Of a stretch of 64,000 nucleotides of DNA, positions 1-64,000 are shown piece by piece. This DNA comes from Myxococcota bacterium (GTDB taxonomy: Bacteria > Myxococcota > XYA12-FULL-58-9 > JALHOP01): NCBI GenBank assembly GCA_022842935.1, contig JALHOP010000012.1, forward strand, positions 1-64,000. Reading direction: 5' to 3'. Position 1 is the first letter of the stretch. Each line of letters starts with the position of its first letter. Position numbers and translations under genes: made by a program. The notes under the pieces were generated by a model, which was not told where the DNA came from, made no database searches, and worked only from the letters and a program-made list of their open reading frames with translations.

Positions 1-65
1 GAGCGAACAAGCTCGATGATGCGATGACGAAACTCTGGGTCATACGGCGGTCTGCCACGGGCCAT
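1..65 (-). CDS. IS3-family transposase OrfA, N-terminal fragment (runs off left edge)
   Basis: Reading leftwards from an ATG at 65, the frame stays open to the window edge. It begins MARGRPPYDPEFRHR and continues with IIELV, which resembles the start of IS3-type OrfA helix-turn-helix proteins (basic segment, then Y/F-x-P-E-F and a hydrophobic helix). An AAGGA ribosome site lies just upstream on the minus strand. Only about 21 residues are visible, so it cannot be said whether the element is intact or which IS3 subgroup it belongs to. The family call is pattern recognition from a short peptide. Confidence 0.55.
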   Translation of the reverse strand, partial: MARGRPPYDPEFRHRIIELVR

Positions 66-112
66 GTTGGAGTCCTTCTCTCAAATCGAGAGGGCTCCAC
101 CAAACCGGGGTA
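1..112 (-). mobile_element. Probable end of an IS3-like insertion sequence
   Basis: The transposase start is preceded (on the minus strand) by about 45 bases containing an imperfect inverted repeat: TGGAGTCC near 68-75 and GGGCTCCA near 92-99, with a CTCTC/GAGAG stem between. This is where the terminal inverted repeat of an IS3-type element would lie. The outer boundary near 112 is a guess, because the other end is outside the window and no target duplication can be checked. Confidence 0.35.
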
Positions 113-120
113 AGTCCAGT

Positions 121-211
<91 letters not shown>

Positions 212-215
212 CCTC

Positions 216-1553
216 TCACAGCCGCCCGCTCGCCTTGAGAGCCAAGTAAAAGTTCACCAACGCCGCTGGCAGCTGTGACGGCTCGACGTCCAAGCAGTCC
301 ATTCCAGCGGATCGTAGCGCTGCGTGTGCCCGCTCGCGCTCGTCGACATAGTAGTGCGTACCGGCGACGCGCACCGCGCTATCGAAGTCCACGACGCGCG
401 TCGATAGCGCTGTTCGTAGAGCGACTTCACGCAAGCTTGCGGCCACCACGAGATGCCGTGCGCGGGCGTGCCGCATGACCCGTATCAGCTCGTCGTCCCC
501 ATCATCGCGCAGGTTCGTGAGCGCGACCACCAAGGAGCGCCGGCGAATACGCTCGACGCAGCGCTCGAGGGCGTTAGCCACGTCCGAAGCCTCTGTCGTC
601 GTTTGCAAATCGTAGGTGCCATTCAAGAGGGTATTGAAGAAAGACACCCCGCGACCCGGCGGAATGAAGCGGTCGCGCCCACCGAAGGTGAGCAGGCCGA
701 CGCGGTCTCCTTGGCGTAGCGCCACCCAAGCGAGGAGCAGCGCCGCGTTGAGCGCGTGGTCGAAGTGAGCTTGGCCGTCGTCGACTGCGCGCAGACGGCG
801 TCCGCAATCCAGGAGCAGGATGAGCTGCTGGTCCTGCTCATCACGGAACGCTCGCGTCGTGAGCTTGCGTCTCCTCGCAGTCGCCTTCCAGTCGATATGC
901 CGTGGCATGTCGCCTTGCGCGTACTCGCGGAGCTCGGCGAACTCGAGTCCAGCACCGCGGCGCTGGCGCTGCTTTACGCCTGTCGTACGCGACTGGTTCT
1001 CCGCCGCGAGCAGGGCGAACCGCGCGCTGGCGCGGAAGTTCGGATAGACGCGGACCGGCGTCGGTTGTCCGCAGGCCCGGCGGTACGACCAAAGCCCAAG
1101 GGGCGATGTCGTCCAGCACTCGCTGACACCAAAGATGACGTTGCCACGTTCTCGCGGCGTCACGGTGTAGGTGATAGCGCGGTCGACCCCGGCCGCCACG
1201 TCGATGGTCATCGGGAGACCTTCACTGTCGAGCGTGCGTGGGACGTGGTCCGCGACGACCATGCCCGCGACGTCGCGCTGGCTGCTAATGACCAGGCGCA
1301 CGACCGTCTTCGAGCCTAGGGCCAGCGCGTTCGGCACGAAGCGCTGCACCCGGGGTGGGCTCGCGCGTACGAGCTGTAACGCATCCGATGCCGCAACCGC
1401 CGCGAGTAGGACGCAGGAACCCACCCAGTACCAGAGCACTGCCTGGGCGAACGAAGCAGCGAGACCCAGGATGAGTACGCCCAGGCCAATGATGACGAGC
1501 AGACCGCTAGGGCGGACGAGCTTGCGAGGGCCCTTGGGCTGAGGCTCGTTCAC
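216..1553 (-). CDS. DUF58 domain protein (VWA-like), last gene of a MoxR-type operon
   Basis: This 445-residue protein has two adjacent N-terminal membrane helices (about residues 15-60) and a cytoplasmic or periplasmic body with the DUF58 hallmark near the middle: G-x-E-F-A-E-L-R-E-Y-x-x-G-D, followed by RHIDWKATAR. A VWA-like region follows with LLLDCGRR and a Rossmann-type fold. DUF58 proteins are almost always encoded beside MoxR AAA ATPases and are thought to work with them in assembling or protecting envelope complexes; no enzymatic activity is established. The GTG start at 1553 overlaps the MoxR stop by four bases (GTGA), so translation is probably coupled. It ends just before the heptad repeat, and no clear terminator was seen. 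Confidence 0.9.
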   Translation of the reverse strand: MNEPQPKGPRKLVRPSGLLVIIGLGVLILGLAASFAQAVLWYWVGSCVLLAAVAASDALQLVRASPPRVQRFVPNALALGSKTVVRLVISSQRDVAGMVVADHVPRTLDSEGLPMTIDVAAGVDRAITYTVTPRERGNVIFGVSECWTTSPLGLWSYRRACGQPTPVRVYPNFRASARFALLAAENQSRTTGVKQRQRRGAGLEFAELREYAQGDMPRHIDWKATARRRKLTTRAFRDEQDQQLILLLDCGRRLRAVDDGQAHFDHALNAALLLAWVALRQGDRVGLLTFGGRDRFIPPGRGVSFFNTLLNGTYDLQTTTEASDVANALERCVERIRRRSLVVALTNLRDDGDDELIRVMRHARARHLVVAASLREVALRTALSTRVVDFDSAVRVAGTHYYVDERERAHAALRSAGMDCLDVEPSQLPAALVNFYLALKASGRL

Positions 1554-2533
1554 AGACGCGGTGCCTCCACGGTCTCGAGGATCGCCGGCAGAACCATGTC
1601 GTGCGATTGGCCATCGAGCTCCAGCTCGGCCGCGAGACTCATGCGATGCCTGAGGGCGGGAAGAGCCATGGCTTTGACATCGTCAGGCGTCACGAAGTTA
1701 CGGCCGTCGAGCAGGGCTGCGGCGCGTGCGGCGCGGATGAGGGCAAGGCTACCGCGCGGACCGGCGCCAACCGATACTCCTTGCCAGGCACGCGTGGCGC
1801 GGCAGATGCGCACCGCATAGTCGACGACGCGCTGATCGACATCGAACGAAGCGACTGCGTGCTGAATCGCCAAGATATCCTGAGGCGTTGCCACCGGCTC
1901 GACCGCGTCGAGCAAGAGCTGGTCGCCGATCTCGCCACGGGTCACGCGTGTGACCATCGCGACCTCTTCGTCTTGCCCGGGGTAACCGATGAGCACCTTG
2001 AGCAGGAAGCGGTCGAGCTGCGCGTCGGGCAGGGGGTAGGTGCCCTCGTGATCGAAAGGGTTTTGTGTCGCGAGGGTCATGAACGGCGGAGGCAGGGTGA
2101 CGGCGGTACCATCGAGGCTCACCTGGCGCTCTTGCATGACCTCGAGCATGGCTGCCTGGGTCTTCGCGGGCGCGCGGTTGATCTCGTCGGCGATCAGCAA
2201 GTTGGTGAAGATCGGCCCCTGGCGCGTCGTGAACTTTCCGGACGTCATGTCGAACATCGTGTGCCCGGTGATGTCGCTGGGCATGAGGTCGGGCGTGAAC
2301 TGGATGCGCGACGACTGTCCGCGGAAGGTCCGCGCTAGCGCACGGACGAGCAACGTTTTTCCCAAGCCTGGCAAGCCTTCGACCAGGACGTGACCAGCGG
2401 CGAACAGGGCCACCAGGACCTGGTCGACGACCTCGCGCTGACCCACCACGGCACGCGCGACTTGCTCGCGGATCGCCTGGGCGAGCCGCATTGATTGATC
2501 GAGGTTCGTGGGGGCGGCAGCTACCGTACTCAT
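1550..2533 (-). CDS. MoxR-family AAA+ ATPase
   Basis: The 327-residue protein has a complete AAA_3 ATPase core: Walker A GLPGLGKT (about residues 45-52), Walker B LLIADEINRAP (about 105-115), sensor region ATQNPFDHEGTYPLPDAQLDRF, and a C-terminal lid domain. MoxR ATPases act as chaperone-like remodelers, typically with the VWA/DUF58 protein encoded next door. The frame stays open well upstream, but the ATG at 2533 is chosen because it overlaps the DUF4350 stop by four bases (ATGA) and gives the normal family length. The upstream extension lies inside the preceding gene. Confidence 0.95.
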   Translation of the reverse strand: MSTVAAAPTNLDQSMRLAQAIREQVARAVVGQREVVDQVLVALFAAGHVLVEGLPGLGKTLLVRALARTFRGQSSRIQFTPDLMPSDITGHTMFDMTSGKFTTRQGPIFTNLLIADEINRAPAKTQAAMLEVMQERQVSLDGTAVTLPPPFMTLATQNPFDHEGTYPLPDAQLDRFLLKVLIGYPGQDEEVAMVTRVTRGEIGDQLLLDAVEPVATPQDILAIQHAVASFDVDQRVVDYAVRICRATRAWQGVSVGAGPRGSLALIRAARAAALLDGRNFVTPDDVKAMALPALRHRMSLAAELELDGQSHDMVLPAILETVEAPRL

Positions 2534-3903
2534 GGATTCTGACTCAGCCTTTCGAGAACACGTTGGACGGCGACGAAGTCGTTGCGCGACAGCCCGACCT
2601 GCGGACGATAGATAGCATCCACTTCGGTCGGAGACAGCTTTGCAAGTTGCGCGAGGCGTCCGCGACGTTCGCGCTCGGGCAATGCGGCGACCTGCGGGTA
2701 GCGCATCAGCAGGCGACGCTTCACGTGCTTCTGAACGCTGGCGGTCAACAGGTGGTCGCCGGCGTGGTCGACCAGAAATCGTCCGGTCGCATCGACGTGC
2801 TCGATGAGCTCGCGGCGGACGGGCTCCGCTGGCGCGATGGGAGCGCCAACCCGCGGCATGTGACGCCACAAGAGCAGGATCAGAACGATACCGAGCGCCG
2901 AAAGCGCGGGCCAGCCATGCTTGGCGATACTCGTCCAGATCGAGGGGGCGTCGTCCCCGAACACGAACCAAACGGGCCCGAGGTGGCCGCTGCTCGAGAG
3001 CAGAGCCCAGAAAAATGGCGCGTGATCGACCTCGCCAATCATCTGGTTCTGGATGAACCAGAGCGAGCCGAGTACCGTCACCGTTCCCGCGCCGTACGAC
3101 TCACGCACCGCATAGGCTCCGCTGCGCCCCGCGATCTGCCAGCCTCCGGGATTTTCGCTCACGAGCTCGTGTGCCGACGGCGAAACATTGAAGATGTCGT
3201 GGGAACCCGGCACGTGCACGAGCTGACGCGGTGCCTCCTCGGCACTCTCGACGGCCTCCGAATCGATGACGATGTCCGTCTCTTGGTCATCGTCGCCTTC
3301 TTCTTCCCCTTCATCGTCGTCGGTTGCGAAGACCGCGTCGGGCGCCTCTTCACCATCCGTTTCTTCGTCGTCGACAGTGTCGTCGATGGCGACAGCCTCC
3401 GCCGTTTCGTCGTCACGCACGGCCCCGTCCAGGTCAGGCTCGAAGGTGACCCAATTCTCGGGTTCGAGCATGAAGTCGTTGGGCAAGAGCCCGGTGTCGC
3501 TCGTGTCCTGGTAGAGCCGCACACCAATGGCCTCGAGGACCGGGTCCTTGGAGACGTCGTCTCCGACCGTGACCACCAGATCGCCGCCCGACGCGACCCA
3601 CTCGAGTAAGCGGCGGTGCTGGACAGGGCTCATGAGACGCCGGTCACCCGAGACGATGATCGTGCCGTTGGTCGCCGGCATAGCTGCCTCGCCGTAGAGG
3701 GTCTCGATGCCGCGCGACTCGCGACCCATCGCCACGACGAAGCGCTGCGCCGCGAGGTAGTCGTTGCGAAAGGCCTCGCCGGAATAGCCCACCCACTCCG
3801 GCACGCGTACGCGCTCGTAGTTCTCCATGACGTAGATGGAGAGCGCCTCGAGCACCGCAAGCGCCGACAGGTAGCCCAGCGCGGTCTTGAAGCCTGGACT
3901 CAA
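2530..3903 (-). CDS. DUF4350 domain membrane protein
   Basis: About 457 residues from a TTG start at 3903 that overlaps the previous stop as TTGA. There is one N-terminal membrane helix (about 5-27), then a DUF4350-like extracytoplasmic domain (GEAFRNDYLAAQRF, later LLEWVASGGDLVV). A very acidic stretch follows around residues 180-235 (runs of D and E), then a second membrane segment (ALSALGIVLILLLW), then a cytoplasmic tail. The same architecture accompanies MoxR/DUF58/DUF4129 genes in many bacteria. The acidic insert is longer than I would expect and is low-complexity. No catalytic motif is visible. An ATG further upstream would give 519 residues but would run through the neighbouring gene. 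Confidence 0.8.
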   Translation of the reverse strand: MSPGFKTALGYLSALAVLEALSIYVMENYERVRVPEWVGYSGEAFRNDYLAAQRFVVAMGRESRGIETLYGEAAMPATNGTIIVSGDRRLMSPVQHRRLLEWVASGGDLVVTVGDDVSKDPVLEAIGVRLYQDTSDTGLLPNDFMLEPENWVTFEPDLDGAVRDDETAEAVAIDDTVDDEETDGEEAPDAVFATDDDEGEEEGDDDQETDIVIDSEAVESAEEAPRQLVHVPGSHDIFNVSPSAHELVSENPGGWQIAGRSGAYAVRESYGAGTVTVLGSLWFIQNQMIGEVDHAPFFWALLSSSGHLGPVWFVFGDDAPSIWTSIAKHGWPALSALGIVLILLLWRHMPRVGAPIAPAEPVRRELIEHVDATGRFLVDHAGDHLLTASVQKHVKRRLLMRYPQVAALPERERRGRLAQLAKLSPTEVDAIYRPQVGLSRNDFVAVQRVLERLSQNP

Positions 3904-5387
3904 GCTGCAGACTCCTCGACGACGGGCACGACGGTGAAAGTCGCTTTGTAGGCGGTGGACAGCGATTCGAATTCGGGTGCCGATGGCAGCGTGTGCGCAT
4001 AAGCGCAGCGCTGCCAGCTCTTGGCGATGGCTGCGAAGGCGTCCGTCGCGGGCGACGACGCGGCTTTGCGACGAACCAGGGCGATGCACTCTTGCTCAGT
4101 GGCTCCTTCTGGGAAGTCGACCGCGACGTGGCGCGCGAAGTGGGAGATCGCTCCGCGATAAAGGATGCTAAGAGCTAGTGCCTGCTCTCCGCGCAGCCAG
4201 GCGGCGCGTGCGATCGCGACGACGTCGCCGTCGACGACCGCTTTCTTGGTGGGCACTAGTTCATCACCGCCGCCCTGCGAGTCGATGCGCTCGATGACGG
4301 AACGGCCAACTCGGCTGCGCAAGACGATGAGGGTCAGGTGAACGACGAGCAGCAAGCCGACCCCGCCCAGAACGTAAGGCATCGCCTCGGCGATGATGGC
4401 GCCGATTGTAGCGAACGGAACGCTTGGCGCTTCGGCGACGTCGACTTCTTCTTCGTCCTCGTCTGGCTTTGCGACCGGCATCCACCGGTCCGTCGGGCGC
4501 CAGGGATCGAAATCGGGATGAGCCAAGACCTCCTTGATGACCTTCGCTGGTGGCGTTGGCGGACCCACCAGCTCGTCGCTTTGGGCGTGAGCGATGGCCG
4601 GGGCGAAAAACAAGAGCGTGGCCGCCACCATCGTCGCCACCTTGCCGCTGGTCTTGCGATGGGTCCGTGCGCGTAACGCACGGAAGGCGAGCTCGAGATC
4701 CCACCCCTCGAGCTCGACACGGCGATTGACGTAGAGCGCAAAGCCCATGGCCGCGAACACCGGTTCGATGATCAACATGGCCACGAATGTGTTGAGGACC
4801 ACGATCGCGTTGGGGACGTTCTCGGGAAACATCGAGTCGCCGCCAGTCATGGGTGTCGTAGTGAACATCGCCATGGCCTGGAGGCCGGAGATGATGAGCG
4901 CGCCCTCGAAGACCATGAGGACGACGCAAGCGAGCTGGGCGCTGCCACGATGATTGACCGCCAAAGTGCCGATACGGCGGCGTGCGTCTTTCTTCGATAG
5001 GCCCTCGAGGTGGCGAACCGGCATCGTGAAAGTCCGCGATGGCGACAGGCGGCGAAGGGTGAGCGCTCCCAGTAGATGGCGCTGGATGGCCTTGGGCGCG
5101 GTGGTAAAGACGCGGCTCACCTTCGTCCGTTCGCCGATCAGTGCCCGCGCGAGCACCGAGAGGGTTACGGCGTCGAGCACGGGCTTTGCCCACCAGAGCA
5201 AGAGCCAACCATAGAGCGGTTCGGTGAGCTCCCCGAGGGCTACCGCCGCGACCGCGAGCGGTATCGCGACGACCAAAAGAGCGGTGTAGATGTCGCGGAA
5301 TGCATGGCGCACTAGCGCGTAGCCAAGGTCGAGCGCCTCCCATCCCGAGCGCTGGCGCATGCCGAGAACGATCTGCTCAAGCTGCAC
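3900..5387 (-). CDS. Multi-pass membrane protein with DUF4129-like C-terminal domain
   Basis: About 495 residues. The N-terminal half carries several membrane segments (for example YTALLVVAIPLAVAAVAL, and the VVLMVFEGALIISGL region). A signal-like segment near LLFFAPAIAHA precedes an extracytoplasmic acidic stretch and a further helix (VLGGVGLLLVVHLTLIVL). The cytoplasmic tail has the DUF4129 pattern: RGEQALALSILYRG and GATEQECIALVRR. The GTG at 5387 is preferred because GGAG lies 6 bases upstream; it overlaps the SpoIIM stop by 11 bases. An ATG at 5360 is an alternative start without a good ribosome site. The function is not known beyond membership of the MoxR-linked envelope operon. Confidence 0.75.
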   Translation of the reverse strand: MQLEQIVLGMRQRSGWEALDLGYALVRHAFRDIYTALLVVAIPLAVAAVALGELTEPLYGWLLLWWAKPVLDAVTLSVLARALIGERTKVSRVFTTAPKAIQRHLLGALTLRRLSPSRTFTMPVRHLEGLSKKDARRRIGTLAVNHRGSAQLACVVLMVFEGALIISGLQAMAMFTTTPMTGGDSMFPENVPNAIVVLNTFVAMLIIEPVFAAMGFALYVNRRVELEGWDLELAFRALRARTHRKTSGKVATMVAATLLFFAPAIAHAQSDELVGPPTPPAKVIKEVLAHPDFDPWRPTDRWMPVAKPDEDEEEVDVAEAPSVPFATIGAIIAEAMPYVLGGVGLLLVVHLTLIVLRSRVGRSVIERIDSQGGGDELVPTKKAVVDGDVVAIARAAWLRGEQALALSILYRGAISHFARHVAVDFPEGATEQECIALVRRKAASSPATDAFAAIAKSWQRCAYAHTLPSAPEFESLSTAYKATFTVVPVVEESAA

Positions 5388-6348
5388 GGCGCGCTCCGCG
5401 TTGGCGGCCCATGAGCAGCAGGTAGGCGGCCGTCGCGACCCACAAGCAGGCGCCCACCCCGTACTTGACGGTTTTCGGCGCGGCCGACGCCGACCAGAAC
5501 CCTTCGAGGTACGCTGCGAGAACGAGCATGCCACCCGCTCCGTACACGAGCGGAAGGACCGCACGAGCCGCGACCTTCAGAGCCTCGGCGCGGCGCAGGC
5601 GACCCGGAGCCACCAAGGCCCAGCCGATGCGAAATCCGGCGGCTCCTGAAATCGCGATGGCGGTGAGCTCGGGAGCACCGTGCCCGATGACGAATGGGAA
5701 GAATACGTTGGCGGCGCCCACGTTGATGAGATGCCCGGAGACCACGCCCAGCACCAGGCCGTTGAAGGCAACGAAGAAGAGGCTGCCGAGCCCGAAGGCG
5801 AGGCCTGACGCGAAGGTGCGAAAGGCGATTCCGACGTTGTTGTAGATGTAGAAACCAAACATCGTCAGATCGCTGCTCGCACCGCCGGGCCTCGTGATCA
5901 TCTCGTTCGCGGGATCGTACATCTGCTGCATCTGATCGATCTCGAAAGGACTCATGAAGCGGTAGGCGAGATCGGGAGAAGCGAGCACCGCCAGCATGAA
6001 GACCAGGCCGCCGCCGTAGAATAGGAGGAGCGCTGCAGTCATCGCGCGCCACTCGCTGCGCACCGCGCGTGGGAACGTGCTCGTCCAGAAGGCCGCGAAG
6101 CGGGTGAGAGTGCCGCGGCGCGTGACGTAGACCACCTGGTGCGCGCGCAGAGCCAGCGCGTTCAGACGCTCCACGAGCGAGCTATCGAAGCCGCGCGAGC
6201 GCGCCACTGCGAGGTCTTTGCTCACTTGGCGAAACAGACGCGGCAGCTCCGCTGGGTCCGGGCGCTTGCCGGCTTCGAGCTCGGTGAGCAGGCCGTCGAG
6301 CTTGCGCCAGTTCGGCTCTGCGAGCGTGCAGAAGGCGTTCTGGTTCAT
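5377..6348 (-). CDS. SpoIIM/DUF95-family integral membrane protein
   Basis: The 323-residue protein has a cytoplasmic N-terminus of about 95 residues (RLFRQVSKDLAVARSRG, characteristic of DUF95 proteins), followed by about five membrane helices. The SpoIIM-like core includes FGFYIYNNVGIAFRTFASG and a conserved GHGAPELTAI near residue 225. SpoIIM was named for sporulation in Bacillus, but the Gram-negative relatives sit in MoxR/DUF58/RDD operons and are not sporulation proteins as such. The ATG at 6348 overlaps the RDD gene's stop by four bases (ATGA). Confidence 0.9.
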   Translation of the reverse strand: MNQNAFCTLAEPNWRKLDGLLTELEAGKRPDPAELPRLFRQVSKDLAVARSRGFDSSLVERLNALALRAHQVVYVTRRGTLTRFAAFWTSTFPRAVRSEWRAMTAALLLFYGGGLVFMLAVLASPDLAYRFMSPFEIDQMQQMYDPANEMITRPGGASSDLTMFGFYIYNNVGIAFRTFASGLAFGLGSLFFVAFNGLVLGVVSGHLINVGAANVFFPFVIGHGAPELTAIAISGAAGFRIGWALVAPGRLRRAEALKVAARAVLPLVYGAGGMLVLAAYLEGFWSASAAPKTVKYGVGACLWVATAAYLLLMGRQRGARRAA

Positions 6349-7088
6349 GACGCCTCATCCTCGTGTCCGGCGTCTCCGGACGTGTGGCCGCTTTCGCGTA
6401 GCCACGCCGCCACTGCGATCACTCGGTCACTTGGGCTCGCCGTCGAGTGGCTGCGTCCATCCAAGGTTTGCGCCGCCACCAGGGCAAGCTCATCGGCGCG
6501 GGAGGCGCCGAGCGCGGGGGCGCGCGCTGCGAAGGCAATGACCGCGCGCTGTTCGTCCAGCGTGAGCGGGACGACCGGAGCGTGGGGTGAGGCTCCCTTA
6601 CCGCGTTCGGCGCGGAACGCCGGCGCGAGCTCGCTCGCGGAGTAGATGACGATGGTGCCGGCCGCGAGGTCACCCAAGCGCTTGAAACTCTTGGTTGCCA
6701 TCATGCTGACGAGCGCGGCGCCGAACATGCCGGGCAAGAAGTCGGCAGTGCGCAAGAGATTGCGCAAGAAAGAAGAACCCCAGTCCACCGGAAGTCCGTC
6801 ATCGCGAACAACGGTGAGTCCGAAAGCGCGCTTCCCCGGAGTGCGGCCGTGCCACAAGACCTCGAACAAGACAGGATACAGCCACTCCGCGACGAACAGG
6901 ACGAGCAGAATGAGGCCCATGCTGGCGCTGCCGAACCACTGCAGCGCGGCGGCGAGGATCGCAACCGCCAACCCACGAATGACCAGGTCAACGCCCCAGG
7001 CCAAGGCGCGGGGCACAGGTCCCGCACACCGCAGAGCCAGCTCGACGCCCTCTGGAGTTTCTACATGATGGAGCGTGTCGACGCGCAT
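6345..7088 (-). CDS. RDD-family membrane protein
   Basis: The 247-residue protein has an RDD domain in the first 150 residues: membrane helices at about 30-50 and 55-75, and the signature GRTPGKRAFGLTVVRDDG, followed by a charged cytoplasmic C-terminal third ending in acidic residues. RDD proteins are membrane proteins often found with SpoIIM and DUF58 genes; transport or scaffold roles have been proposed but are not established for this type. It starts three bases after the stop of the preceding small membrane-protein gene, so it belongs to the same operon. Confidence 0.9.
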   Translation of the reverse strand: MRVDTLHHVETPEGVELALRCAGPVPRALAWGVDLVIRGLAVAILAAALQWFGSASMGLILLVLFVAEWLYPVLFEVLWHGRTPGKRAFGLTVVRDDGLPVDWGSSFLRNLLRTADFLPGMFGAALVSMMATKSFKRLGDLAAGTIVIYSASELAPAFRAERGKGASPHAPVVPLTLDEQRAVIAFAARAPALGASRADELALVAAQTLDGRSHSTASPSDRVIAVAAWLRESGHTSGDAGHEDEAS

Positions 7089-7091
7089 GGG

Positions 7092-7481
7092 TTAACTGTT
7101 CGCAGCCAGGAAAAAGACGACGAGGAGCAAGCCTCCAAGACAGACACCAAGTGGGCCACAGATACGCCAGAAGCGACGCATCTCCGAGGCTACCGTGACG
7201 AACAACTCCTCGGAAGGCGCGGCGACGAAGCGCGTCGCCGCGTTCGCCTGACGCCATATCAGGTGAGCGCAAACCGAGAGCGTGATCACCGTCACGAGCG
7301 TCATCAAATGGTGGAGACGCGGCCGAACACCGCCGACGAGCACGTCGAGCAGGCTCGCGCCCTCGCGCTGCAAGAGCCAAAGCGTGACGATCACCGCCGT
7401 GACCGCGAAGAAACGCAGCCACTCGCGGATGGTACGCACGTGGGCGATGATCGCGTCGGACACGACTGCGGGTGGGCTCAC
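7092..7481 (-). CDS. Small membrane protein of unknown function
   Basis: 129 residues with three predicted membrane helices (FAVTAVIVTLWLL, LMTLVTVITLSVCAHLIW, and the C-terminal VCLGGLLLVVFFLA). The GTG start at 7481 overlaps the upstream stop as GTGA; a longer upstream frame exists but lies within the neighbouring gene. The position of Arg/Trp-rich loops resembles its upstream neighbour, so the pair may be distant paralogues. I do not recognise a family. Confidence 0.7.
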   Translation of the reverse strand: MSPPAVVSDAIIAHVRTIREWLRFFAVTAVIVTLWLLQREGASLLDVLVGGVRPRLHHLMTLVTVITLSVCAHLIWRQANAATRFVAAPSEELFVTVASEMRRFWRICGPLGVCLGGLLLVVFFLAANS

Positions 7482-7921
7482 ACGGCCCTCAAGAAGATGC
7501 GCATGAAGAAGTTGACCGCGAGGGCGACGCCGATTGTCGCGGCCGTGATGACCCCCGCGAGTCGCCAGAAGGCCGCGAGGCGACGCGTCACCTCGGCGAG
7601 ATTTTCTCCGTTGGCAGCGCCGCCGAGGCGCCCCAAGGCGCTTGCAGTACGCATGAGGGCGACGGCGGGCGCGACATAGAGCGCCGCCAAAACGAACGCG
7701 ATGAGGTGCAGCCCAGCCTCCGCGCGCATACTCGCCTTGAAGGCCGAAGTCCCCATAAGCAGGCAGCTCAAGCAGAGGCCGAAGACGCCTATGCCGGTCA
7801 TCCACCGCTTGGTCGCGGTGAGCTCCGCGACGACTGGTTTGCCCACACTCCCCTCCGTCACCGTGACGACCTCCGGGACGAGGTGGGCGGCGGGGGCAGC
7901 GTAAGGGTTTATGGAGTCCAC
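7478..7921 (-). CDS. Small three-helix membrane protein, first gene of the operon
   Basis: 147 residues starting MDSINPYAAPAAHL. The N-P-Y-x-x-P start motif is common in small membrane proteins of uncertain function. Three helices follow, at roughly 40-60, 70-93 and 115-140. It is divergent from the DUF4215/NHL lipoprotein gene at 8009, with 87 bases between the start codons, which must hold both promoters. It is the first gene of the overlapping operon that ends at 216. Confidence 0.7.
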   Translation of the reverse strand: MDSINPYAAPAAHLVPEVVTVTEGSVGKPVVAELTATKRWMTGIGVFGLCLSCLLMGTSAFKASMRAEAGLHLIAFVLAALYVAPAVALMRTASALGRLGGAANGENLAEVTRRLAAFWRLAGVITAATIGVALAVNFFMRIFLRAV

Positions 7922-8008
7922 GCCCGAGTTTAGAGGCAGCTGATGTGGTTTTCCACATGTGATTTAGCGCATGGCTCGCAGGGTGCGCGACGGGTTAGGC
8001 TAGATAAC

Positions 8009-11000
8009 GTGACTCGCCCAATCGTCGTTGTCGCTATTTTCGTCGTTGCCTGTTCCACGAAACTCGACGTCCCGACCGGCGCCCGCGTCACCTGCGGCTC
8101 GGACACGGACTGCTTCAACGGGCAGCGCTGCCTGCTGGACGTGCGTTTGTGTGTCGACGCCACGCAGTCGTGCGTCATCGAACGGGAGGCGGGGTTCAGC
8201 TCGGTCATCAACGGCACGAGCTGCACGCAGCGCAGCGGTGCGAGCGGCGTCTGCCTCGACGGACAGTGCCTCACGTCGTCTTGCGGGGACGGCTACGTGG
8301 ACCCGAGCGCCGCAGAAGAGTGCGATGACGGCATCTTCAATTCAGACAGCACACCGAACGCGTGCCGCACGACTTGCCGCGACGCGGGCTGCGGTGATGG
8401 TGTGGTCGACGACGGCAAAGAGGTCTGCGACGACGGCAACACGGCGAGCGGCGATGGTTGCCGAGCCGACTGCAAGAAGATCGAGGTCTGCAACGACGCC
8501 GAGGTCGACGCCAACGAAGCTTGCGATGACGCCAACGACAACCCGAACGACGGCTGCGACCGATGCGCGGCGACGACCTGGAACCCCACGGTCGTGGTCG
8601 GCGGGGGTGCGTACGGCGCCACGCCAGAGTCGGCGACGTTCGCAGGACTCGCGGGCTTGGTCGCGGATCTCGAACGTCGCGTTTATGCCTCGGACTTCAT
8701 CACCTGCCGCATCGTCCTCATCGATCGGCTGAACGACACCGTGACGACGGTTGCCGGGTCGGGGAACTGCGGCGGGAGCGGCGCGCTCAATGGAGAGATT
8801 GCCCGTGGCACCGACATCGGTAACGTAAGGGCCTTGGCGCTCGACCCGGTTGGCGCGCTGTACTTCGCGGACGGTGTCTATATTCGTCGCGTCGATCCCG
8901 TGACTGGGCGATTGACCGTGATCGCGGGCAACGGAAGCGTTTGCACGAGCCCCGGCACCAATTGCCCCTCTGGCGGCATCGCGACTGGCATGCCCATGGC
9001 ACCGGTTCGCGACCTGGGCTTCGACGCTGCGGGCAATCTCTTCTACAGCGACAGCTCGCACGTGCTTCGGCTGATCCCGGCTGGCCAATCTCTTTCTTAC
9101 GTTGTCGTAGGCGCGCTGTTTGCGCCCGGTAACACGCTGGTCTCCGGTGAGCCAGGCGTCGACGCTCGGCTCAACGAGCCGGCTGGTATCACCGTCGACC
9201 CCGACGGCATGGTCTATGTTCTCGATAGCGGCAACCATCGTATCGTCCGCTACGACGTACAGGCGGACACCGCCCATGTTTTTGCTGGTACGGGGGCACC
9301 CGCCGTCTCCGCCGATGGTAGCATCGCAGCCGCGAGCCCGATTCAAGTTCCAGGCAACGGCGCTGATCTCGACCGACGCGTGACTGGCGAAGTCATCTTC
9401 ACCGAGCAGAACAGGGTGCGCATGGTCGATCTCGCCGGGCGGCTGGTGACCCTCGCAGGTACTGGCGGAACCGGCTCGAGCGGCGACGGCGGTCCCCCGC
9501 TCGCAGCCAACATGATGCCGATCAAGCTCGCCGCGATCGACGGCGGTGGGCTTGCGTTCACCGAAGAGTCCGGAAACGGCGCTAGCGCCCGGGTCAAGAT
9601 TCGCGTCATCGAAAACGGCGTCGTTTCCGAGGTTGCGGCGAGCCCTCCCTTCGCCGGACTCATTGTCGGGAAGGGCTTCACGAGCACCGCGCTCCCCGGC
9701 ATGAAGAGCTTCGACCTCGCCGCCAACGGCGACATTTTCATCACGCACAGCTCGCCGAATGCGGTCTTACGAGCGAACCGGGCGACGGGCCTCATCGAGC
9801 GTGTCGCGGGTGGTGGTACGCAGACACTACCGAACGGCATCCCAGCGACCGACGCTAGCTTTACATTGTTGACGACGCTCCGTGTCCGCCCCAACGGAGA
9901 CCTGGTTGTCGTCGATTCGTACGGTCACGCGATCTATCGCATCGACGGCACAACCAACGTCATCACCCGCATCGGGGGTACCGGGACGCCAGGCTTCTCC
10001 GGTGAAGGTGGGCTTGCCACCAGCGCCCAGCTGAATCAGCCGTGTGACGTCGACTTCGCGAGCGGCGGCGACATGTACATCCTCGACTGCGGCAACCGCC
10101 GCATCCGCAGGGTCGATTCAGTATCGGGGACCATCAACACGTTCGCGGGAGACGGCACCGCCTGCGCCACCGCCACATGCGGGGACGGCGCCGCGCCGAC
10201 GGCAGCGCAACTCGGCACGGTCGATCCGCAGTTCCAGCGCGGCACCATCCGCGTCCTCGGCAATGGTGAGACGGTCTTGTTCAGCGATCGTGGCACCCAG
10301 CGCGTGCGCAAGATCAGCGGCGGCACCATTCAGACCATCGCAGGTGGCGGCAGTCCGCCCTCGTGCGCGACCGCCTACGAAACATGTGGTGACGGTGGAG
10401 CTGGGACCTCCGCGAGGTTTCAGGCGCTTGGTGGCATCGCGCTCGACGGTGCTGGCCTGCTCATCGCCGACCAACGGTTGCGGCGCCTCGATTCGCTCGA
10501 TGCTGGCGCTACCATCCGCGCGGTCGCCGTCAACGCCTCGACGTTCCGCGGCGACGGCGGGCCGGCGCTCACGGCGGGCTCGGTTGGTAGCGCCACGGTG
10601 CAGCGCGCCACCGACGGCATCTATCTGGGCGGCAGTGGCCCGGTGAACGGCACCCAGACCATCCGCAAGATCGTCGACGGAAACATCGCCACCATCGTCG
10701 GGCTCGTTGATGCGGTGGGGGACGGCCCCGCTGCCAGCGGCGACTTCACGCACCCGGGAGGCTTGACCGCGATAGCAAACAATCTGTGGCTGGTCGCCGA
10801 CGGTGAGCCAGGCCGCGTTCGTCTCTTCGACGACGCGACGCTCAGGGTCAGCACGGTCGTTGGCTACCCGAACGGATTCGTCGAGTCTCTACTGCCAAGC
10901 GCCCGCGCTCGCTATCTGCAGCTCCTCTTCAATCCGACGGGTGTCGCCTATGACGCCGCCCACCAAACGGTGTACGTCGTCGAGGAAGGTCTCGAGCGCA

Positions 11001-11752
11001 TCCGCGCGCTCTCGGTCGCTGGCGCAAGCGACGGCTGGACGGTCAGCACTTTCGCCGGGTCCTTGGGCTTGGGCTCCGACGACGGGCCGCTCGCCAGCGC
11101 GACGTTCAACGCTCCGGTTGGCATCACATATGACGCGACCCGCGACGTACTCTGGGTGGCCGACGCCGGCAACCACGTGGTTCGGCGCATCGATATGGTA
11201 CGCGGCGAGGTGTCCACGCTGGCCGGCAGGACACGCTTGAGAGGTTTCGCGGGCGACGGCCGGGCTGCAGGAGAAGCTTACTTCACCTTCCCGTCCGCTG
11301 TCGCGGTGTGCCCTGTCGACGGGAGTCTCTACATCGCCGATACCGGAAATAATCGCGTTCGTCGCGTCATCGCTGAAGCCTCCGGTGACGTATCGTCAGA
11401 CTCCATCGTCGAGACAGTGCTCGGCGACGGGACACCTTCGGGCGCCGGCTCAGGCACACCAGCTCGCGCCTTCGCCGCCCAGGCGCCCCTCGGGTTGGCC
11501 TTCGACAGCTATGGCGACCTGCTTGTGACGAGCACGACTTCCGTGCGCATCGTCAACGCCGGCGCGGACGGCGTGCCGACCGGCGAGGACACTGTTCAGA
11601 CCATCTACGGCATACCGCCCCGCGATACCTTCCCCGAGAACGTCACCAAATGTCTGACCGGCGTGGCGCCGCTCGCGGGGGACGCCGCGATGTACGTGCT
11701 CGATGGGTGTCTGGGGTATCTACTACGGCTCGACCGCCAAGCGCTTCCTTGA
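8009..11752 (+). CDS. Large lipoprotein with DUF4215-like Cys-rich repeats and NHL-type beta-propeller repeats
   Basis: About 1247 residues from a GTG at 8009, chosen because it gives a compact lipoprotein signal (IVVVAIFVVAC, lipobox V-V-A-C); the frame is open further upstream without a signal. Residues about 25-190 are Cys-rich, with repeated C-G-D-G-x-V-x-x-x-x-E-x-C-D-D-G units typical of myxobacterial DUF4215 repeats. The rest is NHL-like: recurring D-x-x-G-N-x-x-x-D, GNHRIVR, GNRRIRRVD and GNNRVRRV with G-D-G-G-P linkers, enough for two or more propellers. NHL propellers are usually binding surfaces. It is probably anchored on the outer membrane or exported; its ligand is unknown. Confidence 0.85.
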   Translation: MTRPIVVVAIFVVACSTKLDVPTGARVTCGSDTDCFNGQRCLLDVRLCVDATQSCVIEREAGFSSVINGTSCTQRSGASGVCLDGQCLTSSCGDGYVDPSAAEECDDGIFNSDSTPNACRTTCRDAGCGDGVVDDGKEVCDDGNTASGDGCRADCKKIEVCNDAEVDANEACDDANDNPNDGCDRCAATTWNPTVVVGGGAYGATPESATFAGLAGLVADLERRVYASDFITCRIVLIDRLNDTVTTVAGSGNCGGSGALNGEIARGTDIGNVRALALDPVGALYFADGVYIRRVDPVTGRLTVIAGNGSVCTSPGTNCPSGGIATGMPMAPVRDLGFDAAGNLFYSDSSHVLRLIPAGQSLSYVVVGALFAPGNTLVSGEPGVDARLNEPAGITVDPDGMVYVLDSGNHRIVRYDVQADTAHVFAGTGAPAVSADGSIAAASPIQVPGNGADLDRRVTGEVIFTEQNRVRMVDLAGRLVTLAGTGGTGSSGDGGPPLAANMMPIKLAAIDGGGLAFTEESGNGASARVKIRVIENGVVSEVAASPPFAGLIVGKGFTSTALPGMKSFDLAANGDIFITHSSPNAVLRANRATGLIERVAGGGTQTLPNGIPATDASFTLLTTLRVRPNGDLVVVDSYGHAIYRIDGTTNVITRIGGTGTPGFSGEGGLATSAQLNQPCDVDFASGGDMYILDCGNRRIRRVDSVSGTINTFAGDGTACATATCGDGAAPTAAQLGTVDPQFQRGTIRVLGNGETVLFSDRGTQRVRKISGGTIQTIAGGGSPPSCATAYETCGDGGAGTSARFQALGGIALDGAGLLIADQRLRRLDSLDAGATIRAVAVNASTFRGDGGPALTAGSVGSATVQRATDGIYLGGSGPVNGTQTIRKIVDGNIATIVGLVDAVGDGPAASGDFTHPGGLTAIANNLWLVADGEPGRVRLFDDATLRVSTVVGYPNGFVESLLPSARARYLQLLFNPTGVAYDAAHQTVYVVEEGLERIRALSVAGASDGWTVSTFAGSLGLGSDDGPLASATFNAPVGITYDATRDVLWVADAGNHVVRRIDMVRGEVSTLAGRTRLRGFAGDGRAAGEAYFTFPSAVAVCPVDGSLYIADTGNNRVRRVIAEASGDVSSDSIVETVLGDGTPSGAGSGTPARAFAAQAPLGLAFDSYGDLLVTSTTSVRIVNAGADGVPTGEDTVQTIYGIPPRDTFPENVTKCLTGVAPLAGDAAMYVLDGCLGYLLRLDRQALP

Positions 11753-11917
11753 CTGGGTCGGGCCCGCTGCCCGGGCGCGGGCGGCCTTCAAGACCCGCGT
11801 AAGTGAGCCGCCTGCGATGGCGCCATCGCTTCTAACTGCCCCCACGACTGCTTGGGGGATTCGGAACGGCGCGCGACGCGGGAGGCGGTTTCCTGGTATC
11901 GTAAAGGAGCGGCCGCT

Positions 11918-12877
11918 GTGGCGGCCACACATTCGCCTGGCATGCTCTTCTCCCTCCTCATGATCGCCACCGCTGCCGTCGGGCCAGACCTGCGCCCCGT
12001 CATGGTCGACTGGTCCGGGGTGAGCGAAAGTGCTGTGCAACGCTGCAACCTCGCGCTGCTGCAGACCCTGCTGTTGCAGGGCATGGTCGAGTCCGGCTTC
12101 GCGGTCGTCGATACGCTCGGGCCGCGCGTCATCAAGGTGACTCTACGCGAACGCAAGGGGGCGTTCCTGGTCGACGCGCAACGTGACGACGTGGTGGCCA
12201 AGAGGCGCGTGCCGATCCCGAATCGTTGCGACAGCACCATCGCCGTCGACCTGCAGGCCGCCGCACGCGCCACGGCACTCGAAGTCGAGGAGCAGACCCC
12301 GACCCCGCCGCCTACGAGCAACGCTCCGGTCGCCCCGTTTTGGGCCGATCGGCCGCCGCCCGTTGTCGAAGACGTTCGTGTTCAGGCGGCACCGGTAAGC
12401 ACCTCCGCTCGTGCTTGGACGGGTCCACGCGGCCGCGTTGGCTTGGGCGCCAGCATGTCGTCGTCAGGTTCACCCTTCGCGGCGCTTACCGCACAGATTG
12501 GTGCCCGCTATGGCGGATGGTGGTTGGCCGCCTCCCTGGACGCCGCGGTACGCGACAGCCTTGGGGTCATCGTCCTCGAGCCAGCTCTTGGACCCGAGCT
12601 CTCGCGGCTCGTCTCGGTGGGGAATGTGCAGCTCGGTATTGGCCTGTCCGCGCAGCTCTTGAGCCACCGTTACTGGCGGGACGACGGCGGTGGGGGGCAC
12701 TTCGATGCGCGCTTTAGCGCGCCGCTGCGCGTCGAGCATGCCACGAGTGGTGTTGGCCTAGCGCTTGTCCCCAGCGTACGCATGCGGCCGGTCGAGCACC
12801 GCATCGGCGATGAGCTTGCCTACAAGGCGAGGCTCCTGGGCTTTCTCGCTGCCATCACGTTCCGGATCCCGCCGTGA
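11918..12877 (+). CDS. Exported protein of unknown function, possible outer-membrane barrel C-terminus
   Basis: About 319 residues from a GTG at 11918 placed 8 bases after AAAGGAG; an ATG at 11942 is the alternative. The N-terminus (GMLFSLLMIATAAVG) looks like a signal peptide. Residues about 30-130 form an alpha/beta domain, followed by a Pro-rich linker. The C-terminal half has alternating hydrophobic strands rich in Gly and aromatic residues (for example ARYGGWWLAASLDAAV, VQLGIGLSAQLLSHRYW), consistent with a small barrel. It lies just upstream of the ECF sigma gene and may be part of that operon. No family was recognised. Confidence 0.65.
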   Translation: MAATHSPGMLFSLLMIATAAVGPDLRPVMVDWSGVSESAVQRCNLALLQTLLLQGMVESGFAVVDTLGPRVIKVTLRERKGAFLVDAQRDDVVAKRRVPIPNRCDSTIAVDLQAAARATALEVEEQTPTPPPTSNAPVAPFWADRPPPVVEDVRVQAAPVSTSARAWTGPRGRVGLGASMSSSGSPFAALTAQIGARYGGWWLAASLDAAVRDSLGVIVLEPALGPELSRLVSVGNVQLGIGLSAQLLSHRYWRDDGGGGHFDARFSAPLRVEHATSGVGLALVPSVRMRPVEHRIGDELAYKARLLGFLAAITFRIPP

Positions 12878-12938
12878 TGCGATTCCTGGAAACTCTTTGG
12901 CGGTCCGAGCACCGAATTAAGGTGAGTGTCGGCTCGGC

Positions 12939-13463
12939 ATGGGCCTGAACGCCAGCGATACCGCTTGGATAGCGGACGTGTATCGCAAACACCACGAGCG
13001 TGTGTTTCGCACCTGCTTGCGTTTCGCGGCGGGGGATCGCGCTTGGGCAATGGATCGGATGCAGGACGCCTTCGTCATGTTGACCCGCGATTTCGAGAAG
13101 GTCATGGACCGCGGCGACCCTGGTGGGTGGCTGTATCGCGCTGCCGTCAACGCATGCCTCATGGCGCTCAGGCGTGGCAGGGTCTGGGGGCGTATCGAAC
13201 AGGTTCTGCGCGGAGCTGGGCGCGCCCACGGCACTGCCCCCGATCGGGCGACTGGCGCGAGACGCGACATTAGCAAGCTCGAGCGGGCATTGGCTGAGCT
13301 GCCGCCGAAGCAGCGCGCGGTGTTCGTCTTGGTCGAGATCGAAGGGCGTGAGCAGAAAGAAGCAGCCGAGCTCATGCGGCTTTCCAAGGGTCAGCTCTCG
13401 AAGCTGCACACGCGGGCGCTCGAGGCGCTACGGCGCTATGAATGGGATGTCGCCCATGACTGA
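12939..13463 (+). CDS. ECF-type RNA polymerase sigma factor
   Basis: The 174-residue protein has region 2 (YRKHHERVFRTCLRF, then AMDRMQDAFVMLTRDF, the DAF motif at about residue 43) and region 4 (LERALAELPPKQRAVFVLVE with a helix-turn-helix KEAAELMRLSKGQLSKLHTRALEALR). This matches the size and layout of group 4 sigma factors. Region 4 reads LSKGQLSKLHTRA where most ECFs have S.GTVKSRLHRA. The gene overlaps the FecR-like gene by eight bases, the usual arrangement of an ECF factor with its membrane regulator. Upstream bases (GGAAAC near 12888) could hold an autoregulatory -35, but the match is weak. Confidence 0.9.
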   Translation: MGLNASDTAWIADVYRKHHERVFRTCLRFAAGDRAWAMDRMQDAFVMLTRDFEKVMDRGDPGGWLYRAAVNACLMALRRGRVWGRIEQVLRGAGRAHGTAPDRATGARRDISKLERALAELPPKQRAVFVLVEIEGREQKEAAELMRLSKGQLSKLHTRALEALRRYEWDVAHD

Positions 13464-14406
13464 GCCCTTGCAACGTGAGATTGACGAGCTGCGCCGCCGC
13501 ATCGACGCGGACGGGCTCTCGCGCGCCGAGTCCGAAGAGGTCTGGGCGGCCGTTCAGGCGCGGGCCGCCAAGCCTTTGCGGCTTATGGTGCCCGCTATCG
13601 CATTCGCAACGGCGGTGGCCACAGTGGTTGTCGCGGTTCTCGTTTTTCGCTCGAGGGACGAGGGTTGGTACCGGGTGGTCGAAGGCGCTGCATGCGTTAA
13701 GGCGGGGGATGAGCTGGTCGTCGCTGACGGGTGCGGTGAACCGGTGCTTGGCATCGGCCGCGATCGCGTACAGGTCGCCGCTGGCACGCGTTTGACCGCG
13801 GAACCTCGCGGGGTGCGGCTACGGCGCGGACGAGCACGTTTTACCATCGAGCGGCGCGCACAAGGTGAGCCTGCCTTCGAAGTGGCGGTGTCGCACGGCA
13901 CCGTCCGCGTGTTGGGGACGGTGTTCACGGTCGAGCAAGGCGACGCCGGCGGCGAGGTCGCGCTCGAGTCGGGTCGCATCGAGATGCGATGGGATGACGG
14001 GACGCCGACCGCGCAGCTGTCTGCCGGCGAGCGCCTCGCTTGGCCTCGGCCAGAGCCTTCCTCGGAGCCTGCGGTGGCGCCGGATGAGCTCCCGGATCGC
14101 CGGGAGCCGCCTAGACGCCTCGATAGCGATCCACGCACGGTGGACGCCATCATGCAGAAGCAGCTCCAGCTTCGAGGTCAGCGCCGCTACCAAGACGCCG
14201 TTGATTTGCTCGACCGTGCGAGCCGGCGCGCCGACCTCACGAAGGCGCAGCGTGAGCGTCTGAGCTTCGAGCTCGGCAACGTCCTCGGGCTCGATGGTCG
14301 CGATAAGGAGGCGTGCGCCCACTGGCGTCGGCACGTCGCGCGTTTTCCAGCCAGCGCGAAGAAAGCCGAGGTCGCAAAGCTCCTCGACGGGTGCAGCAGC
14401 AAATGA
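13456..14406 (+). CDS. FecR-like transmembrane regulator with TPR-like tail
   Basis: About 316 residues from the ATG at 13456, which overlaps the sigma factor gene by eight bases; in-frame ATGs at 13438 and 13447 are alternatives. A cytoplasmic N-terminus of about 35 residues is followed by one membrane helix (MVPAIAFATAVATVVVAVLVF) and a periplasmic FecR-type domain (GTRLTAEPRGVRLRRGRARF, then VSHGTVRVLGTVFTV, then LSAGERLAW). The last 100 residues look like one or two tetratricopeptide units (YQDAVDLLDRASRRA). Such proteins act as anti-sigma factors or signal transducers for the ECF factor encoded just upstream. Confidence 0.8.
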   Translation: MTEPLQREIDELRRRIDADGLSRAESEEVWAAVQARAAKPLRLMVPAIAFATAVATVVVAVLVFRSRDEGWYRVVEGAACVKAGDELVVADGCGEPVLGIGRDRVQVAAGTRLTAEPRGVRLRRGRARFTIERRAQGEPAFEVAVSHGTVRVLGTVFTVEQGDAGGEVALESGRIEMRWDDGTPTAQLSAGERLAWPRPEPSSEPAVAPDELPDRREPPRRLDSDPRTVDAIMQKQLQLRGQRRYQDAVDLLDRASRRADLTKAQRERLSFELGNVLGLDGRDKEACAHWRRHVARFPASAKKAEVAKLLDGCSSK

Positions 14407-15185
14407 GCCGCGCCCTCGTGCTTGCCGCGTTCGTCCTCGCTGGTTGTGACACCGTCTACTATTTTTCCGACGCCGCGACCGACGACAGCGTCACCTTGCC
14501 GCTCGCAACGAGTTGCAACGAGCTACACGTGCGGTCGCCGTCACTGGGGGACGGCGTCTACACCATCGCTCCCGGTGGTGCTGGCGAACGCGAGGCTTAT
14601 TGCGACATGAGCCGCGATGGCGGTGGCTGGACCCTCCTACGAGCGGCCGACGTCGTCGATGAGCTCGTGTATCTGGTCACGGTGACCCGGGATGTTAGCG
14701 ACCGGGGCGGACTGGAGATGACGGTGGTGCCTGAAGTCGAAGGATGTGGGGAAGGCTTCGAGAACGGACAGCACCAGGTGGACTTTGACCCAGGCTTTGC
14801 CTGGACGCACTTGCGGGCGCGTTACGTGTTCGGAGGCTCGGTGAGCTGCTGGAGCATCTTTGGCGACACGTTTTACGGCGATCGTCTCAGTGGCAACCTG
14901 GTCCCGTTCGAGGCCGGGGTCGACGCCATACGGGATGAGGTCCGCATGGGGGGCTCGGCTGGCGACGATTACACGGGAGGCGGCGAAGGCCCGACCGACA
15001 ACACGCGTTGCGACAATACCGTGCAGAACTTCTGGAACCGCGCCAACGGCTTCGACGAGCGCAGCGCCGTGGTCATCCTGCGACGAGCGGACCTCAGCCG
15101 CCCCGCTGGCGTCCTCGCCGGGACGCGGTGTGTCGAGCTCAACCCCGCGACCTTGTGGCGCTATAGCGAGATTTACGTGCGCTGA
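14403..15185 (+). CDS. Lipoprotein with fibrinogen-like domain
   Basis: The 260-residue protein starts with a short lipoprotein signal (MSRALVLAAFVLAGC, lipobox L-A-G-C). The start of a fibrinogen/COLFI-like fold follows: DGVYTIAPGG, then YCDMSRDGGGWTLL, the classical Y-C-D-M...G-G-G-W-T motif. The remainder is acidic and Gly-rich with four more Cys. The ATG overlaps the FecR-like gene's stop by four bases (ATGA), so this surface protein is probably co-translated with the sigma/anti-sigma pair and may be its output or input. Fibrinogen-like domains in bacteria usually bind glycans or protein surfaces; the ligand here is unknown. Confidence 0.8.
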   Translation: MSRALVLAAFVLAGCDTVYYFSDAATDDSVTLPLATSCNELHVRSPSLGDGVYTIAPGGAGEREAYCDMSRDGGGWTLLRAADVVDELVYLVTVTRDVSDRGGLEMTVVPEVEGCGEGFENGQHQVDFDPGFAWTHLRARYVFGGSVSCWSIFGDTFYGDRLSGNLVPFEAGVDAIRDEVRMGGSAGDDYTGGGEGPTDNTRCDNTVQNFWNRANGFDERSAVVILRRADLSRPAGVLAGTRCVELNPATLWRYSEIYVR

Positions 15186-15202
15186 GAGCGACGCGAATCG
15201 CG

Positions 15203-15231
15203 TTGACAGGATCGATCCAAACGCGTTATCG
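15203..15231 (+). promoter_or_regulatory. Sigma-70-like promoter
   Basis: TTGACA at 15203-15208 and TTATCG at 15226-15231 are separated by 17 bases, a perfect -35 and a moderate -10. It points towards tRNA-Gln, about 250 bases downstream. The 298 bases between the fibrinogen-like gene and the tRNA contain no convincing gene, so this promoter would produce a long 5' leader ahead of the tRNA. Confidence 0.4.
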
Positions 15232-15483
15232 GGCGCCGCCACTTTGCCGGCCGGCGTGTGTCGATTTTCTGCGCCCGTATGGTCTGCAAAGCAGCGAAGT
15301 CCAAATGAAGATGGCGTTTCGGTATTCGGGAGTAGCTCTGGCTCTGGCGCGCGACATGTTTCCGCGTCGCCGGAAGCAGCGGCGTGGCGTGCGCGTTCGC
15401 GTGTCGTCACTCTTGGGTGTCGGACCGCGCGCGAGCTCGTGGGATATCATCCCCGTGCTCAACGATAGCAGTGTTTGGAGCGG

Positions 15484-15556
15484 TGGGGCGTCGCCAAGTT
15501 GGTAAGGCACCGGGCTTTGGTCCCGGCATTCGAAGGTTCGAGTCCTTCCGCCCCAA
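15484..15556 (+). tRNA. tRNA-Gln (anticodon TTG)
   Basis: A complete cloverleaf can be drawn. The acceptor stem TGGGGCG pairs with CGCCCCA. The D arm begins TCGCCAAGTTGG, the anticodon stem CCGGG/CCCGG encloses the loop CTTTGGT with anticodon TTG, and the T arm carries GGTTCGAGTCC. The layout closely follows bacterial tRNA-Gln. The discriminator is A at 15556 and CCA is not encoded. The last ten bases of the tRNA are part of an 18-base perfect inverted repeat with 15603-15620, described separately. Confidence 0.95.
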
Positions 15557-15690
15557 GTTCGCCTGCGGAGTGATGCAGGCGAAAATCGAAGTGATGATGG
15601 GTGGCGAACTTGGGGCGGAACCGCCCCGTATTTCGCGGCTGACGCCGCTAGCTGTGCAGCCAGTCGGCTGCACCTGGGGTTCTCCCCCAG
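15546..15690 (+). other. tRNA 3'-end inverted repeat followed by four consecutive stem-loops
   Basis: TTCCGCCCCAAGTTCGCC (15546-15563, spanning the tRNA T-stem/acceptor end) is repeated as its exact reverse complement at 15603-15620. Between them lies a 6-bp hairpin (15561-15580). The right copy can alternatively fold with 15621-15627 (GGGGCGG/CCGCCCC). Three perfect hairpins follow: 15635-15648 (5 bp), 15654-15673 (8 bp, loop AGTC) and 15674-15690 (6 bp, loop TTCTC). No T-tract follows directly, so this is not a textbook terminator. It fills the 178-base gap before prs. Confidence 0.75.
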
Positions 15691-15734
15691 ACCCCGTGAC
15701 CTCCTTTCTACGTAGCGCTTGTGAGTGAGAAGAG

Positions 15735-16685
15735 ATGCCGACGGAGCAGTCGATCAAGGTCTTCGGTGGCAGCTCGAATCCCGCGCTGACGAAGAGGATC
15801 TGCGAGTTCCTCGACATTCCGGTCGGGCAGATGCGGGTGGTGCGTTTCGCCGACGGTGAGATCTTCGTCGAGGTTGGCGATAACGTTCGCGGCGCCGAAG
15901 TGTTCGTCGTGCAGTCGACCTGTTCCCCGGCCAACGAGCACCTCATGGAGTTGCTCATCATGATCGATGCGCTCAAGCGCGCGTCGGCAAAGAGCATCTG
16001 CGCGGTCATTCCCTACTACGGCTACGCGCGTCAGGATCGAAAAGTTCAGCCGCGCACCCCCATCACCGCGAAGCTCGTGAGCGATCTCATCACGGCGGCC
16101 GGCGCCACACGCGTTCTTTCGGTCGACCTGCACGCTGGCCAGATCCAGGGCTTCTTCAACATCCCGTTCGATCACCTGTTCGCGATGCCGGTGCTTCTGC
16201 AGCACATGCGCACCAACTGGAATCCCGAAGAGTCCGTCATGGTCTCTCCGGACGCCGGCGGCGTCGAGCGTGCACGCGCCTACGCAAAGCGACTCGGGTC
16301 GTCGCTCGCCATCATCGACAAGCGTCGTCCGCAGGCCAACATCGCCAAGGTGATGAACATCATTGGTGACGTGCAGGGCAAAGACGCCATCCTCATCGAC
16401 GACATGATCGACACCGCCGGCACGCTTTCTGAAGCAGCCAACGCCCTCATGGAGAAGGGCGCGCGTCGCGTCTGCGCCTATGCCAGCCACGCTGTTTTCT
16501 CCGGACCTGCCATTGAGCGCATCGGGTCTTCGGCCCTCGAGAGCGTCGTGGTTACCGATACGATTCCTCTGAGAGACGGGGCGCGCGAATCCAAAAAGAT
16601 TCACGTGCTCACGGCAGCGCCTCTGCTCGCCAAAGCGGTCAGACGCATCCATCTCGGGGAGTCGGTTAGTAGTCTTTTCGTGTGA
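15735..16685 (+). CDS. prs: Ribose-phosphate pyrophosphokinase
   Basis: The 316-residue enzyme matches class I PRPP synthetases in length and motifs. These include FADGEIFVEVGDNVRG near the N-terminus, PYYGYARQDRK (ATP-binding loop, about residues 94-104), the VSPDAGGVERA catalytic region with nearby RRP, and the PRPP-binding loop ILIDDMIDTAGT (about 217-228). It makes PRPP from ribose 5-phosphate and ATP for nucleotide, histidine and tryptophan synthesis in the cytoplasm. It is followed by ribosomal L25 and pth, a gene order (prs-ctc-pth) conserved in many bacteria, which supports all three calls. A purine-rich ribosome site (GAGAAGAG) precedes the ATG. Confidence 0.97.
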   Translation: MPTEQSIKVFGGSSNPALTKRICEFLDIPVGQMRVVRFADGEIFVEVGDNVRGAEVFVVQSTCSPANEHLMELLIMIDALKRASAKSICAVIPYYGYARQDRKVQPRTPITAKLVSDLITAAGATRVLSVDLHAGQIQGFFNIPFDHLFAMPVLLQHMRTNWNPEESVMVSPDAGGVERARAYAKRLGSSLAIIDKRRPQANIAKVMNIIGDVQGKDAILIDDMIDTAGTLSEAANALMEKGARRVCAYASHAVFSGPAIERIGSSALESVVVTDTIPLRDGARESKKIHVLTAAPLLAKAVRRIHLGESVSSLFV

Positions 16686-16749
16686 TGTTCGTCTGACGCG
16701 TCCTTCTAGGATTTCACCTGGGTGAGCGCGTTGTTTCTGGTTCGCAACA

Positions 16750-16787
16750 GCGGACACCCTGTAGGTGCTGACACCGACAAGGTCCGC
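16750..16787 (+). promoter_or_regulatory. Stem-loop in the 5' leader of the L25 gene
   Basis: GCGGAC at 16750-16755 pairs with GTCCGC at 16782-16787, and inside them GGTG (16764-16767) pairs with CACC (16772-16775) around CTGA. The 3' side of the stem abuts the AAGGA ribosome site (from 16788), 14 bases before the ATG. It may gate translation of L25, possibly by autoregulation as known for other L25 leaders, but no known leader motif was recognised. Confidence 0.45.
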
Positions 16788-16800
16788 AAGGATTTGAGTC

Positions 16801-17520
16801 ATGAAGGTTGATGATACGATTCGTGCTTCGAAGCGTGATGCCGGTAACAAGGGCGTCGCTCGCCGTCTGCGTGCTGCGGGAAAGGTCCCGGCGGTCATGT
16901 ACGGCCCGGGCACCGATTCTCAGTTCTTGGCGCTCGACCCGAAAGAGTTCGGCATGCAGCGTCAGCAGTTCGCCTCCTCGCACTTGTTCCAGGTGCAGGT
17001 CGAAGGCGGCAAGAGCTACAAGGCGCTCATCAAAGCGGTCGATCGTGACCCGGTAAGCAGCGCCTATCTCCATGTCGACCTCTACGCCGTCGACATGAAG
17101 AAGCCGATTCGCGTCGATATCTTCGTCGAGCTCACGGGCAAGCCGAAGGGCATCATCGACGGCGGTTTGCTCACGCAGCTCATGCGCATGGTGCAGGTGC
17201 AGTGCTTGCCCGACGCCATCCCCGAGAAGCTTACGCTCGACACGTCGGACATGGGTATCGGCGACATCAAACACGTCTCCGACATCAAGTTCCCCGAAGG
17301 CGTCAAGCCGACCTCGACCCACGACGAAGCCGTCGCGGCGGTCATCGCTCCGGAAGAGATCAAGGAAGAGACTCCGGTGGCTGCTGCTGGCGCTGAAGGC
17401 GCGGCCGCTGCTGCTGGTGCTGCTCCGGCGGCCGGTGCGGCTGCTCCGGCGGCTGGTGCCAAGCCTGGCGATGCCAAAGCGGCCGCTCCAGCGGCCAAGG
17501 CTGACGCAAAGAAGAAGTAG
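16801..17520 (+). CDS. rplY: Large ribosomal subunit protein L25 (Ctc/TL5 form)
   Basis: The 239-residue protein has an N-terminal 5S rRNA-binding L25 domain (GVARRLRAAGKVPAVMYGPG) and a C-terminal TL5/Ctc domain (PIRVDIFVELTGKPKGIIDGG, later IKHVSDIKFPEGVKP). This is the long form found in most bacteria outside the Enterobacteria. The last 50 residues are almost entirely Ala, Gly and Pro with a lysine end, a low-complexity tail that is probably disordered. The ATG follows AAGGA by 8 bases. Sits between prs and pth as expected. Confidence 0.95.
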   Translation: MKVDDTIRASKRDAGNKGVARRLRAAGKVPAVMYGPGTDSQFLALDPKEFGMQRQQFASSHLFQVQVEGGKSYKALIKAVDRDPVSSAYLHVDLYAVDMKKPIRVDIFVELTGKPKGIIDGGLLTQLMRMVQVQCLPDAIPEKLTLDTSDMGIGDIKHVSDIKFPEGVKPTSTHDEAVAAVIAPEEIKEETPVAAAGAEGAAAAAGAAPAAGAAAPAAGAKPGDAKAAAPAAKADAKKK

Positions 17521-17552
17521 GCTTCTTTTTGCTGACGCACATTGCAGAGCGC

Positions 17553-17574
17553 CTGGTTCGCTAAGGCGAACCAG
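17553..17574 (+). other. Perfect 9-bp stem-loop between L25 and pth genes
   Basis: CTGGTTCGC at 17553-17561 and GCGAACCAG at 17566-17574 form a perfect stem with loop TAAG. There is no T-tract after it (ACGTTCGGG follows), so it is more likely an mRNA processing or stability element in the prs-L25-pth transcript than a terminator. Confidence 0.55.
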
Positions 17575-17600
17575 ACGTTCGGGCGCGGTAGGAGTGCTTC

Positions 17601-18164
17601 GTGTTCCTGGTCGTTGGCCTCGGCAACCCGGGCAAAGACTACGACGGCACGAAGCACAACGTCGGCTTCGAGCTCGTTGATCTTCTGGCGCGGCGTCTGA
17701 ACGCTCCGCGCTGGAAGACCGAGCTCAAGGCCCAGACGGCGAAAGTCAAAGTGGGGGATGCCGACGTTCTGTTGGTCAAGCCCCAAACCTACATGAACCT
17801 GTCCGGAGAGTCGGTGCAGGCGCTGGCCCACTACTACAAGGTCTCGCCCGCCCAGGTCGTCGTCGCCCACGACGAGCTCGACTTCGACCCCGGAATCGTC
17901 AAGCTCAAGGTCGGTGGGGGGCACGGTGGCAACAATGGGCTGCGTTCCATCATCGCGCATCTCGGAGCCGACTTCGTTCGCGTTCGTATCGGCATCGGCA
18001 AGCCACCCTCTGCGGAACGTGGCGCCGATTGGGTCTTATCAGGCTTCAACAAGTCGACGCGGCCGCTTATCGACGATGCCCTCATCAAAGCCGACCAGGC
18101 CGTCGAAGCCGTCATCATGAACGGTATCGCTAAGGCGATGAACGCGGTCAATCAGTCCGCTTGA
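17601..18164 (+). CDS. pth: Peptidyl-tRNA hydrolase
   Basis: The 187-residue enzyme shows the Pth family core: FLVVGLGNPGKDYDGTKHNVGF, with the catalytic His in KHN (residue 20), KPQTYMNLSGES (about 58-69), VAHDELDFDPG (catalytic Asp near 95) and GGGHGGNNGLRSI (about 110-122). It cleaves the ester bond of peptidyl-tRNAs released by stalled ribosomes. The GTG start at 17601 lies 9 bases after GGAG. It ends 18 bases before the convergent stop of the sigma-54 activator, with no visible terminator in that gap. Confidence 0.96.
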   Translation: MFLVVGLGNPGKDYDGTKHNVGFELVDLLARRLNAPRWKTELKAQTAKVKVGDADVLLVKPQTYMNLSGESVQALAHYYKVSPAQVVVAHDELDFDPGIVKLKVGGGHGGNNGLRSIIAHLGADFVRVRIGIGKPPSAERGADWVLSGFNKSTRPLIDDALIKADQAVEAVIMNGIAKAMNAVNQSA

Positions 18165-18182
18165 TTTGATGTGCTTTAGCGG

Positions 18183-19958
18183 TCATCCGCTTTCCGCTTT
18201 GTCCTGCGCTGCGAGTCCATATGCGCGCATCTTGTTGTAAAGACTCTTGCGGTGGATGCCAGCGTGCTCAGCGGTACGTGCCAAGTGTCCGTCGCAGCGG
18301 GCAAGCGCGTCGATAATGTAGCGTCGCTCGAGGTCCATGATGATCGGATCGAGCGCTTCGCGCATAGGTAGATCGGCGTTGACTGCGTTCGCTGCGACCT
18401 TTACCCCTGGCGCTGCCGTGACATCGAGCAGGTCGAGCGCCTCGGAGCCGCGCGTGATGAGAGTGCGCTCGACGACGTGCAGGAGCTCGCGAACGTTGCC
18501 CGGCCACGAATATGCGAGAGCCATGCGCACCGCGTTGGTAGTGATGCGTGGTACCGGAATCGCGTTGCGCGACGCGAACGCGGCGACGGCGAACTCGAGG
18601 AACGCCGGGATGTCGTCCCGACGCTCCCGCAATGGCGGTAGGGTGATGCTGACGGCGTTCAGGCGAAAGAAGAAGTCCTCGCGGACGCGTTTGTCGGCCA
18701 CCATTGCTTGCAGGTCGCGATGGGTCGCCGCGACGACGCGCACGTCGACGCGCAAGGGTTCGCTCGAGCCAACCCGCGTGAACTCGCGCGTTTCGAGCAC
18801 GCGCAGTAGGCGCACCTGCGCCGATGGCGACAGCTCGCCGATCTCGTCGAGAAAGAGTGTACCCCCATCTGCAGCCTCGAAGAGGCCGACCCGACGCTCG
18901 CGAGCGTCCGTGAAGGCGCCGCGTTCGTGACCAAAGAGCGCGCTCTCCACGAGGTGCTCTGGGATGGCGCCGCAGTTGACCGCAATGAAGGGCCCAGCGG
19001 CGCGGCGGGAGGCCTCGTGAATGATGCGGGCGAAAACTTCCTTGCCCGTCCCGGTCTCTCCCAGGATGAGCGTGTTGACATCGTGCCGTGCGACCGTACG
19101 AGCGGTGGCGAGCGCGCGCTGCATCACATCGCTGCGGGCTACGACCCGGTCGAGGTACTTTTCCTCGGTAGCTTCGGAGAGCAGTCGCTTGTGCTCTCGC
19201 GCCTGCTGCATGGAACGCAAGGCACGCTCGACCCGCATCCCCAGCTCTGCTGGACGCACGGGCTTCGAGCTGAAATCGAAGGCGCCGGCTTCGAGCATCG
19301 ACAGCCCGGTCTTTGGGTCGTCGCCGGTGAGGAATATGATTGGCACGTTGGGATCGCGCGCCCGCGCTGTCTGCAGCAGCGACAGCGCGTCGCCACCGGA
19401 GAGGTTCGTCGAAACGATGGCCGCGTCAGGGCTACCCGCGTCCATGATTGCTTGGGCGCTCGCCAGGTCGCGGGCTAGTGCGGTCCGCAGACCGCGCGAC
19501 TGAAGGACGTCGTCGATCCCTTCGACGATGCCAGGCTCGCTATCAGCGACCAGAACCACGGGGGCGTGCGCTGTTTCCGAGCCGCGCAGGAGCTCGAGCA
19601 CCGCGCTTTTGAGGGCGAGCGGCGCATAGGGCTTCAAGAAGAAACGCTCGATGATGCCGCTCTCGCAAGCTTCGATGACGTTCGGGCTATCGCCGTACGC
19701 CGTAATCAAGATGCGCCGCGTGGTCGGTGAGGTGGCACGCACGTGGTCGAGCAGAGAGGTGCCGTGCATGCCCGGCAGACGCTGGTCGGTGATGATGGCA
19801 TCGACGCTGCGGCCGCTTAGGATCTCGCGTGCCTCTTCCGCCGAATAGGCGACCCACAAACGAAAGCCCACCCGGAAGGTGCGCATCAACAAGGCGATGT
19901 TGTCGTGCTCGTCGTCGACGATCAGCACGCTTGGACGCGCGATATCGGGGGTGGTCAT
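18183..19958 (-). CDS. Sigma-54-dependent activator with two receiver domains
   Basis: 591 residues from the ATG at 19958 (MTTPDIARPSVLIVDDEH). Receiver 1 (about 8-125) is intact, with D58 in IITDQRLPGM. Receiver 2 (about 135-250) reads VSTNLSGGD at the matching site, so the phospho-acceptor is apparently Asn. The AAA+ domain has Walker A GETGTGKE and Walker B GGTLFLDEIG. The sigma-54 contact loop reads GAFTDA instead of GAFTGA. The C-terminus is a Fis-type helix-turn-helix (HLARTAEHAGIHRKSLYNKMR). It is divergent from the cytochrome peroxidase-like gene, whose upstream region carries a -24/-12 promoter, so that gene is the likely target. No cognate histidine kinase is adjacent. Confidence 0.92.
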   Translation of the reverse strand: MTTPDIARPSVLIVDDEHDNIALLMRTFRVGFRLWVAYSAEEAREILSGRSVDAIITDQRLPGMHGTSLLDHVRATSPTTRRILITAYGDSPNVIEACESGIIERFFLKPYAPLALKSAVLELLRGSETAHAPVVLVADSEPGIVEGIDDVLQSRGLRTALARDLASAQAIMDAGSPDAAIVSTNLSGGDALSLLQTARARDPNVPIIFLTGDDPKTGLSMLEAGAFDFSSKPVRPAELGMRVERALRSMQQAREHKRLLSEATEEKYLDRVVARSDVMQRALATARTVARHDVNTLILGETGTGKEVFARIIHEASRRAAGPFIAVNCGAIPEHLVESALFGHERGAFTDARERRVGLFEAADGGTLFLDEIGELSPSAQVRLLRVLETREFTRVGSSEPLRVDVRVVAATHRDLQAMVADKRVREDFFFRLNAVSITLPPLRERRDDIPAFLEFAVAAFASRNAIPVPRITTNAVRMALAYSWPGNVRELLHVVERTLITRGSEALDLLDVTAAPGVKVAANAVNADLPMREALDPIIMDLERRYIIDALARCDGHLARTAEHAGIHRKSLYNKMRAYGLAAQDKAESG

Positions 19959-20092
19959 GGGCAGCCGAGCGAGTCTCGCCGAGGTGAGATTTTTGCGCAA
20001 TGGTTTGCACGTTGAGGAATAAAAGCCACGATCGCATAACGCTATGAAAAAACTATCTAAATTTGTCACTCTGCGGTGCGGGACGAAAAAAC

Positions 20093-20108
20093 GTGCATCG
20101 ACTTGCAC
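20093..20108. promoter_or_regulatory. Candidate activator-binding palindrome (UAS)
   Basis: GTGCA at 20093-20097 and TGCAC at 20104-20108 form an inverted repeat with a 6-base spacer, about 65 bases upstream of the putative -24/-12 promoter. A related TTTGCAC lies near 20004-20010 and an 8-base palindrome TTGCGCAA at 19993-20000. The spacing suits enhancer sites for the divergently encoded activator. No binding consensus is known for this protein. Confidence 0.3.
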
Positions 20109-20160
20109 ACGCACAACTTACACCACATCCGGAATTTCAAGGACTTACAGGCCTTCACGT

Positions 20161-20176
20161 TGGTTTGCGCCTTGCA
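20161..20176 (+). promoter_or_regulatory. Sigma-54 (-24/-12) promoter
   Basis: TGGTTTGCGCCTTGCA matches the sigma-54 consensus TGGCACG-N4-TTGCA at most positions, including the invariant GG and GC with the required 10-base spacing. Transcription would start near 20188, about 22 bases before the ATG at 20210. A sigma-54 activator gene lies divergently 200 bases away, which strengthens the call. Confidence 0.65.
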
Positions 20177-20209
20177 GGATAAGTCGCCGCAGCACCCCAA
20201 GGAGACCTC

Positions 20210-21436
20210 ATGCAACACGAGCGAATGATAAGGCTTGCCGGATTCCTCATAGCCACGAGCGCAATGGCGGCCTGCGGCAATTCCACGGTGGCGGGCCCTG
20301 AGCCCACCGAGCCAACGGCGACCGTCGATGATGTCCTCGCGGACGACTCGCTCGATGGTCTCGACGTCGATGATGAGAATCTCCGCGGCATCGACCGCGA
20401 CAAGATCATCGAGGCACTCCAAGTCCTGCGTGGCGGCCTGATCTTTCACTTCGAGAAGTTCCGCGGCAACGGCCGGACCTGCGCCACCTGTCACCGGGGC
20501 GAATCGTTCGACCTCAAGCCCGCCGACGTGCAGCGCCTTCACGCTCGTCGCCCCAATGACCCGCTCTTTCTTGCCGACGGCAGCGACGACGGCCTGGGCA
20601 ACGGCGCGACGCGCATCAAAGAGGACGCGACCATCCGGATAACCTTCAACCTGCCGCCCAACATCACCATCGTCGAAGACCCGTCGATTCGACAGGTCAC
20701 GATGGTTCGCGCCGTGCCGTCCCTCCTGAACATCACGAAGCTCGAAACCATCTTCATGCTCGATGGACGTCAGACGAACCTGCAGTCGCAAGCTTTGGGG
20801 GCAGTCAACGATCACGCCCAACCAGGCCGTCAGCCGACGCAGTCTGAGCTCGACGCCCTCGCGCTGTTCCAGCAGAAAGACCCTCACTTCTACACCACGC
20901 GCGAGCTCTACGAGTACTCGCGCGGTGGCCCACCGCCGACGATTCCGGCAGGCAATACCGAGAGCGAGCGTCGGGGGCGCGCCTTCTTCGAGCCCGACAC
21001 CGCCTGCGGTAGCTGTCACTTCGGCCCCATGCTCAACGAGAGCACCGCCGGTCGCCTTGGCGCGGTCTTCAACTTTGGCAATGGAACGCGCATCCGTGGC
21101 ATCCGCGTCCCAACCGACAATGTTGCAGGCTTGCCGATGTTGACCTACCGCTGCACCAATCCGACGACTGGCGTTGTGACCAATACCAGGACGGCTGACC
21201 CGGGTCGTGCTCTCGCGACCGGCATCTGCACCGACGTCAACCAGTTCCGCACCTCGACGCTCTGGGGCATCAATGAAAGTGCACCGTATTTCCACAACAA
21301 TTCAGCCGCCACGCTCGAAGAGGTCATGGATCAATACGACCGCTTCTTCGAGTTCGTGGCGACCCAGCGTGGTGTCGACCTCCGCATCACGCCGCAAGAT
21401 CGCGAAGATATCATCGCCTTCATGCGGCTGCTGTAG
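20210..21436 (+). CDS. Di-haem cytochrome c peroxidase/MauG-like lipoprotein
   Basis: The 408-residue protein has a lipoprotein signal (FLIATSAMAAC) and two c-type haem sites. CATCH lies at about residue 89 and CGSCH at about residue 268, and a distal HNNSAATLEEVMDQY motif follows near the C-terminus, as in the CCP/MauG family. Enzymes of this family reduce peroxide or oxidise protein or organic substrates using high-valent haem. The lipid anchor places it in the periplasm or at the outer membrane. AAGGAG lies 6 bases before the ATG. It appears to be a single-gene unit, with a sigma-54 promoter before it and a strong terminator after it. Confidence 0.88.
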   Translation: MQHERMIRLAGFLIATSAMAACGNSTVAGPEPTEPTATVDDVLADDSLDGLDVDDENLRGIDRDKIIEALQVLRGGLIFHFEKFRGNGRTCATCHRGESFDLKPADVQRLHARRPNDPLFLADGSDDGLGNGATRIKEDATIRITFNLPPNITIVEDPSIRQVTMVRAVPSLLNITKLETIFMLDGRQTNLQSQALGAVNDHAQPGRQPTQSELDALALFQQKDPHFYTTRELYEYSRGGPPPTIPAGNTESERRGRAFFEPDTACGSCHFGPMLNESTAGRLGAVFNFGNGTRIRGIRVPTDNVAGLPMLTYRCTNPTTGVVTNTRTADPGRALATGICTDVNQFRTSTLWGINESAPYFHNNSAATLEEVMDQYDRFFEFVATQRGVDLRITPQDREDIIAFMRLL

Positions 21437-21462
21437 CTCGTACTGGCAAGGATAGTCTCCAC

Positions 21463-21517
21463 CGCCTGCCGGCGCGGGACCCTGCACCCCGGGGTCCTCC
21501 GCCGGCAGGCGTGTTTT
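21463..21517 (+). terminator. Rho-independent terminator
   Basis: CGCCTGCCGGCG at 21463-21474 pairs perfectly with CGCCGGCAGGCG at 21500-21511. The loop contains a further GGACCC/GGGTCC stem, and TGTTTTT follows. It ends the cytochrome peroxidase-like transcript. Confidence 0.9.
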
Positions 21518-21555
21518 TGGACGGCGTCTTTTCAGAGGTCGCGCGCCGAAAACCC

Positions 21556-21585
21556 TTGCCGGATCGCAATTCGATCATGTATCAG
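21556..21585 (+). promoter_or_regulatory. Probable sigma-70 promoter of rpsF-rpsR-rplI
   Basis: TTGCCG (21556-21561) and TATCAG (21580-21585), separated by 18 bases, lie 33 bases ahead of the rpsF start. The region between the upstream terminator and rpsF must hold the operon's promoter, and this is the best match in it. Confidence 0.4.
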
Positions 21586-21617
21586 GCCCGCTCCTTTTTT
21601 AGGGAAACGGTAAGACG

Positions 21618-22103
21618 ATGTTGATGACCGAATACGAGACCACCGTCGTGGTGCGCCCCGACATCAGCGGTGACGTCATCGAAGCCACGCTGGACCGCGT
21701 GCGCGAAGCGGTGAAGAAAAGCGGTGGAAAGCTCGTTGCCCTGAATCACTGGGGCAAGAAGAAGCTCGCCTACCCGATCGCCAAGCACACGCGCGGTATC
21801 TACGTGCAGGCCCACTACCTTGGCCAGGGTGGGCTCGTCGCCGAAGTCGAGCGTAACTTGCGCATCTCCGACAGCGTCCTGCGCTTCCTCACCGTCAAGG
21901 TTGGCGAAGACGTGACCGCTGACGAGCGCCAAGAAAAAGAGTATGTGCGCCCGACCTACGAAGCGCAGGCCGACGAGCCGGAAGACGAGCCGATGTTCGG
22001 CCGTGACGACCGCCGCGACCGCGAGCGCGATCGCGACGACCGCGACGACGTCGAGATTGGTGCCGGCCGCGATGACGACGACTCTGTGGATTTCAAGGAC
22101 TAA
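21618..22103 (+). CDS. rpsF: Small ribosomal subunit protein S6
   Basis: The first 100 residues form a normal S6 fold (YETTVVVRPDISGDVIEATL, KLAYPIAKHTRGIYVQAHY, VERNLRISDSVLRFLTVKV). Residues about 100-161 are an extension rich in Asp, Glu and Arg (the RDDRRDRERDRDD stretch, then GRDDDDSVDFKD). E. coli S6 has a shorter glutamate tail; a 60-residue charged tail is long but seen in other groups. S6 binds 16S rRNA as a dimer with S18, encoded next. The ATG at 21618 is used; a second in-frame ATG at 21624 is possible. Confidence 0.95.
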   Translation: MLMTEYETTVVVRPDISGDVIEATLDRVREAVKKSGGKLVALNHWGKKKLAYPIAKHTRGIYVQAHYLGQGGLVAEVERNLRISDSVLRFLTVKVGEDVTADERQEKEYVRPTYEAQADEPEDEPMFGRDDRRDRERDRDDRDDVEIGAGRDDDDSVDFKD

Positions 22104-22106
22104 GCC

Positions 22107-22391
22107 ATGTCAGACGACAAGTTCGAGCGTTATGGTGACCGCGATGGCGGAGATGAGCGTGGCGATGGCGGGCCTGGTTTTCGCCGTCGCAAGGTGTCGC
22201 GCCTCTACACCGAGATGGGTGGCAAGGTCGACTATCGCGATCCGCAGACCCTGAAGTACTTCGTCACCGAGCGTGGCAAGGTCGTTCCGCGACGCATCAG
22301 CAAGGTGTCGGCAAAGGACCAGCGCAAGATCACCCGCGCCGTGAAGCGCGCTCGGTCGCTCGGTCTGATGCCCTTCCAGATTACGACGTAA
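22107..22391 (+). CDS. rpsR: Small ribosomal subunit protein S18
   Basis: 94 residues with a charged N-terminal extension of about 25 residues and the S18 core: RRRKVSRLYTEMGGKVDYRD, FVTERGKVVPRRISKVSAK and ITRAVKRARSLGLMPF. It pairs with S6 in the platform of the 30S subunit. It starts three bases after the rpsF stop, consistent with a conserved rpsF-rpsR-rplI operon. Confidence 0.97.
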   Translation: MSDDKFERYGDRDGGDERGDGGPGFRRRKVSRLYTEMGGKVDYRDPQTLKYFVTERGKVVPRRISKVSAKDQRKITRAVKRARSLGLMPFQITT

Positions 22392-22403
22392 GTGAGCCAA
22401 GCC

Positions 22404-22850
22404 ATGCAGGTCATCCTTCTCGAAGACATGCCCAACCTGGGCGGCATCGGTGAGCAAGTGAGCGCGCGCGACGGTTATGCGCGCAACTACTTGTTCCCCA
22501 ACAAGCTCGCGGTCCCGGCCTCGGTGAACAACGCCAAGCGCCTCGCCCACGAAAAACGCGTGGCGAACTTCCGCCTCGCCAAGGCAAAGGCCGAAGCCGA
22601 AGGCGTCGCCAAGAAGCTCTCGTCGACGTCGGTGAGCATCGCCCGCAAGGTCGGTGAGCAGAACAAGCTCTTCGGCTCGGTGAGCGCTCACGACATCGAG
22701 CAGGCTTTGACGGAGAAGGGGGCCAAGGTCGATCGCCGCAAGATCGAGCTGGCCGAGCCCATCCGCGCCTTGGGCGACTATGAAGTCAAGGTGAAGCTCG
22801 TGGGCGGCGTCAGCGCCACCGTCAAGGTCAGCGTCGTCGCCGAAGCCTAA
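22404..22850 (+). CDS. rplI: Large ribosomal subunit protein L9
   Basis: 148 residues from the ATG at 22404, matching the usual L9 start MQVILLEDM; a GTG four codons earlier (22392) is possible. The N-terminal RNA-binding domain has the signature GYARNYLFPNKLAVPAS, followed by a long central helix rich in Lys and Ala and a C-terminal domain ending VSATVKVSVVAEA. Third gene of the S6-S18-L9 operon. Confidence 0.96.
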   Translation: MQVILLEDMPNLGGIGEQVSARDGYARNYLFPNKLAVPASVNNAKRLAHEKRVANFRLAKAKAEAEGVAKKLSSTSVSIARKVGEQNKLFGSVSAHDIEQALTEKGAKVDRRKIELAEPIRALGDYEVKVKLVGGVSATVKVSVVAEA

Positions 22851-22876
22851 GCTTCGCGAACCTTCAATTCCTCGAT

Positions 22877-22928
22877 AGCCTGCTGGCCGAGTCGCTTACG
22901 ACTCGTGTCAGCGGGCTTGTTTGCTTTT
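22877..22928 (+). terminator. Rho-independent terminator after rplI
   Basis: AGCCTGCTG at 22877-22885 pairs with CAGCGGGCT at 22909-22917 (one wobble). An inner GAGTCG/CGACTC hairpin lies between, and the T-rich TTGTTTGCTTTT follows. Bases 22851-23052 otherwise contain no supported gene. Confidence 0.75.
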
Positions 22929-23052
22929 GGTCTGTTTTCGCGGCTCGAGCGGCGATCCCTATTGTTGGTCTTCTTGCGCGCGAGGTCAGTGTCGGTCATT
23001 GTTATGCAGTGACGCGTCGTCCTCCCGCCTTCGCCGGCCACGTGTGGATCCC

Positions 23053-25317
23053 ATGAACGGAATGCAAATTCACAAAGAGGTCTCGTTCAAGGCCGTTCTT
23101 GGGCGTGCCTTGAGTGGCAACCTCGCTGAAGACTTCGACGCCGCCGTTCTCGACCCGGGTAAGGCAAAACATCTCGTCGTGGATCTCTGGCGCATCACCG
23201 GCGTCTCCTCGTTCGGCGTGCGCGAGTGGGTACGCGCGGCGCGCAGCGCGGCAGAGAAGGCGCGCATCTGGTTCGTCGGCGCCTCGCCGCGCATGACCGA
23301 CCAGTTCAACATGATCTCGGGCTTCGACGGCGGCGGCACGCTGCTGAGCTTCTACGGGAACTATCTCTGCCCGCACTGCGACAACGAAACGCCCGCGCTG
23401 TTCGACACTCAGCTCGACGCTGAGGCTTTTTTAGCGGACGAGGCGCCTGCCCGTCAGTGCCGTATCTGCGGCCATGTCGCCGCGCTCGACGATATCCCCG
23501 AGGCGCTGTTCGAATATGCGAGCTCCCACCCCGTTACGGGCGTCGACCCTGACGTGGAGGCCTTCCTGCAGAGCCCGCAAGCTTGGTTCGAGGTCGCGCC
23601 CGGCCAGCGCTACGCGTTTCGCAGAGTGTCCGGTACGAAAGACGGCTCGCTCGGCATCCATGGCATCATCGACGTCAGCTTCTCGGTCGACTCGATCGCC
23701 AGTGAGCTGGGCCCCGAAGTGGCGTTCGTTTTGCCGCACATCCAGCACATCGACGCGCCCTCGGGCGTCGCGCGCTGGACCGACGTCATGAGCAGGTTGC
23801 GCCGCAACCGCAAGGTCAAGCTGGTCGCGATACCGCCGGTCTTCTTGCAGCGCGCCATGGAATCGCCCGGCATGATCGCTGGCCTCGAAATCGCTTCCGC
23901 CGCCTATCCGACGCGGTGCGAGGCCTGCCAGCAGAAGGCGCTGCTACACGTCGACTCGCGCAATCCCCTCGATGCGAGCTCGCTGGCCCGCATCAAGTGC
24001 CGTGGCTGCAATAGCGGACCATTGGTTTCGCGCAGCGACTTCTCGGACATCGCCGAGATGCAGCAGTTCTTGATGAAGTCGCGGACGTCGTCTGCCCCAC
24101 CCGAGCCGGGTCAGCGGCGCCAGGCAGCCGCGGAGCGCTCCGAGGCTGGCCTACCGCCGTTTCTCGCGCAGAGCACTCCTTCGCGCTACGAGATGCTGAC
24201 GAAGATCGGCGAAGGCGGCATGGCCGACGTCTATCTCGTCCGCCAACACGGAGCGGTCGGTTTTCGCAGGCTCGTTGTCGTCAAGGTCATCCGCCCCGAA
24301 TTCTTGAACGACGACCGCTTCGTGCGCATGTTCATCGACGAGGCTCGTCTTGCGGCGCGTATCGATCATCCGAACATCATTCGCGTCCATGACCTGGGTC
24401 GCGGCAACGGCGCCTTCTTCATGGTCATGGACTTCCTCCATGGCCGCAGCATCAGCGAAGCGCTTGCGCAGACGGCCAAGCAAAACGTGCAGTGGCCGCC
24501 TGGCCTCGTTGCAAGCATCGTCGCCGACCTTTGTTCGGGGCTCGCGCGCGCGCACGTGCCGGACGCTTCCGGCAAAGCGTTGGTCCACCGTGACGTCACA
24601 CCGGCAAACGTCTTCTTGCGCTTCGACGGCATCGTCAAGCTCATCGACTTCGGTCTTGCGGGCTACCATCACCTTTCGAAAGACGCGAACCGCGCCGGGC
24701 AGGTCGTCGGCAACTTCTCGTACCTCGCACCCGAGGCGCTCAACAATCAGGATGCAACCCCGCAGCTCGACATCTGGGGCGCGGGAATCATCCTGGCGGC
24801 CCTCCTGACCGGCAAGCACCCCTTCCGCCGCAACACACCGGAAGAGACGATCATCGCCATGTTGCGTCAGCCGCCAAACCTCCAAGGCGTGCCCAAGAGC
24901 TTGCTACCGATTGTCGAGAAGTCGCTACAAAAGGACCCGACGCAGCGGTACTCCAGCGCGGCGCTCATGGAGCAGCACCTGCGAGAGGCCATGTTCGAGT
25001 TCAAGCGCGACCGTAAGTCGGGACAAGGCTTGTTGCGTTGGCTCGGCAAGAAGAGCGCCGACGAAGCCGAGCCCCAAATCACGCTCGAAGTGATGATGCG
25101 CCGCTTGTTCTCCCATCAGATCCGCATCGAAAATGAGTTCATGCGCAAGAGTGGCTCGCCTCATCTCGTCGACGCGTTGCTCGACGCCCAACCACGTGAT
25201 GTGGCACGTCTTCTTCGCACCCTGAAGGGTGAGGTCGCGGGCGCTGCATCTGCGGAAATGCTCCGCAGCGCATCCTCGGCGTCGAGCAGTGTCGACGAAA
25301 TTCTCGAAGTGTCGTAA
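23053..25317 (+). CDS. Ser/Thr protein kinase with two N-terminal STAS-like/zinc-ribbon units
   Basis: 754 residues. Unit 1 (about 10-145) is STAS-like, with the expected phospho-serine region VSSFGVREWV (S53), then FNMISGF, then a ribbon with C106/C109 and C136/C139. Unit 2 (about 205-340) keeps the fold pattern and ribbon cysteines (C289/C292, C316/C319) but reads IDAPSGVARW, so the serine is not conserved in register. The kinase domain (378-650) is complete: GEGGMADVY, Lys411, Glu430, HRD 512-514, N519, DFG 532-534. No membrane segment is visible, so it is probably cytoplasmic. It is the first gene of the signalling block and is followed 48 bases later by a HATPase gene. The kinase family is known; coupling it to STAS/zinc-ribbon units is unusual and its target is unknown. 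Confidence 0.88.
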   Translation: MNGMQIHKEVSFKAVLGRALSGNLAEDFDAAVLDPGKAKHLVVDLWRITGVSSFGVREWVRAARSAAEKARIWFVGASPRMTDQFNMISGFDGGGTLLSFYGNYLCPHCDNETPALFDTQLDAEAFLADEAPARQCRICGHVAALDDIPEALFEYASSHPVTGVDPDVEAFLQSPQAWFEVAPGQRYAFRRVSGTKDGSLGIHGIIDVSFSVDSIASELGPEVAFVLPHIQHIDAPSGVARWTDVMSRLRRNRKVKLVAIPPVFLQRAMESPGMIAGLEIASAAYPTRCEACQQKALLHVDSRNPLDASSLARIKCRGCNSGPLVSRSDFSDIAEMQQFLMKSRTSSAPPEPGQRRQAAAERSEAGLPPFLAQSTPSRYEMLTKIGEGGMADVYLVRQHGAVGFRRLVVVKVIRPEFLNDDRFVRMFIDEARLAARIDHPNIIRVHDLGRGNGAFFMVMDFLHGRSISEALAQTAKQNVQWPPGLVASIVADLCSGLARAHVPDASGKALVHRDVTPANVFLRFDGIVKLIDFGLAGYHHLSKDANRAGQVVGNFSYLAPEALNNQDATPQLDIWGAGIILAALLTGKHPFRRNTPEETIIAMLRQPPNLQGVPKSLLPIVEKSLQKDPTQRYSSAALMEQHLREAMFEFKRDRKSGQGLLRWLGKKSADEAEPQITLEVMMRRLFSHQIRIENEFMRKSGSPHLVDALLDAQPRDVARLLRTLKGEVAGAASAEMLRSASSASSSVDEILEVS

Positions 25318-25365
25318 TAGGCAGGGGGGCGCAGTGTCGCTTTGTCTCGCGGGGACAGGAACAAC

Positions 25366-26337
25366 ATGGGTGTTGTGACCAGTGCGGTGAGTCCCGAGAT
25401 TTTGTTTTTCTGGGGCGATAACAAAGACCGCCGCGCGCTCTTCAAGGTCCTAGCTGCCACCGGCGCCTCCGTGCGCTACGCGGAGGATGTCGCGGCCCTG
25501 GACCAGGTCGCCAACTGCCGCCTCGTGGTCCTCGACTACGACTCGGCGCGCGCACTTTCGACGGACGTCATGCGTCGTCTTGCGGTCATGCCGTTGCCGC
25601 CGCCCGTGCTTGTCGTTACGTCGAGCCGGGACAAGGGCGACCTCATCGAGCTCTTCTCCCACACCGTGATGACGAACCTCGTCGCCAAGAACCAAGATCT
25701 GCTGGCGAGCGAGCTCATCGTGACCGTCCGCAAGATCATGCACAACCACATCTTCGGGCTCGAGAAGTACCTGACGTGGGGTGTGCATACATACGAGTAC
25801 TCCATCAGCGGTTCCGATGGACGGCATCAGCCGATGGCTGACCTCCGCGCCTATCTCGAACGGCTGGGGGCCAACCGGCGCCTCATCGGATTGGCTGAGG
25901 GCGTGGCTGACGAGCTCATCCAGAACGCTGTCTACAACGCTCCAGCGGACAGCGCGGGAAAGCCGAAGTACGCGAGCCGTTCGCGTACCGAGCCTGTCGT
26001 GCTGCTGCCAAACGAAGAGGTGCGCTTCTCGTTCGCCTCAGACGGCCGATTTCTGGCCATCTGCGTCGCCGATCGCTTCGGCCGTCTCGAGACCGAGACT
26101 GTGCGCAACTACCTGCGCAAGTGTTTCCTTCAGGGTGAAGACCAGATCGACAGCAAGCAGGGCGGTGCAGGTCTGGGCCTTTACTACATCTTCCAGTCGC
26201 TCAACCATTTCATCATCAATGTCGCGCCCGGTGTACGAACAGAGCTCATCGGGTTGCTGGACATCTCGGGCACCTTCAAGGACTTTGTCCAACAAGCGAA
26301 GTCTCTCCACCTCTTCTTGCAACGGAATGCCAAGTAA
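25366..26337 (+). CDS. Receiver-like/HATPase protein, possible anti-sigma-type kinase
   Basis: 323 residues from the ATG at 25366, placed 5-6 bases after AGGA; a TTG at 25342 is open. Residues 10-125 resemble a receiver fold (EILFFWGDNKDRRALFKVL, then RLVVLDYDSARA with D57/D59) but lack the usual acidic pair at the N-terminus. Residues about 170-300 are a GHKL ATPase: N box ADELIQNAVYNA, VADRFGRL, and the glycine-rich GGAGLGLYYIF. No HisKA dimerisation region or phospho-His is seen, so it looks more like an RsbW/SpoIIAB-type protein kinase than a histidine kinase. The stop overlaps the STAS gene by one base (TAATG), a strong sign of a functional pair. Confidence 0.8.
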   Translation: MGVVTSAVSPEILFFWGDNKDRRALFKVLAATGASVRYAEDVAALDQVANCRLVVLDYDSARALSTDVMRRLAVMPLPPPVLVVTSSRDKGDLIELFSHTVMTNLVAKNQDLLASELIVTVRKIMHNHIFGLEKYLTWGVHTYEYSISGSDGRHQPMADLRAYLERLGANRRLIGLAEGVADELIQNAVYNAPADSAGKPKYASRSRTEPVVLLPNEEVRFSFASDGRFLAICVADRFGRLETETVRNYLRKCFLQGEDQIDSKQGGAGLGLYYIFQSLNHFIINVAPGVRTELIGLLDISGTFKDFVQQAKSLHLFLQRNAK

Positions 26338-26810
26338 TGGCCGGACTGGTCTGGAATTTCGCCAAGGGCAACCAGCAGACGATCATCGTCAAGCTAACGG
26401 GCTCGATCGATGAAGACTCACGCCTCGAACGGCTAGCGGCCGATCTCAAGAAAACGGCGGCGCCGCTGCGCTTCGATCTTTCTGGGGTGAAGCGCATCAA
26501 TTCGTGCGGCGTGCGCGAATGGGTGAACTTCATGCGCAGCATTCCGAAGACGACCGACGTCGTCCTCGAGAATTGCGCGCCCATCGTGGTCGCGCAGATC
26601 AACATGATCAGCAACTTTGCCGGACACGCCAAGGTCGCCTCCGTGAAGGCACCGTTCGTCTGCGAGGCGTGCGGCTACGAAGAAGAAGCGACCATCAACG
26701 TCGTCCCGGGTAGCCGGCCGCAGTTCCAAAGTCGCGCTTGTCCGAAGTGCGGAAAGCCGCGCCTCATCTTCGATGACCTCGAAGAGAGCTACTTTGCTTT
26801 CATGAGCTGA
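26337..26810 (+). CDS. STAS-like/zinc-ribbon protein (putative anti-anti-sigma-type partner)
   Basis: 157 residues. Residues 10-105 are STAS-like: LRFDLSGVKRINSCGVREWV places S56 where RsbV/SpoIIAA carry their phospho-serine, and QINMISNF matches the same position in the kinase's unit 1. A zinc ribbon follows (C109/C112 and C135/C138), then an acidic end. STAS proteins of this sort are phosphorylated by a HATPase partner and dephosphorylated by a PP2C enzyme. The HATPase is encoded immediately upstream with a one-base overlap. The zinc ribbon is not part of normal anti-anti-sigma factors; it may bind metal, redox-active species or nucleic acid. Confidence 0.82.
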   Translation: MAGLVWNFAKGNQQTIIVKLTGSIDEDSRLERLAADLKKTAAPLRFDLSGVKRINSCGVREWVNFMRSIPKTTDVVLENCAPIVVAQINMISNFAGHAKVASVKAPFVCEACGYEEEATINVVPGSRPQFQSRACPKCGKPRLIFDDLEESYFAFMS

Positions 26811-26820
26811 CGGAGTGCAT

Positions 26821-28182
26821 GTGGAGACGACTACCGCGTCCGCCAGGGTCGTGGGGGTGCCGCAAAGCGCCATCAAGGTCGTTCTGGACCAGCTCATGGA
26901 TGCGGCGGTAGTGGTCGACGAGCAGTTGCGACCCATTGCTTGGAACACCCGCTACCTGTCTCAGGTCGGTCTTCGCGCGGGTCAGTTCCAACGTCTGCAC
27001 AATACCGGCGAGCTGCGATGCCACGGCCTCCTCAATCTCGACATCTGCGGCGCCAGGTGTCTTGCGACGCGCGTCCGCGAAAGCAGGCGCATGGTGCGAG
27101 AGGACGAGGTGGGCGGGCTCGCGGTGCGCGCGCCAGCCATCGATGACGGTCCAGGCAGCGAGCGTTTCACCTTCATCGTCACGGCAGCGCCCGTCGTCGA
27201 TGATGACGGCAACACCGTTGGTGTTCTCGAGGTCTACCGCGATGTCACCGCCGAAGCGCGCATTCAAGCGCGCTACAAGTTGTTGCTCGAGCAAGAGCGC
27301 AGGCGCGTGGAATCCCTCGAAGAAACCGTCCGCGACCGCACACGCGACCTCGAGCGCTCGCTCGACGAGCTCAAGCGCACCCGCGAAGAGCTCGTACGCT
27401 CCGAGAAGCTGTCCGCTCTCGGGCAGCTCGTTGCTGGCGTCGCCCATGAGATCAACAACCCCATCAACTTCATCACGGGCAACCTGCCGTTTCTCAATGA
27501 CCACGTCGGCAACCTCCTCAAGGGCATCGATGCAGCGCTAGCGATCGCAAGCACCGAAGAGCAGGTCGCCAAGGTCACGGCGATTCGCAAGGAGATCGAT
27601 CTCGAGGAGACCCGGCGTGACATCGCCGCTATCATGGAGTCGCTGCGCGTCGGTACAGACCGCGTCACGACGATTGTTCGCGACCTACGCCGCTATGTGC
27701 ACGGCGGCGATACCACGACGGCTGATATCGACGCCGCGCGTTGCCTCGATATGGCGGTGTCGCTGATGCGCATGGAGCTGCGCAGTCACCACGCGGTTGT
27801 GCGTAGCTACGACCCGAAAACCCCGAAGGTGGCGGGTAACGAAGGGCAGCTCACCCAGGTCTTCATCAATCTCATCTCCAACGCGATCGGTGCGATGAAC
27901 GGACCTGGACGCATTGAGCTCGGCGTGCGGCCCGACGGCGAGGGCGTCGCCATCACGGTCACCGACAACGGCAGTGGCATCCCCGAGGCCAACTTGCTCC
28001 GCATCTTCGATCCCTTCTTCACCACCAAAGAGGTGGGCGCCGGTACGGGGATGGGTCTTGCTATCGCACACGCGATCATCGACCGCCACCGCGGCAAGAT
28101 CGCAGTCAAGAGCAAGGTCGGTGAAGGCACGACGTTCACCGTGTGGTTGCCAAACGTCGCGACAGGCTACACTGCTGGTTGA
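26821..28182 (+). CDS. PAS-domain sensor histidine kinase
   Basis: 453 residues from a GTG at 26821, 5 bases after GGAG; a GTG at 26815 is also in frame. The PAS domain (about 15-145) contains a cysteine group, R-C-H-G-L-L and D-I-C-G-A-R-C, of the kind seen in PAS domains that may bind metal or respond to redox. A coiled coil (LEETVRDRTRDLERSLDELK) leads to the kinase core: H box LVAGVAHEINNPINFI, N box NLISNAIGAM, DNGSGIPE, IFDPFFTTKE and G2 box GTGMGLAIAH. No membrane helix, so a cytoplasmic sensor. It lies 10 bases after the STAS gene and 9 bases before a response regulator. Confidence 0.93.
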   Translation: METTTASARVVGVPQSAIKVVLDQLMDAAVVVDEQLRPIAWNTRYLSQVGLRAGQFQRLHNTGELRCHGLLNLDICGARCLATRVRESRRMVREDEVGGLAVRAPAIDDGPGSERFTFIVTAAPVVDDDGNTVGVLEVYRDVTAEARIQARYKLLLEQERRRVESLEETVRDRTRDLERSLDELKRTREELVRSEKLSALGQLVAGVAHEINNPINFITGNLPFLNDHVGNLLKGIDAALAIASTEEQVAKVTAIRKEIDLEETRRDIAAIMESLRVGTDRVTTIVRDLRRYVHGGDTTTADIDAARCLDMAVSLMRMELRSHHAVVRSYDPKTPKVAGNEGQLTQVFINLISNAIGAMNGPGRIELGVRPDGEGVAITVTDNGSGIPEANLLRIFDPFFTTKEVGAGTGMGLAIAHAIIDRHRGKIAVKSKVGEGTTFTVWLPNVATGYTAG

Positions 28183-28191
28183 GGGATATTG

Positions 28192-28635
28192 ATGACAGAT
28201 CGTCCATTCAAGGTTCTGGTCGTCGATGACGAGCCTCACAACGGTGACGCCGTTCGTCGCGCCTTCAAGAAGAACGACGAGGTTAGCGTTGAGCTGTCGC
28301 TCTCGGGCCAGGAGGGCCTCGAGGTGCTGCGCAAGCGGCAGTTCGACTTGTTCCTCGTGGACTTCTCGATGGCTGGCCTGAACGGCGTCGAGTTCGTCGA
28401 GCAGGCGCGGCGCGACGCTCCCGACTCGGTCTTCGTGATGCTGACCGGCTATCCCGAGCTACGGCAAGTCGTCGAAGCGCACGCCCGTGGCGTCGTCGAC
28501 GGAATTCTCGGCAAGCCCTGGAGTATCGAAGAGCTTAATCTCGCGCTGCGCCAAGCCCGCGCGATGCGCCATATGCGCGCGATCCGAAAGGGGCCGTCCC
28601 TTGCGCGCCCGGCCCCGAAGACGAACAACGGCTAG
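28192..28635 (+). CDS. Single-domain response regulator
   Basis: 147 residues: receiver domain with VLVVDDEPHN, phospho-acceptor Asp in LFLVDFSMAGLNG (about residue 57), the T of VMLTGYP and the conserved Lys in LGKPW. A basic tail of about 25 residues follows with no output domain. Similar receivers precede HD-GYP or other outputs, but here the frame stops. It is probably the phosphorylation partner of the PAS kinase just upstream and may pass phosphate or act by protein contact, perhaps on the STAS/kinase proteins of the same cluster. The ATG lies 7 bases after GAGGG. Confidence 0.9.
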   Translation: MTDRPFKVLVVDDEPHNGDAVRRAFKKNDEVSVELSLSGQEGLEVLRKRQFDLFLVDFSMAGLNGVEFVEQARRDAPDSVFVMLTGYPELRQVVEAHARGVVDGILGKPWSIEELNLALRQARAMRHMRAIRKGPSLARPAPKTNNG

Positions 28636-28702
28636 GCGCCGGAGGCGACGGCGCCCGAACCCGGCGCTTTACCCGGCCCTTTCCCGCCAACCACCCCCGC
28701 GC

Positions 28703-29542
28703 TCAGAAAACCAAGCCACCGACTTCGCCGTGGGTGCCAAGCGTCGCGCCACCAAGCTTCTGCTCGAGCGAGCGAATCTCAGGGGCGTCGCGCCGGACGG
28801 CGCTACCGCGGAGCACGAGGGCGCGCAGTCGAGGGAAGGCGGCGAGAAGGGCAACGCCGTCTTGCGTGACTGCGGAATAGGCGAGGTTCAGATGGGCAAG
28901 CGTCGGCGAGAGGTCAGCGAGCGCCTCGAGCTCGAGGTCGCCGAGAGCCGTCTCCTGCAAATCGAGGTGCTCGAGGGGCAACGACGCTATAGCGCGCAAG
29001 GCGCTGGCGTCGATGCTCACGCCGCGCAAGCTCAAGTGGGTAAGCGTAGTCCGGCGCGCGAGGGCTCCGACTCCTTCGCTCGTCAGATCGGTCCAGCCAA
29101 GCGACAGACGCCGCAACGCCGTCAGCTCGCTGATGTGCCCCGACGCGGCATCGCTGATGGCCGTGCCCGACAAATCGAGCCCCGCGAGCTTGTCGAGTGG
29201 CCTGAGGGCCCCCACCACGTCATCGTTGGCGCTCGTGTTGAATAGGTCGAGATAGGTAAGGTGGTCGAGAGTCGCGATATCCGCCATCGCGGAAGGACTC
29301 ACGTGGCGAAGACTCGACAACGACAGGCCTGGAATGGCTGCGCGCTTCACCTCGGCGAGCAGCTCGGGCAAGTGGGCATCGCCGAGCTCATGGTCGCAGT
29401 GGCGGACGAACCAAGACTCGCTCAACGGCACCGAGATCGGTCCGTCCAGGGTCGAGCCCAAGGGGATATCGCGCCCCTCTCCGTGAATGAAAACCTCTAG
29501 GGCTACGTCTGAAGCAAATTGGCGCGGTGCGCTCGCGAGCAT
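28703..29542 (-). CDS. Leucine-rich repeat protein
   Basis: About 279 residues from the ATG at 29542. After an N-terminal region of about 75 residues come some eight LRR units of the type L-x-x-L-x-L-x-x-T-x-I/L-x-D, for example LAGLDLSGTAISD, LRRLSLGWTDLTSEGV and LEHLDLQETALGD. No signal peptide or membrane helix is clear, so a cytoplasmic or released binding protein is likely. It converges on the response regulator gene; the 67-base gap contains a GGCGCC/GGCGCC hairpin (28635-28655) without a T-tract. The ligand is unknown. Confidence 0.8.
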   Translation of the reverse strand: MLASAPRQFASDVALEVFIHGEGRDIPLGSTLDGPISVPLSESWFVRHCDHELGDAHLPELLAEVKRAAIPGLSLSSLRHVSPSAMADIATLDHLTYLDLFNTSANDDVVGALRPLDKLAGLDLSGTAISDAASGHISELTALRRLSLGWTDLTSEGVGALARRTTLTHLSLRGVSIDASALRAIASLPLEHLDLQETALGDLELEALADLSPTLAHLNLAYSAVTQDGVALLAAFPRLRALVLRGSAVRRDAPEIRSLEQKLGGATLGTHGEVGGLVF

Positions 29543-29669
29543 GGCGAAACCATAGCATCTCGACGCGCGGCGGCTAGCAACGAGTTTGCGCGCCAATCCG
29601 ATCTCGGTTAACGTCGCGCGCGGGGTGCTGTCCAAAATCGAGGCGCTGCCTCGGAGGCTGACGAGTTAG

Positions 29670-30359
29670 ATGAAACGTATTGCACTGGCAGTAGCGATGA
29701 TGGCCACCGGAGTGGTGGCATGTGGTGATGATGATCCGGAAAACGAGTTCGAGGCGTCGTCGTTCGTCGACTTCGCTTTGCAAGAGAACGTGACTTTCCC
29801 GGACGTCGACGTTCGCGCAGGGCACACACTGGCGGCCGCGATCAATCCGAACTGGCCAGACGACATGTGGATCGCCACACGTCACGTCATCCAGTCGGGT
29901 GATTCGACCAATCAGGTGGGCTACTTCGAGTTTGTCGTCATCATTCCCGACGCCGCGGCGACCGTCGCCGTCGGTCAACAGGTCTGCAAGATCGATTTCA
30001 ATCGCGAAATCGAGCCTGTCGAGGGCTTCGACCCCTTCGATCGTATGCAGGTCCGTCACGCCTACACTGCTGACACCTGCTCGGCGGTCTCAGTCGGTAC
30101 GGTGGGCGCTGGTATCTGGGAAACCATCGACAAGGACGCCGACAAGCGCCCGACGTTTGGTCGTCGCTGGCTGCAGGCCGAGTCGTCGACGGAGACGAGC
30201 CCGAACTGGCGCGCCAAGGGTGGCATCGCCGCTCCGTGGCGTTGGTGCCAGGAATCGGACAAGGACGCCAACGGCTTCTGCCCGTTCCTCTGCGCCAACC
30301 GCAGCAACTCGCTCGGCCTTCCCGCTGGTTACGCCGACTGCGCGACGACTCTGCCCTAA
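29670..30359 (+). CDS. Lipoprotein of unknown function
   Basis: 229 residues with a standard lipoprotein signal (LAVAMMATGVVACGDDD, lipobox V-V-A-C). The mature part has no recognised domain. Six further cysteines, three of them in WCQESDKDANGFCPFLC, suggest disulphides or metal binding. It ends three bases before the TonB-type receptor gene, so the two are probably co-transcribed; a surface lipoprotein paired with such a receptor often helps capture the substrate, though that is inference here. Confidence 0.7.
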   Translation: MKRIALAVAMMATGVVACGDDDPENEFEASSFVDFALQENVTFPDVDVRAGHTLAAAINPNWPDDMWIATRHVIQSGDSTNQVGYFEFVVIIPDAAATVAVGQQVCKIDFNREIEPVEGFDPFDRMQVRHAYTADTCSAVSVGTVGAGIWETIDKDADKRPTFGRRWLQAESSTETSPNWRAKGGIAAPWRWCQESDKDANGFCPFLCANRSNSLGLPAGYADCATTLP

Positions 30360-30362
30360 TAC

Positions 30363-32630
30363 ATGAAGCAATCCCCCGGTTGTTGGCTAAGGCTTGATGT
30401 TCTAGCGCTCAGCCTGCTGGTGGCTGGGGTAAGTCTGCACGCGCGACGGGGTCTCGCTCAAAGCGAGCCCCCGTCCGCGGCAGTTGGCGACGGTGCGGCG
30501 CCTTCGGACACGACCGCGCCTGCGGCGACCGCCGAAGCTCAAGGCGAGCGTTTCGAGGTCGACGTCAACGAGGCTCTTGCCCAGCGCGGCTCCTCGAACG
30601 TTCAAGTTTCGTCGTCGATTTTGACTAGCGAGTCGACGGACTCCATCATGCGCAATGCCTATCTGACGCTTTCAGATTGGCTGCAGACGGTTCCTGGCTT
30701 CACGGTCGCGTCTGGTGGCGCCTACGATTTCCCCGGCGCGCGCGGCATTCCTGGTTCGGTGAGTTTCCTCATCGACGGTGTCAACTACACGAGCCCCATC
30801 GACTACCGTTACACCTCGGAGCTTGGCCTCTTCCTCGAAGAGTTCGATCGCATCAACGTCATCAGCGGTCCCGCCGGCGTGCCTTGGGGCGCCTACTCGT
30901 TCTTGGGCGTCATCAACGCCACCACTGGCCGCTCCAACGAGGAAGGTCTGCTCGTGCGGACTAGCCTCGGCAACCGTAATCTCCAACGCATCGCGGTCCG
31001 CTCGGACATTCGTCTGGGCAACGGCGGCCTGCGCTTGTTTGCCGGCTTCGCTTCGATGCGTAAGTCCGAGCGCACCCCCGACTTCGCGGTCACGGCTGTT
31101 CAGCCCTACGCAGCCGATACGATCGTCGCGGAGAACGACCGCAGCGTCTCCATCCAGCCTGACACCCACGTCGTGCTCTCGGCGCGCTACGCGAGCCCCG
31201 GCATCGTTGCGTATTTGCGCTTGCCGTTCAGCAACATGAACTACGGCATCTCGGATGTCGGCGCGGTGCTCGACGGCCGCACCAATGGTAACCGCAAGGT
31301 CTACGACGGCTTCGGCTTCGTTAGCTTGCAGCGCTCGTTCTTCGAGGGCCGCGTCTCGGGTCTCGCGCGGCTCGTATGGCACGGCATTCGCGACCGCTTG
31401 CAACGTGGGTTGCTGCCTCCGTCCGCCGATGTCATCGGCGGCGCCGTGTCGCTGCAGGACATTACCATGAGCCAGTTCAATCTCATTGGTGAGATGGGCT
31501 GGCGTTACCAGAGTGCTTTCTTCAGCTCCGAAGCCGGCGGCGGCGTCGAAGGCCAGATGGTCGTCGTGCACGATAGCGTGTTCGCTGCAGCGGACCCGAA
31601 CCTGGGTGGCAACCTGGTTTCGCAGGGCGATGCTCTGCCGCCGACCAGCGCGAGCAACCTCTTCGACGGCAGCACTCCGCTTTCCGGGTCGGTTTACGGC
31701 TTCGACGAGATCCGTATCCTCGACCGCTTTAGCGTGTTCGGCGGCGCGCGCTACAACCGCGGCAACAACTTCCGTGGTGGCGTTCTGCTATGGCAAGCGA
31801 ACGCGGGTGCTCGCTTGTTCGGTAAGACCTACGTCAAGGTCGGTCGCACGGCCGGTATGCGTCCGCCGACGTTGCTCGACCAGATCGGTCTGCGCCCGAT
31901 CACGGGACGAAGCGATCTCGAGCCCGAGCGCGCCCGCGCCCTGCAGTTCGAAGCCAACACTGCGTTCTCACTGCCTGGCATCATCGATGACGGCTTCGTC
32001 CGTGCGGACTATTCGATGACCACGACGGAAAACAACATCGTCCGCGAAGGTCAACGTTTCACCGAATACGAGTTCCGACCGGTTTCCACTGAGGGTTTCG
32101 ATATCCGAACGGCGGAAGCCGTAGTGGCGATGCGCTTATTCAAGCACCTCGACTTTTACGGCATGGCGCAGCGCAACACCGTGCAGCGCCCGAGCGACAG
32201 CGTTCAGGATGGTGCCGACCGAACCGTGCCGAACCGTGGCTACGACAACCGCTTCGTGGCGCGTCTTGGCTACTGGCCGCTAGAGTTCCTGCGCCTCCAG
32301 GGGGCCGCGACAATCCAGTGCGGTGGCACCCGTCTGACGTTCAACGACGCGGCCGGCGCCTTCACCAGCCCGGTCGACCTGCAGAACGCCTTGGTGTCCG
32401 AGAAGCTGGGCTGCGAGCCGTTCGTCGATTTCAACATCATGTCGGTCGTTCCCGCGTCGAATGTCAGCATCACGGCCGCGGTGACCAACATCACCGATCG
32501 CCGCCCCGCGAGCGCTTTCTTCTCTGCCACCGAGCTCCAGGGCGCCGAGCCGCCGAACCTGCGTTGGCGTAACGGTCGCACCTTCTTCGTGACCTTGCAG
32601 TGGTCGCCGGCGCAATCCGGCCTCGAGTAG
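30363..32630 (+). CDS. TonB-dependent receptor-like outer-membrane protein
   Basis: The 755-residue protein has a signal peptide (LDVLALSLLVAGVSLHARRGLA), a Pro/Ala-rich linker, and a plug domain (about 85-200: TLSDWLQTVPGFTVASGG, GARGIPGSVSFLIDGVNY, RINVISGPAGVPWGAYSFLG with INATTG). A long beta-barrel follows, ending in an aromatic strand (FFVTLQWSP). The plug resembles TonB-dependent receptors, but no clear TonB box is visible. The substrate cannot be read from sequence. It pairs with the lipoprotein upstream, and an FMN dehydrogenase gene begins 8 bases downstream of the stop. Confidence 0.85.
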   Translation: MKQSPGCWLRLDVLALSLLVAGVSLHARRGLAQSEPPSAAVGDGAAPSDTTAPAATAEAQGERFEVDVNEALAQRGSSNVQVSSSILTSESTDSIMRNAYLTLSDWLQTVPGFTVASGGAYDFPGARGIPGSVSFLIDGVNYTSPIDYRYTSELGLFLEEFDRINVISGPAGVPWGAYSFLGVINATTGRSNEEGLLVRTSLGNRNLQRIAVRSDIRLGNGGLRLFAGFASMRKSERTPDFAVTAVQPYAADTIVAENDRSVSIQPDTHVVLSARYASPGIVAYLRLPFSNMNYGISDVGAVLDGRTNGNRKVYDGFGFVSLQRSFFEGRVSGLARLVWHGIRDRLQRGLLPPSADVIGGAVSLQDITMSQFNLIGEMGWRYQSAFFSSEAGGGVEGQMVVVHDSVFAAADPNLGGNLVSQGDALPPTSASNLFDGSTPLSGSVYGFDEIRILDRFSVFGGARYNRGNNFRGGVLLWQANAGARLFGKTYVKVGRTAGMRPPTLLDQIGLRPITGRSDLEPERARALQFEANTAFSLPGIIDDGFVRADYSMTTTENNIVREGQRFTEYEFRPVSTEGFDIRTAEAVVAMRLFKHLDFYGMAQRNTVQRPSDSVQDGADRTVPNRGYDNRFVARLGYWPLEFLRLQGAATIQCGGTRLTFNDAAGAFTSPVDLQNALVSEKLGCEPFVDFNIMSVVPASNVSITAAVTNITDRRPASAFFSATELQGAEPPNLRWRNGRTFFVTLQWSPAQSGLE

Positions 32631-32638
32631 AGTCGGCG

Positions 32639-33868
32639 ATGTCCAGCTCGCGTCGTGACCTGTTGCAACTGGGAACAGTGGCGGCCGCGATGGCGGTGTT
32701 GCCGAGATCCGCACGTGCGGCGGCGGGGCCGGCATCGCCCACGGCTGCCGACAGACCCGCGCCGCCAGCCTCTGCCGCGTCGGCGGCTTCCCCCGATGAC
32801 CTCGTGAGCCGTGAAGAGCGTGAGCTCAAGGTCGTCAATCTTGCGTTGCTCGAAGAGGAGGCGCGCAAGCTCATATCGCCCAAGCGTTTCTCGTTTACCG
32901 GCCCCGCTGGTGACGGGGTCACGTATCGCGAGAACACGCGCGCTTTCAACGACTACCCCGTCATGCCTCGCCGCCTGCAAGGGATTGGCAAGAACGGCAT
33001 CGACATTCGTACGAAGCTCCTCGGGCACGACTTGGCGTTGCCCATCCTTACCTGCCCGATGGGAAACAATGGGCGTTTTCATGTCGAGGCCGAGGCTGCC
33101 AGCGCGCGTGGAGCTGGCGCCGCTGGGACGATCTTCACGGCCTCGCAGGCGGCCAATAAGACCCTCGAGGAGATCGCGGCCGCGACCCCGGGTCCCAAGT
33201 GGTTTCAGATCTACTTGAACCGCGATCCCGAGGTGAACAAGTTCCTGGTCGAGAAGGCGAGGGCTGCCGGCTTCAGCGCCGTGGTCTTCACTGCGGACTC
33301 GTTGGGCGCAGGTAACGCCGACGACTACGTACGCCTCGGTAGCTACAAACCGCCCGAGCTCACCTTCGCGAACCACGATCCAGCCAAGGGTGGGCGCGGC
33401 AAGTTCAACGACTTCAAGTGGGACGTTAGCTTCGACGACATCAAGTATCTGCGCGACCTCTCGGGACTCCCTGTCATCGTCAAGGGAGTTACACACCCTG
33501 CCGACGTTCAGAAGGCCGTTCGTGCGGGCGCCTCCGCCATCTGGGTTTCCAATCACGGTGGTCGACAGATCGACGGCGTACCGGCGTCCATCAGTACCCT
33601 CGAGCCAGCGGCAAAGGCGGTCGCGGGCAAGGTCCCGATCATCTTCGATAGCGGCATTCGGCGCGGCATCGATGTGCTCAAGGCGTTGGCTCTAGGCGCG
33701 AGCGTCGTGGCTATTGGGCGTCCCGTGTTGTGGGGGCTCATCAACGGCGGCTCGCTCGGGGTGAAGAGCGTCTACGATTTCCTCGGCGGCGAGCTCAAAA
33801 ACGCGATGCTGCTCTCGGGCGTCGACAAGCTCGCCGACATCAAGCGGGAGCTCGTGACGCGCGCGTGA
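32639..33868 (+). CDS. FMN-dependent alpha-hydroxy-acid dehydrogenase, Tat-exported
   Basis: About 409 residues from the ATG at 32639. The N-terminus SSSRRDLLQLGTVAAAMAVL is a twin-arginine signal, followed by an Ala/Pro-rich linker. The enzyme domain matches the lactate/glycolate oxidase family: PILTCPMGNNG near the FMN site, KWFQIYLNRD, LPVIVKGV (catalytic-side Lys), the active-site His in SNHGGRQIDG, and DSGIRRGIDVLKAL with GRPVLW for the phosphate. These enzymes oxidise 2-hydroxy acids such as lactate to keto acids. Export through Tat as a folded flavoprotein fits the signal. The specificity cannot be given. Confidence 0.9.
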   Translation: MSSSRRDLLQLGTVAAAMAVLPRSARAAAGPASPTAADRPAPPASAASAASPDDLVSREERELKVVNLALLEEEARKLISPKRFSFTGPAGDGVTYRENTRAFNDYPVMPRRLQGIGKNGIDIRTKLLGHDLALPILTCPMGNNGRFHVEAEAASARGAGAAGTIFTASQAANKTLEEIAAATPGPKWFQIYLNRDPEVNKFLVEKARAAGFSAVVFTADSLGAGNADDYVRLGSYKPPELTFANHDPAKGGRGKFNDFKWDVSFDDIKYLRDLSGLPVIVKGVTHPADVQKAVRAGASAIWVSNHGGRQIDGVPASISTLEPAAKAVAGKVPIIFDSGIRRGIDVLKALALGASVVAIGRPVLWGLINGGSLGVKSVYDFLGGELKNAMLLSGVDKLADIKRELVTRA

Positions 33869-33907
33869 GCCGCGGTGGCGCGTACCATCGGGTCTTTGCC
33901 CGCAGTC

Positions 33908-34918
33908 TCAGCGCTTGATGTGGTCCTGGAAGTTCACCTGGTAGTACTCGCGCACCAGGTCCCCGATGAGGGCGGGCGGATACTTCGACGGATTGTCCGC
34001 TGAAACGCAGGTCGGCATGCTCTCGATCGTCTTGTCGATCCCGGGGCTGAAGAAGAAGGCGACCGAATAGCGGTCCGCGTCACCCTCGACGATGACTCCG
34101 TGAGGTGTCGAGAGGTAGCGGTCATTCGACCAGCGCTTCATGAAGTTGCCGAGGTTCACGAGATAGGTTCCGTCGATGAGCGGCGGCGGGACCCACTCGC
34201 CACTCGTCAGGCGAACGGCGAGACCTGGCACCTCGGTGCGGGCGAGGAACGTGATGAAGCTGTTGTCGGTGTGTGGTGCGGTTCCGAACTCGTTGTCGCC
34301 CAAACGGGTCGGCGGATAGTGCAAGCAGCGCACGTTGGCGTGCGTCTCGCCCGTGAAGTAGGACGTAAAGAAATCGAGCGGCAGGCCAAGGGAGGCCGCG
34401 ATGGGCGGTAAGAGTCGCTCACCGAGCGCATGCACCGCCTTGAAGTACTCGAGCATCGTCTCGCGGAAGCCGGCGAGATTCTCCGGCCATTGGTTCATGC
34501 CTCGGAGGGGTGTCTTCTTGATGACGTCAGGGTGCTCCGGCGAGCGTTCGTGGGCAAAGAAGAACGATGCGTTCTGGTTGGGCTTGGTTGCCTTATGGAC
34601 GGTCGAGCTCTTCGCGAGGCTTTGGCCGAGAGGCATGTAGCCGATGTTGTTCGCGTTGATCTTGACCTTGAGCTTCTCGTCCTCGGGGAGCGTGTGAAAG
34701 CGCCGCGATTGCTCGAAGGTGCGCGCGATCAGATCCTCGGGCACGCCGTGGTTCTTTACGTAGAAGAAGCCGACCTCTTCGCAAGCGCGTCGCAGCTCGG
34801 CCGCCAAGGTTTCGAGCGCGCCGCGCTCGCCGCGGAACGTAGGTCCGCAGTCGAGGACGGGGATGTTTGCTAGTGCTGCATCGTAGTCTTTGGCGGCGAA
34901 TCGCTTGAACAGGTGCAT
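33908..34918 (-). CDS. 2-oxoglutarate/Fe(II)-dependent oxygenase (isopenicillin N synthase-like)
   Basis: The 336-residue protein has the DIOX_N region at the start (IPVLDCGPTFRGERGALETL, then EEVGFFYVKNHGVP) and the Fe(II)/2OG core. The core has the H-x-D motif in PHTDNSFITF, the distal His in LSTPHGVIV, and the R-x-S pair in DRYSVAFFFSPG. Plant-type and bacterial members hydroxylate or cyclise small molecules; no substrate can be assigned. It converges on the FMN dehydrogenase and is encoded just downstream of the barrel-protein gene on the same strand. Confidence 0.92.
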   Translation of the reverse strand: MHLFKRFAAKDYDAALANIPVLDCGPTFRGERGALETLAAELRRACEEVGFFYVKNHGVPEDLIARTFEQSRRFHTLPEDEKLKVKINANNIGYMPLGQSLAKSSTVHKATKPNQNASFFFAHERSPEHPDVIKKTPLRGMNQWPENLAGFRETMLEYFKAVHALGERLLPPIAASLGLPLDFFTSYFTGETHANVRCLHYPPTRLGDNEFGTAPHTDNSFITFLARTEVPGLAVRLTSGEWVPPPLIDGTYLVNLGNFMKRWSNDRYLSTPHGVIVEGDADRYSVAFFFSPGIDKTIESMPTCVSADNPSKYPPALIGDLVREYYQVNFQDHIKR

Positions 34919-34972
34919 ACGTCCTCCGCGTCGACTTCCATTGTGCGCGACGCGCGACTTCTGCGCTACTCG

Positions 34973-36787
34973 CTAGAGGGGCAACTGCAGACCAACGAAT
35001 AGCTCCCAATCATTCGCTCTGCGTGGAGCAGTGGCCGGTGAGGCCTGACCGGGCAGCGGTAAGACCGGGAAGTTCGAGCGCAAAATTCCATCACCACTAC
35101 GCCAGGTGAGGGCAGTGTCGAGCTCTGCATAGGTCATCAGCTGAACCCGGTAGTCCAGACGCAAGAGCCTGGAGCCATAGGTCAGGTCCGCGATACCGGT
35201 CAGGATGAAGAGCGTATCGTCCCAGCGCGCCGGCTGTGGCACGATGATGTACGCGCCAGCGTAGTGCCGACCGTAGTCGTAGTCGACGAGCTCGTTGCGA
35301 GCGGCCAAAAAGGGCGCAATCTCGAGCGACTCGTAACCGCGCTCGTTGTAGAAGTATTCGGCGCCGAAGGTGATCTCGTCTTCGGCCGCACGGTCGCCCC
35401 CGACGGCGTAGTGGATCTTGAGCTCGAGACCCCCGAGCGCTTGCATGAAGGTACGGTTTGCCTGCGTGGACAGCGTCGGGAAGATGTCGTTCGCCTGGTC
35501 CAGCTCGCCGAAGTATTGCTGCTGCTCGAGGCCCTTAGAGACGACGAACTCGCCCTTGATGTCCAACGGTCCGAGTCCAGAGTCGAGCTCGGCGGAGAAG
35601 GTCATCGGACGCTTGCGTCGCGCCGTCGCTGATAGGGATAGCTCTGCGGGCCCCATGACGATCTCGGCGCGTGCTGCGCCTCGCATGTCGGCCGCCGAGG
35701 AGATGCCATCGAAGTCTGCTATAGCATACAGGTTCCAGCCGAGCGACTCGATCGGATAGTGGACCTTCAGGATCTTGATGCCGTTACGCGCGTCGAACGC
35801 CGCGAGCGGATCGCGCCGTTGGCGGTTCAGCCGGTCGGCTGGGTTCCAAAAGCGCCCCACGCCCCAGCGTAGAGGCTGTTTGCCGAGCGTCACGTAGACC
35901 CGGCGCTCGATGGTCCACTTGATCCACAACTGGTCCAGGGTGAAGACGTTCGAGTCGCTGAACGGCGACCCCGCGGGCGGCACGATGTTGCTGTTGTTCA
36001 GGCGCATCCTGACGAAGCCGCGGAGCTGATCGGCCGGTCGAGCGTCGAGATAGATGTCAGCAAGATTGTCATTAAAGAGCGGTGCGTCGGATATCCGCTC
36101 GTTATCGCGGAAGCCGTAGCGGAAACGCGGGTAGAGCAGCCCGCCGATCGCCAGGGCGTCGTCAGCGGCAGTAAGGCGCTCCTTTACGTCGGACGTCTGT
36201 GTCGGCGTCACGGTTCCGCCGCCGGCCGCTGCGATCTCCGTGCCGATATCGAAGGTCATGTCACCGTCGGGCGTCGTCGTACCCGTGATTTCCGGGGGCG
36301 GATCCGGTGGGGGCTCCACCTGTTGCGTCACGGCTGGGGTCTCGGGCGGCTTACTGTCGACCCAGGGTTGAGCCCGGAAAGGCGCCATGAGCTTCGCGGT
36401 TTCGGTGACGCGCACAATTAAATCACCGCCCGTAACAATCAAGCGATAGCGGTGTGTGCCTGTGTCGGTTGCGAACGCCACCAAAGAAACGAACGAATAG
36501 CCTTTGGGGCCCGAGCCCACCCGCCGCATTTGCAGAAGGTTGTGCGACTGGAAGTTGTCTTCTCGCAGGATGTCGAGGACGACGCCTTTACCTTTGGTGC
36601 GGCTACGAAGCTCGAGAAGGATATTGCGCTTCCCGCTGACATCGATGGTCAGGCCGCCTTCTTCGATCTGGTAGGCCGTACGTTCCCGTGAAAGCTCGAC
36701 GGCGCGAGGCTGGCCGACCAGGCTGACGTTGTCGGCGCCCGCGATGGCTGACACCAGGCTGGCGGCACAGATGGCGAGAATCGTCAT
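34973..36787 (-). CDS. Outer-membrane beta-barrel protein, porin-like
   Basis: About 604 residues from the ATG at 36787, the only start with a clean signal peptide (MTILAICAASLVSAIAGA). Residues about 20-150 form a separate domain that looks beta-rich (ILLELRSRTKGKGVVLDIL). A Pro/Thr-rich linker follows, and from about 210 a barrel region with alternating strands (LYPRFRYGFRD, QLWIKWTIERRVYVTLGKQ, RWGVGRFWNPADRLNRQRRD). The W-x-x-G-K-x-x-x-R-W-G-x-G-x-x-x-N-P pattern occurs in outer-membrane proteins related to DUF1302/porin types. Its cargo and whether the N-terminal domain is a peptidoglycan or ligand-binding module are unknown. Confidence 0.72.
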   Translation of the reverse strand: MTILAICAASLVSAIAGADNVSLVGQPRAVELSRERTAYQIEEGGLTIDVSGKRNILLELRSRTKGKGVVLDILREDNFQSHNLLQMRRVGSGPKGYSFVSLVAFATDTGTHRYRLIVTGGDLIVRVTETAKLMAPFRAQPWVDSKPPETPAVTQQVEPPPDPPPEITGTTTPDGDMTFDIGTEIAAAGGGTVTPTQTSDVKERLTAADDALAIGGLLYPRFRYGFRDNERISDAPLFNDNLADIYLDARPADQLRGFVRMRLNNSNIVPPAGSPFSDSNVFTLDQLWIKWTIERRVYVTLGKQPLRWGVGRFWNPADRLNRQRRDPLAAFDARNGIKILKVHYPIESLGWNLYAIADFDGISSAADMRGAARAEIVMGPAELSLSATARRKRPMTFSAELDSGLGPLDIKGEFVVSKGLEQQQYFGELDQANDIFPTLSTQANRTFMQALGGLELKIHYAVGGDRAAEDEITFGAEYFYNERGYESLEIAPFLAARNELVDYDYGRHYAGAYIIVPQPARWDDTLFILTGIADLTYGSRLLRLDYRVQLMTYAELDTALTWRSGDGILRSNFPVLPLPGQASPATAPRRANDWELFVGLQLPL

Positions 36788-36904
36788 GGGGGGAGAGAGG
36801 CGTCTACCGTGCTCGGATTCTAAGCGGAGGCGGGCGGTGACACTATTATTTCGCTCAGTGGACGATGGCTGCCGTCGAGACCCACGGTGTGCTACAAGGC
36901 GCGC

Positions 36905-38089
36905 GTGCCGCCCAGGGCTCCTTCGACGGCGCTGTTGATCGCCATGACGACTGTGTCGTCTTTCTCGATCAGCGTGCTGATCCCATCTCTGCCGGGCATT
37001 GCGCGCGGCTTCGGCGTCGCCGCGAGCGAGGCACAGCTTGCCCATACGCTGTTCCTCGCCGGTGTCGCGGTCGGGCAGCTCTTCTACGGACCCATCTCGG
37101 ACCGCTTTGGCAGACGTCCGCCCCTGTTGATTGGCCTTGCCATCACCTTCAGCGGCGCCCTTGCCGCGCTGCTCGCCTCGTCGTTCAACGTGCTGCTCTT
37201 GGCGCGCGGTGTTCAGGCCCTGGGCGCCTGCTCGGGCCTCGTCATGGGGCGCGCCATGGTCCGCGATTCGGCGACCCGGGATCGTGCCGCGAGCATGATT
37301 GGCTACATCACCATGGCGCAATCGCTGGCCGTGGTCATGGCACCCACAATAGGGGGGCAAGTCGCACAGCGCTTCGGCTGGCGTGGGGTCTTCGTCATCA
37401 TGAGCACCTTCGCGCTTTTGGTCTTCGTTTGGGCGGTGGCGCGCGCCAACGAGACGCTGCTGCACCGCCACGAAACCTTTCAGCTTCGGGCTGTCGTGCG
37501 CGCGGACCTTCGTTTGCTCTGCACACGGCGTTTTCTCGGCTACGCTCTCACGGCGGCCTTCAGCTCAGCGACGTGGATGACGTTCCTCGCGGCCGCGCCC
37601 CATCTCGTCATCGACATCGTTGGCATGAGCCCGGCGCGGTTTGGCGCAGCGCTCATGCCGGTACCCTTTGCTTACATGTTCGGCGGCTTCCTCACCGGGC
37701 GGCTGACGACGCGCTACGGCATCGATCGCATGATCGCGATCGGCTTTGTCTTCGCGGGCATTGGCGCCTCCGGCTTCTTGGTTTTCGGGGCGTGGGGCGA
37801 GCTTAGCGCCTTGATTGTCATTGCACCCATGGTCCCACTGGCCCTGGCGAACGCCTTGCTCCAGACCAACAGCATCGCCGGCGCCTTGAGTGTGAATCCC
37901 AAGCTTGCGGGCGCGGCGTCCGGTCTCGTCGGTTTCATGCAGATGGCGTGCAGCGCCGGTTTCACACTCGTCTTGACTCGGACCGCGAACGTCGCGTTGA
38001 TGCCGTTATCGCTGGTGCTGGCAGGGCTTGCCGCGGCGAGCTTCTCGGCATTCATCCTACGGGGACCGCGGCAGCTCTCAGAAGCATGA
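36905..38089 (+). CDS. MFS drug-resistance-type transporter (Bcr/CflA-like)
   Basis: About 394 residues from a GTG at 36905 (an in-frame GTG at 36887 would add six residues). Twelve membrane helices are evident. Motif A is intact between helices 2 and 3 (GPISDRFGRRPPLL), and the fifth helix begins MAQSLAVVMAPTIGGQV, typical of the 12-helix drug:proton antiporter group. It probably exports small amphipathic compounds across the inner membrane. The next gene starts five bases after its stop, suggesting co-expression. Confidence 0.9.
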   Translation: MPPRAPSTALLIAMTTVSSFSISVLIPSLPGIARGFGVAASEAQLAHTLFLAGVAVGQLFYGPISDRFGRRPPLLIGLAITFSGALAALLASSFNVLLLARGVQALGACSGLVMGRAMVRDSATRDRAASMIGYITMAQSLAVVMAPTIGGQVAQRFGWRGVFVIMSTFALLVFVWAVARANETLLHRHETFQLRAVVRADLRLLCTRRFLGYALTAAFSSATWMTFLAAAPHLVIDIVGMSPARFGAALMPVPFAYMFGGFLTGRLTTRYGIDRMIAIGFVFAGIGASGFLVFGAWGELSALIVIAPMVPLALANALLQTNSIAGALSVNPKLAGAASGLVGFMQMACSAGFTLVLTRTANVALMPLSLVLAGLAAASFSAFILRGPRQLSEA

Positions 38090-38093
38090 GCGT

Positions 38094-38909
38094 ATGGGTG
38101 GGAACGCGATGGTAGGTCAGGTCACTTCCGCAGACGGTACGTCCATCACTTACGATGTCGATGGCAGCGGGCCGATCACGCTCTTCTTGCACGGCCTCGC
38201 AAACGACCGGACGCGATGGCGGCCCATGCTGCCCGTGCTCACCAAAGAGCTGCGGGTCGTCACCGTTGACCGGCGCGGTCGCGGTGATAGCGGAGACACC
38301 CTTCCGTATGCGCTCGAGCGTGAGGTCGAAGACCTCCAGGCCCTCCTCGCCCTCTTCAAGGAACCGGTGCATCTCGTCGGCCACGCGTTCGGCGCTGTCT
38401 GCGTGCTCGAAGCCCTCACCCGCGTGCCGAATGTCGCATCTGCAGTCCTGTGCCGCTTCCCGGCGCCGGGCGGAGATGGGTACTGCTCGTCCCACGTGCT
38501 CGAGAAGATCCTCAACGCGCTTGCGGTGGACGATTTTGCCCGCGCCACCCGTATCTATTTCGGCGAAGTCGCGCACATGCCGCGCGACCTCATTGATGAG
38601 ATTTCCCGTCTTCCGACCTGGCGCAACCGCCTGCAGGCAGCTCACACCATCGGGCGTGAGCTCTTGGCCCTCGAGGCCTTCAGCTACGACAAGGAACGCC
38701 TGAGCAAAGGTTCCGTTCCGGTCATGCTTCTGCACGGCAACGACGCGGACGCGTCAACCGAAACCGCGATGGCGGCACTGGAGGCGACCCTTCCTGTCGT
38801 CGAGCGCTTCGCCATGCGTGCGGGTCAGGTCGCGGCCATGAATACCGACATCGCCGCGTTTACCGATCCCGTCGTTGCTTGGGTCAAGCGGCACCACAAG
38901 AAGACGTGA
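38094..38909 (+). CDS. Alpha/beta-hydrolase-fold protein lacking the catalytic serine
   Basis: About 271 residues from the ATG at 38094; an ATG at 38109 follows a better GGTGGGA ribosome site. The fold is clear: the oxyanion region LFLHGLANDRTRW, RRGRGDSGDT, and the nucleophile elbow VHLVGHAFGAV. The elbow should be G-H-S-x-G, but the codon at the nucleophile (A98) is GCG, so Ala replaces Ser. The C-terminal position usually holding His reads RAGQVAAMNTD. An acidic site is present in LLHGNDADAS. It therefore looks like a non-catalytic binding protein or uses a different chemistry. It follows the MFS gene by four bases. Confidence 0.85.
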   Translation: MGGNAMVGQVTSADGTSITYDVDGSGPITLFLHGLANDRTRWRPMLPVLTKELRVVTVDRRGRGDSGDTLPYALEREVEDLQALLALFKEPVHLVGHAFGAVCVLEALTRVPNVASAVLCRFPAPGGDGYCSSHVLEKILNALAVDDFARATRIYFGEVAHMPRDLIDEISRLPTWRNRLQAAHTIGRELLALEAFSYDKERLSKGSVPVMLLHGNDADASTETAMAALEATLPVVERFAMRAGQVAAMNTDIAAFTDPVVAWVKRHHKKT

Positions 38910-38957
38910 ACGGTTTACTCGCGAGCGGAAAGCCAGCGTGCTAACACCGGCAAAACG

Positions 38958-39659
38958 ATGAGCGGGGCTTCGATGGATGTCATCGCAGAGGTGACGGATT
39001 TGACGAAGGAGTACCAGCTCGGCGCGACCACCGTTCGCGCCCTTCGCGGTGCCACCTTCAAAATTCAGAAGGGGCTGTTCACGGCGCTTGCCGGGGCATC
39101 TGGTAGTGGCAAGACGACCGCGCTGAATCTCATCGGCGCCATGGACCGTCCCTCTTCGGGCACCATTAGAGTCGATCGACAGAACGTCTCGAGTCTGAGT
39201 GAAGACGGACGCACGCGCTTTCGCCTCGAGAAAGTCGGCTTCGTGTTTCAGAGCTTCAACCTCATCCAGGCGTTGACGGCTTACCAGAATGTCGAGCTGC
39301 CGCTCTTGCTCGGCAGCAAGCACACGCGCGGCGAACGTGAGCAGATGGTGTCACGGATCCTCGACGAGGTGGGTCTCGGGGACAAACGGCACCACCGACC
39401 GGCCGAGCTCTCAGGTGGCCAGCAACAGCGTGTCGCCATCGCCCGCGCCTTGGTTAAGCAGCCGCTGCTCGTTTTGGCGGATGAACCGACAGCCAACCTC
39501 GACTCCGCGACGTCGCAAGTCGTCGTCGAGCTCATGAAGCAAATGAACAAGAAGTCGAATGCGACGTTCGTGTTCTCCACGCACGACGAAGGGCTCATGC
39601 AGATGGCCGACGTCTGTATTCGCATGAAGGACGGAAAAGTCGTCGATGCGGCGCACTGA
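38958..39659 (+). CDS. ABC transporter ATPase, LolD/MacB-type
   Basis: The 233-residue ATPase is complete: Walker [12 protein letters not shown]-loop FVFQSFNLI, signature [13 protein letters not shown], Walker [10 protein letters not shown] and the switch His in FSTHDE. This is the sequence type of LolD/MacB/FtsE-like subunits, which work with FtsX-fold permeases and do mechanotransmission rather than direct transport. The two permease genes follow, 27 bases downstream. Confidence 0.95.
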
Positions 39660-39686
39660 GCAGGCGAAGGTCAACGGGGGCTACGA

Positions 39687-41768
39687 GTGAACCGGCTGCG
39701 CTTGCTCTTCGGGCTAGCTTGGCAGTCGACGCTCGCCAATCGCGGCAAGAGCGCCGCCATCGCGGCCACCTTCTTCGTGAACGCGGCGCTGCTGACCACC
39801 ATCACCTCGATCGCGATGTCCATCTCGCGCGCTCTCGAGACGAGTCTCATCGAGACGTTTGTCGGTGACTTCCAGGGCTACTCGAGCGACGCCCGCGAGA
39901 AGCTCGACATCCTCATCTCCGCGTGGACGGGGGAGCTGCGCGACATCGGCAATGTCGCGAGCTTTGTCGAAGTCGAAGAGGCCGCCAAGAGCGTACCGCA
40001 CGTCATCGACGTCGTTCCCATGGGCACGGCCAACAGCTACTTTCGCGCGCCAACGACGCTGCAGGTGCGCGCTCGCGCCATGCGCGAAGCCTATCGCTCG
40101 GGCGACCTCGACAAGGCCGCGATCGAAGAGCGCAACATCCGCTTCTCGGTGCGACAGTTGCTCGAGCGCGCCGCGTCGGGCCGAGGCGCATTTTCGGAGG
40201 ACCCAAAGGACGACGCCGAAGCGACCCAGCTCTTGAAGCGCGTCGCCGACGACGAATCCTTGTGGGCGATGCGTCAAAGCGATCCCGAGGCGCTTTCGGA
40301 GTTCATCGACAACAAGGTGCTCAAATGGGCTGGTGACACGCGCAACATTCGCGCTCCGGTCATCGGTACCGATCTCGACCGCTTCGTGAAGGGCTTCAAG
40401 CGCTTCCGCCTCGTGCGAGGCACAATGCTCGAGCCTGGCGAACGAGGCATCCTGGTGGAGCGTGGTAAGCGCGAAGAGCAAGCCAAACACCCGGTGGCGC
40501 TCGCGTTCGACGGTATTCGCGATGCTCTTGCCCGCAATGGCGGACGCTTGCCCGACCGGGTCTGGCGCGAGCGCGCGAGCCGTCTCGCGGAGCTATACGA
40601 GCAGATCATTCTGCAGCTCTCGGCGACGGACGGTGCGGAGCTCGAGGCGGCGCTCGCCAAACACGACCCTCGCCTGACCGGTTCGCTCATCGAGAAGTTG
40701 ATCGCCTTCTTGCACGTCGATGCTTCGACCTTCGAGGCCCGCGACAAGTTCTTCTTCGATGTCATCGCCCCGAAGATCCGCCTGTACGCCATGGACGTCG
40801 GCGACACCATGACCCTTACCGGTGTCGGCAAAGACGGGTCACCCAAGGCCGTGAAGGTGAAGGTCGCCGGCGTTTACGAGTTCGAAGGCGTGCGTTTGGC
40901 GAGCCACGTCGCCTACAACTTGGTCGACTTCGCGACCTATCGAGATCTGGTCGGCGAGCCGACCCCGGAGCTCGACGCCGAACGAGAGGCGCTCCGCAAA
41001 GAGGCCGGCGGCACCGGCAATGATCTCCCTAGCGAAGACGATATGTTCGGCGCTGGCTTCATCGTCGACGAGGAAGCCACCGAGTCGACTCACTTCGTCG
41101 GCCACGTCGAAGAAACGCTCGCCGCCGCGAAGGCGGCTCGCAAGGCCCCCAAGGGTCTGTCGAGCGCCGAGATCGCGCGCGGTCTCATCCCGAGTTTTGC
41201 CGTTCTGGTCGATGGCGAGGACAACCGGGCGTCCGCAAAAGCGGGTATCGAGGCGGCCTTTGCCGACAAGAAGCTGGGGATCCGTCTCGAGAGTTGGCGG
41301 CAGGTGGCCAGCCGGTTTGCCGTCCAACTCGGCTTCTTGCAGATGCAGATGTATCTGGGGGTGGTTGCCGTATTCGTGGTGGCGCTCATCATCGCCAACA
41401 TGGGCGTGGTCATCGCCATGGCGAACCGCGAGCGTGAGCTTGGAACTCTGCGCGCGCTCGGCGCCGCGCCGCGCTTCGTGCTTCGCCTGGTCTTCGTCGA
41501 GACGCTGTACCTCAGTACCGCGGCCGGTGCTCTTGGCGCCGCGGCCGGAGCGGGTATCGTCGCCTTGCTCGGGCGCTATGGTATCGCCGCGACGTCCCCC
41601 GCCATGGAGGTGATCTTCGGCGGACCGCGCGTGTACCCACGCGTCAGCGTCGACGCGGTCGTGCTGGCGATTGCCGCCACGGCGCTCGGTGCTTTGCTCG
41701 CCGCGCTTCTGCCTGCACTGCGGGCGTCGCGCATCGAGCCTTCTTCGGCCTTGAGGGCTGTCCGATGA
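39687..41768 (+). CDS. FtsX/MacB-fold ABC permease with a large extracytoplasmic domain
   Basis: 693 residues from a GTG at 39687. The N-terminal helix (about 22-45, AAIAATFFVNAALLTTITSIA) is followed by a very long extracytoplasmic domain of about 500 residues. Three C-terminal helices follow, with the FtsX-family motif NRERELGTLRALGA and a C-terminal ALRASRIEPSSALRAVR. LolC/E and MacB permeases are about 400-650 residues, so the loop is large for a LolC/E-type partner. Together with the ATPase, the second permease and the LolA-like protein it suggests lipoprotein or lipid export to the outer membrane. Its stop overlaps the next gene by four bases. Confidence 0.88.
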   Translation: MNRLRLLFGLAWQSTLANRGKSAAIAATFFVNAALLTTITSIAMSISRALETSLIETFVGDFQGYSSDAREKLDILISAWTGELRDIGNVASFVEVEEAAKSVPHVIDVVPMGTANSYFRAPTTLQVRARAMREAYRSGDLDKAAIEERNIRFSVRQLLERAASGRGAFSEDPKDDAEATQLLKRVADDESLWAMRQSDPEALSEFIDNKVLKWAGDTRNIRAPVIGTDLDRFVKGFKRFRLVRGTMLEPGERGILVERGKREEQAKHPVALAFDGIRDALARNGGRLPDRVWRERASRLAELYEQIILQLSATDGAELEAALAKHDPRLTGSLIEKLIAFLHVDASTFEARDKFFFDVIAPKIRLYAMDVGDTMTLTGVGKDGSPKAVKVKVAGVYEFEGVRLASHVAYNLVDFATYRDLVGEPTPELDAEREALRKEAGGTGNDLPSEDDMFGAGFIVDEEATESTHFVGHVEETLAAAKAARKAPKGLSSAEIARGLIPSFAVLVDGEDNRASAKAGIEAAFADKKLGIRLESWRQVASRFAVQLGFLQMQMYLGVVAVFVVALIIANMGVVIAMANRERELGTLRALGAAPRFVLRLVFVETLYLSTAAGALGAAAGAGIVALLGRYGIAATSPAMEVIFGGPRVYPRVSVDAVVLAIAATALGALLAALLPALRASRIEPSSALRAVR

Positions 41769-43120
41769 GCGCCATGCTGGTCCTTCTCCGCCTGGGCTTT
41801 CGTAACCTCGCGCAGGCGCGTCGCCGCAACGGCCTCTTGGGCGGCGCGGTCGCTTTCACCGCCGTCTTGCTGGTCCTGTCGAACGGCATTTTCCAAGGCG
41901 TCATCACACGCGTCATCAACACCTCGGCTGCGCTTGGCTCCGGGCATGTTCACATCACCGGCATCTACAAGCCGAAGCGCGACCTCGCGATGTATCGCAT
42001 CAAGCAGCTCGCGCCGGTCATGGACTTCGTGCGCAAGAATGTCCCCGCTGATGTGCGCTTTAGCGACCGCATTCACAACTTCACTCGCATCTACAGTCCG
42101 GCCGACATGGTGTTTTGTGTCTTTCACTATGGCGTAGATATCGCGGCCGAGCCCCACTTGCGCGAGACCCTGCAGCTCGCGCCGCTCCGCGAGTACACAG
42201 ACACCGACTCCGATGAGCGGGTCGGTAGCCTCGATGCTCTGGCGGACAACGAGTCGATGGTCATCTTCGCCGAACAAGCCCGTAAGCTCGGTGTGCGGGT
42301 GGGAGACCCCGTGGTTCTGCAGATGTCGAACCCCGGCGGGGTCGAAGGTGTCGTGGATGCCAAGGTGGTCGCGGTTGTGCGAGACATCCCCGATTTCAGC
42401 CACTTCTTCTGTTTCTCGAACATCGAGACGGCCAAGCGCTTGAGCTCCGTGAAGCCCGAGAGCAGCACCATCGTCTCAATCCACATGGGCGACGTCGACT
42501 CTGCCAACGACTTCGCAGTGGCCTTGTCGGACGCGGCGGTCGGTGCTGGTTTCGCGACCATCCCTACGCGCCTCGCCCAGGCCAGACAGAAGTTGTGGTC
42601 GGCGCAGGAAGAGGCGTGGACTGGTCAGCGTATCGAAATCGGTCCTTGGAACCATGAGATGTGGTGGATGGACTGGCGAACCGACGCGTCGCGCCTCATT
42701 GCCACTTTGGTGGCCGCGGCGCTTGGCCTCGTCGTCGGTTTGGGCGCGGTCAGTGCGACCTTCGTTTCCGTGCGGGAGCGGACCCCAGAGATCGGGACGC
42801 TGCGCGCCATGGGCATGAGCCCCAGTCGCGTGGTGATTATGGTGGCCATCGAGACGCTGATTCTCGCCTTCGTGGCGACCGTCGCCGGCACCATCATCGG
42901 TGTCATCATCACACTCGGGCTCAACGCCGCCCACATCAAGGTCACCTCCGAGACCCTTCGTTACTTGTTGTTCGATGACGCCGTGTACCTTGCGCTGACG
43001 CCTGCAAGTCTCGTCGGCATCGTTATACTATTGCCGGCGGTGACCCTGGTGGCATCGCTGTGGCCGGCCTTCAAAGCATCACGGATCTCACCGATGGCGG
43101 CGATTCGCGACGCCCTCTAG
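41765..43120 (+). CDS. FtsX/LolCE-type ABC permease
   Basis: 451 residues with one N-terminal helix (VAFTAVLLVLSNGIFQGVI), a periplasmic domain of about 220 residues and three C-terminal helices containing RERTPEIGTLRAMGMSPSRV and the end SRISPMAAIRDAL. This is the layout of LolC/LolE. The ATG at 41765 overlaps the preceding permease's stop (ATGA), so the two are coupled and probably form a heterodimer with two copies of the ATPase. Confidence 0.92.
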   Translation: MSAMLVLLRLGFRNLAQARRRNGLLGGAVAFTAVLLVLSNGIFQGVITRVINTSAALGSGHVHITGIYKPKRDLAMYRIKQLAPVMDFVRKNVPADVRFSDRIHNFTRIYSPADMVFCVFHYGVDIAAEPHLRETLQLAPLREYTDTDSDERVGSLDALADNESMVIFAEQARKLGVRVGDPVVLQMSNPGGVEGVVDAKVVAVVRDIPDFSHFFCFSNIETAKRLSSVKPESSTIVSIHMGDVDSANDFAVALSDAAVGAGFATIPTRLAQARQKLWSAQEEAWTGQRIEIGPWNHEMWWMDWRTDASRLIATLVAAALGLVVGLGAVSATFVSVRERTPEIGTLRAMGMSPSRVVIMVAIETLILAFVATVAGTIIGVIITLGLNAAHIKVTSETLRYLLFDDAVYLALTPASLVGIVILLPAVTLVASLWPAFKASRISPMAAIRDAL

Positions 43121-43123
43121 AGC

Positions 43124-43918
43124 ATGGAGCTGCAGATGAGTGCTTGGCGGAAGTGGTTGTGCCTGTCCCTGTTTGCCGTCTTCATCCTGGGGCGCGCTGC
43201 GGTCGCGTCCGCGGCCCCGTTGAGCGACGCCGAGATCACGACGATGCTCAAGGGCATCGATGAGCGGTTCCGGTTGCCGCCGAACTTCACGCGCCAGGTG
43301 TACGGCGAGCAGAAACGAAAGAACTATCCCGATCGTATTTACGAGGTCGTCGTGTATCGAAGCGGCGACAAGATGACGATCGTCTACACGAAGCCGAAGA
43401 CCGAGGCAGGTAAGGCCTTCTTGCGCGCCGATGCGAACCTCTGGCTCTACGACCCGGCCATCGGTCAGTGGGACCGCCGCACCAAGCGTGAGTACATCCA
43501 GGTTGGCGATGTGCGAGCCCGCGACTTCGACGATTGGAATCTCGCAAAGGAGTACGACGCGACCTACGTGGGTGAGGAGACCATCGCCAAGTTTCAGGTG
43601 CATCACCTCAAGCTCAAGGCCAAGAAGGACGTCGAAGTCGGTGAGCCGATGCTCGATTTCTGGATCGACAAGGCGAGTGGCAACCCGCTCAAGATGGAGA
43701 CGTTCACCGAACAGGGACGGCCGCTACGCGCTGTCTTCTACACCGGCTACGGCCGCATCAAGTACGAAGGGAAGGAGACCTTCTACATCAAGGAATTCCG
43801 AGTGGTGGACCACATCGAGGCCGACCGGCAGACGTTCCTCAAGTCGCTCGCGCTCGATTCGAGCCCGGTGGACCAGGCGGTCTTCACGAAAGCGTGGGTC
43901 GAGAGCAAGTCGCGCTGA
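43124..43918 (+). CDS. LolA-like outer-membrane lipoprotein-sorting protein
   Basis: 264 residues. Signal peptide WLCLSLFAVFILGRAAVASA, then a LolA-like fold recognised by RIYEVVVYRSGDKMTIVY, LWLYDPAIGQWDRRTKREY and FWIDKASGNPLKMETF, as in the COG2834-type sorting proteins associated with FtsX-type or RND exporters. It probably carries lipoprotein or lipid in the periplasm from the ABC complex encoded just upstream (3-base gap). Starts at 43124 or 43136 are both possible. A 5-bp hairpin (GACCC/GGGTC, 43921-43933) lies at the convergent gene end. Confidence 0.85.
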   Translation: MELQMSAWRKWLCLSLFAVFILGRAAVASAAPLSDAEITTMLKGIDERFRLPPNFTRQVYGEQKRKNYPDRIYEVVVYRSGDKMTIVYTKPKTEAGKAFLRADANLWLYDPAIGQWDRRTKREYIQVGDVRARDFDDWNLAKEYDATYVGEETIAKFQVHHLKLKAKKDVEVGEPMLDFWIDKASGNPLKMETFTEQGRPLRAVFYTGYGRIKYEGKETFYIKEFRVVDHIEADRQTFLKSLALDSSPVDQAVFTKAWVESKSR

Positions 43919-43931
43919 GCGACCCTTTGGG

Positions 43932-44948
43932 TCACTGACCTTGCGCACCCGCTAGGTTCGCAAGGTCGATCTGCGCACGACGATGCGCTGCTTCGTCGTG
44001 CCAACGATACACGCGATGGATGATGCGCCAGTTTTCGAGGAACGGCGCGAGGTCGTAGCGCAGGTCGTGCAAGGTCTTTTCGGTAGGCGCTTCGGCGAAG
44101 CGTGCGATCACCGATCCCATCACTGCCTCTGGCTTCCAAACCTTCTTTCCAAAGGCGCCCTTGAGCATGCCGAGGACCCCCGTCTTGGCTGGCTGGGGGC
44201 TCGTGGCTGGGCCGCGCGCGTCGAGCGTCACTGTCGCGAAAGCGTACGTGTGCGACGCTTGGAGCGGTTGCCACGCGTCTGGGCCAGCTTGGGCCGCCTC
44301 GACGGCGATGGTCGCGAAGTCAGGCGGTAGGGGAGCCGTGCCCACGAGATTGTCACTGGCGGTCAGCTCGTCGTGCGAGCGGTCGTTGACGAAATAGATG
44401 GCGGCGTCGTGCTTCTTGGCCAAAAAGTCGAGCGGGTCGCGCACCGACGCCAAGAACTGGGGCAGCTGCGTCGCGTCTTCCATGAGGCTCGCGGAGCGCC
44501 GCAACTGCTCGCGCATCACGAGCAGCATTCCGATGTCTTGTGAGCTACGAAGACACGCTCGCATGACGCTGTAGAGGCTGTCTTTCGTCACCTCCGGCTT
44601 CGCCATGTAGTAGTCGATGTCGTAGTCGTTCATCACCTTTTCGATGGGGGCGTAACCAGGCTGACCGGTGCGCAGCACCAGCCGCAGCGACGGTGGCTGC
44701 GTCTCGCGGATGTGTCGGCAGAGCTCGAGGCCAGCTTCCGTCGTCTCCATCACGACGTCGACGAGCGCCACGTCGATGTCGGCGCCGTGGTCCGCGAGCT
44801 TCTCGCGCGCTTCTTTCGCGGACAACGCACTCTCGAGATGGAAGTGTCGTCCCCGCCAGCGCTCGGTACGCAACGCCACGCGCGTGATGACGTGCATGTC
44901 TTCTTCATCGTCGACGACGAGAATGTGCCACTTGCCGTCTTTGGTCAC
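43932..44948 (-). CDS. REC-DUF3369 response regulator without output domain
   Basis: 338 residues from a GTG at 44948, 7 bases after GAGGA. The receiver domain (HILVVDDEEDMHVITRVAL, then VALVDVVMETTEAGLELC with the phospho-Asp, then VLRTGQPGYAP) is followed by a DUF3369-like region (DYDIDYYMAKPEVTKDSLYSVMR... LRSSQDI). No HD-GYP, GGDEF or kinase domain follows, only a GAF-like part and a helical end. It is one of three related proteins in this operon. Phosphorylation by the histidine kinase encoded at 47053-48801 is likely; the output is unknown. Confidence 0.88.
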   Translation of the reverse strand: MTKDGKWHILVVDDEEDMHVITRVALRTERWRGRHFHLESALSAKEAREKLADHGADIDVALVDVVMETTEAGLELCRHIRETQPPSLRLVLRTGQPGYAPIEKVMNDYDIDYYMAKPEVTKDSLYSVMRACLRSSQDIGMLLVMREQLRRSASLMEDATQLPQFLASVRDPLDFLAKKHDAAIYFVNDRSHDELTASDNLVGTAPLPPDFATIAVEAAQAGPDAWQPLQASHTYAFATVTLDARGPATSPQPAKTGVLGMLKGAFGKKVWKPEAVMGSVIARFAEAPTEKTLHDLRYDLAPFLENWRIIHRVYRWHDEAAHRRAQIDLANLAGAQGQ

Positions 44949-44964
44949 GGCCGTTTCCTCGGGC

Positions 44965-45957
44965 TTACTGCGCCAGCGCTACTGGACGATCCGGCTCGGA
45001 CGTTTGCATCGGCAGATCAGGCAGCGGGGTGTAGCGCGCCGGGGGCATGACCACGTCGGCGTTCAAGGGAGGCGCCGCAGGCGGCGCGGGCAGCAAGCTG
45101 GACAGATCGAACGACAGGGCGGACACGTCGGCGAGGATGTAGTCACGGCGCACCGTCGGGATACGACGGCGAAGCACTTCGTTGAAGCGGCTATAGTCGC
45201 TACGCGTGGCGTTGCGCCATCCGTCGATGATCCCCGGCACGGGTGGGAGCTTGGTCTCACGCAGCTTGGTGCGCATGCGCTCCGCCGTCGCACCGTCGAT
45301 GCCGCGCGTATTGAGTGCCAGGACGGGTAGCGGCACCTTGTTGAGCGCTGTGATTTCCTTGAGCGCGCCGATCTTCGGGTCGAGCCGTGCGTAGTCGGCG
45401 CGATAGGCGAGAACGCCGTCCCCTTCGCCCGCGGCGACGGTCGAAAGCGCGGCGCGCGCGTCGCGACTACCTTTGATGCGCTCGACGATGCCAGCGCTCC
45501 TCGGCTCGTCGCCGAGCAGCCAGTAGCGCAACGCCATCTTGTCTTCCTGGCCGCCGCCCGGCACGGAGATCTTGCCCTTGGACAACAACGCGAACGCCGA
45601 TTCCCACGAGGCTTTCCCGTACACGGCGATCGGCGCGGCGTTGTCGCCTTGGCGGACTGCCTCGAGGAGAGCCTCGCCCGCCGGCACTCCGGCAAAGCCG
45701 GTGGCGTCGGTCACCCAGACTTGCTGCTTGCTGAGCCCGTTCGGGTCCTGCACCACCGTCGCGGTGGCGGTGCCCCCGAGCGCGGCACCAATCGCCGCTT
45801 CCACCTTGGTGATGAAGTCGGCCTTGGCGCCCGAGTCTGCGAAAAAGAGCGACGGCACGTAAACGCCAACGTTGACGTTCTCTTGAGCGGACGCCGCTGT
45901 AGCGACCAGGGTCGTCAGAAAGGCGAGAGCAACGGGCAAGGGTGGGCACCGGATCAT
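44965..45957 (-). CDS. Exported PhnD/phosphonate-binding-like periplasmic protein
   Basis: The 330-residue protein has a signal peptide (LPVALAFLTTLVATAASA) and then a two-lobed binding-protein fold: VGVYVPSLFFADSGAKADF, then VPAGEALLEAVRQGD, then SAALSTVAAGEGDGVLAYRADY, resembling phosphonate/phosphate-type binding proteins but with a C-terminal extension rich in Pro. It starts with an ATG that overlaps the upstream regulator gene by four bases (ATGA). There is no ABC permease or ATPase nearby, so it may be a sensor component rather than a transporter subunit. Confidence 0.7.
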   Translation of the reverse strand: MIRCPPLPVALAFLTTLVATAASAQENVNVGVYVPSLFFADSGAKADFITKVEAAIGAALGGTATATVVQDPNGLSKQQVWVTDATGFAGVPAGEALLEAVRQGDNAAPIAVYGKASWESAFALLSKGKISVPGGGQEDKMALRYWLLGDEPRSAGIVERIKGSRDARAALSTVAAGEGDGVLAYRADYARLDPKIGALKEITALNKVPLPVLALNTRGIDGATAERMRTKLRETKLPPVPGIIDGWRNATRSDYSRFNEVLRRRIPTVRRDYILADVSALSFDLSSLLPAPPAAPPLNADVVMPPARYTPLPDLPMQTSEPDRPVALAQ

Positions 45958-47012
45958 GGATTCGAGCCCACTTCGCCGCGACCGCCATCGCGTTGTTGGA
46001 TCTGCCAGAACGCCTCTGCGTCGAGTGAACGCAGGCGCGCGATATTCTCTTGTGCCAGCAAGATTCCGTAGACGAGCTGCCAGTTCTCCATGAACAATCG
46101 CAAGTCGTGGACCAGGTCGTCGTATTGGCGGCCGGCGATCTTGTCCGCCGGCATGTCGACGATGAGGCCACCCAAGACCGCCGAGCTCATGTCGTACTTC
46201 TCACGGGCGCGGAACCAGGTCGTCAGCCGTGCCCAGATGCCGCGCTCGGCATGGCTGCCGGTGACGCGCGTCGGGAGCACCAGCTGTGTCGGCTGCAGGC
46301 CAACGAGGTTGCCAGCGTGGACGCTGTCGACCGACAGCTTTTGCTCATGCGCTTTGCCGAGAGCATCGAGCGCACGCTGCGCGTCCAGCGGGCTACCCAT
46401 GCTACGAAGCGTGACGCTAATGTAGGCGTTCTTGGCAGGGCGATTGATGTCGCTTACGAACGCGAAGCGCACGCCATGCTTGTGCTCGAGAAATTGCAGC
46501 GTGTTGCGCATGACGCCGAGCAGCTCGTCGACCGAGGCGACATCGCGAAGAGCAGTCGTCAAGCTGCGCAGCTGACCGCCCAGCGCGACCAAGGTACCGA
46601 TGTCTTGCGCGCTGCGCAGGCAGCTGCGGATCACCGAATAGAGCAGGCGCTCGTTGACCTCTTCCTTTGAGAGGTAGAAGTCGATGTCATAGTCGTTGAG
46701 GACCTTCTCTTCAGGGGCGATGCCTGCTTGGCCCGTCCGCAAGACGATGCGCAGGGTTCGCGGAAGGTTGGCCCGGATCCATTTGCACAGCTCGAGGCCG
46801 GCGTGGTCGCTCTCCATGACGACATCGACGAGGGCAACATGGAACTGATGCTCGTCGTAGTTCTGGAGCATCGCCTGCGCTTCTTTCGCCGTGTAGCAGC
46901 TCGTCAGCGAAAATGACCGCTCGCGCCAAACGCTGCGTTTGAGCACGAGGTTGGTGATGCGGTGGATATCCTCTTCGTCGTCGACGACGAGCACCTTCCA
47001 AGGTTCCGCCAT
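45954..47012 (-). CDS. REC-DUF3369 response regulator without output domain
   Basis: 352 residues: receiver with VLVVDDEEDIHRITNLVL, VALVDVVMESDHAGLELC (phospho-Asp) and VLRTGQAGIAPEE, then DYDIDFYLSKEEVNERLLYSVIR and LRSAQDIGTL of DUF3369, a GAF-like part (FLEHKHGVRFAFV) and a helical end. It is clearly paralogous to the regulator at 43932-44948 and to the N-terminal half of the kinase at 47053-48801. Its stop overlaps the binding-protein gene's ATG, which argues that the periplasmic protein belongs to this signalling pathway. Confidence 0.88.
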   Translation of the reverse strand: MAEPWKVLVVDDEEDIHRITNLVLKRSVWRERSFSLTSCYTAKEAQAMLQNYDEHQFHVALVDVVMESDHAGLELCKWIRANLPRTLRIVLRTGQAGIAPEEKVLNDYDIDFYLSKEEVNERLLYSVIRSCLRSAQDIGTLVALGGQLRSLTTALRDVASVDELLGVMRNTLQFLEHKHGVRFAFVSDINRPAKNAYISVTLRSMGSPLDAQRALDALGKAHEQKLSVDSVHAGNLVGLQPTQLVLPTRVTGSHAERGIWARLTTWFRAREKYDMSSAVLGGLIVDMPADKIAGRQYDDLVHDLRLFMENWQLVYGILLAQENIARLRSLDAEAFWQIQQRDGGRGEVGSNP

Positions 47013-47052
47013 TCAAAAAGCCTCTGTGTGTGACCGTCGTCCGCGAACCGTT

Positions 47053-48801
47053 TTATGCGCCGCCCGAACGCCCGCCGAACTGCACGAGCGGTGGTCCAGC
47101 TTCTTGAACCGCAGGCACGACCTTCGGGATGTCGATAATCATCGTTGTCCCTTCATCGACCTTGCTGCGGCACGTAAGCTTACCCTTCAGGAGATTTTCC
47201 ACGATGTTGAGACTGATTGCCAGACCTAACCCCGTACCACCTTTGGTACGGCCGCTGGTTACGAAAGGCTCGAACATCCGGGGTAGAATCTCGGCCGGCA
47301 CACCCTTGCCGTAGTCTTGGAATTCGATGCGGTACGAATCGGCGCCCAGCTTGCCGGGGCCAATACGGATATCGACGCCTTTGTTGTTCTGATCGGTGTA
47401 CGCGTAACGCAGCGTATTCTGGATGAAGTTGATGATGACCTGGGACAGGTGTCCCGGGTAGCCAACCCACGGCATCCGCTCGCCGTCGGGCAGGCGTACT
47501 TCGACCTTGTGCTTCTTGAGCTCGGGGCTGAGCGCCTCGGTGCAGTCGCGCAGGATGGACACAAGATCGTAGTCGCCCCGGTGGTCGGAGAGCTGCGAGG
47601 CGGACAGCTGCTTGAAGCTGCGGATGAGGGTCTGCGCCCGCTGGATGTTTTTGGTGAGCAGGTCGCAGGAAAGTTTGAGATCGTCGACGATGTCGGCGCC
47701 ACCACCCGCCGCTTTATCGCTCAGCATCTTCGAGAGACTGACGATGGTGGACGACGCCGTGTTGGCGACGCCAAGCGGCGTATTCATCTCGTGCGCGACG
47801 CCGCTCACCATGGTCGCCATACTCTGCAAGCGCTCGAAGTACATGCGTTCGCGGAGCATACGCTCACGGGCGAGGCGCTCCTGAAGACGTAACGTCGAGA
47901 AGGCGATCTTCCAGTTGTCGATGAACAACAAGGCGTCAGTGAAGAGGTCGCCAGTGTTCTTTTCGACGAAGTGGCGCGGGTCGAACTGTACGAAGAGGAT
48001 GCCAGAAACGTCGGACCGCGAGTGCGTGCCGTCTCCGTGATCGTCGTCGAGCTGTATGGTGAAGGGCATGACCCATGACATCTCGGGCAAGCCAAACTCA
48101 CGACCAACGATGGGGCGGTTCGCTTCCCGTTTGCTATCGCGGAGCTGGCCACCGAGCTTGCGCACCGGCTCGTGGAGTGCCGCGAGCTCGGGATGGGTGA
48201 TCGACGCGTCCGCATTGGCGTTGACGTCGTAGATGAAGATGCATTTGGCGAGGTACTTGAGCTCGAGGAAGCGAAGGCCCTCGCCCATGAACAAGAGCAA
48301 ATCGGGCAGGGTCGACACTTCTTGAAGGACGCGGCTGAAGCTCTGCAGCTGCTTGCCGAAGGCGACGAGAGTCGAGATGTCTTGCGAGCTGCGCAAACAG
48401 GCTCGCACGACTGCGTAAAGCCGCTCGAGCGTCGCGTCGCCCTTCTCGAGGTAATAGTCGATGTCGTATTCGTTGAGCACGCGCTCTTCGGGAGCCGTAC
48501 CAGGCTGGCCGGTTCGCAAGATGATGCGCAACGACGTTGGGCAATTCGCGCGCATGTATTGGCAGAGCTCGAGACCTGCGGTGTTCGACTCCATCACCAC
48601 GTCGACGATGGCTGCCTGGAACCGCGTTGGGTCCTTTTCGATGATCTCGCGGGCTTCCGCGGCGCTGAAAGCGCTCGTCGTCAAGAACGGACGTTTCCGC
48701 CATTCACGATGTTTCAGCGAGAGCTTGGTGATGTTGTGAACATCGGGCTCGTCGTCAACAATCAGTATTCGCCAGCCTTCGGTCGCCGCTTCCGCGCTCA
48801 T
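47053..48801 (-). CDS. REC-DUF3369-histidine kinase, first gene of its operon
   Basis: 582 residues from the ATG at 48801 (the frame is open further upstream but without signal or homology). An N-terminal receiver (ILIVDDEPDVHNI, AIVDVVMESNTAGLELC, ILRTGQPGTAPEE) is followed by DUF3369 (DYYLEKGDATLERLYAVVRACLR...QDI). A GAF-like region and a histidine kinase core come next: H box SGVAHEMNTPLGVA, N box INFIQNTLRYAY, QDYGKGVP, MFEPFVTSGR and G2 GGTGLGLAIS. The receiver is at the N-terminus, unlike most hybrid kinases. No membrane helix, so it is probably cytoplasmic. It leads a four-gene minus-strand unit. Confidence 0.9.
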   Translation of the reverse strand: MSAEAATEGWRILIVDDEPDVHNITKLSLKHREWRKRPFLTTSAFSAAEAREIIEKDPTRFQAAIVDVVMESNTAGLELCQYMRANCPTSLRIILRTGQPGTAPEERVLNEYDIDYYLEKGDATLERLYAVVRACLRSSQDISTLVAFGKQLQSFSRVLQEVSTLPDLLLFMGEGLRFLELKYLAKCIFIYDVNANADASITHPELAALHEPVRKLGGQLRDSKREANRPIVGREFGLPEMSWVMPFTIQLDDDHGDGTHSRSDVSGILFVQFDPRHFVEKNTGDLFTDALLFIDNWKIAFSTLRLQERLARERMLRERMYFERLQSMATMVSGVAHEMNTPLGVANTASSTIVSLSKMLSDKAAGGGADIVDDLKLSCDLLTKNIQRAQTLIRSFKQLSASQLSDHRGDYDLVSILRDCTEALSPELKKHKVEVRLPDGERMPWVGYPGHLSQVIINFIQNTLRYAYTDQNNKGVDIRIGPGKLGADSYRIEFQDYGKGVPAEILPRMFEPFVTSGRTKGGTGLGLAISLNIVENLLKGKLTCRSKVDEGTTMIIDIPKVVPAVQEAGPPLVQFGGRSGGA

Positions 48802-48962
48802 TCGTTTTTGTAGCCTCTGGTGGCGAGATGCTAACACGCAGTCCGGAGACGCGCCAACGCATTGCCGGGGGAGCCAAGCGAGAGGTCGCGGGTTTTTGGC
48901 TTGCGCCGCAGTGGCGTTGCACTCTAACGTTTCGTCGTTGGAGTTACTGAAAGGCTTGCACC

Positions 48963-49910
48963 GTGGGATTGGTTTCGCTGGCTGGGGTGCTCGGCAGCTT
49001 GGTGACGGCGGTGACAATCGCCCCCGAGGGTTTGTCCACCGGGCAATTCCTCTACGGAAGCGCGCGTGTAGGCGAGCAGGCTCGCTATAGCGTTCGCATG
49101 TTGGGCGACTATCAATACGGCTCGGGCGGCAGCTCGAGCGAAGATTTGGTGGGCACCACGATTTCTGGGGTGCTGGGCTTTTCCGACACTCTCCTGTTGC
49201 AAGGGCTCGTGCAGGGCGCGGCGGCGCTCGAGCGTACGGACTCTGGTATCAGCAACCGCTTCACACTACGCGCGGGCTATGCGCCCCAGCTCACCCAGGA
49301 TGCCTTCAAGTTCGGCGCTTTGCTGGGCGCTTCATTTTTGACCAACGGCAGCAACGTCGAATTCCGTCAATCGGGCGGCGGCGCTCAGCTCGTAGGGTAC
49401 GGCGGCACGATGATCGGCGCTATGACGCTGGCCCTCGAGGCGCGCGGTGAGGTGACGCACGTCGCTGGAGAGACGACCACCACCGTCGGCCCCGGGGTGA
49501 TGGCTAGCTACGACTTCGACCCCGTGTCTGTTTTCGCGGAAGGTCAAATGCGCTTCAACGTCGAAGAAATCAGCGATCAATGGGCCGCCGTCGCCGCGCT
49601 CGGCCTCTCGACACGAATCTTCGGCACCGGCCGCTTGCTGGTCGCCGCCAACTACACCTTCGAGCCCGGTGGCAATGCCCATCCGGGAGTCTTGCTCGCC
49701 TTGTCGGGAATCATTGGCTCCGAGGACTCTGACGGCGATGGCATCCCCGATACGGAAGATGCATGCCCAGGGGTCACGGGCGATCCGCAATACGCGGGCT
49801 GCACGTTCGAAGATGACGACGCCGACGGCGTTTGGGATCGTTTCGACGCATGCCCGGGCGAAAAGGGTACCGAGGCCAACGCGGGTTGCGCTCCGAGGGC
49901 AGCAGAGTAG
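48963..49910 (+). CDS. Outer-membrane barrel protein with thrombospondin type 3 repeats
   Basis: 315 residues from a GTG at 48963, about 9 bases after AAAGG. A signal-like start (LAGVLGSLVTAVTIA) leads to about ten barrel strands, then two TSP3-type calcium-binding repeats at the C-terminus (SEDSDGDGIPDTEDACPG and DDDADGVWDRFDACPG). This layout resembles OmpA-like proteins that lack the peptidoglycan-binding end, with the repeats on the periplasmic side. It converges on the SpoIIE-type phosphatase gene across the heptad repeat. Confidence 0.8.
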   Translation: MGLVSLAGVLGSLVTAVTIAPEGLSTGQFLYGSARVGEQARYSVRMLGDYQYGSGGSSSEDLVGTTISGVLGFSDTLLLQGLVQGAAALERTDSGISNRFTLRAGYAPQLTQDAFKFGALLGASFLTNGSNVEFRQSGGGAQLVGYGGTMIGAMTLALEARGEVTHVAGETTTTVGPGVMASYDFDPVSVFAEGQMRFNVEEISDQWAAVAALGLSTRIFGTGRLLVAANYTFEPGGNAHPGVLLALSGIIGSEDSDGDGIPDTEDACPGVTGDPQYAGCTFEDDDADGVWDRFDACPGEKGTEANAGCAPRAAE

Positions 49911-50010
49911 AGCGGTCCCCGGCGGCGGGCCTCATCTATCGGCGCGGGGAGCGGCTGAATCGGCCGTTCTTGGCTCGGTGGGCGGTCCTTGGCTATTGGC
50001 CTTGGGCTCC

Positions 50011-50199
50011 GGCTGTCGGCTGTCGGCTGTCGGCTGTCGGCTGTCGGCTGTCGGCTGTCGGCTGTCGGCTGTCGGCTGTCAGCTTTCAGCTTTCAGCTAT
50101 CGGCTATCGGCTATCGGCTATCGGCTATCGGCTATCGGCTATCGGTGGTCGGATATCGGCTCTCGAACATCGGCTGTCGGCTATCGGCCGTCGGCGATC
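50011..50199. repeat. Heptanucleotide tandem repeat, 27 units
   Basis: An unbroken register of 7-base units: ten GGCTGTC (50011-50080), two AGCTTTC, one AGCTATC, six GGCTATC (50102-50143), then eight degenerate units (GGTGGTC, GGATATC, GGCTCTC, GAACATC, GGCTGTC, GGCTATC, GGCCGTC, GGCGATC). Identical units are clustered, suggesting recent slippage or unequal exchange. It occupies most of the 312-base gap between two convergent genes (49911-50222), and no gene was seen in that gap. The same repeat family occurs at 121-211. Confidence 0.95.
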
Positions 50200-50222
50200 A
50201 CTCTCGACCCCTCGCGTCGACC

Positions 50223-51872
50223 CTACCGACTCGCCGCGACCGGCGGTGCCGGCGGCTTCTGCTGACCCATCCGCTCGCGAGCCAGCGTGTTGACACGGCA
50301 GACCACCAACGTGATGTCGTCGGCACGCGGGGTCGCACCAAAGTAATTGTATGCGCCCTCGACGACGCGGGTTCGCACGTCGCGGACGTCTGCCGAGGCG
50401 TTGTTGCGTAGTGTCTGGATGAAGCGGCGCTGACCCCACGCCTGACCCTCGGCGTTTTCGCACTCGATGAGCCCGTCCGAGAACAAGACGACGAGGTCGT
50501 TTTCCGCGAGGTCGTGGGTCGACACCTCGAACGGCAAGCCATCGCCCAGGCGACCGCCGCGAGCGATGAGCGGCTTGACCTTGTTGCCCCGTAGCAAGAG
50601 CGGGAAATTGTGTCCTGCATTGGCGTACGTCATCGTCTTCGCTTGCGTGTCGATGAGCAGTGCGAAGAACGTCATGACGAGCTCGCCCTTACCGGCCTCT
50701 TGAATGACGTAGTCGAGCGCCTTCAGCAGTGTCACGAGGTCGATGTTCTTGTTGTCGCGCAACAGCGTGTCGCATGAAGCCTTCGCCGATGCGGTGAGCA
50801 TGGCGGAGGGAATGCCGTGGCCCGTAACGTCGCCGACGCAGAGCAAAACCTTGGTGTCCGAGACGCGGTAGTGATGCCACCAGTCGCCGCCTACCTGGGC
50901 TGCGGATTCGATGAAGCCGCAGTACTGCAGCCCGGCGTGCTCGGCCACGTCGATTGAGGGCACGAGCAGCGCCTGAATCGCGCTCGCGCGCTGCAGCTCC
51001 TGCTCGATCGCTGCCTTCTTGACGGTGTCCTTCATGAGCCGATCGATCTTGTCGGTCATGTCGTTGAAGCGATTGGCGAGGACGCCAAGCTCGTCGTTGC
51101 TTGCGGCCTTGGCACGCGCCTGCATGTTCCCACGACCAACCTCGCTCGCGACCGCGGCCAAGTGACGAACAGCGCCGCTGAAGCGCAGACCGAGAAACAC
51201 CGCGACGAGGATGCCCACGGCGAGGGCTACGGCGCCGATGCCAAGGCTCTTGGCGATGGACGCAGTCACCGCGGCGACACGTTCACGCTCGATGGCCGCT
51301 AGCGTGGCTTCGATCTTCGCGGTGGAGAGCTCGAGGTACATGAAGCCCAGGTTGCGGCCCGAGAGCGTGATGGGCGCGGCGTAGGCGATCGCCTTGCGGT
51401 TACCGCCATCCCAGAGGCCTTTGAGCGTGGTCGCCTTCTCGAGCTTACCAAGCTCCGCGAGAAACGGTGCACCGACCTTGTCACCGAGAGAACCCTGGCC
51501 GGCCCGGGCGATGATGCGACCGTCACTGCGCAAGGCGATACACTCGACAACGTCGGGGTTATCTTTGCTCACGGCGTCGACGTTATCGCGGACGCGGCTC
51601 ACGTCGCCGTCAAGCAGAGGCGCTGCCGCGCTGCCAGCCATGTTGCGCACAGATTCGAGACCGCGCTGCGCAAGCGCGTCAATCTGGCTCGTCTTGAGTC
51701 GCTCGGCCGCTTGAGCGTACTGGTTGCGCGTCGCGAGCACGCTGCTCACGACGAAGCCCAGCACGATCAGGACGACGACCGCGCTGACCGCCAAGCTGAC
51801 TTTGAGGGAGATGGGGAATCTTACTCGCGAGCCCGTGCTATTCTGAGCCGCCACTTCCGCAGAACGCGCCAT
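50223..51872 (-). CDS. Membrane-bound PP2C/SpoIIE-type phosphatase with HAMP domain
   Basis: About 549 residues from the ATG at 51872. Membrane helix 1 (SLAVSAVVVLIVLGFVVSS) is followed by a periplasmic sensor of about 140 residues, helix 2 (IGAVALAVGILVAVFLGL) and a HAMP domain (AVRHLAAVASEVGRG...LGVLANRFNDM). The SpoIIE phosphatase domain has VGGDWWHHYRV, CVGDVTGHGIPSAML, MTYANAGHNFPLLL and LFSDGLIECEN, with metal-binding Asp residues present. Such phosphatases dephosphorylate STAS-type antagonists; whether this one acts on the STAS/zinc-ribbon proteins at 23053-26810 is untested. It ends 23 bases from the heptad repeat. Confidence 0.93.
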   Translation of the reverse strand: MARSAEVAAQNSTGSRVRFPISLKVSLAVSAVVVLIVLGFVVSSVLATRNQYAQAAERLKTSQIDALAQRGLESVRNMAGSAAAPLLDGDVSRVRDNVDAVSKDNPDVVECIALRSDGRIIARAGQGSLGDKVGAPFLAELGKLEKATTLKGLWDGGNRKAIAYAAPITLSGRNLGFMYLELSTAKIEATLAAIERERVAAVTASIAKSLGIGAVALAVGILVAVFLGLRFSGAVRHLAAVASEVGRGNMQARAKAASNDELGVLANRFNDMTDKIDRLMKDTVKKAAIEQELQRASAIQALLVPSIDVAEHAGLQYCGFIESAAQVGGDWWHHYRVSDTKVLLCVGDVTGHGIPSAMLTASAKASCDTLLRDNKNIDLVTLLKALDYVIQEAGKGELVMTFFALLIDTQAKTMTYANAGHNFPLLLRGNKVKPLIARGGRLGDGLPFEVSTHDLAENDLVVLFSDGLIECENAEGQAWGQRRFIQTLRNNASADVRDVRTRVVEGAYNYFGATPRADDITLVVCRVNTLARERMGQQKPPAPPVAASR

Positions 51873-51992
51873 TAGAACGAATATTGGCCGACGACTTGCG
51901 GCGAGGTCAAGCAAACCATCCGAGATGCACCCCTTGAAACGTGAAGCCTGCGCGGTCCTAGGATTCCGACAAAACGCGCGCTATCGTGCCCC

Positions 51993-53642
51993 ATGACCAA
52001 GGGGCGGCCACCACCAGCTCCACCCGACGCCTCTGCCGCGCCGCCGCGGCAAAAGTCGCCCTTCGACGAGCCCACCTCCCGCCTGTCCTCACCCGGCGAT
52101 ACGCGAGCGCTTTTCGACTTGACTGGGGTTCACCAGGTTACCCAGATCTCCAGGATTTCCCGCGAAACCATCCCGGAGCGGCCGCTGCTTTCGCCCGAGC
52201 TAAAAGTGGTTGCGGAGAAGGGTGACCTGGTCACGGTCGAGCGGCCCGACGGTCGTTCTTTTCCCATCTACGCGATGGAGTGGAAGCTCGCGCAGCTCTT
52301 CGACGGCAGTCGTAACATCGATGACGTCGTAGCGGCTGCGCGCCGTGCCGGTCTCGACAGCAAACGAAATCACGTGACGGCTTTCGTGCGCGAGCTGCGT
52401 GGCTACCAATTCCTCGCCGACCCGCCAGAGCGGACCGTGCTGCACTATCCGCGCGTTGCTGACGCGCTCGTCGAGGCGCTCAGCGACGAAGAACGCGACC
52501 TCTTGCATGTCGCCGCCCAGCTCGAAGCGCGCAACGATGCGCGCGTCATCGACTACCTGAACGTCGTCCTCCAGGTGAACCCGCGCAACGCTGCAGCACT
52601 GCGCGCCCGTGACTACATCGCCGCGCAGCCAAGGCGAAACCAGACCGTCGTGGAGGACGACATCGCCGACGTGTTGCGTGATGCGGCACCCGGTCAGCTG
52701 CTCGGAGAGCGGACAGTCACGGTGGCGGCGAGCGAGCTGCGCTCGCGCGTGCGACGACGCACCGAGGAGCCCCCTCTGGGCGGCGACGACGATGTCGTGC
52801 ACGGCGCCGTTCAACCGGGACGCTCGACCGTGGTCGAGCCGCGCGGGACCGTGATGGAACCGCGCGGGCCCCGCCTGCGCGTCGTGGTGATCGGCGTTGT
52901 CATAGCGTTCGCTATCGTCGTACCACTCGTTGCCTGGATTGCCGTTCGCATCGCGAGCCGAGCCATGCTCGCCGAGCTCCAGAATGGCCGAGTGGTTCCG
53001 AGCGCACCGGGCGGCACGCCCGCGCCCGGCGACCCGCCCACCCAGGTCGCCGCGCAGACCGAAGTTATCGTCCGTGCCGAGCTCGCAGCCGAAGCAAGCA
53101 CAGATGTCACGGCACCCGTCGCCGGCATTCTCGCGGCGACGAAGGTGCGCGTCGGCGAGCGGGTCGAAGCCGACGCGCCTATTGCGGAGCTGATGAGCGC
53201 CAAGGACTACGCCACGTACGCGCGCGCACAGAAACGCCTGCAGCGCGCCGAAGCGCGGGCCAAATACGACGAGGTCTACCGCTACTTCTTGTCCGAAGCC
53301 CGCAACGACTTCGAAGCCGCGACGCGCGGCCTCAAGCGCTCGGTGGTAAGCGCTCCGAGCGCGGGTGTCGTGCTTGCCGCCGAACCCGCTCCTGGCCAGC
53401 CCGTTGAGGCCGGCGCAAGGCTTGCCACCATCGCATCCGATCGGGAGTTGTCGACGACGCTGCCGTCGAGCGACTTGCCCTTTCAAGCGAGCCTTGCCTC
53501 ATGCCGCGTCGAAACGGCCCCAGGGGCAGGCTGTCGGGTCGCCGTGACCGACGCAAATGCCTTGAAGGTCATCGTCGACAACGGCCAAGGCGTGCTCGAG
53601 GCGGGCCGACCGGTGACGATTCGGATCCGGCAGGGGCGTTGA
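51993..53642 (+). CDS. Single-pass membrane protein with PqqD-like and HlyD/biotinyl-lipoyl-like regions
   Basis: 549 residues. The N-terminal cytoplasmic half has a region like PqqD (about 85-135: FPIYAMEWKLAQLFDGSRNIDDVV... AFVRELRGYQFL) and a helical stretch. A membrane helix lies at about 287-310 (VVVIGVVIAFAIVVPLVAWIA). The periplasmic half looks like a membrane-fusion protein without its transporter: DVTAPVAGILAATKVRVGERV (lipoyl-like half), a short coiled coil, and VSAPSAGVVLAAEPAPGQPV (second half). PqqD domains hand peptides to modifying enzymes, so the fusion is puzzling. No transporter gene is adjacent. Confidence 0.65.
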   Translation: MTKGRPPPAPPDASAAPPRQKSPFDEPTSRLSSPGDTRALFDLTGVHQVTQISRISRETIPERPLLSPELKVVAEKGDLVTVERPDGRSFPIYAMEWKLAQLFDGSRNIDDVVAAARRAGLDSKRNHVTAFVRELRGYQFLADPPERTVLHYPRVADALVEALSDEERDLLHVAAQLEARNDARVIDYLNVVLQVNPRNAAALRARDYIAAQPRRNQTVVEDDIADVLRDAAPGQLLGERTVTVAASELRSRVRRRTEEPPLGGDDDVVHGAVQPGRSTVVEPRGTVMEPRGPRLRVVVIGVVIAFAIVVPLVAWIAVRIASRAMLAELQNGRVVPSAPGGTPAPGDPPTQVAAQTEVIVRAELAAEASTDVTAPVAGILAATKVRVGERVEADAPIAELMSAKDYATYARAQKRLQRAEARAKYDEVYRYFLSEARNDFEAATRGLKRSVVSAPSAGVVLAAEPAPGQPVEAGARLATIASDRELSTTLPSSDLPFQASLASCRVETAPGAGCRVAVTDANALKVIVDNGQGVLEAGRPVTIRIRQGR

Positions 53643-53684
53643 CGGCTTTGGCTACCGGCGCCGGAACGTGCTAGCGTTTCTGCC

Positions 53685-55394
53685 GTGAACTCGACCCGGG
53701 CAATCTCTTGGTCTTGCGCGGCGCTGCTCGCGCTCGCCGCATGTACGAGCAACGATGACATTCTCGCGACGAGCGCCCAGCTGCGCATCGACGGCGAGCC
53801 CTTGACGGTAGGCACCGTCTTCACGGTGCGGCCGGTCCGCGAAGACGGTTCGACGCCGCGTGACGAAGTCGACCTGCTGCCGCTGATCACGGCGGAGCCC
53901 CCCGGCGTCGTCGAGCTCGTCGAGCCGGGAACCTTCCGCGGTATCGGCGCAGGCAACGTGACGTTCGTGCTGCGAGCACGTGGCTACGCCGTCGAACGCG
54001 CCGCCAGCATCAGCTGCCCGAGCCTCTCTTCGACGGTGGTCAGTCACACCGGCACGATTGGCTCCGATGAAACCTGGACGGCCGAAGCCGGCATTCACCG
54101 CGTCACGGGGACACTTTCGGTCGCAGGCGCGACGCTTACCATCGGTGCCTGCGCGCAAGTGCAGCTAGACGCTGGCGCGCTCATCGACGTCGGGGGGGCG
54201 GCCCCGGGCCGGCTGGTGACCCGCGGTACCCGTGAGAACCCGATCACCATGTCGCGTTCGCCTGCTGCAGCGTCGGCTTACGCGGGCATTCGTATCCACG
54301 CGATCCAGGCTGGTGGGTCCGAGGTTCGCTGGCTTACCGTTGTCGGTGCTGGTGGCGTGACCCCGTCCGATGGCGACAGCGAGCGTCCCGCTATCGAGAT
54401 CATCGGCGATGGCCTCATCGAAGATCAGCCCTCGGTCATCATTCAAGGTCTGGTCGTGCGTGACTGCGCAGACGTTGGTCTACGGGTGCGCAGCCTCCAC
54501 GTGATGTCGGCCCTCACGTGGGTCGACAACGCGGTCAAGGGATGCGGCGGCGCGCCGTTGTCATACGACGCCGGCTCGCTCGGCGCTTTGCCGCTTGGCG
54601 ACTTCACCGGCAACGGCCGGCCGAACGTCCGCGTCACTGGCGGCTGGGCTGGGCCCAACAACCAGTACTGGCGCGCCTTGGGAATTCCTCTCGAGGTCGA
54701 GACGTCAATCATCATCGAACCGCGTGCCGGCCCCACCGGCCCGAACCTGCCGCAATACGGTGGCCTGCGCTACATCGTCGAGGCTGGTTCCGTCCTGAAG
54801 TTCCGCAGCGGCGCCGGCATCTACGTCGGTCGTGACCCCGCGCGAGTGGTCGACCCAGCGAATCCGCTTGCGCGGATCCGCTTCTTCTCCTTCGGGTCGC
54901 TCGACAAGCCGGTGCGCTTTACCTCGGCCGCAGCGACACCCGCTCCCGGTGACTGGGTCGGCATTGCTTACATGGAAAACGCCCGTACGCGCTTGCGTGA
55001 GCTCTCTGAATCTGGCGGGTCGCGTGGCTTCGACTACGCGGGCCAGTTGCGCCACAGCATCGTTGAATATGCGGGTGCTCCGAGCGGCATCCTCGACGGG
55101 GGCGGCGTGCCGCGTCGCGGCGGCGTCATTCTCCTCGGCGAAGCGCCACTGAATCAGTCGGTTCCGTGGGTCTTCGAAGGCTGTCTGTTCCGCAACAACG
55201 CGGGCTTCGGGGTGGTGTCGGCCGTATCGCAGTTCACGACGAGCCAGGCCTATACCCTGGCCCGTCGCAACGGTATGCGTTCGTGTCTGTGCGCAAACGA
55301 GCTCGGGCCGTTCAGCATCCCCGCAGGCAGCACAAACACCGTCGAGACGAGTAGCCCCTGTCCTTGCAGTGGAGTGCGCGTATGGGCCGAGTAA
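53685..55394 (+). CDS. Lipoprotein, possibly a beta-helix
   Basis: 569 residues from a GTG at 53685. Lipoprotein signal SWSCAALLALAAC (lipobox L-A-A-C). A domain of about 90 residues follows, and then regions rich in G-x-x-x-x-x-V/I-x-G-x-V-V repeats (for example PSVIIQGLVVRDCADVGLRV, GLRYIVEAGSVLKFRSGAGI, VFEGCLFRNNAGFGVV) suggesting a parallel beta-helix or surface-exposed solenoid. The C-terminus has a cysteine group (CLCANE and CPCSG). It overlaps the following lipoprotein gene by 13 bases, so the two are likely co-translated. No known enzymatic motif. Confidence 0.75.
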   Translation: MNSTRAISWSCAALLALAACTSNDDILATSAQLRIDGEPLTVGTVFTVRPVREDGSTPRDEVDLLPLITAEPPGVVELVEPGTFRGIGAGNVTFVLRARGYAVERAASISCPSLSSTVVSHTGTIGSDETWTAEAGIHRVTGTLSVAGATLTIGACAQVQLDAGALIDVGGAAPGRLVTRGTRENPITMSRSPAAASAYAGIRIHAIQAGGSEVRWLTVVGAGGVTPSDGDSERPAIEIIGDGLIEDQPSVIIQGLVVRDCADVGLRVRSLHVMSALTWVDNAVKGCGGAPLSYDAGSLGALPLGDFTGNGRPNVRVTGGWAGPNNQYWRALGIPLEVETSIIIEPRAGPTGPNLPQYGGLRYIVEAGSVLKFRSGAGIYVGRDPARVVDPANPLARIRFFSFGSLDKPVRFTSAAATPAPGDWVGIAYMENARTRLRELSESGGSRGFDYAGQLRHSIVEYAGAPSGILDGGGVPRRGGVILLGEAPLNQSVPWVFEGCLFRNNAGFGVVSAVSQFTTSQAYTLARRNGMRSCLCANELGPFSIPAGSTNTVETSSPCPCSGVRVWAE

Positions 55395-55990
55395 GCTTGA
55401 TTTGCGCGCTGGCGATGGTTGCCAGCGCATGTTCGTCCACTCCCGAGGACGATCCGCCGCGTGACTTGCCGTTTTACGTCATCACGCAGCGTATCCGTAT
55501 CGACCCGTCCGTGTTCGAGCCAAGACCCGGGCTTCCGGTCATCACACCGCTCGACGAGGCGGTCATCGCCTTTCAGGATCAGGTGTCCCGGGCGCCTGGT
55601 GACTGGCAGTACAGCGAGACCACCGAGAATCGTGACCGTGACGGCTTTCAGCAAAACGGTGCCGCGTTCTTCGGCATCGTGCCCTACCCGAACGCGGAGT
55701 TCACGATCACCCGACGCGCGCGCCTGCCGTCGTTCAGCTGCGTTTGGATGCTCGTGCCGACGAACTACGAGTTCGTTCGCGATCAATCCAACGTTGCCAT
55801 GGCCCTATCGTCGAATTGCACGCCCATTCCGTCCTCGTTCGAGGACATCAGTGTCACCGCGGCTCTCGACGAGCTGCCTTCGCCCGACGGTACCGTGCCT
55901 GGCGTCTTCGATCTTACGATCGACACACAGGTCAATATCCTGGGCTACGCGACGCAGAGCCCGTTCAGCGACGCGGTCTATCTCAACTGA
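55382..55990 (+). CDS. Small lipoprotein of unknown function
   Basis: About 202 residues from the ATG at 55382, which lies inside the end of the preceding gene (13-base overlap). Lipobox A-S-A-C in VSLICALAMVASAC. The mature protein is mostly beta by pattern, with no recognised domain; a Cys pair (FSCVWMLVP and LSSNCTPIP) might form a disulphide. It converges with the AT-C protein gene, overlapping its 3' end by eight bases. Confidence 0.7.
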   Translation: MGRVSLICALAMVASACSSTPEDDPPRDLPFYVITQRIRIDPSVFEPRPGLPVITPLDEAVIAFQDQVSRAPGDWQYSETTENRDRDGFQQNGAAFFGIVPYPNAEFTITRRARLPSFSCVWMLVPTNYEFVRDQSNVAMALSSNCTPIPSSFEDISVTAALDELPSPDGTVPGVFDLTIDTQVNILGYATQSPFSDAVYLN

Positions 55991-58900
55991 CGTTCGAGGC
56001 GCGTAGCAGTGCGCGCGCTTCGTCCATAAAAAGTGTCGCCAGCCGGTCGATGGTTGTCCGGTCGAAGATGTCTGCGTACTTCATGTTGAGGGTGTAACGG
56101 TCGCCGACGCGCAGGATCCAGACGTGAAGGTCCAGGTCGCCGCCGCCGGCGTCCATCGAGATGACCTGGCCCCGGAAGGTCTTGGTCTCGACGGTTCCCA
56201 TGTCCGGCAGCAGGTTGAAGAGAACCTGGTAGACGGGCGTGTGCAACGTCGTGCGCGGTGGGGCGAGCGCTTCCACCACCAACTCGATCGGCACGCTCTG
56301 ATGTTCGTAAGCGGCTAGGGCGACCTCTCGCACGTGGGCGAGCGTCGCGACCGGCGAAGCTGCGGCGTCGACGTTCGCGCGCATGACGATCGTGTTGACC
56401 AATGGCCCGACGATGGTCTCACTGTTGGGGATGTGACGGTTCGCGATGGGGACGCCGACGCACAGATCGTGGCTCGACGAAAACCGCTGTAAGGCCCGGA
56501 AGAATACCGTGAGGAAAGCCATGAACGCGGTGGCGCCGTGAGCGCGGCCGGCGGCGCTGAGCGCGGTCGTCAGCTCTGGATCGAAGTCATACGTAGCGAT
56601 CTGCGTGGTTTTGCCGGGGCCAGGCCTGCGAGGTCTGTCGCTCGGCAATGGCGTCGCCACCGGCGCTCCCTTCAGGCGCTCGGCGACCGCGATAACGCTC
56701 TGGCGGAGCCACGGCAACTCGATGAAGGCGCGCTGCCAGAGCGCGAAGTCACGGTAGGCTAAGGGGGCGATGCCGAGCGCGGGAGAGTTGCCAGCCGCAA
56801 TCGCGTCGTATGCCGCAGCGAGCTCCCGCCGAACGAGGGCGCTGCTGGTCGCGTCCCAGACCGTATGGTGCGCCGCCAGCAGGAGAACGTGTCGTGTCTG
56901 CGATAGCGAGTAGAGACGCAGCCGCACGAGTGGCCCCGTGTCGAGCGCGTAAGCCTCCGCCGCGTCCTCATAGGCGTATTCGACGAGTGTTGACTCGTCC
57001 ACGACATCGCCATCGGGGACGTCGAACGCGGCGAAGTCGACTTCACCATCGTGGCGCAGAACCGGGTGCGGCTCGCCTGACGACCAGTCAAACGTGGTGC
57101 GAAGGCTCTCGTGTCGCCCGACTACCGCGCGGAAGGCAGACTCGAGCGTCGCAGTCGCGATGGTGCCATCGATCAACATCACATTGGCGATGTTGTACGC
57201 CGCGGTTTCCGGGTCGCGCAGGGTTGCGATTAGCGTACGCTCTTGTCCCAGCGACAAACGGCTCCGCGACTCGTTGCGCAGCGCGACGATAGGCGGCAGC
57301 GCCGACTTGTTTGTCGACGACAGGCGTTCGGCGAGGACGGCGAGGCTCACCGGGTCGAAGAGATTCTCCCAGGCGACACGAGTGTGCGTGAGACGCGACA
57401 GGCGTGACGCGAGTTGCACGAGGGCGAGTGAGTCCAAACCCACGTTGGCAAGTACGGTGTCCGCGGTAACGGATACATCTCCGGCGACTTCGCGCACTGC
57501 TTCGACCATCGAAGCCACCAGATCGACGCCGCGCCTTGCTGGCGCTTCAAGCGTCACTGCGGTGAGGCGCTTGTGTAGCGCGTCGAGTCGAGAACGCGCT
57601 TCAGCATAGCCGCTCGCGGCTCCCGCGACCGTCTCGCTCGGGACCAGCGCGCCTTCGATGCCGCGTAGATCGAGCTGAGCCGCGTCCTCGGCCGTGACGA
57701 ACCGGAGGTCCAGCCGGAGCTCGACGCTGTTGGGGTCGGCGTTCTCGGCAATGTCCCACGCAAGCTCGATGGCCTCGGTTCGCTCGGGCAAACGGGTGGC
57801 GCGCACCCAGGTGATTCGCCGGATGTCGAGGACGACCTCACCCGGCACGGCAGCGGCCGTCGCCAGCGCTCGCGTAACCGCGTCCCAATCGAGGCGGTCG
57901 ATGAAGCTCGCGGCGGCGCGGCTACCGAGCGAGGTGACGGCGATACGAGCCTTGTGACTCCGCGTCGTTACCACGGTGTTTTCGCCGCTGCGAAGGGCGC
58001 AAATTGCCTTCTCGGCACGTCGCGACTCACGGGTCCCGACCACCAGGCGCACGTCGAGGCCGACGCCGCTCGGTGAAGGCTCGAGGTGCTGATCGACCTC
58101 GCCATCGAGCACGAGTGGCGCGCCGAAGGTTACGTCGCGCAGAATCGTCCCGGCGCCGCTCGCCGCCGTCGCGCACATGACATCCACTAGCGAGACAGGC
58201 GCGACCATGAAGCGTTCGCCTGGAAGCTTCACCCTGCCGGGGGTATCGGCCTCGCTGTCCGCAAGCTCGTCGCGGTCGCCGCGTAGCGGCACTGGAAGAC
58301 CACCCAGCGCCACTGCCTCGCTGAAGCGTTCGATGGCGCCGGCGGCGCCTCGGCGCCAAACCTCGCCGGCGGATGCGGCGAAATGCATGGCGGCGTTGCT
58401 GTTTCGCTTGAGACTCGATACCCAGGCTGCGCCCGGAATGTCGACGCAACCCCGCCCGAGTGACAAGAGCGACGAATGGGGGCCTATCTCGACGAAGACG
58501 CGCGCTCCCAGGCGAGCAAGACGCTCCATGCATTTCGAGAACTGGACAGGCTCGCGCAGGTGTGTGCGCCAGTATTTCGCGTCGATGCGGGTACGTGGCT
58601 CCGCGTCGATATTCGACACCAGCGGCGCAAGAGCTTCGCTATAGCGGCAGCGCGCTGCCGCGGTCTCGAATGCGTCGAGACACGGGTCGAGCAGCGCCGA
58701 GTGTGAAGCAAAGCGCATCCGAATGCGCTCACAGCGGACTCCCGCCGCCTGCAAGACATGGATCGCTTCGTCGACCCGGGTGACGTCGCCAGAGATCGTG
58801 ATGTTGCTCTCGCCGTTGATGGCCGCAATGTTGATGTTCGCGAACGAAGTGCTTCCCAAGATTTCAGCAATGCGCTCGCGCTCGCAGAAAACGACGGCGG

Positions 58901-60050
58901 TCGTTCCCTTGCGTTCGAGTCCATCGAGGAGCCGGCCGCGCTCGGCAACGAGCGCAAGTGTCTCGTCGATGGCCATCAAACCTGCGGCGCAGGCGGCCCC
59001 ATATTCGCCGCTGCTATGGCCGACAACATAGTCGGGTACGACACCGACGCTCTCCCAAACCTTGGTGAGCGACCACTGCAGTGACAGCAAAAGCGGCTGC
59101 GCGTATCGCGCCTGATCGAGCAGCGCGTCGCGGTCGGGTTCGCCGTAAAGTAAATCAATGGGGCCAACCTCGAGGACACGCCGAACCACCTCGTGGCAGC
59201 GCTCGAGGCTGTCACGAAACACACGATTGCTCTGAAAGAGCTCGCGGGCCATGCCGACGCTTTGGCTGCCTTGACCCGAGAAGAGAAACGCGACGGTCGG
59301 GCGCGCCTCCGGACCTTCGCTGACGCGCGCGGTGCCATCGAGAACGCTGGCGACGGCCTGCTCCGCGGCATCGGCCGAGCCAAGCACCCAAGCTACCCGC
59401 AGCGGGCCCCGGCTGAAGGCGCGCGTCGCCGCGACGAGCGTGGCGCCTTTGTGGCTGACATTTGCGGCGAGTCCCCTTTGCAGACGCTGCGCTCGCTCGA
59501 CGAGCTCGGCCGTGGTGCGTGCTGCGAGCGCCAACAAGAAAGGCGGTGACGCTTCCTGGGCCCCCGCGCGATGGCGTTGTGTCATCCACGCGGCAAGCTC
59601 GTCGCCTGGCCGTCCCATGGCTCGATCCGCGGCGACGAGCGCGATGACGCGGGCCTGCCAGTGTCCGGGGTCCGTGCTGACGCAGACGACGAGGGGCGAA
59701 CGGGCGGTCGTAAGGTGGTCGCGTAGGATCGCAGTGCCGGCCGCCTCGTCTTCGACCACGTCGATAGCGCTGCAAGCCAGAAGCGCGGCGATACGCGACG
59801 CGCGCCGGAAGATGGCTGGGTGACTCGGTCCGGCAACGACGAGTAAACGGGCCCCCGCCGCCGCCTCCCGGGGTTGCGCATCACGGATGGCGCCACGCGC
59901 ACACGCGAGCAGAGTCAGGAGCTTGTCTTGGCTGTCTGCGAGCTCTTGGCCCGCAAAGGAGGCGGGTGGCAAGGCAAGCGGACCGGGGACAGTACAGGCG
60001 CCGATGACTCCCCAGGTGGAGTGGTCTGTCAGCCGCCGTGCAGAGGCCAT
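55983..60050 (-). CDS. PKS/NRPS hybrid protein: AT, DH-like, ACP, condensation domain (no KS)
   Basis: 1355 residues from the ATG at 60050. Residues 1-170 match no domain I know. At 171-250 a KS-AT linker-like stretch (FLLALAARTTAELVERAQRL) leads to a complete acyltransferase (254-545: FLFSGQGSQSVGMA, active-site S346 in VVGHSSGEYG, specificity site RFASH with H450, closer to the YASH of methylmalonyl types than HAFH). A DH-like region (about 605-790) lacks the first hot-dog's catalytic His. ACP: GLDSL, S874. The C domain (928-1350) is intact, with HHTVWDATS (H1061, H1062, D1066). A KS would be expected before the AT and is absent. The GTG/ATG start region is ambiguous by one codon. Confidence 0.85.
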   Translation of the reverse strand: MASARRLTDHSTWGVIGACTVPGPLALPPASFAGQELADSQDKLLTLLACARGAIRDAQPREAAAGARLLVVAGPSHPAIFRRASRIAALLACSAIDVVEDEAAGTAILRDHLTTARSPLVVCVSTDPGHWQARVIALVAADRAMGRPGDELAAWMTQRHRAGAQEASPPFLLALAARTTAELVERAQRLQRGLAANVSHKGATLVAATRAFSRGPLRVAWVLGSADAAEQAVASVLDGTARVSEGPEARPTVAFLFSGQGSQSVGMARELFQSNRVFRDSLERCHEVVRRVLEVGPIDLLYGEPDRDALLDQARYAQPLLLSLQWSLTKVWESVGVVPDYVVGHSSGEYGAACAAGLMAIDETLALVAERGRLLDGLERKGTTAVVFCERERIAEILGSTSFANINIAAINGESNITISGDVTRVDEAIHVLQAAGVRCERIRMRFASHSALLDPCLDAFETAAARCRYSEALAPLVSNIDAEPRTRIDAKYWRTHLREPVQFSKCMERLARLGARVFVEIGPHSSLLSLGRGCVDIPGAAWVSSLKRNSNAAMHFAASAGEVWRRGAAGAIERFSEAVALGGLPVPLRGDRDELADSEADTPGRVKLPGERFMVAPVSLVDVMCATAASGAGTILRDVTFGAPLVLDGEVDQHLEPSPSGVGLDVRLVVGTRESRRAEKAICALRSGENTVVTTRSHKARIAVTSLGSRAAASFIDRLDWDAVTRALATAAAVPGEVVLDIRRITWVRATRLPERTEAIELAWDIAENADPNSVELRLDLRFVTAEDAAQLDLRGIEGALVPSETVAGAASGYAEARSRLDALHKRLTAVTLEAPARRGVDLVASMVEAVREVAGDVSVTADTVLANVGLDSLALVQLASRLSRLTHTRVAWENLFDPVSLAVLAERLSSTNKSALPPIVALRNESRSRLSLGQERTLIATLRDPETAAYNIANVMLIDGTIATATLESAFRAVVGRHESLRTTFDWSSGEPHPVLRHDGEVDFAAFDVPDGDVVDESTLVEYAYEDAAEAYALDTGPLVRLRLYSLSQTRHVLLLAAHHTVWDATSSALVRRELAAAYDAIAAGNSPALGIAPLAYRDFALWQRAFIELPWLRQSVIAVAERLKGAPVATPLPSDRPRRPGPGKTTQIATYDFDPELTTALSAAGRAHGATAFMAFLTVFFRALQRFSSSHDLCVGVPIANRHIPNSETIVGPLVNTIVMRANVDAAASPVATLAHVREVALAAYEHQSVPIELVVEALAPPRTTLHTPVYQVLFNLLPDMGTVETKTFRGQVISMDAGGGDLDLHVWILRVGDRYTLNMKYADIFDRTTIDRLATLFMDEARALLRASNVS

Positions 60051-60151
60051 CACTTCACTATACGCGCGACGTCGAGCGCGGCCCAAGTTCGCGCACGCGG
60101 CCCAAACCGCCGTTCAAGAATCCCCATTATTGTGATTTTTCGCGAGTTGGG

Positions 60152-60163
60152 CGCACGCGTGCG
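60152..60163. promoter_or_regulatory. 12-base perfect palindrome in the divergent promoter region
   Basis: CGCACGCGTGCG at 60152-60163 lies in the 192-base gap between the two divergently transcribed biosynthetic genes and is the clearest operator-like element there. No matching regulator gene is in the window. Confidence 0.35.
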
Positions 60164-60242
60164 TCATCTTAAATTCACGGAAGCCCAGTCGAGCCTGCGC
60201 TAAGATTGTTTGCGGCTGTTGATGGGGATTTGGAGAGAACAG

Positions 60243-63200
60243 GTGGGGTCGGTGCCACTGGCTTGGGCCGGAAACCAAAACTTACTCATTGCTGCGAAGA
60301 TGTCGCGTCGCAACATCGACTTCTCGCAGGTTAGCGCTGAGCTGATAGCAGGCGTTATTCGCCCCGAGCGCCTCCAAGCCGCATGGCGGACCGTCTGCGC
60401 GACGCACGATTTGCTGCGTGTGCTCGAGCAGGAGACGTACACGGAGGGCCAGCTCGTGGTTACGAGCGAGCTTCCGCCGCTCGATCTCCTCACTGCGACG
60501 CCTGACGAAGCCGTCAACGCGGCGCTGTCCTATTGGCGTGCGCGCAAACCGCCGTTCGCCGTGTTGGCCGCTCTCGTTCGCCACGACGATGCTCTCCACA
60601 CGATCGTCATCTCCTCGTCCGCTGCAATCTTGGACATGGGCGGACACGTCATTGTCCGGGAGGAACTCGGCGCTGCTTACGCCGCAGCAGTCGCCGGCGC
60701 GCCTTGGACGAGCCAGCTGTCGTCTTTCGCGGACGCCGTGGCACGCGAGACAGCCCGTGCCGAAGAGCACAAGCAGCTCGTTCGGGCCACGGCACAGAGC
60801 GTCGCCGACGCGGTGAAGGTCGTCGAGCTCCCCAACGAGAAGATGCGCCCGGCGTTCCCGTCGTTGCGGGCGAAGACCGTGCCCTTCGATGTGCCGAGTG
60901 ACCTGTCGACCGCTGTCCACAAACTCGCGACGTCGCTCCACGTGAGCGAGGAATCCATTTACTTCAGCTGCCTCGCGACACTGGTGACCCGCTACATGTT
61001 GCGCCGACGCGGCGAGTTCCGCTTCGTCATGGGCCGCCGCTTGGTGGCGAGCGGAACACGCGTTGCCGCCGTCGGCGCTTTCGAGACGACTGCGCCCGTC
61101 GTCGTCGATACCTCGGGCGCTCCGACCCTGCGCGATCTGATCATGCGCGTCGCGCAGACCACGGCCGAAGCTGACCGCCTGGCCGGCGTACCCGTCGCTC
61201 GCATCCTCGAGGAGGAGCGGCTATCAAGCGCCGCCAATCCAGCTTGGACGCAGGTGGTATTCGGCTTCTACGAGCGTGCTGGGCTCGCAGCCGGCCTCGA
61301 GACCCAGGCTGTCGACGTATCGCGCACGATGGCGCTCGCGGACCTCGATGTCGCGCTCGTCAAATGTGGCGAGGTAGTGAGCGGCTTCATCCACTACGCC
61401 GAAGACGTCATCGAAGAGCATGTCGCGCAACAAATCGCGACGCACTACGTCTGCTTGCTATCGCGCATCGCGGAGGACGTTTCTACGCCCATCGACCTCG
61501 TCGACTATATGGCGCAGAACGAGCGCGAGCGGATCTTGTACGTGTGGAACGCCACCGATCGGCGAACCTCCGAGCCCAGACTCACGCATCGGATGTTCGA
61601 GCAGATGGTGGTGCTCCAAGGCGAGCGGCCCGCCGTGATCTCTGGCGACCGCACCATGACGTACGCCGAGCTCAACCTCGCCGCGAACAAGCTGGCGCGC
61701 TACATGCGCGGCAAAGGTGTGAACACGGGGCAGCGCGTGGCGGTCGCCGTCGATCGAGGACCACAGCTCGTCGTCGCGTTGCTTGCCGTCATGAAGACGG
61801 GCGCCGCTTATGTGCCCATCGACATGCTCTACCCGCGCGACCGCATCCGCCTCATCTTCGATGACGCGCGCATATCGCTGATACTCACCGACGCCAGCAT
61901 GCGCGAACGCATTCCAGAAGTTGAAAGCCCCGTGGTCGACATCGACGCCGAGGCCGAAGCCATTGGCGAGCAAGACGGCAACAACCTTGCTGGCGGGGCA
62001 ACTCCCGAACATGCGGCTTACGTGATTTACACCTCCGGCTCGACCGGTACGCCCAAGGGTGTCTCGATACCGCATGGCGCTTTGGCGGAGCACTTGGTCT
62101 CCATGGCTCACGAGCCCGGGATCGGCCCATCCGACACGTTGATGGCGGTGACGACAGTCGCCTTCGATATCGCGGCACTCGAGCTCTACCTACCTCTGAC
62201 GCGCGGCGCGCGCGTCTTGATCGTGCCTCGCGAGGTCGTCGCCAACGGTGCGCAGCTGCGGGAGTTGTGCGAGCGAACGCGTCCGACCATGCTCCAAGGG
62301 ACGCCTTCGATGTGGCGCATGCTCATCGAGGCCAATTGGCCCGGCGATACCAAGTTGACCGCGTTGGTCGGCGGTGAGCCGCTGCCGCGTGCTTTGGCGG
62401 ACCAGCTTCTCGCCCGCTGCGGCGTAGTTTGGAACATGTACGGACCGACCGAGACCACGGTCTGGTCGACCATTTGGAGGGTTCAGGCGGGAACGCGGGT
62501 CCTCATTGGTCGCCCGATCGCCAACACGTACATCTATGTTCTCGACCGCGCAGGCCAACCCGTACCGGTTGGCGTCGCGGGCGACTTGTTCATTGGTGGC
62601 GCGACCCTCGCTCACGGCTATTTCGGCAAGCCCGAGCTTACCGCCGAGAAGTTCATCGCCAATCCCTTCGTACCCGGGACGCGCATGTACAACACCGGCG
62701 ACATCGCGCGGCTGCACGCGGACGGCAGTATCGAACACCTTGGCCGTAGCGATCTGCAGGTCAAGGTTCGCGGCTACCGCATCGAGCTGGGTGAAATCGA
62801 GTCGCGCATCGACAACCATCCCGCCGTGAAGACGTGCGTTGTCGCGGTAACCCGCGACTCGCGGGGCGAAGCGCGCCTCGTCGCTTACCTCGTTCCTCGC
62901 GGTGAGCCGCCGACGCGGGAGGACGTGCAAGCCTTCATCTCGACGACCTTGCCTCCCTACATGGTGCCGAGCGCCTTCTCGTATTTGCCCGAGTTGCCTC
63001 TCACTCCCAACGGCAAGGTCGACCGTCGTGCGTTGGCGGATGCAGCGGCGACGCCTCTTCCAACCAAGGTCGTCGACGAACCGCTCGATGCCTTCGAGGA
63101 GAGCATCGCGACGATCTGGCGCTCCGTGCTCAACGTCACCACCATCGGGCCGAGCCACAACTTCTTCGAGCTTGGTGGGCACTCGTTGCTCGTCATCCGT

Positions 63201-63389
63201 GTGCAAGCGAAGCTTGAGGCGCTCCTTGGGCGCAAGGTGTCAATCACGACGCTGTTCGAGCAGGTTACTCTGCGCGCCCTCGGGCAGGCCCTGCGCGACG
63301 ATGGTTCCGGCGCGGCCGCGAACACCACGGCCGCGGATGCTCGCGGTGCCCAACGTCGTTCAGCACGTAACCTACTCCGCCGGAGATAA
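60243..63389 (+). CDS. NRPS module: degenerate C, adenylation, thiolation
   Basis: About 1048 residues from a GTG at 60243, 6 bases after GGAGA; TTG (60210) and ATG (60222) starts are also in frame. The first 430 residues are condensation-like, but the HHxxxDG motif reads S-A-A-I-L-D-M (residues 126-132), so both His are lost. The adenylation domain (about 440-960) is complete: YVIYTSGSTGTPKGV, FDIAALELYL, NMYGPTETTVW, YNTGDIARL, GRSDLQVKVRGYRIELGEIE and LTPNGKVDR. Reading the code positions by eye gives D-I-L-Q-L-G-M-V-W-K, close to reported glycine signatures. The thiolation domain has FFELGGHSL. There is no TE or terminal domain; the PKS gene starts nine bases later. Confidence 0.92.
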   Translation: MGSVPLAWAGNQNLLIAAKMSRRNIDFSQVSAELIAGVIRPERLQAAWRTVCATHDLLRVLEQETYTEGQLVVTSELPPLDLLTATPDEAVNAALSYWRARKPPFAVLAALVRHDDALHTIVISSSAAILDMGGHVIVREELGAAYAAAVAGAPWTSQLSSFADAVARETARAEEHKQLVRATAQSVADAVKVVELPNEKMRPAFPSLRAKTVPFDVPSDLSTAVHKLATSLHVSEESIYFSCLATLVTRYMLRRRGEFRFVMGRRLVASGTRVAAVGAFETTAPVVVDTSGAPTLRDLIMRVAQTTAEADRLAGVPVARILEEERLSSAANPAWTQVVFGFYERAGLAAGLETQAVDVSRTMALADLDVALVKCGEVVSGFIHYAEDVIEEHVAQQIATHYVCLLSRIAEDVSTPIDLVDYMAQNERERILYVWNATDRRTSEPRLTHRMFEQMVVLQGERPAVISGDRTMTYAELNLAANKLARYMRGKGVNTGQRVAVAVDRGPQLVVALLAVMKTGAAYVPIDMLYPRDRIRLIFDDARISLILTDASMRERIPEVESPVVDIDAEAEAIGEQDGNNLAGGATPEHAAYVIYTSGSTGTPKGVSIPHGALAEHLVSMAHEPGIGPSDTLMAVTTVAFDIAALELYLPLTRGARVLIVPREVVANGAQLRELCERTRPTMLQGTPSMWRMLIEANWPGDTKLTALVGGEPLPRALADQLLARCGVVWNMYGPTETTVWSTIWRVQAGTRVLIGRPIANTYIYVLDRAGQPVPVGVAGDLFIGGATLAHGYFGKPELTAEKFIANPFVPGTRMYNTGDIARLHADGSIEHLGRSDLQVKVRGYRIELGEIESRIDNHPAVKTCVVAVTRDSRGEARLVAYLVPRGEPPTREDVQAFISTTLPPYMVPSAFSYLPELPLTPNGKVDRRALADAAATPLPTKVVDEPLDAFEESIATIWRSVLNVTTIGPSHNFFELGGHSLLVIRVQAKLEALLGRKVSITTLFEQVTLRALGQALRDDGSGAAANTTAADARGAQRRSARNLLRRR

Positions 63390-63397
63390 GCGAGACC

Positions 63398-64000
63398 GTG
63401 AGCGACACGCAGCAATCGGGCCTCTCGGGTAACGAGATTGCCATCGTGGGGCTAGCTGGTCGTTTTCCACAGGCCCCCGATGTCCTCGGGCTCTGGCGCA
63501 ATATCATGGCCGGTGTCGAGAGCGTTCGTGAGTTCTCGGAGGCCGAGCTGCGCGAGCGCGGCGTGCCCAACGAGCTGCTCACGCATCCCCGTCTGGTGCG
63601 CTCGGCGTCGCTACTCGAAGACATCGACAAGTTCGACGCGAAGTACTTCGGCTACAGCGCGCGCGAGGCCGCGCTACTCGACCCGCAGCAACGCGTCTTC
63701 CTGGAGGTGGCGAGCGCCGCCCTCGAAAACGCTGGCATCGACGCAGAACAGTTCGAGGGCGCCATCAGCGTTTTCGCCTGCCAGAGCTTCAATCGCTACG
63801 TTCTTGACCTCTATAGCGGACGAGAGTCACCCGTCGATCTCTACCAAATCTTCACAAGCAACGACAAAGACTTCCTCGCCACGCGCGTCTCGTTCAAGCT
63901 TGGTCTTACCGGCGCGAGCATGACGGTCCAGACCGCCTGCTCGAGCTCGCTCGTCGCCGTTCATCTGGCGTGTGAGAACCTGCTGAGCTTCCAAGCCGAC
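63398..64000 (+). CDS. Type I polyketide synthase, N-terminal ketosynthase (runs off right edge)
   Basis: The frame is open from a GTG at 63398 to the window end, 201 codons, with no stop. The start MSDTQQSGLSGNEIAIVGLA leads into a KS domain (GLAGRFPQAPDVLGLWRN, FDAKYFGYSAREAALLDPQQR) with the active-site Cys at about residue 181 in VQTACSSSLVAVHLA. This is therefore the first domain of a modular PKS that follows the NRPS module, extending the chain from the amino acid loaded there. The His motifs of the KS and the rest of the module lie outside the window. Confidence 0.93.
   Translation, partial: MSDTQQSGLSGNEIAIVGLAGRFPQAPDVLGLWRNIMAGVESVREFSEAELRERGVPNELLTHPRLVRSASLLEDIDKFDAKYFGYSAREAALLDPQQRVFLEVASAALENAGIDAEQFEGAISVFACQSFNRYVLDLYSGRESPVDLYQIFTSNDKDFLATRVSFKLGLTGASMTVQTACSSSLVAVHLACENLLSFQAD

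Follow-up and report, generated by a model that had tools for sequence, protein, structure and literature searches.

The question raised by the 64,000-nucleotide stretch of Myxococcota DNA analysed here (the window) is whether five consecutive plus-strand genes form a partner switch and, if so, what such a switch would control. The genes probably encode a module of the SpoIIAB/RsbW type, with signalling enzymes, and not a sigma factor, as its clients. All five genes of the original prediction are present where it had placed them, between positions 23053 and 28635 (Table 1). P0001 and P0002 are separated by 48 bp, P0003 and P0004 by 4–10 bp (depending on the GTG start used), and P0004 and P0005 by 9 bp. 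P0002 and P0003 overlap by 1 base, the ATG of P0003 running into the P0002 stop codon (TAATG at 26335). A strong terminator-like hairpin marks the boundary between the cluster and the upstream genes. Scans for promoter and terminator consensus sequences returned no more matches than scans of shuffled sequences.

Table 1 Features of the five-gene cluster and of the SpoIIE gene in the window
Feature	Position	Strand	Length (aa)	Residues and evidence
Terminator-like hairpin	22877..22917	+		RNA folding energy -32.8 kcal/mol (z -5.45); T-rich stretch after the hairpin
Gene 1, P0001, STAS/zinc-ribbon x2 - Hanks Ser/Thr kinase	23053..25317	+	754	Pfam, domain HMM
P0001 unit 1, STAS/zinc-ribbon	23059..23526	+		Ser53 codon 23209-23211; Cys106/109/136/139; domain HMM
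P0001 unit 2, STAS/zinc-ribbon	23611..24018	+		Pro replaces the phospho-serine; Cys289/292/316/319
P0001 Ser/Thr kinase domain	24187..24975	+		Pfam match, residues 379-641
Gene 2, P0002, receiver-HATPase of SpoIIAB/RsbW type	25366..26337	+	323	AlphaFold, Foldseek, family profile
P0002 receiver domain	25393..25740	+		D18, D57, T85, K108; profile against solved receivers; alternating strands and helices in the model
P0002 HATPase domain	25792..26319	+		E183/N187, D236/G239, G269/G271
Gene 3, P0003, free STAS/zinc-ribbon protein	26337..26810	+	157	Ser56 codon 26502-26504; Cys109/112/135/138
Gene 4, P0004, PAS histidine kinase	26815..28182	+		GTG start at 26815 or 26821; Pfam PAS_4, HisKA, HATPase_c
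Gene 5, P0005, single receiver	28192..28635	+		Pfam Response_reg 1.2e-18
HAMP-SpoIIE phosphatase, hydrophobic N-terminal stretch	50223..51854	-		Pfam SpoIIE 2.6e-39, HAMP 5e-8

The domains of P0002 were identified via a profile of its family and a predicted structure, not by single-sequence search. Queried alone, the protein gave no significant Pfam match, and nothing useful was obtained from NCBIfam or PDB sequences either. In the family profile, residues 9-135 match solved receivers (best natural protein, 1.4e-5) and residues 223-279 match solved HATPases (2.5e-5). The AlphaFold model (pLDDT 87.7, pTM 0.87) resembles SpoIIAB (1til_E, TMt 0.76) and RsbW (6m37, TMt 0.78-0.79) in Foldseek comparisons, which supports the fold originally proposed for this protein. 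The E-N-D-G-G-G signature of the ATP site is found in all homologues aligned at the six positions (111/111). As modelled, P0002 adopts the HATPase Ser-kinase fold, N, G1 and G2 boxes included. Profile and predicted structure join this domain to a receiver in one protein; Pfam and the predicted structure revealed no PP2C domain beside these two.

Alternatively, P0002 might not phosphorylate STAS proteins at all, being a scaffold that binds ATP or the remnant of a histidine kinase; the operon would then be a loose set of two-component and Ser/Thr kinase genes. The silent Pfam search fits such a view, and the HATPase part of the profile matches histidine kinases too. However, SpoIIAB and RsbW are among the named HATPase matches in the Foldseek best 50, and the invariant Glu/Asn N-box, the conserved STAS acceptor serine and the SpoIIE linkage described below would be left unexplained. 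We regard this alternative as very unlikely.

P0001 is assigned to the Hanks-type Ser/Thr kinases (Pfam Pkinase, E 8.9e-42) on its intact catalytic motifs, namely the G-loop, VVVK, HRD and DFG. The domain HMM places two STAS/zinc-ribbon units in this protein in addition to the kinase; Pfam detects STAS_2 (3.3e-4) below its cut-off. In P0003, which contains the zinc-ribbon pattern CxxC...CxxC, the Pfam STAS match (3.1e-4) is just below the cut-off. The predicted structures of the STAS units show the STAS fold and resemble SpoIIAA, and the best PDB match of P0001 unit 1 is SpoIIAA of the SpoIIAB complex (1thn_B). The phospho-acceptor positions given in the original prediction, Ser53 in P0001 and Ser56 in P0003, proved correct. 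The paralogy that it had proposed between P0003 and unit 1 is borne out by the motifs GVREWV and NMIS-x-F, common to both, and by BLASTP (29% identity, E 1e-12; E 6e-6 for P0003 against unit 2).

S56, G58, R60, W62 and the four cysteines are invariant among 14 free or non-kinase STAS/zinc-ribbon members, and the acceptor serine is present in 50/51 single-unit proteins. In kinase-fused proteins, this serine is found in unit 1 of 18/20, but in unit 2 of only 2/19. The phospho-serine is thus missing from unit 2 of 17 of the 19 kinases, P0001 included, and the supposed equivalence of the two STAS units is not supported.

Co-occurrence was assessed in 58 related genomes, counted without correction for relatedness. 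A 7-row alignment was used to scan the collection for the HATPase, a 20-row alignment being too diverse. HATPase genes were found in 19 genomes and STAS/zinc-ribbon genes in 19, with both present in 17 (Fisher 1.3e-10, ignoring kinship). Of 28 HATPase matches, 17 have a STAS/zinc-ribbon match no more than 5 kb away (0.10 expected). The conserved association foreseen in the original prediction is found, with adjacency, across Myxococcota. The five-gene set, with one extra receiver, recurs in a genome from a different family of the same taxonomic order (L021/L071), and versions of the module recur across Myxococcota and a few other phyla. Fused genes in other genomes link the module parts pairwise, as in HATPase-STAS (L127), SpoIIE-HATPase (L146), Ser/Thr kinase-SpoIIE (L090, L094) and HK-receiver-SpoIIE (L098) proteins.

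SpoIIE phosphatases accompany the HATPase. Strong SpoIIE matches occur in 19/19 HATPase genomes versus 6/39 others (1.9e-10, ignoring kinship), and for 14/28 HATPase matches such a gene is no more than 20 kb away (0.27 expected). The SpoIIE gene in the window is the only strong match in this genome, and its product falls inside the module-linked group of the SpoIIE tree (split support 98/96). This phosphatase is a candidate dedicated enzyme of the module, an assignment that is probable rather than certain because the gene is about 24 kb away from the cluster. It might instead serve a second HATPase/STAS pair, located on another contig (C19) of the same genome. In G006, the closest relative with the five-gene set, two strong SpoIIE genes are present, neither of which groups with the module-linked phosphatases.

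Sigma factors are the classical targets of partner-switch components (PMC8256260), and the module could act, as RsbW systems do, on a sigma factor encoded elsewhere in the genome, the kinase being a mere modifier. However, Pfam scans of genes neighbouring module loci found no sigma factor; the recurrent partners there are STAS-fused Ser/Thr kinases, GGDEF, PAS and PilZ proteins. Judged by the neighbours scanned, a sigma factor target is improbable, and signalling enzymes remain the favoured clients.

How the kinase would be controlled is a separate matter. According to the original prediction, the kinase may be tethered to the HATPase by its STAS unit and released when the free STAS protein, once dephosphorylated, takes its place. 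The acceptor serines of the two paralogous STAS proteins, the overlap between the free STAS and HATPase genes and the recurrence of the five-gene set in L021 are in line with this scheme. In contrast, members of one Myxococcota family (f13), including a one-contig genome, keep the HATPase, SpoIIE and the STAS-kinase, yet in them STAS was found only in kinase-fused form and no free STAS was found. A free competitor is thus not required, and competition as the sole mechanism, set aside on the strength of this lineage, is unlikely. A further point against it is that free STAS genes often have a PAS gene as partner, even where the locus contains no STAS-kinase. The original interpretation is therefore supported for the folds, co-occurrence and adjacency, but not for an obligatory free competitor or equivalent STAS units. 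Conserved cysteines are the sole feature in keeping with the metal or redox gating that it also proposed, and such gating is likewise not supported.

A PAS gene is located within 150 bp of 23/53 non-kinase STAS genes and of 0/20 kinase-fused ones. The PAS partner is encoded alone, with a histidine kinase or with GGDEF. This adjacency points to a second output arm, in which the free STAS protein would act through its PAS partner. Such an arm may work without the HATPase, since in one genome (G005) a free STAS - PAS histidine kinase - receiver set occurs with no HATPase detected. The original prediction included neither the SpoIIE phosphatase nor the adjacency of free STAS and PAS genes.

P0004 (HisKA 4.4e-6, HATPase_c 4.5e-28, PAS) and P0005 have the hallmarks of a two-component pair, the H-box VAHEINNP at 207 and the acceptor Asp57, respectively. 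The PAS domain of P0004 features a cysteine cluster (C-x8-C-x3-C), and its homologues are found beside other STAS/zinc-ribbon genes. The D-D-T-K pocket of the P0002 receiver is intact, nearly intact in L021 and partly lost in most other lineages. Its retention lends some support to the proposed link between the two-component pair and the partner switch. An intact pocket does not predict an adjacent histidine kinase as a general rule: receivers near a histidine kinase lack the Asp in L025 and L098, and L056 has a full pocket with no histidine kinase nearby.

We infer the following mechanism. P0002 would bind unphosphorylated STAS domains and, with ATP, phosphorylate Ser53 of P0001 unit 1 and Ser56 of P0003; the HAMP-SpoIIE phosphatase would reverse both reactions. 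Gating of the P0001 kinase would depend on whether the HATPase is bound to unit 1, an interaction that phosphorylation of Ser53 may either allow or break, while the phospho-dead unit 2 and the zinc ribbons may be structural. P0003 would give this HATPase a second arm, the most likely target of which is the PAS histidine kinase encoded next to it, and could also compete with the P0001 kinase for HATPase binding. Feedback from the histidine kinase/receiver pair would enter via the P0002 receiver domain.

Ser/Thr kinases are very numerous in myxobacteria, and to our knowledge what activates most of them is unknown. The chances are about even that the locus represents a widespread, so far undescribed class of partner switch, present in Myxococcota and also in some other phyla. 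In this class, Hanks Ser/Thr kinases would be gated, via zinc-ribbon STAS domains fused to them, by an RsbW-type kinase together with a SpoIIE phosphatase, and the further outputs (PAS-histidine kinase, PAS-GGDEF) would be exchangeable. If so, the target kinase would be switched through its STAS tag by a single Ser-kinase/phosphatase pair. Partner switching would be joined to Hanks kinases, two signalling fields usually handled separately, and the exchangeable outputs would connect it to two-component and cyclic-di-GMP signalling.

Searches of open-licence papers for mxan4562 and for Hanks kinase/STAS partner switches found no description of this module. The sections of PMC2887360 (2010) on these proteins report one SpoIIE-like phosphatase, mxan4562, with HAMP, in M. 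xanthus, and STAS domains fused to Ser/Thr kinases, possibly ELK-linked, in Sorangium cellulosum; unlike here, a zinc ribbon, a dedicated HATPase or a module is not described in those sections. The mxan4562 protein, the sole such phosphatase reported for Myxococcus xanthus, may belong to a module of this kind.

STAS switches with other outputs have precedent in HsbA and SypA (PMC6482189, PMC8256260). In HsbR/HsbA (Pseudomonas), SypE/SypA (Vibrio) and CrsR/CrsA (Shewanella), as proposed here, a response-regulator-type kinase acts on a STAS protein, and the outputs differ from those of the classical sigma-B type switch. In contrast to HsbR (PA3346) and SypE, for which both kinase and phosphatase activity are described (PMC8256260), the phosphatase is a separate protein here, and the Hanks kinase and zinc ribbon of the present module are not described in those systems. 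CapK/CapS (PMC13373217, 2026) is similar in that a GHKL kinase phosphorylates a STAS domain and the output is not a sigma factor; it differs in that the output is a DNA-binding repressor, and SpoIIE is not mentioned. Stressosomes (RsbR/RsbS/RsbT) also combine STAS proteins with a HATPase kinase, but neither an RsbR-type sensor-STAS nor a kinase of RsbT size was seen in the cluster. The Bacillus switches SpoIIAB/SpoIIAA/SpoIIE and RsbW/RsbV/RsbU share with the module the HATPase Ser-kinase fold, a STAS protein with an acceptor serine and a SpoIIE-type phosphatase. Unlike them, the module has no sigma factor among the neighbours scanned, its STAS domains carry a zinc ribbon and also occur as a tandem joined to a Hanks kinase, and its HATPase bears a receiver domain.

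The coordinates and products of the five-gene set agree with the original prediction: a Hanks Ser/Thr kinase preceded by two STAS/zinc-ribbon units (P0001), a receiver-HATPase (P0002), a free STAS/zinc-ribbon protein (P0003), a PAS histidine kinase (P0004) and a single receiver (P0005). The genes are tightly packed (gaps of 48 bp, a 1-base overlap, 4–10 bp and 9 bp), and a strong terminator-like hairpin separates them from the upstream genes. Catalytic motifs are present in the P0001 kinase. Sequence comparison bears out a paralogous relationship between P0003 and P0001 unit 1.

The P0002 sequence alone gave no significant family match. A family profile built from 20 rows matched solved structures of receivers (residues 9–135) and HATPases (residues 223–279). 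The AlphaFold model (pLDDT 87.7, pTM 0.87) matches SpoIIAB (1til_E; E 6.2e-5, TMt 0.76) and RsbW in the RsbV/RsbW complex (6m37; TMt 0.78–0.79), and receivers are also among its structural matches. The anticipated STAS fold was recovered in the model of the first 371 residues of P0001 (pLDDT 82.2), which matches SpoIIAA in the SpoIIAB complex (1thn_B; E 3.4e-4, TMt 0.61) as well as 4hyl, a Haliangium anti-sigma antagonist. P0003 is probably a STAS protein, judging from a Pfam match of 3.1e-4, just under the cut-off, and its homology to P0001 unit 1.

Residues E183, N187, D236, G239, G269 and G271 of P0002 are retained in 111/111 homologues aligned at all six sites, a count that leaves out five more rows cut or misaligned there. 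The N-box Glu is a mark of SpoIIAB-type Ser kinases. After duplicate loci were taken out by hand, the acceptor Ser was found in 50/51 single-unit STAS/zinc-ribbon proteins, 18/20 kinase first units and 2/19 kinase second units, the last usually featuring Pro or Ala. All four cysteines are present in 45/51, 20/20 and 17/19, respectively.

The HATPase is linked to zinc-ribbon STAS genes in related genomes, as had been proposed. Among 58 genomes, 19 carry the HATPase, 19 STAS/zinc-ribbon genes and 17 both (raw counts, kinship ignored); adjacency, again ignoring kinship, is far above expectation under uniform placement. The pair occurs at contig ends in two more genomes. A collection scan yielded 80 loci. 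Their record titles are mostly Myxococcota, Deltaproteobacteria or Proteobacteria; SAR324, Oligoflexus, Bdellovibrionaceae, Omnitrophota, Planctomycetota and Schekmanbacteria each account for one or a few.

At several loci, a SpoIIE phosphatase adjoins the pair. The window holds the sole strong SpoIIE of its genome. In a 46-row tree, this protein and the module-linked phosphatases lie on the same side of a branch (support 98/96) and 15/17 unlinked ones across it, linkage being assigned by us from proximity and the window SpoIIE, 24 kb away, being entered as linked. Both exceptions belong to genomes (G011 and G022) in which module genes are also present, on short contigs. In a first tree retaining three long rows, branch support was 93/96.

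By analogy with SpoIIAB/SpoIIAA, P0002 would bind and then phosphorylate unphosphorylated STAS, both P0001 and P0003 being expected substrates, and SpoIIE would undo this phosphorylation. HATPase binding may keep the kinase either off or on; the sequence fits both directions.

Tandem-STAS kinases adjoining a HATPase were found again in several families. In one Myxococcota family (f13), genes are ordered SpoIIE, TPR protein, phosphonate-binding-like protein, TonB receptor, HATPase and STAS-kinase, and no free STAS was found. Since this family manages without free STAS, the likely switch is the kinase's own STAS tag, and free STAS is likely a second arm with P0004. A PAS gene lies within 150 bp of 23/53 non-kinase STAS genes versus 0/20 kinase ones (Fisher 1.4e-4), a tendency only, because more than half of the former have no such neighbour detected. 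Outside f13, it is often downstream of, or facing, the free STAS gene. Its PAS domain is that of P0004, found alone or combined with either a histidine kinase or GGDEF. A C-x8-C-x3-C motif recurs in most copies; in P0004 it is a candidate site for metal binding or redox sensing.

Gene fusions in other genomes tie module parts together. The Omnitrophota locus L127 is a compact version with diguanylate cyclase output; its HATPase-STAS fusion was detected with HMMs built in this analysis, Pfam giving no match. PilZ is fused to, or adjoins, module-type HATPases at several loci besides C19 (L050, L052, L031). A receiver-GGDEF-GGDEF gene lies opposite the HATPase-STAS pair at nine loci (L080, L082, L083, L084, L086, L087, L089, L091, L093). 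Many loci, including some in which no STAS gene was detected, encode an ~800-aa TPR protein and an ~300-aa protein upstream of the HATPase, a possible input arm; the ~300-aa protein is periplasmic phosphonate-binding-like in 3/4 tabulated loci.

Coordinates of selected window genes and related loci
Location	Position	Feature
Window	26815-28182	P0004; C67, C76, C80 of C-x8-C-x3-C in PAS domain
Window, minus strand	43932-48801	Three genes whose products start with a receiver domain; one product also has HATPase_c
Window	50223-51854	SpoIIE
Own genome, C19	about 12900-17500 (L030:9872-15512)	Second HATPase/STAS pair: 391-aa STAS/zinc-ribbon protein opposite 1483-aa PilZ-TPR protein with the module's type of HATPase domain at its C terminus
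L127 (Omnitrophota MAG)	1072-5772	Consecutive SpoIIE (Cache-HAMP-GAF), HATPase-STAS fusion, PAS-GGDEF
L032	1798-14541	Single cluster: three STAS-STAS-kinases, free STAS, HATPase, SpoIIE, PilZ/FHA/receiver genes
L111	13997-16213	Tandem STAS/zinc-ribbon protein (738-755 aa with L140) adjoining HATPase gene; kinase domain not detected
L140	15873-18140	As L111
L038	2488-5819	TPR + ~300-aa protein before HATPase
L117	6130-9599	As L038
L072	6584-9930	As L038
L033	5437-8678	As L038

No description of this module was found among the open-licence papers searched. One earlier report describes STAS-ELK fusions in S. cellulosum and a single SpoIIE-like phosphatase, mxan4562, in M. xanthus (PMC2887360), and HATPase/STAS switches having other outputs are already known (PMC6482189, PMC8256260, PMC13373217).
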